In this document: positions 1-32,548 of the stretch, in pieces
Layout of the letters: the number at the start of each line of letters is the position of its first letter
Position numbering within the stretch: the first letter of the stretch is position 1
NCBI GenBank assembly: GCA_944392705.1
Contig: CALXXO010000010.1
Span: 1 to 32,548 of the forward strand
DNA: 32,548 bases
From: an uncultured Spirochaetaceae bacterium
Lineage (GTDB): Bacteria > Spirochaetota > Spirochaetia > Sphaerochaetales > Sphaerochaetaceae
Reading direction: 5' to 3'
Made by a program: the position numbers and the translations under genes
Notes under the pieces: generated by a model
The model's input: only the letters and a program-made list of their open reading frames with translations
Told to the model about the DNA's origin: nothing
Databases searched by the model: none

Positions 1-288
1 GGGGAAGGGCTCGAAGGAGTATTTATCTTCGATGTAAAGCCCTTTGAAAAGTTCCTTTCTCCCCTCAAACAGGGAATGAAGTGTGTGGCAGAAAAGGCTT
101 TTCCCGAATCTTCTCGGCCTGGAAATGAAGAAGAAATTGTCTGGATTGTCAGAGACAAGAGAGTGTATGAATCTTGTTTTGTCTACATATACGAATCCCT
201 TGTTTCTGTAATCCTCGAATACTGGTGTAGTAGTCGTGATTCCTCTCATGTCCTCATTATAGCTTTGTTCCTTTTTGATTCCAGTCAT
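1..288 (-). CDS. AAA-ATPase-like protein, N-terminal part (cut by window edge)
   Basis: Reading the minus strand from the ATG at 288 gives 96 codons that run off the window without a stop. A strong ribosome binding site (AGGAGG) lies just upstream. The visible protein has TTPVFEDYR, then YVDKTRFI at about residues 34-41, then a P-loop-like FISRPRRFGKSL at 54-65, followed by LFKGLYIED. This order is typical of the AAA-ATPase-like family (PF09820), whose members usually continue into a PD-(D/E)XK nuclease-like C-terminal domain near residue 500. The function of the family is unsettled; it is often multi-copy in gut bacteria and has been linked to mobile or defence contexts. Only the N-terminal part is seen, so the nuclease-like half is assumed. 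It lies 52 bases downstream of the mgtC-like gene on the same strand. Confidence 0.82.
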   Translation of the reverse strand, partial: MTGIKKEQSYNEDMRGITTTTPVFEDYRNKGFVYVDKTRFIHSLVSDNPDNFFFISRPRRFGKSLFCHTLHSLFEGRKELFKGLYIEDKYSFEPFP

Positions 289-340
289 ATGCTAACCTCC
301 TGAATGTAATACGCAGGAGATAGCATTTCCGGTCAGGTTT

Positions 341-1024
341 TCAGAGTTCTTCGAAGTAGCTTACATCATTGCTTCCGCCGATTATTGAGAGCATTGCATC
401 GTGCGTCACCGATGCGTTTAGGGCCCTGAGCGTGATTATGAATGCAGCATCGGACGATATCCCCTTTCTCTCGCTCTGTATATTCTCGACGTAGAAATCA
501 TGAAGCTTCAGGAAGTGCAGGAAATCAGCGAAACAGCTGCCGCTTTTAAGTTCGACATATAGATTGAGAGTTCGTGTCTTCTGTCTTATCTTCAGATCCC
601 AGTGGTTGAGCAATCTGAGAATTACAAGTATAGAAAGCCCTCCTGTTATAGCAACTTCGTATAATCCTATTCCGATAGAAAGTCCTACTGCAGCAGCTGC
701 CCACAATCCTGCAGCAGTAGTTAGTCCTTTGATTTGGTTCTGTTTTGTGACAATGATTGAACCAGCACCGAGAAAACCGATTCCGCTTACTACCTGAGCT
801 GCCATTCTGACAGGGTCCCCGGTATTATATGCCTGATAAACATACTGGTTTGTGATCATGACAATGCAGGATCCCATACATACAAGGATATATGTCCTGA
901 GACCTGCCGGTCTGTTCTTGAGACCTCTTTCAATGCCCAGTATTGCTCCAAGCGTTATGGATACGAAAATACGTATCAGTACAGAGCATAGGGTTAATGT
1001 TCGTACATCATCCAATCCATCCAT
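341..1024 (-). CDS. MgtC/SapB family inner-membrane protein
   Basis: This is a 227-residue protein with about five hydrophobic segments in its first 150 residues. It carries the MgtC/SapB signatures GAILGIERG, NRPAGLRTYILVCMGS, GIGFLGAGSI and GLTTAAGLWAAAAVG. A soluble C-terminal domain (about residues 150-227) resembles the ACT-like domain of longer family members. MgtC proteins sit in the inner membrane and are linked to growth in low magnesium and control of ATP synthase; the exact role here is unknown. I chose the ATG at 1024. An in-frame TTG at 1060 would add 12 residues, but that TTG is part of a perfect TTGACA -35 box, so it is probably not transcribed. There is no Shine-Dalgarno sequence at either start. 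Confidence 0.85.
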   Translation of the reverse strand: MDGLDDVRTLTLCSVLIRIFVSITLGAILGIERGLKNRPAGLRTYILVCMGSCIVMITNQYVYQAYNTGDPVRMAAQVVSGIGFLGAGSIIVTKQNQIKGLTTAAGLWAAAAVGLSIGIGLYEVAITGGLSILVILRLLNHWDLKIRQKTRTLNLYVELKSGSCFADFLHFLKLHDFYVENIQSERKGISSDAAFIITLRALNASVTHDAMLSIIGGSNDVSYFEEL

Positions 1025-1060
1025 GAGAAAAAAGTTAGGAGAGTATGTTCCAACTGTCAA
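1025..1060 (-). promoter_or_regulatory. Promoter of the mgtC-like gene, start-proximal
   Basis: On the minus strand TTGACA (1055-1060) is followed by a 17-base spacer and TAACTT (1032-1037), then 7 bases to the ATG. The -35 box is a perfect match and the -10 is weak. Transcription would begin at or one base before the ATG, giving a leaderless or nearly leaderless message. This fits the lack of a ribosome binding site. Confidence 0.5.
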
Positions 1061-1133
1061 TGATTTGTTTTTAATATTTTTCTAACATTTTGTTAACATT
1101 GGCTTTCGGTGTGTTTTGATGCGGGAGTAGATT

Positions 1134-2525
1134 ATGAATATACTCTCGAGAAAAGGAAACATTATGAAAATCCACCAGGCAGATTTCTCGGAAGGGAAAG
1201 TATCGACATTGATACTGCGCGTTTCATTTCCCCTGATTATCGCAGAACTTGTGAACCTTCTTTATAATATGGTCGACAGGATTTATATAGGGCACCTTCC
1301 TGAAACAGGTTCTGTGGCACTTACAGGCCTTGGATTGTGTTTTCCAATCATTTCATTGATAAGCGCATTCGCAAAACTGTATGGTCCGAATGGAGGAGCT
1401 CCGCTTTGTGCCATGGCGAGAGGGAAGGGTGATTTGAAAGAAGCTTCTCTTGTTATGGGAAACTCTTTCCTCATGTCGGTTATTACAGGGTTCTCTCTGA
1501 TGCTTGTTGTTCTTATTTTCAACAAGCCAATACTGTATGCATTCGGAGCAAGCGATCTTACATACCCTTATGCAAGGGATTACCTCATGATTTATTCTGT
1601 CGGGACTATTCCGGTACTTGTCACGCTTAGCATGAATGCTTTCATCAACAGCCAGGGCTTTGCGATGATTGGAATGCTTACTGTAATCATAGGGGCTGTA
1701 ATAAACATTGTACTGGACCCGATTCTGATATTCGTATTCGACCTTGGCGTAAAAGGGGCCGCGATTGCAACAGTCTTCAGCCAGAGTGTCTCTTGTATTT
1801 TCGCAGTTGCATTTCTGTGCGGTCGCAATGTCGAGTTGCGCCTTCGCTTTCAGGATATGAAGCTTGGGGGCAGAAGATGCTGGAAAATAATAGCCCTTGG
1901 AACAAGTGGATTTACAATGGGCGCGACAAATTCAATTGTCCAGCTCGTTTGCAATAAATGCGCTTTTATATGGGGTGGAGATCTGTATGTAGGTGTAATG
2001 ACGATTCTTAACTCGGTCAGAGAAGTCTACAACACTGTGATGAATGGTATCGGAAGCGGTGCAAGCCCTGTCATGAGTTATAACTATGGAGCAAGGAACG
2101 GGCAGCGAACGATAAAGGCAAGCAATTTCACATTGGTATGTACATTCACATATGCGCTTATTGCCTGGCTTGTCATAATTATCTTTCCGCACGCTATGGC
2201 GATGCTCTTTACCCAGGATTTGGCAATGATTGAAGCATCTGCTGCCGCATTGAAGATATACTTCTTCGGATTTTTCTTCATGGCTTTCCAGACGGCGGGT
2301 CAGCAGACATTTGTCGCGCTGGGAAAAGCTAAGCAGGCTGTATTCTTCTCCCTTTTCAGAAAAGTCATAATCGTGGTCCCTCTAACCATCCTCCTTCCAT
2401 ATCTTTTCGGTATCAATGGCGTAATGATGGCAGAACCTATAAGCAATGTCATAGGAGGACTTGCCGCATACCTTTCCATGCGGCATATGGTTATGCCAGA
2501 GCTTAAGGCCATGGATGAAAACTGA
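1134..2525 (+). CDS. MATE family multidrug/organic cation efflux transporter
   Basis: A 463-residue, strongly hydrophobic protein with about 12 membrane spans and the MATE layout of two repeated halves. Recognisable pieces are VNLLYNMVDRIYIGH in the first helix pair, FINSQGFAMIGM, VINIVLDPILIF, SPVMSYNYGARNG at the start of the second half, and AEPISNVIGG near the end. The family exports drugs or metabolites by Na+ or H+ antiport across the inner membrane. Length is normal (440-470). Two starts compete: ATG at 1134, preceded by GGGAG at 6 bases, and ATG at 1164, preceded by AAGGA at 6 bases. The second fits family alignments slightly better. The gene diverges from mgtC and its stop touches the terminator of the converging mutase operon. 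The substrate cannot be told from sequence. Confidence 0.9.
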   Translation: MNILSRKGNIMKIHQADFSEGKVSTLILRVSFPLIIAELVNLLYNMVDRIYIGHLPETGSVALTGLGLCFPIISLISAFAKLYGPNGGAPLCAMARGKGDLKEASLVMGNSFLMSVITGFSLMLVVLIFNKPILYAFGASDLTYPYARDYLMIYSVGTIPVLVTLSMNAFINSQGFAMIGMLTVIIGAVINIVLDPILIFVFDLGVKGAAIATVFSQSVSCIFAVAFLCGRNVELRLRFQDMKLGGRRCWKIIALGTSGFTMGATNSIVQLVCNKCAFIWGGDLYVGVMTILNSVREVYNTVMNGIGSGASPVMSYNYGARNGQRTIKASNFTLVCTFTYALIAWLVIIIFPHAMAMLFTQDLAMIEASAAALKIYFFGFFFMAFQTAGQQTFVALGKAKQAVFFSLFRKVIIVVPLTILLPYLFGINGVMMAEPISNVIGGLAAYLSMRHMVMPELKAMDEN

Positions 2526-2547
2526 GCCCCAGTTTAATCTGAGGCCC
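2524..2547 (-). terminator. Terminator of the NifU-like/GH38/mutase operon
   Basis: On the minus strand GGGCCTCAG and CTGGGGCTC pair as a 9-bp stem (two G-U pairs) around ATTAAA, followed by AGTTTTC. It lies 7 bases past the mutase stop and overlaps the stop codon of the converging MATE gene. The G-U pairs become mismatches on the plus strand, so it should act mainly on the minus transcript. Confidence 0.45.
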
Positions 2548-2554
2548 ATGCTTT

Positions 2555-4276
2555 TCATATTCCGAGGAATTTCTCAATCTCTTCTCTGAGTTCCTTCTCT
2601 GTTTCTGCGGCTTTTGCTTTGTCGTTTGACCTGATAGAGAAGTAAATCTTGAGTTTTGGCTCTGTACCAGAAGGTCTTACGACTACGGAAATACCGTTTT
2701 CTGTTATGAATTTCATAACATCCGATACCGGAAGGTTGATGGCAGTCTTTTTGCCATTCTTGTCAGTAGAGACGGAATTGAGGTAATCATTGCAAACCAC
2801 GACGCTGCTGCCAGCAAAAGATGTAGGAGGTTCCTCTCTGAGCTTCTTTGTCATAGCCTTCATCTTCTCGAATCCAGCTTCGCCATCGAACTCATAGCTA
2901 TGCAATGTGTTGTAGAAGTATCCATAGGTACTGTACAACTCTGAAAGCACATCCAGAAGGCTCTTCCCCCTCTTTCTGTAGTATGCAGTCATATCTGCAA
3001 TCATCATTGCACCATCGACAGCATCCTTATCGCGGACATAGCTTCCTGTCAGATAGCCATAGCTCTCCTCGAATCCAAGGATATACCTGTTCTCCTCTCC
3101 ATATTTCTCGAGAAGTCCAATCTGTTCTCCAATGTATTTGAACCCTGTAAGGACTTCCCTGATTTCAATTCCATAGTGTTCCGCGATTCTTGTTGCCATG
3201 TCTGTTGTGACTATAGTCTTCACCACGACAGGTTTCTCTGGCATCTGGCCAAGCTCTATACGGCGTTTTGCAATCCAGTCGAGAAGAAGGACACCTGTTT
3301 CATTTCCAGAGAGGAGAGTGTATCCGCCTTCGCTGTTCCTGACTGCGATTCCGACTCTGTCGGAGTCCGGATCAGTTGCGATAAGGATATCGCTGCCGGA
3401 CTTCTCAGCATCTCTCAAACCGAGCTCCAGGGCTTCTCTTATTTCCGGATTAGGGTAAGGACAGGTTGGGAAGTTGCCATCTGGGTTTTCCTGCTCTTTG
3501 ACAATATGGATGTTGGTATATCCATTCTTCTTGAGACAGGTAGTCACGCATCTCAGGCCTGCACCATTGAGAGGCGTGTAGACAATTGAAAGGTTTTTGT
3601 CCCCGTCATTGTCCTTAAGGAGGGATTCATTTGAAACGGCGTCGATGAAGGCATTGATTGTATCCTCGCCAATCCATTCAATGATTCCCGATTCAAGGCC
3701 TTTGCTGAAATCCATTCTCTTTATGCCTGAGAATATATCGATTCCATTGATGGCCTTCTGAATAGCTTCCGCAGCTTTTGTGGTTATCTGGCAACCATCC
3801 GGACCATATACCTTATAGCCATTGTACTTCGCCGGATTGTGGCTGGCTGTAACGACGATACCGCCGGAACAGCCAAGGTGCCTTACCGCAAATGAAAGCG
3901 ATGGAGTTGGCATCAGGGTGGGGTACATATGTACCTTTACACCGTTTGCGGCAAATACAGATGCTGCAGTCTCGGAGAAGAGATCTGATTTTATTCTGCT
4001 GTCATGGGCTATCGCGACAGAAGGATTCTTGAATTCTGCATTGAGGTAGTCAGCATAACCCTGGCTTGCCTTTGCAACCGTCATGACATTCATTCTGTTC
4101 GTTCCAGCACCAATGACACCCCTGAGTCCACCTGTTCCGAATTCAAGGTCGCGGTAGAAAGCATCATTGATTTTCTCTTCATCACCCTTGATGGACTCCA
4201 GCTCTGCTTTGAGATCTTTGTCATAGAGCTCATTTGCAAGCCACTCCGAGTATCTCTTTTCTGTTTCCTTTTCCAT
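2555..4276 (-). CDS. Phospho-sugar mutase (phosphoglucomutase/phosphomannomutase)
   Basis: A 573-residue cytoplasmic alpha-D-phosphohexomutase that interconverts sugar 1- and 6-phosphates (glucose and/or mannose). All four family motifs are present: FGTGGLRG near residue 46, the catalytic phosphoserine loop TASHNP (Ser145), the Mg-binding loop DPDSDR (Asp302, 304, 306), the sugar-binding GFEES (401-405), and the phosphate-binding RPSGTEPK near the C-terminus. Length and motifs match the long PgcA-like branch (about 570-580) rather than 450-residue ManB/GlmM types. The start is preceded by a GGGGGAA purine run. It is third in a minus-strand operon, 18 bases after the GH38 mannosidase, which suggests a role in using released sugars; whether glucose or mannose phosphate is preferred is not decidable. 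Confidence 0.93.
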   Translation of the reverse strand: MEKETEKRYSEWLANELYDKDLKAELESIKGDEEKINDAFYRDLEFGTGGLRGVIGAGTNRMNVMTVAKASQGYADYLNAEFKNPSVAIAHDSRIKSDLFSETAASVFAANGVKVHMYPTLMPTPSLSFAVRHLGCSGGIVVTASHNPAKYNGYKVYGPDGCQITTKAAEAIQKAINGIDIFSGIKRMDFSKGLESGIIEWIGEDTINAFIDAVSNESLLKDNDGDKNLSIVYTPLNGAGLRCVTTCLKKNGYTNIHIVKEQENPDGNFPTCPYPNPEIREALELGLRDAEKSGSDILIATDPDSDRVGIAVRNSEGGYTLLSGNETGVLLLDWIAKRRIELGQMPEKPVVVKTIVTTDMATRIAEHYGIEIREVLTGFKYIGEQIGLLEKYGEENRYILGFEESYGYLTGSYVRDKDAVDGAMMIADMTAYYRKRGKSLLDVLSELYSTYGYFYNTLHSYEFDGEAGFEKMKAMTKKLREEPPTSFAGSSVVVCNDYLNSVSTDKNGKKTAINLPVSDVMKFITENGISVVVRPSGTEPKLKIYFSIRSNDKAKAAETEKELREEIEKFLGI

Positions 4277-4294
4277 TCCATTCCCCCTTTTGTT

Positions 4295-7246
4295 TCAGAG
4301 TTCCTCTGCGATTGTTATGATTTCGAAAGGCTTGTAGTCGATAGTATCCGCCCAGCCTTCATGATCCTCGAGCATATTCAGGGTCTCAAACTTCTTTCCG
4401 AGATTGAGACGGCCCCTCTTTCCATCCTGTTCGGAGAGACGGTAGATAATCTTCTTTCCATCCTCTGAGAGTTTGACAGCTTCGAGGTATAGTGGACCGA
4501 AATCCCATGATGCAGCGAGGCCCTCTTCCGTCCTGATAAGCGGTGTGTTGTATTCGATAGCCCTTCTGTTGATACCAGCTTCGACAGCGGATCCGCTGTG
4601 TGGAAGTATCGTAAGACAGAAATCATGGTGGCCGATATCCGACATGATATCCGGCCTGATGTTGGAGCGGAGGAGGGAAACAGTGAATCCATCCTCCTGA
4701 ACACCGAGACCATACTTTCCTTCGTTTATCACAGCGATACCGCCATCTGCTTCGGCAAAGTCTGTCCAGAGATGTGTCGACACCTCAAACCTTGCCTGCT
4801 GCCAGGTTGTGTTCTTGTGAGTATCCCTTGCAGCATAGCCAGCGCTTGTATCGGTAATGAGGGTTCTCGAAAGGACATTGCAGGCGAATTCGGCTTTCAT
4901 GAGCTTGTGCTTTTCATCCCAGTCCACGATATGCTCTGTTTCGATTTCCCTGGACTCTGAGAAAAGCCTGATTACGATCTTCCATGTGCTCTTGTCGTCA
5001 GGTGTCTTGAGAACAGTGGAGAATTCAGCAACAGTGCTGTCCGCCCTGTCGAGGGAAAGAGGTTTCTCGACTTTCAGCTCATACTCAACCTCATCGTAGT
5101 TTGGAAGAATATCCCAGGCATCGTACATTCCCGGTGTATCCTGGAAGAGATGAAGCTTGTTGAAGCCGCCTTTTACCCATTCCCTTTCTCCGTTCTTTTC
5201 CTTCAGGCTTCTGAAAGAGCCATCCTCATTGAACTCTATTGAGTAGAAAGGAGTCTCAACATTGAGTCCATTGCATTTGAGCCAGCTTGTATCGGAAGTC
5301 GTCGCGTCCTCAGCTTTCCCTGTGGAAAGAGAATCGATAGCAGGGTAGGAGAAGTATCCTTTCTTTCCATGCCTTACAGCGCTCCCATTCTCTGCTTCGA
5401 TGAAATGGACACCGCTGCGTTTCCAGTTGAGGGAATTGAAATAGCTCTTTCCGTTTTCCTCGAGGATTGCATCGAGCGTCGAGTCGACAGCGCGATAATC
5501 ATTCATTGCATCCTCGTATACCGGATTGATATGGCTACCTGGGAGGATGTCATGGAACTGGTTGAGGAGGAATTTCTTATATGCATTCCTGATTGTATCT
5601 GCAGGGTATTCCTTGCCTTTGAGTGCGCGGATTACCGACACTATCTCGGTGCTTCTGAACTTCGATTCGAGCATTCTGTTGTAAGCTTTGAGATTGGACT
5701 TTGTCGTGAATGTTCCGCGGTGCATTTCAAGATACAGCTCGCCATCCCATACGGAGAGCTCTGTATTTCCATCGAAGTTGCTATGGAGATACTCATCGGC
5801 TCTCATGTGCTTTGTCTTCGGCATCAGGGAAAGCTTGTCGAAGCGATGCATCATCTCTATCATTTCCTCGGTGACGCCGCTGCCGCCATCTCCGTATCCG
5901 AACATAGAGAGTGTTGCTCCCCCTCTTTCCTTGTCCTGGTATGCATCCCAGTTCTCCATGATCTGGCTAGGCATATTCCAGGTAATGAAATGTGTTGGAG
6001 GGACGCAGGCATAGATCAATGTCCCATCAAGTCCTTTCCACAGGAAGTTGTTGTGTGGGAAGCGGTTTGTATCGTTCCATGTCGACATCTTATTGGAGAT
6101 GAAATAATTCACTCCGGACTTCTTGAGTATCTGTGGAAGAATCCAGCTGTTGCCGAATACATCTGGAAGCCATGCTGTGTCTACAGTGATACCAAAGGCC
6201 TTTCTGTAGTAATGCTGTCCATAAAGGCACTGTCTTATAAGGCTTTCAGCTGATGGTATATTGCAGTCCGGTTCGACATACATCGCTCCGACAGGTTCGA
6301 ACTGGCCGCTCTTCACTTTTTCCTTGAGCTCTGCAAACAGTTCAGGGTGATACTTCTCGAGAGTCTCATAGACGTAGGGCTGTGTATGGGTGTAATGGAA
6401 GTCGGGATACTGGTCCATCAGTCTCATCTGGATGAGAATGGTTCTTGCATTCTTCTCGACAACATGGATGCGTCTCCAGTAGTAAGCGATGTCGAGGTGG
6501 GAGTGCCCGATTAATGCAACATTTCCGGAGGACCTGAAATCCGTATTCTGGAAGATTCTTTTCTCGATATATGCTCTTGCTTTATCGGCACCTTCGAATG
6601 TGTTGAAATCAACGAAGTTCAGGGCTGCATTCAGCTCTTTTGCGATATAAGCTCTGGCATCCTCGTCGAAATGCCTTGACTTGGCTACATCGATGAGCAT
6701 TGTGAGATCATAGTAAAGATCTAGCACATCATGGCGGAGCGTGACGATGTACATACCTGTGAAAATCTGCCTACAGCCCCTTGATGCCATTGATTCAGGA
6801 TTCCTTTCATCATCTGGCTTTGACCTGTTGTAGCCTTCGATTTCAATCTTTATCTTTCCATCATTTCCGATGAAAGGTGTGAGGAGCATCCTGTCTCTGT
6901 TTGGATCGATACCTCCGGCATACTTTCCATTTACCTTAATCAGCATCTCCGCTGCTGTATGATGATACAGCCATAGCTCCTGTCCTCTGAGATTCTCAGG
7001 AACAACAGCTTCGCCTTCGATGAATGCTGTTCCATCGGGGGTGAAATACATATCGCCATTTACCAGAGGTCTCCAGCCTTCCGGATAATACTCGAATTCG
7101 TTTTCGCTTATCTGTCTGGCATCCCTGATCCTGAGATCAGTGATCTCTACCTTGTCCTTTATGAATCCACGCCTGAGCCATGAATAGCGGAGATCTGTCC
7201 ACTCCTCAGGTCTCATACTCCTTCTTATGACTTCTACAAATGCCAT
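4295..7246 (-). CDS. Alpha-mannosidase, glycoside hydrolase family 38
   Basis: A 983-residue GH38 enzyme that removes alpha-linked mannose by a retaining, zinc-dependent mechanism. The zinc and active-site motifs are clear: GHSHLD (His248, His250, Asp252), the nucleophile loop WLPDVFGNS (Asp362), YGDGGSG (451-457), and NQFHDILPGSH (562-572), which supplies further metal/active-site histidine and aspartate. An N-terminal beta-sandwich (about 55-140) precedes the catalytic barrel, and a large C-terminal beta-sandwich region follows residue 600. There is no signal peptide, so it is cytoplasmic and must act on imported oligosaccharides. The ATG is preceded by TAGGAGGGGAAA, in which the TAG is also the stop codon of the upstream NifU-like gene, so the two are tightly coupled. 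Length fits bacterial GH38 enzymes (850-1050). Confidence 0.95.
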   Translation of the reverse strand: MAFVEVIRRSMRPEEWTDLRYSWLRRGFIKDKVEITDLRIRDARQISENEFEYYPEGWRPLVNGDMYFTPDGTAFIEGEAVVPENLRGQELWLYHHTAAEMLIKVNGKYAGGIDPNRDRMLLTPFIGNDGKIKIEIEGYNRSKPDDERNPESMASRGCRQIFTGMYIVTLRHDVLDLYYDLTMLIDVAKSRHFDEDARAYIAKELNAALNFVDFNTFEGADKARAYIEKRIFQNTDFRSSGNVALIGHSHLDIAYYWRRIHVVEKNARTILIQMRLMDQYPDFHYTHTQPYVYETLEKYHPELFAELKEKVKSGQFEPVGAMYVEPDCNIPSAESLIRQCLYGQHYYRKAFGITVDTAWLPDVFGNSWILPQILKKSGVNYFISNKMSTWNDTNRFPHNNFLWKGLDGTLIYACVPPTHFITWNMPSQIMENWDAYQDKERGGATLSMFGYGDGGSGVTEEMIEMMHRFDKLSLMPKTKHMRADEYLHSNFDGNTELSVWDGELYLEMHRGTFTTKSNLKAYNRMLESKFRSTEIVSVIRALKGKEYPADTIRNAYKKFLLNQFHDILPGSHINPVYEDAMNDYRAVDSTLDAILEENGKSYFNSLNWKRSGVHFIEAENGSAVRHGKKGYFSYPAIDSLSTGKAEDATTSDTSWLKCNGLNVETPFYSIEFNEDGSFRSLKEKNGEREWVKGGFNKLHLFQDTPGMYDAWDILPNYDEVEYELKVEKPLSLDRADSTVAEFSTVLKTPDDKSTWKIVIRLFSESREIETEHIVDWDEKHKLMKAEFACNVLSRTLITDTSAGYAARDTHKNTTWQQARFEVSTHLWTDFAEADGGIAVINEGKYGLGVQEDGFTVSLLRSNIRPDIMSDIGHHDFCLTILPHSGSAVEAGINRRAIEYNTPLIRTEEGLAASWDFGPLYLEAVKLSEDGKKIIYRLSEQDGKRGRLNLGKKFETLNMLEDHEGWADTIDYKPFEIITIAEEL

Positions 7247-7255
7247 TTTCCCCTC

Positions 7256-12226
<4,971 letters not shown>

Positions 12227-12230
<4 letters not shown>

Positions 12231-13771
12231 TTCTTAAGATTCATCTCCTGGAACTCGGAGGGGGTTATTCCCGTTATATTCTTGAATGCTCTGGAAAATG
12301 ATCTGTAATCATGATAGCCGAGAACATACGCGATATCCGTTACCGAAGCATCCTTTTCGAGGAGCCGTTTCCGTGCATCCTCCATCTTGCGCTGAAGGAT
12401 GAATTCTCTCAGCGTTGTATCTGTCTTCTTCCGGAAATAGATTGCGGCGTAGGAAGGGCTGAGATTTACCAGATCTGCAATATCCTCGAGCCTTATCTGC
12501 TCCTCTGGGTGTGTGTCGATATACTCAATCATCTTCCTGATAATGGAATCGTCTTCCTCTTTTCCATTCAGCCGTTTCCTGGCTTCTTTCTCGCCGTATA
12601 CTGCATCGATGTAATGAGCGATGTCCGAGAATAATGAATTGAGTCCATCTTCAAGTGATGAGATTGTGTTGTATCTGGTTATATCAATAGCTTCTGGAAT
12701 CAGGGATGCATTTCCTATGAGGGCGTCCAGGATTTTCCCTTCTTCCCTCACGAGCCAGTAGGTGATGCTGTAGACATAGTTCGGTGGCGGCATCGTCGCT
12801 CCGAGAAGTTTGTTTATGAATGATGAGCAGAAAGCTCTTATTCCCTCAGTGTCATTTGATAGTATGTACTCCGAAAGCGTTTCGGCATCAGCTTCCGATG
12901 GCTTGTATTCCGGCGGTGTGGTTGCAATCATATCGGAGGTGAATATCCTGGAGTTCTCATCATACAGCTGGTAGGAGAGTGCGACAGCTGCTTTGCTGAA
13001 TGATGACGAGACGGCAGTTGGCCTGTCGACTACATTTCCGATTGCAATCTTTGGAAAAGGTAGATTGCTATCGCTGAGTGCTTTCAGGGATTCTTCCGCT
13101 ATCTGGAAAGGAGGTTTCTCGGAAAGGCTGAAAATTGCCCTGATTATCCTCTGGTCCTTGTTCCAGATTATCCTTTTCAGTCCTTCGGTAGCTTTCTCGA
13201 GAACTGATATCGTTCCTTCCTTTATAGGAGACTGGAAAGACATGATCATGGCAAAGCACGCCCCGGTGGATAGCGCTTCCTGCCCGGTTGTCAGCATGGT
13301 CATGACAGCGGAACTGTCAAGAATCTTGCCTTCTGCAAGATCGTTGAGAGTTGACCTGCTGATTCTTATTCCTTCTTTTCCGTTGTCTGTAATCTTTCTT
13401 TTTCTGAGTGAAGCCAGAGTCTCTCTCAGCTCATCTGCATCGACTGGTTTCAGAAGATAGGCTTTGGCCTGGAAGCGAAGTGCGGTCCGCGCATAATCGA
13501 AGTTGCCATAACCGCTTAGGATTATGATATCTGTATCTATGGCCGCATCTGCCAGCTTTTCCAGTACAGCCAGTCCTGTTAGCCCTGGCATCATGATATC
13601 CATAATCGCAAAGTCCGGTTTCAATGCGAGAATCTTCTCCAATGCTTCCTGTCCTGTGGAAGCCACAGCTATTACAGATATGCCCAGTTCCTCCCACACG
13701 GAAAGGGAAGCGAGTCCCTCTGTTATTGCTGGTTCATCGTCTGCTAAAAGTGCTGTGAGGTATGGATTCAT
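12227..13771 (-). CDS. YesN-type response regulator (receiver + AraC DNA-binding domain)
   Basis: A 514-residue regulator. The N-terminal receiver has the acidic pair in ADDEP, the phosphorylated Asp in AIMDIMMPG, a Ser in ILSGYG and the Lys in YLLKPVD. A middle region of about 270 residues has no clear domain. The last 100 residues are an AraC-type double helix-turn-helix (VNLSPSYAAIYFRKK and VLGYHDYRSFSRAFKNITGITPSEF). It is expected to activate the divergent binding-protein/permease genes. Two ATGs exist. The one at 13789 has GAGG pressed against it, too close to work, while the one at 13771 lies exactly 6 bases past a perfect TATAAT, which fits a leaderless start; I chose 13771. It overlaps the downstream kinase gene by 4 bases. 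Confidence 0.92.
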
Positions 13772-13783
13772 GAGCGCATTATA
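13772..13783 (-). promoter_or_regulatory. -10 box of the regulator/kinase operon
   Basis: On the minus strand a perfect TATAAT (13778-13783) sits 6 bases before the ATG at 13771. No good -35 box is found 16-18 bases upstream, which suggests that an activator, perhaps the regulator itself, is needed. The ATG at 13789 would lie upstream of this transcription start. Confidence 0.45.
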
Positions 13784-13813
13784 ACGCATCCTCGGTTAAA
13801 TTTCCGTTGAATG

Positions 13814-13840
13814 TGTCCTGAATATGCTGGAAAATGTCCT
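13814..13840 (+). promoter_or_regulatory. Candidate AraC-type direct-repeat operator
   Basis: TGTCCT occurs at 13814-13819 and again at 13835-13840, 21 bases apart (two helical turns), directly upstream of and touching the weak -35 of the binding-protein promoter. AraC-type regulators bind such direct repeats. The site lies between the YesN-type regulator and its likely target genes. Confidence 0.4.
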
Positions 13841-13868
13841 TCAGGGAAGGCTTTTTACCTCTTAACAT
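13840..13868 (+). promoter_or_regulatory. Promoter of the sugar ABC importer operon
   Basis: TTCAGG (13840-13845), a 17-base spacer and TAACAT (13863-13868). The weak -35 abutting a 21-bp direct repeat is what is expected for a promoter that depends on an activator. Transcription would start near 13875. Confidence 0.35.
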
Positions 13869-13876
13869 GGATTTAA

Positions 13877-13891
13877 ACCGGATTCTCCGGT
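13877..13891 (+). promoter_or_regulatory. 15-bp inverted repeat in the importer leader
   Basis: ACCGGA-TTC-TCCGGT is a perfect inverted repeat between the predicted transcription start and the ribosome binding site of the binding-protein gene. It could be a repressor operator or a small leader hairpin. Confidence 0.35.
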
Positions 13892-13913
13892 CAAGTAAAA
13901 TAAGGAGGATACA

Positions 13914-15284
13914 ATGAAAAGAGCAGCAAAGATGCTTCTCCTTGCAGGAATAATCCTGTCACTTTTCGTTGGACCAGTATTCGCAGGTGGTTCAAGTGAA
14001 TCATCTTCATCCGATGGAAAGATTGTCATAGAGGTATGGTCAGAAGACAGACATGACATGGAATATGTTGAGTCAAAGGTGGCAGAGTACAATGCAACCA
14101 ACACTGATAATATCCAGATCAATCTTACTATCATCTCTGATAACTTCCGCAATATGCTCCAGATGGCATACAGCGGTGGAACAGCACCTGATGTAGCTGG
14201 TATCAACGCTATTCCTATCAATATGCTTGCAGACACAGGCATCGCAATGCCGCTCAATGACTTCATTGCAGAGTCTCCTGAGTATCAGAAGGTAAACGAT
14301 CCTTACAACCAGATTTATGAGGGAACAAACGCAAAGAACGGCAACATCTATTGGATTCCTACAGGAATGAGATCCGGTGTCCGTGTCATCTACAACAAGG
14401 ACCTTCTCGAGCAGTGCGGATATACAGAGATTCCTAAGACTCTCGAGGGATATATTGATATGGCAAAGGACATCACAGAGCAGGGAAACAGCAGATTCTA
14501 CGGAATCGGATTCACAAATGCTTCCCCATTCGAGAGACTTCTTGAGATGGTCGCTGAGATGTCTGGAATCTATTACTATGATTATGTAAATGGCCGCTTC
14601 GACTTCTCTGGCTACAAGCCGGTTATCGAGCTGGGCAGAAGATTCTTCACAGAGAATATCGCATATCCAGATCAGCAGGGTGTTGATAATATGCGCGCTC
14701 TCTTCTCTGTCGGTATGTTCGCTCTCTGGTCAAATGCATCCCAGGAGGCTGCAGTATTCACAGAGCAGATTCCTGTTCAGGGATTCGAGTGGGGCGTTGC
14801 AGAGCTTCCTACCCTCACTGGCGAGGTGACAGGTGCTCTCGAGACAACACCATCCAAGGGCTGGGGAATCATCTCCTCAACAGATCATCCAGAAGAAGCA
14901 TGGAAGGTTATCGAATTCTTCCAGTCTGAGGACTTCCTCAAAGGATACCTTGAAGCTGGTTACTGTCTGCCATCAACAGACTATATGGCTTCTGTAATCG
15001 ACAGCTCCAAGACAGGACGCCTTGCAGACTTCGCTCTCAAGCCGTATGAGACAGTTTATCCGAAGCCGCCAGCAGTCAACCTCTCCGGAGATGACTACCG
15101 CACAGTATTCTGGAATGCTGTAATGGGCTATGTTGATATCGATACAGCTATCAATGATCTCAACACACGCTACAACGAAGCACTCGATGCTGATGTTGCT
15201 TCCGGATCTGCTACAAGGCTTGTAATCAAGGATTACGATCCACTTCACCCAGATCAGGGAACACCTGAGTATCTTACAGAATAG
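13914..15284 (+). CDS. Extracellular sugar-binding protein of an ABC importer (family 1)
   Basis: A 456-residue periplasmic solute-binding protein. The signal peptide has a KR start, a hydrophobic core and a likely cut after VFA (residue 24), followed by a low-complexity GGSSESSSSDG linker. The mature part begins IVIEVWSEDRHD and has the family-1 pattern GGTAPDVAGINAIP, LEQCGYTEIPKTLEGYIDMAKDI and PSKGWGIISSTDHPEEAWKVIEFF. There is no lipobox cysteine. It captures an oligosaccharide and delivers it to the two permeases downstream. The ribosome binding site AAGGAGGATACA is near ideal. The stop codon is inside a stem-loop with a UUCG loop, and a second hairpin follows, probably lowering permease output relative to this gene. 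Mannose/galactose-containing ligands are suggested only by the neighbours. Confidence 0.94.
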   Translation: MKRAAKMLLLAGIILSLFVGPVFAGGSSESSSSDGKIVIEVWSEDRHDMEYVESKVAEYNATNTDNIQINLTIISDNFRNMLQMAYSGGTAPDVAGINAIPINMLADTGIAMPLNDFIAESPEYQKVNDPYNQIYEGTNAKNGNIYWIPTGMRSGVRVIYNKDLLEQCGYTEIPKTLEGYIDMAKDITEQGNSRFYGIGFTNASPFERLLEMVAEMSGIYYYDYVNGRFDFSGYKPVIELGRRFFTENIAYPDQQGVDNMRALFSVGMFALWSNASQEAAVFTEQIPVQGFEWGVAELPTLTGEVTGALETTPSKGWGIISSTDHPEEAWKVIEFFQSEDFLKGYLEAGYCLPSTDYMASVIDSSKTGRLADFALKPYETVYPKPPAVNLSGDDYRTVFWNAVMGYVDIDTAINDLNTRYNEALDADVASGSATRLVIKDYDPLHPDQGTPEYLTE

Positions 15285-15333
15285 TCTTCGGACTATTGAA
15301 TCATGAAGGGGAGCTTCATGCTCCCCCTTCTTT
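15280..15333 (+). terminator. Tandem hairpins between binding protein and permeases
   Basis: Hairpin 1 is a 7-bp stem (15280-15286 with 15291-15297) closed by a C(UUCG)G tetraloop, with the TAG stop inside the stem. Hairpin 2 is GGGGAGC (15308-15314) with GCTCCCC (15320-15326), followed by CTTCTTTCC. Together they can stabilise the upstream message and partly terminate, which is the usual way to make more binding protein than permease. Confidence 0.6.
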
Positions 15334-15353
15334 CCATTAGAAAAGGAGGACAG

Positions 15354-16277
15354 ATGAATAACAAAGCTCCTAGAATGGTGAAGAAGGAGGATAAGAAGGA
15401 TAGGATTGCAGCGATTCTGATGCTCTCTCCTGTTGTCTTCCTCCTGCTTATCTGTTCAATCTACCCATTCATTTGGATGTTCCGCTATGTCTGTTATGAT
15501 TACAACGGCTTCAATGCCACATTCACAGGCACAAGGAACTTCACAAGAATGATTGCTGACACAACCTTCTGGACAAGTGTCGGCCATACATTTGAATACG
15601 CTCTTTATAAGCTTGTATTCATTATCCCACTAGCTCTTATCTGTGCAGTTCTTTTGAACCAGAAGATAAAGGGCACATCGGTATTCCGTGCCGTTTATTT
15701 CATGCCGACGGTAATAAGCTCATCTATCTCCGGCATGATCTTCACATTCATTTTCGCGACACAGAACGGTATTCTCAACGGTATGCTGATGGCACTTGGT
15801 ATGGATGCTCCTATACCTTGGCTTACAAGTCCCGATTACGTGATGAGCGCCGTTACTGTTCTGGCTGTCTGGGGTGGTTTCGGTAACTATATGCTGTATT
15901 TCATCACCGGTATGAACGTCATATCAGAGGATGTATATGAAGCAGCGAAGATTGATGGAGCAAATGGTGTCCAGACATTCTTCAAGATAACACTTCCAAT
16001 GCTTAGCCCGATCCTGAAGGTCGTACTCATGCTGGCAATCACAGGTGCGTTCAAGGACTATGAAGCTATCATGGTTCTTACGCAGGGAGGTCCTGGCAAC
16101 AGGTCAATGGTCATGTTCCTCTACATCTACAACATGATCTTCGGCTCCGGTTTGACAAACATGACTCAGCCACAGATTGGATATGGTGCGCTTCTTTCCG
16201 TTGTCGCAGCAATTATCGTCGGTATCGTCACGATTGCTTACCAGCGCATAGCGCGTAAGCTTGATGATGTGATGTAA
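15354..16277 (+). CDS. ABC sugar importer permease (MalF/UgpA type)
   Basis: A 307-residue inner-membrane protein with about six transmembrane spans. The cytoplasmic coupling loop, EAAKIDGANGVQTFFKITLP near residues 196-215, is the EAA motif that docks on the ATPase. The start at 15354 follows AAAGGAGGACAG; an in-frame upstream ATG (15303) would run through the intergenic hairpin and is rejected. It pairs with the next gene to form the membrane channel for the sugar carried by the binding protein. No ATPase gene lies in the window, so a shared ATPase of MsmX/UgpC type encoded elsewhere probably powers it. Confidence 0.95.
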   Translation: MNNKAPRMVKKEDKKDRIAAILMLSPVVFLLLICSIYPFIWMFRYVCYDYNGFNATFTGTRNFTRMIADTTFWTSVGHTFEYALYKLVFIIPLALICAVLLNQKIKGTSVFRAVYFMPTVISSSISGMIFTFIFATQNGILNGMLMALGMDAPIPWLTSPDYVMSAVTVLAVWGGFGNYMLYFITGMNVISEDVYEAAKIDGANGVQTFFKITLPMLSPILKVVLMLAITGAFKDYEAIMVLTQGGPGNRSMVMFLYIYNMIFGSGLTNMTQPQIGYGALLSVVAAIIVGIVTIAYQRIARKLDDVM

Positions 16278-16287
16278 GGGGGACGAT

Positions 16288-17154
16288 ATGGAGAAATCAA
16301 GAGCTGTAATGTCAGGAAAGCAGAAGGCCGTGATGTCTGTCATCTGGGTTCTCATGTTTATCCTTGCAATCATAACAATCTTCCCTGTCGTCTACATTGT
16401 TCTCGGTTCTTTCAAGAGCAATGTTGAACTCCTGGTCGGTGGGTCCAATATCTTCCCGTCTGAGTGGCACCCTGAGAATTATGTACAGGCCTGGACAGGG
16501 GCGAAGTTCGCTACATACACATGGAACAGTGTTGTTATATCCGTGGGTGTTATGCTTATTTCGCTTTTCATTTCCACTATGGCAGGATATGTATTCTCCC
16601 GTAGCCATTTCCCTGGAAAGAATCTCATTTACGGTATCTTCGTTGCATTCATGTTCATAAACGTAGGTTCTGTATCAATCAGGCCGCTTTATGAGCTTGC
16701 GACAGTACTGCACCTCAATGAGAGTCTTATTCCGATTATCCTCATCTCAGTCGGAACAGGACAGGCTACTTACATCTTCCTCTCAAGGGGATTTGTGGAT
16801 TCAGTTCCTCGTGAGCTTGATGAAGCTGCAAAGATCGATGGATGTACATTCTTCCAGACCTTCATCAAGATTATTCTTCCTGTACTGAAACCAGTAATGG
16901 GCACTATCGCGCTCCTTTCATTCCGCCAGGGATGGAACGAATACATTATGCCTTTGGTTTTCACAATGGCGAGGGACAATCTCAGACCACTTACAGTTGG
17001 TGTAAATATGCTTAAGGCAACAGGCGGTGGCGCAGCTGCATGGAACGTAATGTTCGCAGGTGCATCTATTGCAGTTGTTCCTATGCTTATCATTTACATA
17101 ATCTTCAATAAGAACTTCATGAGCGGCTCAACAGCCGGCGCTGTGAAGGGTTGA
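16288..17154 (+). CDS. ABC sugar importer permease (MalG/UgpE type)
   Basis: A 288-residue partner permease with about six membrane spans, starting 10 bases after the first permease and preceded by GGGGG at a workable distance. The EAA loop is ELDEAAKIDGCTFFQTFIKI near residues 176-195. It forms the heterodimeric channel with the preceding permease. The gene ends just before a strong terminator-like hairpin. The family is certain; the transported sugar is not. Confidence 0.95.
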   Translation: MEKSRAVMSGKQKAVMSVIWVLMFILAIITIFPVVYIVLGSFKSNVELLVGGSNIFPSEWHPENYVQAWTGAKFATYTWNSVVISVGVMLISLFISTMAGYVFSRSHFPGKNLIYGIFVAFMFINVGSVSIRPLYELATVLHLNESLIPIILISVGTGQATYIFLSRGFVDSVPRELDEAAKIDGCTFFQTFIKIILPVLKPVMGTIALLSFRQGWNEYIMPLVFTMARDNLRPLTVGVNMLKATGGGAAAWNVMFAGASIAVVPMLIIYIIFNKNFMSGSTAGAVKG

Positions 17155-17160
17155 TTAAAC

Positions 17161-17185
17161 GGGGGCTTTGGCCCCCATATATTTT
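17161..17185 (+). terminator. Intrinsic terminator/attenuator after the permeases
   Basis: GGGGGC (17161-17166) pairs with GCCCCC (17171-17176) around TTTG, followed by ATATATTTT. It sits 6 bases after the permease stop and 11 bases before the ATG of the 801-residue protein, so that gene is either expressed by readthrough or has its own weak start signal. Confidence 0.7.
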
Positions 17186-17195
17186 GGGTTTCACT

Positions 17196-19601
17196 ATGCG
17201 CGCTTTGGATAATAATGGCTTTGTCTTAAGCTATCTTACAGCAATAACTGAAGAGGATTATCTCTCCTCGCTTTCCGATAGAAACCAGCTTCGGCTTGAA
17301 GCACGGCTCAGGGGATGTATCGCAGAGAAAAAAGAGAAAAATATCTCCGTTCCAGAGATAAGAATCGGGGACGATGGTTGGGTTCCCTATTATTCCCACG
17401 GAAATATCTTCGTCGACAGATCATCTTTCTATTCAACTCTGAAGAGAATCAGGATGAGAGCTGCATCCACTTTGATTTCAGATGAGGATATTGCTGTCGA
17501 TGCTGTGCTTTGGACATACATGGCGACAGCTGTGTATCTCGATGGAGCTCTCGTTGCCGAATCCACGCATCCTGTTTATAAGCCAATCCAGAGCGTCAAA
17601 TTCACACTGAACTTGAAAAAGGGAAGGAATGAGCTTTACTTTCTTTCAGATAACCTTGGCGTAAGGGATACAAGGAATATGTTTGCCTTCCAGATTCTGA
17701 CTGGAAGGGAACATATAACCACATCCATTCCTGACAAGGATGCAGAGCGCGAGTATTTAAAAGCTTCATCTTTCCTCGATTCAATCGAAATCGGTAAAGG
17801 TTCGCTGACATTTAATTGCCCTGCAGATAATGGGACAAAGCTTGTTTACTCAGTCAGCACCGTTGATTATGCAAAGAAAAAGGAACTGGTAACGGCTGTG
17901 GAAATTGACGGCAAGCAGAATGTATCGGTTCCTGAAGGAATAGAAAGCTGCCGGATTGTGCTGTCAAACGGTATGTCGCGCCGTTTTGAATTCTCTGAGC
18001 GTATAAATCCGGAGTACCTCCCTGTAAGAAATAACTGGAATGCCCATTTCGCTGATATCATCAAGCGCATAGCGGATGTGTCGTTATTGGATCGCGATGA
18101 GTTCGGCTTCGCTATATTCTCCCTTCTTGCACGTAAGTACCTTGGGATTGAATGGAAGAATGACATTGATCTTCTTCGCAATGATATAGAGCTGATCAAA
18201 AAGAGAGTTGATTGCTCCGATTTCCTCATGTGCGGTCTTTTGAGGTATATCCATGAGTATGGACTGCCTGAGGCCGTGAAGGCAGAAGCGGAGGATGCGA
18301 TTCTGAACTACCGTTATTGGATGACCATGAAGGGGGCGGACGGGATGTGTTTCTGGTCTGAGAATCACTCTCTGATGTTCTGGTTCTCCGCTTGTGATGC
18401 AGGTCTTCTTTTCCCGGACAAGCTTTTCCCGCGCACAGGAATGACAGGTTCCGAGCTCCATGCTTATGGGGAGAAGCGTTTAGATGAATGGCTCGATGAT
18501 GTTCTGGAGCACGGCTACGAGGAGTTCCTGAGCTCAACATATATGTCAGTCACTCTTGCGGCACTTCTGAACGTCATTGATTACACCCGCCCAGAGATTT
18601 CAGCAAAAGCTGTCAAAGCAGCGGATTACATACTGAAGATGCTTTCAGAAAGCACATTCAAGGGATCCGTTATTGCTCCTATGGGAAGAGTCTACAGGGG
18701 AGTGCTGTATCCATTCAGGGAGTGTGTTTCTGCCTGGATTAATGCAATAGATGAGGAAGTGCCTTCGGCATATGGAGAAGGCTGGCTTGCTTTCCTCGCT
18801 TCCAGTTCTTACAAGTTCCCAGATGGGCTTAAGGCGCTGATGGAAGGCGATGTGTGCAAGAAGTATTCTACAGGCAATGCCCTTGTATCAGTGGAGAAAA
18901 ATGAAAGCTACATCCTGACTGCGGTGGAATCTCCACGCCATGATGGTTTTAAGAGGTGGAGAAATACTGTCGGTGATGAAGGAAAGGATGCAGAGGATAA
19001 TACTTTCGTCAAATCATTGAATGAATGCTTCCATGGAACATCATGCTTCCAGCCTGGAGTGTATGGTTATCAGCAGCATATGTGGTCAGCAGCTCTTTCT
19101 GGATCTGCTTTAATATTCGCAAATCACCCTGGAACGACCTCTGAAGATGCAGAGCTCAGACCTGGATATTGGAATGGAAACGGTGTAATGCCAGCTATAA
19201 CAACGGGGAAAGGAGAGATTTCTGTGATTTATTCGATTCCAGAGAATCATCCTGTACCTTTCACGCACCTCTACCTTCCAGCCTTCAGATTCGCGGAAGT
19301 AAGGACAGATGGCAGGTGGATATTCCTCAGAGAAGGCGAGGGCTATCTTGCTCTCTGGGCAAGTGGAGAGCTTGTTCCTTATGACGACATAATGGCATCT
19401 TCTGAGCTGCGTCTCTATTCAAGGAACTCCGCATATTATGTCAGAGCCGGGAAGAAGAGCGAGGAGAGTTTTGAGTCTTTTATTGCGAGGATGAAGATGC
19501 TTGATGTAGAGTTCTCGGAAGAAAAGCTTGAACTCATCGTTGATGGGAACGTTAAGGCTGAATTCATAGCTGTTGATGATAAAACCCAGTATCTTGATTG
19601 A
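17196..19601 (+). CDS. Large uncharacterised protein, candidate carbohydrate-active enzyme
   Basis: An 801-residue cytoplasmic protein (no signal peptide) that I cannot assign to a named family. An N-terminal beta-rich part (about 50-270) has VYLDGALVAES and LKKGRNELYFLSDNLG, like accessory sandwiches of glycosidases. A helical middle (about 285-560) looks like an alpha/alpha toroid and contains FWSENHSLMFW (386-396), DAGLLFPDKLFP and TGMTGSE. The C-terminal part has GYQQHMWSAAL (624-634), FANHPGTTSE and RPGYWNGNGVMP, then beta strands. The conserved-looking Trp, Glu, Asn and His clusters suggest an active site, perhaps a hydrolase, lyase or epimerase. The start at 17196 has only a weak GGG; an upstream frame from 17151 overlaps the permease and the terminator and is unlikely. 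It follows the importer genes, so it probably acts on the imported glycan. Confidence 0.85.
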   Translation: MRALDNNGFVLSYLTAITEEDYLSSLSDRNQLRLEARLRGCIAEKKEKNISVPEIRIGDDGWVPYYSHGNIFVDRSSFYSTLKRIRMRAASTLISDEDIAVDAVLWTYMATAVYLDGALVAESTHPVYKPIQSVKFTLNLKKGRNELYFLSDNLGVRDTRNMFAFQILTGREHITTSIPDKDAEREYLKASSFLDSIEIGKGSLTFNCPADNGTKLVYSVSTVDYAKKKELVTAVEIDGKQNVSVPEGIESCRIVLSNGMSRRFEFSERINPEYLPVRNNWNAHFADIIKRIADVSLLDRDEFGFAIFSLLARKYLGIEWKNDIDLLRNDIELIKKRVDCSDFLMCGLLRYIHEYGLPEAVKAEAEDAILNYRYWMTMKGADGMCFWSENHSLMFWFSACDAGLLFPDKLFPRTGMTGSELHAYGEKRLDEWLDDVLEHGYEEFLSSTYMSVTLAALLNVIDYTRPEISAKAVKAADYILKMLSESTFKGSVIAPMGRVYRGVLYPFRECVSAWINAIDEEVPSAYGEGWLAFLASSSYKFPDGLKALMEGDVCKKYSTGNALVSVEKNESYILTAVESPRHDGFKRWRNTVGDEGKDAEDNTFVKSLNECFHGTSCFQPGVYGYQQHMWSAALSGSALIFANHPGTTSEDAELRPGYWNGNGVMPAITTGKGEISVIYSIPENHPVPFTHLYLPAFRFAEVRTDGRWIFLREGEGYLALWASGELVPYDDIMASSELRLYSRNSAYYVRAGKKSEESFESFIARMKMLDVEFSEEKLELIVDGNVKAEFIAVDDKTQYLD

Positions 19602-19607
19602 ATGTTA

Positions 19608-19640
19608 ATCGTCTCATGCACTATGCGTGAGACGATCCAT
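19608..19640 (+). terminator. Terminator after the 801-residue gene
   Basis: ATCGTCTCA (19608-19616) pairs with TGAGACGAT (19628-19636), and three more pairs including one G-U extend the stem to 12 bp around ACTAT. The plus-strand tail CCATTCTTTCTCTT is T-rich. The stem overlaps the last codons of the hipA remnant on the other strand. Confidence 0.6.
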
Positions 19641-20067
19641 TCTTTCTCTTATAAATGGTGCCGTAAGAAAACCTGCCAGGCTTGCCCTGGAGGTCGTTGC
19701 CCGAAGCATTATCGGAGTTGTTGAGATCAGCAATTCCTTTTCCAGAATATCCTTGTATGAGGATTCAGCATTCTTGCTTTGCTCTTCTTGGCAGAGGATT
19801 GTGCCTGCTACCTCTCCTCCATAGTTCTGAAGAAGTTTGAAAACGCTCATGTAGGATATGTGCTTGGCATCTGCAATCTGTATTCTGATCTGCCCATCGG
19901 GGAGAAGCCCGCTGAAAAAGGGAAGGCATTCTGCTTCAGGGAATGGTTGCTTCCTTATAGGAAGGCTTGTGGAAAGGGGAGTTTTCCACAATTGATCATA
20001 AGTGAACTGGAGTTGTTTCCAATTTGCCGCAATGCTTTCCATTCCAGTATATATTCAGGAGCGCCAT
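19614..20067 (-). pseudogene. hipA-like toxin kinase remnant: frameshifted and truncated
   Basis: This is the N-terminal domain of a HipA-type Ser/Thr kinase toxin, in pieces. The ATG at 20067 shares a base with the hipB stop (TAATG) and gives MALLNIYWNGKHCGKLE, a standard HipA beginning, but the frame stops at 19996. In another frame, from about 20010 down to 19614, the domain continues with FTYDQLWK, PLSTSLPIRKQ, LPFFSGLLPDGQ and GGEVAGTI. The two halves join across a net one-base indel near 20003-20026. Sequence then reaches SRASLAG, where HipA proteins begin the kinase domain, and ends at a stop 19 codons later. The whole kinase domain is absent because the converging 801-residue gene starts there. 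A separate N-domain gene of HipBST type was considered, but no HipT kinase follows and the start is broken. Confidence 0.75.
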
Positions 20068-20285
20068 TATCTTTCCTTTGCATATAAATTGATAGCAGCC
20101 ATGCTAAGCACATGGATAGTTTTATCGAATTGGACAGTTGGTTTCCCATTCTCAAGATCGGAGATGAATCTAACTCCAGTGCCGACAGCTTTTGCAAAGT
20201 CAGCCTGAGTGTAGCCAAGTTCTTTTCTTCTTGCTCTTATTATTTTTCCAACATCCTCTGCAGAAATGATTCTTGTTTCTTCCAT
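20067..20285 (-). CDS. HipB-like antitoxin/repressor, Cro/C1-type helix-turn-helix
   Basis: A 72-residue DNA-binding protein. The XRE helix-turn-helix is clear: IRARRKELGYTQADFAKAVG, followed by VRFISDLENGKPTVQFDKTIHVLSMAAI, the pattern of HipB antitoxins. HipB normally binds HipA and represses its own operon. Here the partner kinase is broken, so only the repressor may remain. The longer open frame to 20483 is not supported; ATG 20285 sits 6 bases after a good -10 box and has no ribosome binding site, fitting a leaderless message. Three related inverted repeats lie upstream, one between the -35 and -10. The stop overlaps the hipA start by one base. Confidence 0.85.
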   Translation of the reverse strand: MEETRIISAEDVGKIIRARRKELGYTQADFAKAVGTGVRFISDLENGKPTVQFDKTIHVLSMAAINLYAKER

Positions 20286-20320
20286 AATAAAACTATATTT
20301 TCCCGATAGGGAATAATCAA
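20286..20320 (-). promoter_or_regulatory. hipB promoter with embedded operator
   Basis: On the minus strand TTGATT (20315-20320), a 17-base spacer and TATAGT (20292-20297) lie 6 bases before the ATG. The inverted repeat TTCCCTATCGGGAA (20300-20313) fills the spacer, so a bound repressor would block RNA polymerase directly. Transcription is predicted to start at the ATG itself. Confidence 0.65.
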
Positions 20321-20390
20321 GAAAATAATTGATAATTTGCCCGAACGGTAAAACTATCAGATATGTATCGCTTTTCTTACCGTTAGGGAA
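20300..20390. promoter_or_regulatory. Three hip operators at 38-39 bp spacing
   Basis: Plus-strand copies are TTCCCGATAGGGAA (20300-20313), TGCCCGAACGGTAA (20338-20351) and TTACCGTTAGGGAA (20377-20390). All fit T(T/G)NCC-N4-GGNAA. Starts are 38 and 39 bp apart. E. coli HipB also binds several spaced palindromes at its own promoter, though with a different sequence. Confidence 0.6.
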
Positions 20391-20459
20391 AATATTTTCT
20401 ATTCGATATGGCGACAACCTTTTATGTTTGCAGATGACATTTGTATGACTTACACGACA

Positions 20460-20479
20460 ACAGCCCCAATAGGGGCTGT
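20460..20479 (-). terminator. Hairpin downstream of the GH31 pseudogene
   Basis: ACAGCCCC (20460-20467) and GGGGCTGT (20472-20479) form a perfect 8-bp stem with a 4-base loop. On the minus strand it follows the GH31 stop by 28 bases and is followed by TGTCGTGT, a poor T-run, so termination may be weak. Confidence 0.5.
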
Positions 20480-20507
20480 CCATGTGGGATTGGGCAGCTG
20501 CTTTTCA

Positions 20508-22619
20508 TTAAGATTTCAGCGAGATTGCAGTCCTGTATGATTTGTCATAAATCGTAAGCTTGCCGTTCTTGATTTCCGCTATATCGCTGAGAACCGCATC
20601 GGATGCATTACACAGAATTAGCTTTTTTTCACCATCCTCTTCTATCGGGATTATCGAATTCTCTCTTATATAAAGAGGTAAGGAGAAATAGTCATATTTC
20701 TTCTTTATCCAGATTGGTCCTGTCTCAGAACTTCCATCCATTAATGAAATCCATTTACCTTTTGGAAGGTAGCATCGTCCTTCTCCATCTTCCCTGAATA
20801 CAGGGGCGACAAGAAGAGAGGATCCCAGCATATATTGCTGATCAAGGTATTTCATGATTTCATCATCCGTCCCGAACTCAAGAAGCATGGGGCGAAGCAC
20901 TGGGATTCCAGTCATACAGGCTTCTCTTGCTTCATGCATGAGATATGGAAGCAGTTTCATTTTTAAATGGGTAAAGAATGAAGTCACGCGGCAAGCTTCC
21001 TCATCGAATGCCCATGGTACTCTGTAAGAAGAACTACCGTGTAGTCTGGAGTGTGTTGATAGTAGACCGAAAGCTACCCATCGCTTGAATAAATCAGTGG
21101 TTGTTGTATCCTCGAATCCACCAATATCGTGGCTCCAGAATCCAAATCCTGAGAGAGCGAGCGATAATCCTCCTCGAAGTGTCTCGGCCATCGAAATATA
21201 TGATGCTACGTTATCCCCTGCCCAATGCACGGGGAAACGCTGGCTTCCTATAGTTCCAGAGCGAGTAAAAACTATTGCGTCTTTTCCTCTTTTCCTGCTC
21301 TCCACCTCAAAGACTGCTTCGTTGTAGATATAGGTATACTTGTTATGCATTAACGCTGGATTAGAGCCATCGAACCAGATTACATCATCTGTTGGTATAT
21401 TTTCTCCGAAGTCCGTCTTGAAGCAATCGACACCCATATCTGAAAGACTTTCAAGATAACTCTGATACCAGTGTTTTGCATCGGGGTTCGTAAAGTCGAC
21501 TATAGCCATCCCCGCCTGCCAAACATCGCATTGCCAGACACTTCCATCTTTTCTTTTAAGGAAATAACCTTTTTCTGCCCCATCATCAAACAACCTTGAT
21601 TTCTGGGCAATATATGGGTTAATCCAGACGCTGACTTTAAGTCCTCTGTCATGAAGCTTCTGGAGCATTCCTTCCGGATCTGGAAACATCCTTCTGTCCC
21701 AGAGGAAATCAGACCACTGGAATTCCTTCATCCAGAAACAGTCGAAGTGGATTACAGAAAGCGGTATGTCATACTCTTTCATTTTATCAACGAAAGATAA
21801 TACCGTTTCCTCTCTGTAATCTGTTGTGAATGAAGTAGAGAGCCATAGCCCGAATGACCATTCTGGTGGAAGAGGTGGTCGGCCTGTGAGCGAAGTATAC
21901 GCAGAGACAACATCCTTAAGCGTATCACCAGCTATGATGCAGTATGAAAGTTTCTCTCCTGCTACTGAGAATTGTGCGCACTCTGCAACTTCGCTCCCGA
22001 TTTCGAATGATACTCAGCACGAAGACGCCATAGTTCTTTGAGGAGATGAAGAATGGTACATTTTTGTGTGACATTTCGCTGGCACATCCACTATCGAGAT
22101 TCCACATATCGACACGTTGCCCATTTTTAGGAAAAGCCGTGAATCGTTCGCCAAGACCGTAGTAGGTTTCTCCTATGTCACTTGTAAGATACTCCGCCAT
22201 GTATCTTCCATTAGGCGTTGTCATACACCCAGAAAGTCTTGAGAAGCGTCTGGTGATTTCTTTCCCGCCATATGAGAAGACAAGTTCGTTATCCTTGAGT
22301 TCTGCCGTTAACTTTCCAGTTGAAATGGACGTTTCTGTCATATTAGCAGTAACAGGGGGAGAAAGTTCAGGAAATGGCTTTTGCTGTAACGTTCCTTTGT
22401 GATGATAGACATCTACTCGGAGAATGTTTTCTCCGAGTGCGGTTATGTCCGTTGTTATTACAGGATTGTTCAGTGTATCGTTGCGCGTTACGATGGGGAA
22501 TGCGCAGGAATAGGCTGAGAGCTTGTTACTATTGCTTTCAATCTCGAAATAGTTTTTTTCGGAATACAGCGTGATGCCCTCATCCAAATGCCAGACCAGA
22601 ATCCGTTTCTGAATCTCAT
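20508..22619 (-). pseudogene. YicI-like GH31 alpha-xylosidase/alpha-glucosidase, frameshifted twice
   Basis: Three frame segments together make a nearly full GH31 enzyme (about 704 codons; E. coli YicI has 772). The ATG at 22619 overlaps the GH28 stop as ATGA and gives MRFRNGFW, then the frame must shift near 22591-22600 to continue as WHLDEGITLYSEKNY. That frame runs to FFISSKNYGVFV, where a second shift near 22012-22022 is needed to reach VSFEIGSE. By comparison with YicI about 11 bases are missing there. The rest is intact: WSFGLWLSTSF, HFDCFWMK, the nucleophile region CFKTDFGENIPTDD, and the acid/base region HWAGDN. A functional copy would remove alpha-xylose or alpha-glucose from oligosaccharides in the cytoplasm. 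Either the gene is decaying or the assembly has errors here; the 3' open frame alone starts at 21782. Confidence 0.82.
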
Positions 22620-24169
22620 ATTCTTTCAAATCCTTCCGAATCTTCTGTGATCATCATTTCCCTTGTGTTCATTGCCCGTGGCTTGATTTCCACATTTTCA
22701 AGCTTTACATTCTCCGTGTGCCTGATGTAGAAGCCATAGGATGGCATATCACCGAGGGCATTTGATTCTGGATAATCAGTGACGTTCTCTCTGATTTCAG
22801 GGAGTATTTCAAGCCTTTCCTCGTTGTCGAGATAAGTTGCCTTTAGGTTCTTTATCTCTACATCCTTGATTCTTCCTGTATATCCTTCATCATCTTTGAA
22901 TCCCGTGATTATACAGCTTGATTCCATTCCCTCTGCTTCGACATTCTCGATGGTTATTCCGCTTACGGAGCCGCCTTTGGCTTTTTCTTTCCTATCCTCG
23001 TCTGAGAGGAAACCGAACTTGCATCTTCTACAGAGAGAGATGAATACAGGCACTGCTATATTCTTCATCTTTATGTTTTTGAGATGGATATCGGAGATAT
23101 TCGAACCATCTGCAGATTCTATCGAGATTCCGGAAACTCCTCCTGGGAAGATATCGAGGAGCATGAAAAGACAATTCGTGCATTTTACTCCCTTTATATC
23201 AAAATATGTCTCCGTTCCTATCTTGAAAGAGTTCATGACTGAGATGACGACAGCGTCATCTATCTCTATATCCTCAGCAGGGCCCATTTTCATCTTGGAG
23301 TTCTCTACATTGATGCTGTCATGTCCCTGAACCATCGGGGCTTTGATGCAGAGTCCGTCATCAGCTGTGCTGACAAACACGTGCTTAACCCTTACGTGTT
23401 TTGATGACATGATATCTATGCCATCGGTATTTGCTACGTGCCTGTTATTATCAATCACTATATCTTTGACTGTGACATTCTCGGACATATCAATCGAAAG
23501 CGACCAGTCGAGGGAGTCCCTGATGATGATGTTGTGGATATCAGCATTGCGGCAGCCACGGATCCAGAGAGTGTACATTGGGCGAGGAATGTTCTCTTTC
23601 CCTTCATTCCATTTGTCCTCTGCATAGCGGATTCTCTCCCTGTATTTGAAGCGGGAGGTATCGGAAGGGGAGCCCATTGGATCTGTAAGCACCGGTGGAA
23701 GCTTTGTGTATCCAAGCGGTGTTGTCAGCGGGCGTTCATGTGGAAGATATACAAAGTATTCACCATTTGCGTTGATTCTTCCTCCTCCGCATATTGTGAT
23801 ATTCTCTGCATCCACAGCCTTTATGAAAGCATCTGAGAATTTTGATAAATCTTTAGACGCATTTATTGATGAGCCAGATTCTATATAAAGGGTAGTGTCG
23901 GAATGTATCGACAACGTTCCTGAAGTATAGGCACCGCCGCTGATTACAACTGTTCCTTTTTTGCCTGCGGCATCGTCCAAAGCTTTCTGTATGGCTTCGG
24001 TTGAAAGGACTCCTGCTTCTGGGACTGCTCCGTAATCGCGAACATCAAAGACAGGAGATGATGGAATCTGCTCTTCTGAGATATAGAGGTGGTAGGGTAT
24101 ATCCTGATAATAATCACCTTCAAAGATAATTCCGTTATCTGGGAATGTTGGAGTATCAAAAACTTTCAT
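22616..24169 (-). CDS. GH28-type right-handed beta-helix hydrolase (polygalacturonase-like)
   Basis: A 517-residue protein. The N-terminus leads into FDVRDYGAV and STEAIQKALDDAA, the usual opening of GH28 and related pectate-lyase-fold enzymes. The catalytic carboxylate motifs are present: NTDGIDI and STADDGLCIKA. The expected GHG histidine motif is not found; its place seems taken by SVMNSFKIGTET, a form seen in GH28 relatives. Thus the fold is safe but polygalacturonan hydrolysis is not. No signal peptide is visible, so the substrate would be an imported oligosaccharide. The start at 24169 follows AAGGAAGAAAA; an upstream in-frame start at 24337 would overlap pyruvate kinase. It is followed by the GH31 gene with an ATGA overlap, so the two form an operon. 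Confidence 0.85.
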   Translation of the reverse strand: MKVFDTPTFPDNGIIFEGDYYQDIPYHLYISEEQIPSSPVFDVRDYGAVPEAGVLSTEAIQKALDDAAGKKGTVVISGGAYTSGTLSIHSDTTLYIESGSSINASKDLSKFSDAFIKAVDAENITICGGGRINANGEYFVYLPHERPLTTPLGYTKLPPVLTDPMGSPSDTSRFKYRERIRYAEDKWNEGKENIPRPMYTLWIRGCRNADIHNIIIRDSLDWSLSIDMSENVTVKDIVIDNNRHVANTDGIDIMSSKHVRVKHVFVSTADDGLCIKAPMVQGHDSINVENSKMKMGPAEDIEIDDAVVISVMNSFKIGTETYFDIKGVKCTNCLFMLLDIFPGGVSGISIESADGSNISDIHLKNIKMKNIAVPVFISLCRRCKFGFLSDEDRKEKAKGGSVSGITIENVEAEGMESSCIITGFKDDEGYTGRIKDVEIKNLKATYLDNEERLEILPEIRENVTDYPESNALGDMPSYGFYIRHTENVKLENVEIKPRAMNTREMMITEDSEGFERI

Positions 24170-24183
24170 TTTTCTTCCTTTTT

Positions 24184-24220
24184 TAAAAAGAATACCCTTC
24201 CTGTTTTCATTCAGAAAGGG
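24184..24220 (-). terminator. Intrinsic terminator of pyruvate kinase
   Basis: On the minus strand CCTTTCTG and CAGGAAGG form a stem (one mismatch, 24195-24203 with 24212-24220), followed by TATTCTTTTT. It lies between the pyruvate kinase stop and the GH28 ribosome binding site, so GH28 is either read through from pyk or has a promoter I could not identify. Confidence 0.6.
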
Positions 24221-24246
24221 CAAGTTCCATTCTTTATGTGGCTTTT

Positions 24247-25665
24247 TCAGATTTTCGAGATCTGCATCGAATCGGCATACCTGAAACCGGGGATGGAGCC
24301 AGAGATGATTACAGCAAGATCGTTCTTGGATACGCATTTTGATTTCAGTGCAAGTTCGATGGACTGATCTCTCATCTTCACGACATCATCTGTGAATGGT
24401 GCAAGGAGAGGGGTCACTCCATACGCGAGCTTTAGCTGCCTTGCTGCTTTTTCATCTGTTACACAGACTATCACAGGGCATTCAGGGCGGAAGGAGGATG
24501 TGAGCCATCCTGTTCTTCCTGTCGCTGTCATGCAGATAATTGCCTTTGCTCCGAGAGAGAAGGATGCTTCAACAGCTGCACTGGAGATTGTTCCCGGGAT
24601 ATCAAGGGAGACATTTGATGCCTGATTCTCAAAGTAGCGATTGCGGTAATCTATCTGTCTCTCTGTATACTCTGCAATCTCAGACATTGTCTTAACAGCT
24701 TCAATTGGATATTTTCCTGCAGCAGTTTCTCCGCTTAGCATTGTACAGGTAGTTCCATCGAAGATTGCATTGGCAACATCGGAGACTTCCGCTCTTGTAG
24801 GGCGGGAATGCTCTGTCATTGATTCCAGCATTTGGGTTGCTGTAACGACGATTTTGCCAGCTTTGATGCATTTTGAGACCATCATCTTCTGGATGACGGG
24901 GAGCTCTTTGAATGGAATCTCGACCCCCATATCACCACGGGCAACCATTATTCCATCAGCGACTTTGATTATCTCGTCGAGATTGTCGATTCCGCTCCTG
25001 TTCTCAATCTTTGCAATAATCTTGATTTTCTCTCCGCCGTTTACATTGAGAAGCTTTCTCATTTTCTTTACATCATCTGCTGTGCGGACAAATGATGCGG
25101 AGACATAATCTACATCCATCTCTATTCCGAAAAGAAGGTCGGCTCTGTCTGCTTCAGAGATAAATGGCTGATCGATATCAACACCGGGGATATTGATTGA
25201 TTTGTGGTTTGAAATACGCGATGTATTGTTTACACGGCATATTACATCCGGTCCGTTGATTGCAGTTACTGTAAGGGAGCAAAGCCCATCATCAATAAGT
25301 ATCGAGGTTCCGACTTCAACATCTTCTGCAAGGTATGGATATGTAATTGATACACCAGTTTCATCTCCTTCTCTGTTTTTATCAGCGGAAAGAGTGAATT
25401 CCGTTCCTTCTTTGAGGATTACAGCTCCATTCTTGAATTCTCTTGTCCTTATTTCAGGGCCTTTTGTGTCGAGGATAAGAGGAATGTTTGCACCCATTTT
25501 GTGTGCAACTTTTCTTATTCTTTCGATTCTTCCTTTATGCTCTTCATGTGATCCGTGGGAGAAGTTGAGCCTAGCAGCATCCATTCCGTTGTTTATTAGC
25601 GCGCGGATCATTTCATCGCTATCAACAGCGGGTCCGAGCGTGCAGATTATTTTAGTCTTTCTCAT
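24247..25665 (-). CDS. pyk: Pyruvate kinase
   Basis: A 472-residue enzyme that converts phosphoenolpyruvate and ADP to pyruvate and ATP in the last step of glycolysis. Diagnostic features are MRKTKIICTLGPA at the start, DAARLNFSHG, LDTKGPEIRT, the B domain (about 70-165), the signature lysine in KIIAKIENRSG, the metal site IMVARGDMGVEI, and VTATQMLESM. The C-terminal domain is normal for the 470-residue tetrameric form without the extra PEP-utiliser domain. The ATG follows GAGAGGGACTAA; this purine stretch lies in a small hairpin of the leader. A sigma-70-like promoter sits just upstream. It is transcribed toward the GH28/GH31 genes but separated by a terminator. Confidence 0.96.
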   Translation of the reverse strand: MRKTKIICTLGPAVDSDEMIRALINNGMDAARLNFSHGSHEEHKGRIERIRKVAHKMGANIPLILDTKGPEIRTREFKNGAVILKEGTEFTLSADKNREGDETGVSITYPYLAEDVEVGTSILIDDGLCSLTVTAINGPDVICRVNNTSRISNHKSINIPGVDIDQPFISEADRADLLFGIEMDVDYVSASFVRTADDVKKMRKLLNVNGGEKIKIIAKIENRSGIDNLDEIIKVADGIMVARGDMGVEIPFKELPVIQKMMVSKCIKAGKIVVTATQMLESMTEHSRPTRAEVSDVANAIFDGTTCTMLSGETAAGKYPIEAVKTMSEIAEYTERQIDYRNRYFENQASNVSLDIPGTISSAAVEASFSLGAKAIICMTATGRTGWLTSSFRPECPVIVCVTDEKAARQLKLAYGVTPLLAPFTDDVVKMRDQSIELALKSKCVSKNDLAVIISGSIPGFRYADSMQISKI

Positions 25666-25669
25666 TTAG

Positions 25670-25715
25670 TCCCTCTCTGTGAGGGATTATAAAATAAATA
25701 GGGGAAGTTAGTCAG
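25670..25715 (-). promoter_or_regulatory. pyk promoter and leader hairpin
   Basis: On the minus strand CTGACT (25710-25715), an 18-base spacer and a perfect TATAAT (25686-25691). The leader of roughly 15-20 bases contains TCCCTC/GAGGGA (25670-25675 with 25681-25686), which includes the GAGGGA that serves as ribosome binding site, though the upstream arm lies near the predicted transcription start. Confidence 0.5.
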
Positions 25716-26022
25716 CTAACTATGATTTATAGTTAAAAGAGTCAGTTCACTGTATTGTAAAAAGTTCTCCTGCTGTTGAGGTATAGCAATATATTCTGAA
25801 TCAACTATCAGTAAATTCCGGGTGGTTCAAACCCTTAAAGCTGAACACATAACTTTGAGCACAAAGAGTCAAATGTATGCATTGCTGGTTATGCCGGATG
25901 CAGTGGTTTATTGTACCTGTTAAGAAATGGCCACTTAAATTCAGTTGTGAATCTCAGTGGCCATCGGAATATTCTCATTCTATTAAGGAATTAAGTCATT
26001 TCATATGAACCTGATATCCCAA
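25716..26022. other. Intergenic stretch between pyk and the lipoprotein gene
   Basis: No open frame here has a start with a ribosome binding site or a recognisable product. The stretch is AT-rich. The only clear structure is the long inverted repeat at 25927-25964; the rest shows no repeat, RNA gene or motif I can support. Confidence 0.5.
25927..25964 (-). terminator. Long inverted repeat downstream of the lipoprotein gene
   Basis: ATGGCCACT (25927-25935) and AGTGGCCAT (25956-25964) are perfect complements. Inside them ATTCA/TGAAT pair again around GTTG. On the minus strand the hairpin is followed by TTCTTAAC and lies about 60 bases past the lipoprotein stop, so it may end that transcript. 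Confidence 0.4.
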
Positions 26023-28035
26023 TCATTTGATTGTCACATACTTGTCGATTGAGATGTTATCAATCGTTTCCTGAGATATGGTTAGACCTGAGATAATAGC
26101 AGGTTTAAGTGCATTTCCATGAATCTTGATCTGTTTGTCGGAATTAAGGCTCATAGACTCACTTATTGACCATAATCCTGACAGATAGATGTTGATATTA
26201 TCTTCCGTTGTTTTTTTCAGGAAATCAATCAGATCATCTATAGTTTCGAAGATTTCTGTACCATCGGCAGTTGAGACAAGAATACCTTCTTCTGGAATAG
26301 CCATGTATGAAAGTGTGTCGATATCATAAGTCTCAGCTCCGACAGGCCGTCCAGGAAGATCTGGAACATGAAGATTCGTGCTTGTTTCTACTATAAATTC
26401 TCCAAGCACATAATCTTCAGGTTTCAATATTTCAAGATTGTTCCATGCCTGGATTTCTGCTGTATTTACTTCCAGATTATCTACAGCATTTTCAATCTCA
26501 TTTCCCGATGAATCGTATACTGCAGCGATATTCTGGATATCGCCTAGTCTCAGTTTTTTGTTAGGCTCTGTTTTGCCGATAATGAAATCCGTACTATAAA
26601 TTAAATCAGTTGAAGATGAGATATCCACACTATTTCCGGCTGGGGAATAATCATTATCGAAGTAATATACTGAGAACAAATTCTGTCCTGCATACTTATT
26701 ATGTGCTTCTATTTTTCCTCCGTTTACAGTTATAGAACACTCCGATGAGCTATCAATAGCTAAAGTCGATCCCGTGTATGTCGTATCCCTTTCGCATGAT
26801 GTACCTATCAATGTCGTATTATTTAGAATTGAATCAATATCTTGTGAATTGGATTGAATATAATATGCATACCACCCACTTAAGACTGAATCATTGATGG
26901 TAACAGTACTCTTTGCGCCTGCTTCGTTTATGCCACATCCATACAATCTGACTCCGTAGCCATGGCCATCTTCTGCAATCGAACTGTTCGAAATGTCGAT
27001 ATTCACTATGTCAGCAGATTCGATATTGATTCCGATGCCATAAGCACCACCAGAAGAGTTGTCTACAGAGATTGTTGAATTCTCAATTTTCAGATTCAGC
27101 TCCGTATCATCTTCGTTTTCAGGCATTACAAAATTCATTCCGATTCGATACTGGCTTGTAGAAGAGGTATCTATGGAAATATATGAATTTCTTAAAGTTA
27201 CATCAGCGCTTTGGGGCCCTGAATATGCCTGAATACCCCTTACATCCGTAGGCGGTATAATTACACTGTTCTCTACAAGAAGGTCAAAATGCTCTAATCC
27301 CGTAGCGTTTTCTATTGATAATGAAACACTGCCTTGTGTTTTTGTTATGTAGACATTTTTGAGTGTTACTCTTTCTGCTGTATCTATAGTCAGGTCTGTA
27401 TCAATGATTGTAGCACCTGCATCCGTATATGAAACGGCCCGTCCCTCAGCAAATGAAACAGGAGAGGAACCTCCTCCGATTATCGACATACCATGATTTA
27501 TCGTAAAATCATTGGTTGAAGAATCCTCAAGATTGTCAAATGATCCTGAAGGAAGATAGAGAACGCTTATATCGTTGTCTTTCAATATATCCTGAAGAGA
27601 AGATTGTGTTTCATCTGTGGGGTTATATATTATGGTTGATGAGTCAGCTGCTATGTATTTTGCGGTTAATACCATATCATTTCGGATTGTACTTCCAGCC
27701 ATTATTTCATTGTCATCCTCATCAAACCAGCCTAATGCTTTTAGTCCTTCCATCTCAGGAAGATCTGGAACCTTTGCAGATGTAATGGTTTCATATACAT
27801 AGGGTTCATAATCCTGAATTTTTATCTGCAATGTCAAAACATATGAATTATCTGTGACAGGAGGTAGCGGAACAATAACTACCTGTCTACAGGCCGAAAG
27901 TGTAAACAGGATAAGCAACAGGAATACGACTAAAAACCTAAACCTATTCTCTCTCTCTCTCTTAAAAGAAAAGAGAAGTTTTTGATTGTGTATGAATGTT
28001 GTTTTTACGCTTTTGCTATCTTTTCCGTCAAACAA
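26023..28035 (-). CDS. Large lipoprotein with InlB-type repeat and beta-helix
   Basis: A surface-type lipoprotein of up to 670 residues. The hydrophobic core FLVVFLLLILFTL is followed by the lipobox LSAC (Cys49), so it should be lipidated and exported. Residues about 75-130 contain GWFDEDDNEIMAGSTIRNDMVLTAKY-like sequence of the Listeria-Bacteroides (InlB B, PF09479) repeat, in short GWFDEDD and LTAKY. Residues about 150-470 are rich in Ser, Thr, Asp and Asn with repeated turns such as LKNVYITKT, LRNSYISID and IENSTISVD, typical of a right-handed beta-helix. Function is unknown; adhesion or glycan binding is plausible. The only in-frame start is TTG at 28035 without a ribosome binding site, giving an unusually long 30-residue charged stretch before the signal core. 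A (GA)7 repeat at 27948-27962 lies in this stretch. Confidence 0.75.
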   Translation of the reverse strand: MFDGKDSKSVKTTFIHNQKLLFSFKRERENRFRFLVVFLLLILFTLSACRQVVIVPLPPVTDNSYVLTLQIKIQDYEPYVYETITSAKVPDLPEMEGLKALGWFDEDDNEIMAGSTIRNDMVLTAKYIAADSSTIIYNPTDETQSSLQDILKDNDISVLYLPSGSFDNLEDSSTNDFTINHGMSIIGGGSSPVSFAEGRAVSYTDAGATIIDTDLTIDTAERVTLKNVYITKTQGSVSLSIENATGLEHFDLLVENSVIIPPTDVRGIQAYSGPQSADVTLRNSYISIDTSSTSQYRIGMNFVMPENEDDTELNLKIENSTISVDNSSGGAYGIGINIESADIVNIDISNSSIAEDGHGYGVRLYGCGINEAGAKSTVTINDSVLSGWYAYYIQSNSQDIDSILNNTTLIGTSCERDTTYTGSTLAIDSSSECSITVNGGKIEAHNKYAGQNLFSVYYFDNDYSPAGNSVDISSSTDLIYSTDFIIGKTEPNKKLRLGDIQNIAAVYDSSGNEIENAVDNLEVNTAEIQAWNNLEILKPEDYVLGEFIVETSTNLHVPDLPGRPVGAETYDIDTLSYMAIPEEGILVSTADGTEIFETIDDLIDFLKKTTEDNINIYLSGLWSISESMSLNSDKQIKIHGNALKPAIISGLTISQETIDNISIDKYVTIK
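27948..27962. repeat. Dinucleotide (TC/GA) tract in the lipoprotein signal region
   Basis: Fifteen bases of alternating T and C on the plus strand (7.5 units) encode KRERE just before the signal-peptide core. Gain or loss of one unit would change the reading frame between the start codon and the signal peptide. Confidence 0.8.
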
Positions 28036-28477
28036 AAACGTATCTGCACCCCATTTGAGTAACGCAAATTGTACCTCATCTACGTAGGATGGTTAATGGA
28101 AGGAGAGGGAGTTGCAACCACTACACGGATGAATTCAAGGTGTAGCGCATTCTTGAATATGAGAACTGAAAGAGCATCAGTGCAATTTCGAAGGAGCAAT
28201 GGCTACCACGAGCAAACGTCTGAAACGGGTGTCTGCAGAGTAAAGACAACTGATTTGAAGCGTTCGACATTCATGTACAATGAAGAAGCTATCAGCAAGT
28301 TTGGAATTGCCATAAGATCGATTATGAATCTGTACTATTCAAATCTCTGCCAGATTCAAGATTTGATTGCTATCAGATAGAAAAATACTTCCAAAGTTTC
28401 TATCTTGAGAGCGTGATGTTGATACTGCTTAAATCTAGACACTAAATTGACAGTTTAAGGTTCTGATGGTAGTTTAA
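28036..28477. other. Gene-poor stretch, one weak open frame
   Basis: Nothing here can be named. On the plus strand an ATG at 28096 (AGGAT nearby) opens 94 codons to 28380; the product is basic and has no recognised motif. On the minus strand in-frame sequence upstream of the lipoprotein start contains no better start codon. A TTGACA at about 28448 has no convincing -10 partner. The stretch may be degraded mobile-element sequence, given the phage-type fragment and tRNA beside it. Confidence 0.35.
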
Positions 28478-28945
28478 TTATAGGGTCTGACGCTCGAATC
28501 GCCTCTTTGGAGAGTGGTTCATCAATGAGGTCAGGCTTATTTTTATTCCTGTCAGTTCTATTGTGTATAGTGTATTGCCTTCGATGTTGCTCATTTTCAT
28601 CATTATCTGAGCCAAGCCGCGTTTACCTGATGGACTAAACTCAATAGCTGTTTCGTAATATCTGATTGCTACATCGGTGTTCCCTTTTCTATCAGGTCTC
28701 TCAATAATCATATGGCTATATTCATAAAGAATAACTACATTTGCAGCTGCAGTACTATGTTCTTGAGGAGAGAAGCCATTCTTTAATGACTTTTCACGTG
28801 ATTTGTTTGATATCATCTTATTGCGACCAACAGAACCATATCTAGCGATTGTACCATCTGAGATGTTCCTTATACTCTCTCCTTGGTGTTGCTTCAGATA
28901 ATAAGTGGCTTGCTCATTATTAGCCGCATAAACAGTATTTTTCAC
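28478..28945 (-). CDS. Phage-type polyvalent-protein nuclease-domain fragment (LPD3/BECR-like)
   Basis: A 155-codon frame with a GTG first codon and no ribosome binding site. Its middle reads KMISNKSREKSLKNGFSP, HSTAAANVVILYEYS, ERPDRKGNTDVAIRYYE and ends NTLYTIELTGI. This order resembles the small domain found at the C-terminus of giant phage polyvalent proteins (LPD3, or phage Barnase-EndoU-ColicinE5-RelE-like nucleases). The frame stays open upstream for another 27 codons (SPFSLKIQSETNYAEK) to a stop near 29016, which suggests the tail of a longer protein, not a complete gene. It lies 140 bases beyond the 3' end of tRNA-Ala on the same strand, a common integration site. The domain match is from memory of family patterns and is moderate. 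Confidence 0.55.
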   Translation of the reverse strand: MKNTVYAANNEQATYYLKQHQGESIRNISDGTIARYGSVGRNKMISNKSREKSLKNGFSPQEHSTAAANVVILYEYSHMIIERPDRKGNTDVAIRYYETAIEFSPSGKRGLAQIMMKMSNIEGNTLYTIELTGIKISLTSLMNHSPKRRFERQTL

Positions 28946-29031
28946 TTTTTCAGCATAATTGGTTTCGCTCTGAATTTTAAGAGAAAAAGGAGAACAATTC
29001 AGGCTGCTAAGAATGGTATTCGGCTAAAACA

Positions 29032-29079
29032 TTTCAGGTAAGCCCTGAAATGAAACAGCTCCCTGTTTCCAGAGAGCTG
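29032..29079 (-). terminator. Tandem hairpins after tRNA-Ala
   Basis: On the minus strand CAGCTC/GAGCTG arms (29056-29079, one internal mismatch) lie 8 bases after the tRNA and are followed by TTTCATTTC. A second stem, ATTTCAGG with CCTGAAAT (about 29033-29052), follows at once and ends in GTTTTA. Together they make a plausible tRNA terminator. Confidence 0.5.
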
Positions 29080-29086
29080 CTTTAAG

Positions 29087-29160
29087 TGGAGATGATCGGA
29101 CTTGAACCGACTACCTATTGAATGCCATTCAATCGCTCTAGCCAGATGAGCTACATCCCC
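29087..29160 (-). tRNA. tRNA-Ala (anticodon GGC)
   Basis: The minus strand folds as a normal tRNA: acceptor GGGGATG with CATCTCC (one G-U), D arm GCTC/GAGC, anticodon stem ATTGA/TCAAT with loop ATGGCAT (anticodon GGC, reading GCC and GCU), and T arm with GGTTCAAGTCC. The discriminator base is A. The CCA end is not encoded. GGGG at the 5' end and the anticodon both fit alanine. Confidence 0.93.
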
Positions 29161-29172
29161 AAAACTGGAATG

Positions 29173-29201
29173 ACTATAACAATTAGATGAGATAATTGCA
29201 A
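29173..29201 (-). promoter_or_regulatory. tRNA-Ala promoter
   Basis: On the minus strand TTGCAA (29196-29201), a 17-base spacer and TATAGT (29173-29178), with transcription expected about 6 bases before the tRNA. The -35 box lies in the first of two ATTGCAACTAA repeats. Confidence 0.6.
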
Positions 29202-29220
29202 CTAATCATATTGCAACTAA
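29195..29220. repeat. Direct repeat ATTGCAACTAA x2
   Basis: Identical 11-base copies at 29195-29205 and 29210-29220, starting 15 bases apart, lie between the divergent tRNA and asd genes. Each contains the -35 box of one of the two promoters. Confidence 0.8.
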
Positions 29221-29239
29221 GGGGTTTCATCTGTATTCT
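29211..29239 (+). promoter_or_regulatory. asd promoter
   Basis: TTGCAA (29211-29216), a 17-base spacer and TATTCT (29234-29239). The -35 lies in the second ATTGCAACTAA repeat. TTGCAA is its own reverse complement, so the duplicated element serves as -35 in both directions. Confidence 0.55.
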
Positions 29240-29270
29240 TCTTTCAATATTTCAGATTTAAGGCAGGGCA

Positions 29271-30293
29271 ATGATGGACAAGAAAATCAAGGTTGCTGTC
29301 ATCGGAGCTACAGGAGCGGTTGGACAGGTTTTCATGTGGATGCTTTCCGATCATCCGTGGTTTGAGCTTAGCTATGTTACTGCATCAGCAGCGAGGGTTG
29401 GCCAGAAATATGGTGCAACCGCTCACTGGGTCATGCCTTTCGAGATGCCAGAGGTTATCAAGGATATCGAAGTAAAGGAATTCAGCCTTTCAGAAATGAC
29501 TAAAGCTGGAGTGAGAATCGTATTCTCTGCACTTCCTGCTGCAGTTGCAAGGGAAGCTGAGCCACAGCTTAGAGCTGAGGGGTTCTATGTATTCTCCAAT
29601 GCTGCTGCAATGCGCTATGACTCAGATGTTCCTATTCTCATACCGGAGACAAATATGGAACAGCTTGAGCTGATTAGAGAGCAGGGATATCCACAGACGG
29701 GTTTCTGTGTAACTAATGCAAACTGTGTTACAACAGGCCTTGCAATGGCTCTTGCACCACTCAGGAAGTATGGTATCAAGACAATAACTATCAATAGTTA
29801 TCAGAGTGTATCCGGTGCAGGATATCCAGGTCTTTCTTCTTTTGATATCACCGATAACTGCATCCCGTATATTGGAGGAGAGGAAGAGAAGATTGAGAAG
29901 GAAGTGAAGAAAATCCTCTCTATTAATCCTGATGTATATGCATATACAGTCCGAGTCCCCGTTATGTTCGGTCATCTTGAGACTGTATGGCTCGACTTTG
30001 AGAAAGAAGTAGAGGTTGAGGATATTATCAAGGATTGGGCAGAATTCAAGGAAGCTTCCGATCTCCCATCATCTCCTGCACAGCCTGTCGTATATTCAGA
30101 TGCACCGACATTCCCGCAGCCTAAGTATGCATTCTGGGGCAATCCTAGGGGGATGGTTGTTTATACAGGACGTCTTAAGAAGAAGAATGGCAAGATAGGA
30201 TTTGTCCTTCTTGTTAATAACATCGTCAAAGGTGCTGCAGGTGGTTCGATACAGAATGCAGAAGCTTTCGTATCGCGCTACGGAATAAGATAG
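29271..30293 (+). CDS. asd: Aspartate-semialdehyde dehydrogenase (archaeal/fungal-type branch)
   Basis: A 340-residue enzyme that reduces aspartyl phosphate to aspartate semialdehyde with NADPH, the branch step toward lysine/diaminopimelate, threonine and methionine. The nucleotide-binding VAVIGATGAVGQVF lies at residues 8-21; the active cysteine is in TNANCVTTGL (Cys152); the conserved histidine is in MFGHLETVW; the C-terminal helix has NIVKGAAGGSIQNAE. The TNANC and MFGH motifs place it in the archaeal/fungal-type branch, not the E. coli Asd branch. Two ATGs are adjacent (29271 and 29274), with AGGCAGGG upstream; the second may be the real start. It stands alone with its own promoter and terminator. 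Confidence 0.94.
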   Translation: MMDKKIKVAVIGATGAVGQVFMWMLSDHPWFELSYVTASAARVGQKYGATAHWVMPFEMPEVIKDIEVKEFSLSEMTKAGVRIVFSALPAAVAREAEPQLRAEGFYVFSNAAAMRYDSDVPILIPETNMEQLELIREQGYPQTGFCVTNANCVTTGLAMALAPLRKYGIKTITINSYQSVSGAGYPGLSSFDITDNCIPYIGGEEEKIEKEVKKILSINPDVYAYTVRVPVMFGHLETVWLDFEKEVEVEDIIKDWAEFKEASDLPSSPAQPVVYSDAPTFPQPKYAFWGNPRGMVVYTGRLKKKNGKIGFVLLVNNIVKGAAGGSIQNAEAFVSRYGIR

Positions 30294-30301
30294 TTAATCA
30301 G

Positions 30302-30331
30302 GAGCTGCTCTCATCGGGCAGCTTCATCTTT
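30302..30331 (+). terminator. asd terminator
   Basis: GGAGCTGCTC with GGGCAGCTT forms a 9-bp stem with G-U pairs (30302-30310 with 30316-30324), followed by CATCTTTCC. It overlaps the last codons of the converging U32 gene. Confidence 0.5.
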
Positions 30332-32356
30332 CCTGACGATTGTCGAACAATTATCATTGAAAACTATATAACGCCTTCCATTCTGTTCTGCATGGAAGGT
30401 GTTGTGTTTTGTGCAGCCTTTGCAGTCCATGCCGAGCCCATCGTGACGATAGCAAGCCCTTGATATAAACAGTGGGGGAGTGTAATTCCTGACAATTGTA
30501 GGCTCAAATGGCCAAGGAGCGGTGAACTGCGTCCTTTCAAGCCATAGATATCCTCCGACAAGAGAAGGTATTCTCTCTTTAAGCAACAGGGCTGCTTCCC
30601 GGTTTGGAAGATATAGGTAGATATCAGCGAAATACTGGTATTCTGGATGCTTTTCGGCAAATATCAAATCGCCAATATTGTTCATCCCTATGATTGGATC
30701 AACCGCATCTCTGAGAGTTTTTTCAAGCTTTTCAAAGATAGCTTTCTCATCATAGCGTACAGCTGGAAGTGTGATGTAAGTTCTTCCATCAATAACAATG
30801 CCATCAGGATTCCAGGGAGTCCTTTCTCCGTCGAGAAGCTTTCTATCAGGGAGTTGGAATGATGGGTATGAGACTGTACTTGGATAATAATTTCTGCTGT
30901 CAGTATCCGCTTCGGATAGCTTTGAAAGGAAATCCCTCCTGGCTTTTTTCAGAATCGATGGATTTATATAGCAATTATTCTTTCCGGATGCATTCACTAC
31001 ATCTATAGGGTGAAGCTGGATACTGTAATCGCCCGACTGAGAGAATATCGTATTTATCGCTTTGTCCGGTGTATTCTCAGAAGGGAGCACATCAACAGCA
31101 TATTCTTCCTCAAGGTCTCCTGCCTTTACTGTTATTGAGCTGTTATTGATTCTCACTTCCGCATTTATCTGTTTTTTCATCAACGGAAGCTCATTTTCGG
31201 ATATAGCCTTCATATTAAGAGCGCTGTCAGAGATCATATACAGCGTACTGCCTGCTTTTATCCTTTCATCATCAGGTAGCATTAAGATTGCTCTGTCACC
31301 AATTGCTTCAGTTATTTTTGCAGAGAACCGATAAGGTATCTGTAGTCCTTTGTCTTCCTGCAGAACCATCAGGCCGTCATATGCTTTGATTCTGCGATTT
31401 GTCTCGACAAGTAGTTTTCTTCCCCTTTGGTCGATAACCTTCCCGATATCCTCTCCGCGATGCCCTGGGTAGGGGCCAGTTGTTAATGTCTGGTGCCCCG
31501 GATGAAGGGGAAGGAGGAATCCCGGTCCTGCTTTTCTCTGGAATGAGACTGATACATTGTGTTTATATGGTTTCGGGTCTTTTTTGTCGATTATCGCGCG
31601 ATAGTATCTTGTGACGGCATCTACGTATTCCGGTCCCTTTAGCCTTCCTTCCACTTTCAGGCTATCGATTCCTATATCCATCAGTTCTCTGACAAGCACT
31701 CCTGCATCCAGGTCTTCAAGGGAGAATGGATAATATCTTTTGCCTGTTTCCACATCCCTGAACCATGAGCGGCATATCTGAGCACAGCTTCCTTCATTCG
31801 CAGAACGTCCAGTAATGCAGTGAGAAGCCATGCAAAGGCCCGAGAATCCATAGCACAGCGCACCGTGGATGAAGACTTTGAGTTCAACATCCTGGCATTC
31901 TTTTCTTATTGATCTTATTTCATCAAGGTTGAGTTCCCTTGATAGAACGACACGCTCAAAACCAAGGGACTGCAGGGCCTTTACTCCACTGACAGTATGG
32001 ACGGCCAACTGTGTGGATCCGTGGAGGGGCAATGAAGGAAAATCCTTTCTTACTATTCTGGCTACTCCCAGATCCTGGATGATCAGGCCATCGCAGCCGT
32101 ATCTGTTGATTGTTTTTAGTGTTTCGTGCAGCCGTGGCAGGTCCGTATCGTCTATCAGGGTGTTTACTGTAATGTATATTTTCCTGCTGTTTTCCAGTGC
32201 ATAGCGCCTTATTCTCGAAAGGTCTTCCTCGGAGAAATTGCCAGCTCCTTTACGTGCGGAGAAATCCTTCATTCCGAAATAAACGGCATCCGCGCCTGCT
32301 CTGAAAGCTGCGATAGCTTCTTTTATTGTTCCTGCTGGAAGTGCTAGTTCTATCAT
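30311..32356 (-). CDS. Peptidase U32-family protein (RlhA-like, RNA hydroxylation candidate)
   Basis: A 681-residue cytoplasmic protein. The N-terminal U32 domain begins with ELALPAGTIKEAIAAFRAGADAVYFG and carries the cysteine pattern of the family: HGALCYGFSGLC, SHC and GSCAQICR (Cys168, 175, 191 and 195 plus nearby Cys180), which in E. coli RlhA, TrhP and UbiU hold an Fe-S cluster or support prephenate-dependent hydroxylation. KVEGRLKGPEYV is also typical. The C-terminal part has further cysteines (CYRHDGLGMDCKGC). Length is close to RlhA (653), which makes 5-hydroxycytidine in 23S rRNA, rather than TrhP (about 450). Despite the family name, protease activity is doubtful. No ribosome binding site precedes the ATG; TACACT lies exactly 6 bases before it. 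Confidence 0.88.
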   Translation of the reverse strand: MIELALPAGTIKEAIAAFRAGADAVYFGMKDFSARKGAGNFSEEDLSRIRRYALENSRKIYITVNTLIDDTDLPRLHETLKTINRYGCDGLIIQDLGVARIVRKDFPSLPLHGSTQLAVHTVSGVKALQSLGFERVVLSRELNLDEIRSIRKECQDVELKVFIHGALCYGFSGLCMASHCITGRSANEGSCAQICRSWFRDVETGKRYYPFSLEDLDAGVLVRELMDIGIDSLKVEGRLKGPEYVDAVTRYYRAIIDKKDPKPYKHNVSVSFQRKAGPGFLLPLHPGHQTLTTGPYPGHRGEDIGKVIDQRGRKLLVETNRRIKAYDGLMVLQEDKGLQIPYRFSAKITEAIGDRAILMLPDDERIKAGSTLYMISDSALNMKAISENELPLMKKQINAEVRINNSSITVKAGDLEEEYAVDVLPSENTPDKAINTIFSQSGDYSIQLHPIDVVNASGKNNCYINPSILKKARRDFLSKLSEADTDSRNYYPSTVSYPSFQLPDRKLLDGERTPWNPDGIVIDGRTYITLPAVRYDEKAIFEKLEKTLRDAVDPIIGMNNIGDLIFAEKHPEYQYFADIYLYLPNREAALLLKERIPSLVGGYLWLERTQFTAPWPFEPTIVRNYTPPLFISRACYRHDGLGMDCKGCTKHNTFHAEQNGRRYIVFNDNCSTIVRKDEAAR

Positions 32357-32385
32357 GCTTTGAGTGTATACAGATAGATTATTGT
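32357..32385 (-). promoter_or_regulatory. Possible leaderless promoter of the U32 gene
   Basis: On the minus strand TACACT (32363-32368) ends 6 bases before the ATG. The -35 region is poor (TGGAAG at a 17-base spacer), so this is weak on its own and rests on the pattern seen at other genes here. Confidence 0.3.
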
Positions 32386-32437
32386 CTTCCAGCCCCTTGT
32401 AGAGCCCCTTTTAGAGGGGGTTGGAAGAAATGCTTGC

Positions 32438-32466
32438 TTGCCAAACACCCTGATAGTAATTATTCT
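32438..32466 (+). promoter_or_regulatory. Promoter of the last gene
   Basis: TTGCCA (32438-32443), a 17-base spacer and TATTCT (32461-32466). The -10 is identical to that proposed for asd. A leader of about 50 bases with AAGGAGA follows. Confidence 0.55.
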
Positions 32467-32523
32467 TTCAAATAGCATATAACTGCCTTACCGCAGATAT
32501 GAAATAAGGATAAGGAGAAACCT

Positions 32524-32548
32524 ATGACAGTTAATGATCTCAAGCATT
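32524..32548 (+). CDS. Start of a gene cut by the window edge
   Basis: ATG at 32524 follows AAGGAGAAACCT, a good ribosome binding site, and a likely promoter. Only eight codons are visible (MTVNDLKH), too few to identify the product. It is divergent from the U32 gene. Confidence 0.6.

Follow-up and report, generated by a model that had tools for sequence, protein, structure and literature searches.

An 801-residue protein is encoded at the end of a sugar importer operon of an uncultured Spirochaetaceae bacterium, and the locus raises the question of what this protein does with the imported glycan. In the original prediction it was put forward as the best candidate for an undescribed enzyme acting on the imported oligosaccharide. 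The window, i.e. the whole stretch of DNA that was analysed, comprises 32,548 nucleotides.

The gene and its locus

The open reading frame at 17196-19601 (+) was translated into 801 residues with no internal stop. Translation could alternatively begin at an in-frame TTG (17151), but the homologues fit the ATG at 17196. As full-length relatives with 36-72% identity were found in 60 loci and also in several congeneric genomes, the gene is real and not a chance reading frame. Translation, relatives, conservation and the structural model place the product as a clade I member of an unnamed lyase-like family (the clades are defined in the next section).

The enzyme gene is the last of a YesMN/ABC importer operon, which is the position originally described. 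It is preceded by the genes of an extracellular solute-binding protein of a sugar importer (13914-15284, +; Pfam SBP_bac_1), present near the family gene in 44 of the 60 clade I loci, and of two ABC permeases (15303-16277 and 16288-17154, both + and BPD_transp_1). The second permease gene is directly upstream of the enzyme gene; 36 of the 60 clade I loci show this arrangement, with both genes on one strand. The YesM-type sensor kinase (10551-12230, -; His_kinase, HAMP) and the YesN-type response regulator of the AraC type (12227-13789, -; Response_reg, HTH_18) are encoded upstream on the opposite strand. The locus also contains, further upstream, a GH2 beta-galactosidase (7514-10567, +; assigned by Pfam and NCBIfam comparison), and a GH38 alpha-mannosidase-like enzyme (4295-7246, -; Pfam), and downstream a GH28 enzyme (22616-24337, -; Pfam) whose best NCBIfam match, rhamnogalacturonidase BT4146, was below the cut-off. 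In many Lachnospiraceae a GH28 homologue directly follows the 3' end of the enzyme gene. The claim that the locus otherwise holds only glycan genes was accurate for YesMN, the importer, GH2, GH38 and GH28 but slightly overstated, as HipA-like genes and a pyruvate kinase gene also occur in the downstream part, along with GH28 and a disrupted GH31.

Several other features of the window were recorded. A GC-rich 16-base hairpin with a T-rich tail (GGGGGCTTTGGCCCCC; 17161-17176, +) is located in the gap that separates the second permease gene from the enzyme gene, and it may act as an attenuator damping the read-through into the latter. The GH31 alpha-xylosidase (20508-22629, -) is split into two open reading frames that are not in frame with each other, the N-terminal domain at 21925-22629 and the barrel at 20508-21782, being either a frameshifted pseudogene or an assembly error. 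At 19614-20483 (-), a 142-residue protein with only the N-terminal domain of HipA, lacking the HipA kinase body, is encoded beside an HTH protein of 138 residues; the pair is either a HipBS-like remnant or a small toxin-antitoxin pair. A 670-residue reading frame at 26023-28035 (-) had no Pfam or NCBIfam match and is close to the gene of an LPD3-domain protein (28478-28945), a kind of protein that is frequent in mobile elements.

Relatives and family membership

The scan of contigs resulted in the 60 loci mentioned above, which belong to Spirochaetales, Lachnospiraceae and other Clostridia, and Paenibacillus. Among 60 related genomes, 18 had matches; the window's own genome was one of them, with paralogues that are about 30% identical. 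A further 199 relatives with about 25-30% identity were detected in plasmid records, mostly of Rhizobium, Pseudosulfitobacter and Sinorhizobium, and were labelled 'hypothetical protein' where annotated. A third, more distant set was found by the phylum search in Spirochaetota. The family is thus widespread in bacteria, occurring in Spirochaetota, Bacillota and Proteobacteria.

In the maximum-likelihood tree of the catalytic part, these proteins formed three groups. Clade I, the group of the window protein, comprised 43 rows with the support of 100/100, clade II the proteins of proteobacterial plasmids together with Spirochaete paralogues, and clade III the distant Spirochaetota proteins. The proteins of the window's genus were nested with those of Lachnospiraceae (18 rows, support 98/88), which suggests horizontal transfer. 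Among related Spirochaetes (L001-L005, L008, L030, L031) the importer proteins encoded at 13914-17154 are 90-97% identical and the enzymes 61-72%, i.e. the transporter is conserved far more strongly than the enzyme. In three loci (L017:9998-13987, L073:9174-13163, L074:8120-12109) the family protein and a CehA/McbA-type PHP metallohydrolase domain form a single fusion protein of 1330 residues, and a related PHP gene adjoins the family gene in L034 and L019.

No match to the 801-residue protein or its wide relatives was obtained in Pfam, NCBIfam or PDB sequences, in agreement with the lack of a named family reported originally; the strong HMM match that would have spoken against a novel enzyme did not appear. 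The Pfam Hepar_II_III/PL12 models PF16889 and PF07940 matched none of the family members tested, while a true member encoded next to a relative's gene was matched. Profiles built from the query family (A1, A2) showed no significant link to any solved lyase among PDB sequences, while the control profile of heparinase II/III-family proteins (A3) found PL12, PL15, PL17, PL21, PL33, PL35, PL39 and PL40, which indicates that, by sequence, the query family belongs to none of these eight. Judged by Pfam, NCBIfam and PDB sequences (CAZy/dbCAN being outside this comparison), the family is unclassified. In the literature, no characterisation was found of the family, nor of any lyase encoded within the PglB/BglB operon considered below.

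Predicted fold and candidate active site

The full-length AlphaFold model had a pLDDT of 93.9. It consists of an N-terminal beta-sandwich (residues about 6-180; 17211-17735, +), a connecting region, an alpha/alpha toroid (residues about 272-550; 18009-18845, +) and a C-terminal beta-sandwich (residues about 552-801; 18849-19598, +). Read from this model, the toroid extends over about 281-550 and the C-terminal sandwich over about 553-789. The toroid holds D339, D342, D382, E389-N390-H391, E443, Y449 and R498, and the C-terminal sandwich Q626, H628, H644, H691 and E737. The N-terminal sandwich resembles the sugar-binding jelly roll of GH2 enzymes or PA14, with VIA-align Z values of 9-10 to GH2 N-terminal domains over about 120 residues. 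The sandwich-plus-toroid build anticipated from the sequence was therefore predicted here as well, with a second sandwich in addition.

In the Foldseek search with the whole protein, PL35 lyases ranked first, GH2 sandwiches crowded the list and a GH78 enzyme (2okx) was also present. Due to this blurring by GH2 N-terminal domains, residues 272-801 were refolded alone (pLDDT 92.3). The alignment used for folding was rebuilt without the rows of the plasmid collection. With this catalytic part, all 13 matches at E<=1e-3 were polysaccharide lyases (PL35 8khw/9o3q, PL15, PL8, PL39), whereas toroid hydrolases (GH92, GH95, GH63) appeared only at E>=5e-3, a weak match that by itself excludes nothing. 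By VIA-align, both domains (about 360-450 residues) were matched by PL35 (Z 10.4), PL17 (10.3), PL12 (10.2), dermatan sulfate epimerase (9.8) and PL40 (8.6), and also by PL21, PL8, PL33 and PL23, the overall range being Z 8-10.4. The hydrolases listed (GH105, GH76 and GH8-type) covered the toroid only, about 240 residues. The Foldseek TM-scores were modest (0.24-0.39) and the VIA rmsd values large (5.6-8), which indicates that the domain arrangement differs in detail from that of the matched lyases; with Z values in the middle range, the assignment is limited to membership in the fold group and does not imply close kinship. The structural matches listed contained no PL26, PL27 or PL42 enzyme and no further lyase of this pectin or gum type, an absence that excludes nothing. 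The toroid followed by an antiparallel beta-sandwich, characteristic of the heparinase II/III-like group, was present in both models and in the fold searches. The originally expected toroid was thus predicted, and its best matches were PL enzymes.

Residues D339, D342, F343, D382, E389, N390, H391, W432, E443, S446, Y449, R498, G624, Q626, P666, H691 and E737 were invariant in all 45 diverse members compared, whereas H644 was found in 44 and H628 in 35. The motifs pointed out earlier (FWSENH, QQHMW, NHPG, RPGYWNGNG) are all present and invariant or nearly so across the family. The catalytic triads of the fold group contain Asn (or Asn-His), Tyr 53-60 residues further on and His about 130-180 residues beyond it (PMC12088678; PMC12915356). 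In the query the N390-Y449 and Y449-H628 distances are 59 and 179. N390-H391 of the SENH motif (codons 18363-18368, +), candidates for the carboxylate neutraliser and the base, and Y449 (codon 18540-18542, +), the candidate general acid, are placed within the toroid as Asn-His followed by Tyr 50-60 residues on. Judged by their order and spacing in the sequence, N390-H391, Y449, H644 and H691 correspond to the Asn/His...Tyr...His machinery of these lyases. In the hhalign comparison with the Hepar_II_III profile, N390 and Y449 fell on its invariant Asn and Tyr, respectively, in a weak alignment (E 0.04-0.1) for which one of 100 column-shuffled controls scored equally high. DUF4962 was considered as the source of PL35/PL15 relatives for a second test of the register and was dropped due to mostly short and partial matches. 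The lyases of this group have their catalytic His in the first strands of the beta-sandwich. In the query the position of the base is uncertain: H628 has the spacing of the PL40 base but is absent in 10 of 45 members, and the alternatives in the sandwich are H644 and H691.

The closest known enzymes compare with the query as follows. The PL35 glycosaminoglycan lyases (GAGase II/VII and chondroitinase 9o3q), the best Foldseek matches, have the same toroid and antiparallel beta-sandwich with Asn, Tyr and His in the same order (N192, Y246, H401 of PL35). However, no sequence relation to them was found, the query has the extra N-terminal GH2-like sandwich, and the HxH metal motif is replaced by Q626-x-H628. 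The PL12, PL15, PL17 and PL21 heparinase and alginate lyases correspond in fold over 360-420 residues and have Asn or Asn-His, Tyr 53-58 residues on and an acidic residue 5-6 positions before Tyr, but the query family members tested are unmatched by the Pfam models of Hepar_II_III. The PL40 ulvan lyase Uly1040 (9vtk; PMC12915356) is similar in fold and in spacing, its N245-Y305-H485 distances being 60/180 compared with 59/179 in the query; its domain layout differs, and no sequence match was obtained although 9vtk was within the searched PDB set. The PL8 hyaluronate and xanthan lyases resemble the catalytic part in fold, but differ in the spacing of catalytic residues and are not related to it by sequence. 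Human dermatan sulfate epimerase 1 is similar in fold and is a eukaryotic biosynthetic epimerase, whereas the context of the query is catabolic.

Gene neighbourhoods and the proposed reaction

One neighbour search was applied to all loci, with 60 loci (1.17 Mb) of clade I and 25 of clade II; the latter are not all independent, three being close Rhizobium relatives. GH88 was found within 8 kb in 18 of the 25 clade II loci, in 11 of them directly adjacent on the same strand, in contrast to 0 of the 60 clade I loci. The paralogue in the window's own genome (G000:C11) is directly followed by GH88. In clade II, KduI was adjacent in four loci and KduD near in four; such genes are beside the family gene in Shinella, Gemmobacter, Pannonibacter, Pseudosulfitobacter and Thioclava. 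A clade II subgroup (G000:C94 in L070, L076, L079, L149) is divergent to ABC permeases and has no GH88. One clade III locus has the order FAM-GH88-MFS-KduI-KduD-FAM, where FAM is the family gene; in other clade III loci MFS and PfkB kinase genes are directly beside it, and KduD-like scores outside the former locus were weak and may represent other short-chain dehydrogenases. No KduI was found in the window's genome, which is 75% complete.

Near the clade I genes, GH28 was detected in 18, GH38 in 13 and GH2 in 12 of the 60 loci; GH38 was also near 4 of 25 clade II genes. A PL12-type heparinase II/III gene is directly 5' of the family gene in five clade I loci (L043, L045, L047, L056, L039; Paenibacillus and one Spirochaete contig), so that two lyase-fold enzymes are encoded in one gene cluster. 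In ten-odd loci of the Lacrimispora type the neighbours are housekeeping genes (EPSP synthase, prephenate dehydrogenase, leucyl-tRNA synthetase, elongation factor G), which indicates that not every member belongs to a glycan operon. With this exception the homologues were mostly in glycan loci, and the lack of glycan association that would have spoken against the original prediction was not observed.

GH88 and KduI/KduD act on unsaturated uronates, and clades II and III are therefore most simply explained as lyases. As every invariant residue is common to clade I, this clade would most simply share the same chemistry. Taken together, the window protein is rather probably an oligosaccharide lyase of an unnamed family within the heparinase II/III-like fold group, probably cytoplasmic and acting by beta-elimination at a uronate; a GH2-like sandwich is added at its N-terminus. 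Fold, residues and synteny were computed, and from them we infer the reaction, which residue is the base, where the enzyme acts and on what substrate. The original proposal of a glycan enzyme is supported; it did not name the chemistry, and here a lyase is favoured by the evidence over a generic glycosidase. A uronic-acid-containing oligosaccharide would be sensed by YesMN, imported by the adjacent ABC transporter and bound in the cleft between the toroid and the C-terminal sandwich. N390, with H391, would neutralise the uronate carboxylate, a histidine (H391, H644, H691 or H628) would take the C5 proton, and Y449 would protonate the leaving oxygen. The glycosidic bond at C4 would thereby be broken with the formation of a 4,5-unsaturated uronate, which in the sister clades GH88 and KduI/KduD would process; in the window's clade, GH28, GH2 and GH38 enzymes would trim the remainder.

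The evidence against a lyase includes that no GH88 or KduI adjoins any gene of clade I, the window's own clade, together with the missing sequence link to solved lyases, the modest structural scores and the uncertain base noted above. A glycoside hydrolase or phosphorylase built of an alpha/alpha toroid and a beta-sandwich, like GH78, GH95, GH63 or GH92, is unlikely, even though GH78 (2okx) was listed with the whole protein and GH92, GH95 and GH63 lower with the catalytic part, GH38, GH28 and GH2 are among the neighbours, and the acidic residues D339, D382, E389, E443 and E737 are invariant. In Foldseek, hydrolases matched the catalytic part only at E>=5e-3, all matches at E<=1e-3 being lyases; the hydrolases listed by VIA-align covered the toroid without the sandwich that lyases also cover; and GH88/KduI are partners in the sister clades. 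Dermatan sulfate epimerase uses a similar site to abstract and then return the C5 proton, and its structure (6hzn) was among the best matches over 451 residues. The same fold and residues could thus belong to a C5-epimerase or another uronate-modifying enzyme, with which the lack of GH88 and KduI in clade I would agree. This is very unlikely, since sister clades with the same invariant residues adjoin the genes for lyase products and an epimerase alone would be of little use to a catabolic import operon.

For the lyase, an oligosaccharide of the pectic or rhamnogalacturonan type is the most likely substrate. The GH28 partner in Rhizobium passes the cut-off of the PglB polygalacturonase, and a role of PglB in polygalacturonic acid degradation in Agrobacterium is reported in a review (PMC6683767); this link favours the pectic substrate. 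The partner GH88 passes the cut-off of 'beta-galactosidase BglB', a name which implies that it may not be a pure unsaturated-uronyl hydrolase. The pectic substrate leaves the neighbouring GH38 unexplained. With the same chemistry, a glucuronomannan-type or other mannose/uronate glycan would be cut at glucuronate by the lyase while GH38 removes alpha-mannose, in accordance with GH38 near the clade I genes and in the window, and with GH38 together with GH88 near Spirochaetota clade II genes (L151, L154, L156). This substrate appears somewhat doubtful, as GH28 is the commoner clade I partner and of the PglB type in Rhizobium, a rhamnose mutarotase gene is four genes from the family gene in Thioclava, and the GH2 beta-galactosidase suits pectic side chains.

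A further proposal, held tentatively and with some reserve, is that the proteins form a new family of polysaccharide lyases that is missing from CAZy too, with three old clades in Spirochaetota, Bacillota and Proteobacteria. Clade I would act intracellularly on a branched uronate glycan without GH88, the terminal uronate being handled by another enzyme, possibly the partner GH28.

The predicted shape, conserved residues and gene neighbours suggest that acidic sugar chains of plants or algae would be cut by elimination inside the cell. With the lyase assignment, a function open to testing is proposed for a protein that recurs in many gut bacterial genomes and in about 200 plasmid records, most of them rhizobial or marine, often inside uronate-sugar uptake operons. 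If the protein is a lyase, it would account for the initial step that is lacking in operons where the enzymes acting on unsaturated uronate products are already encoded.
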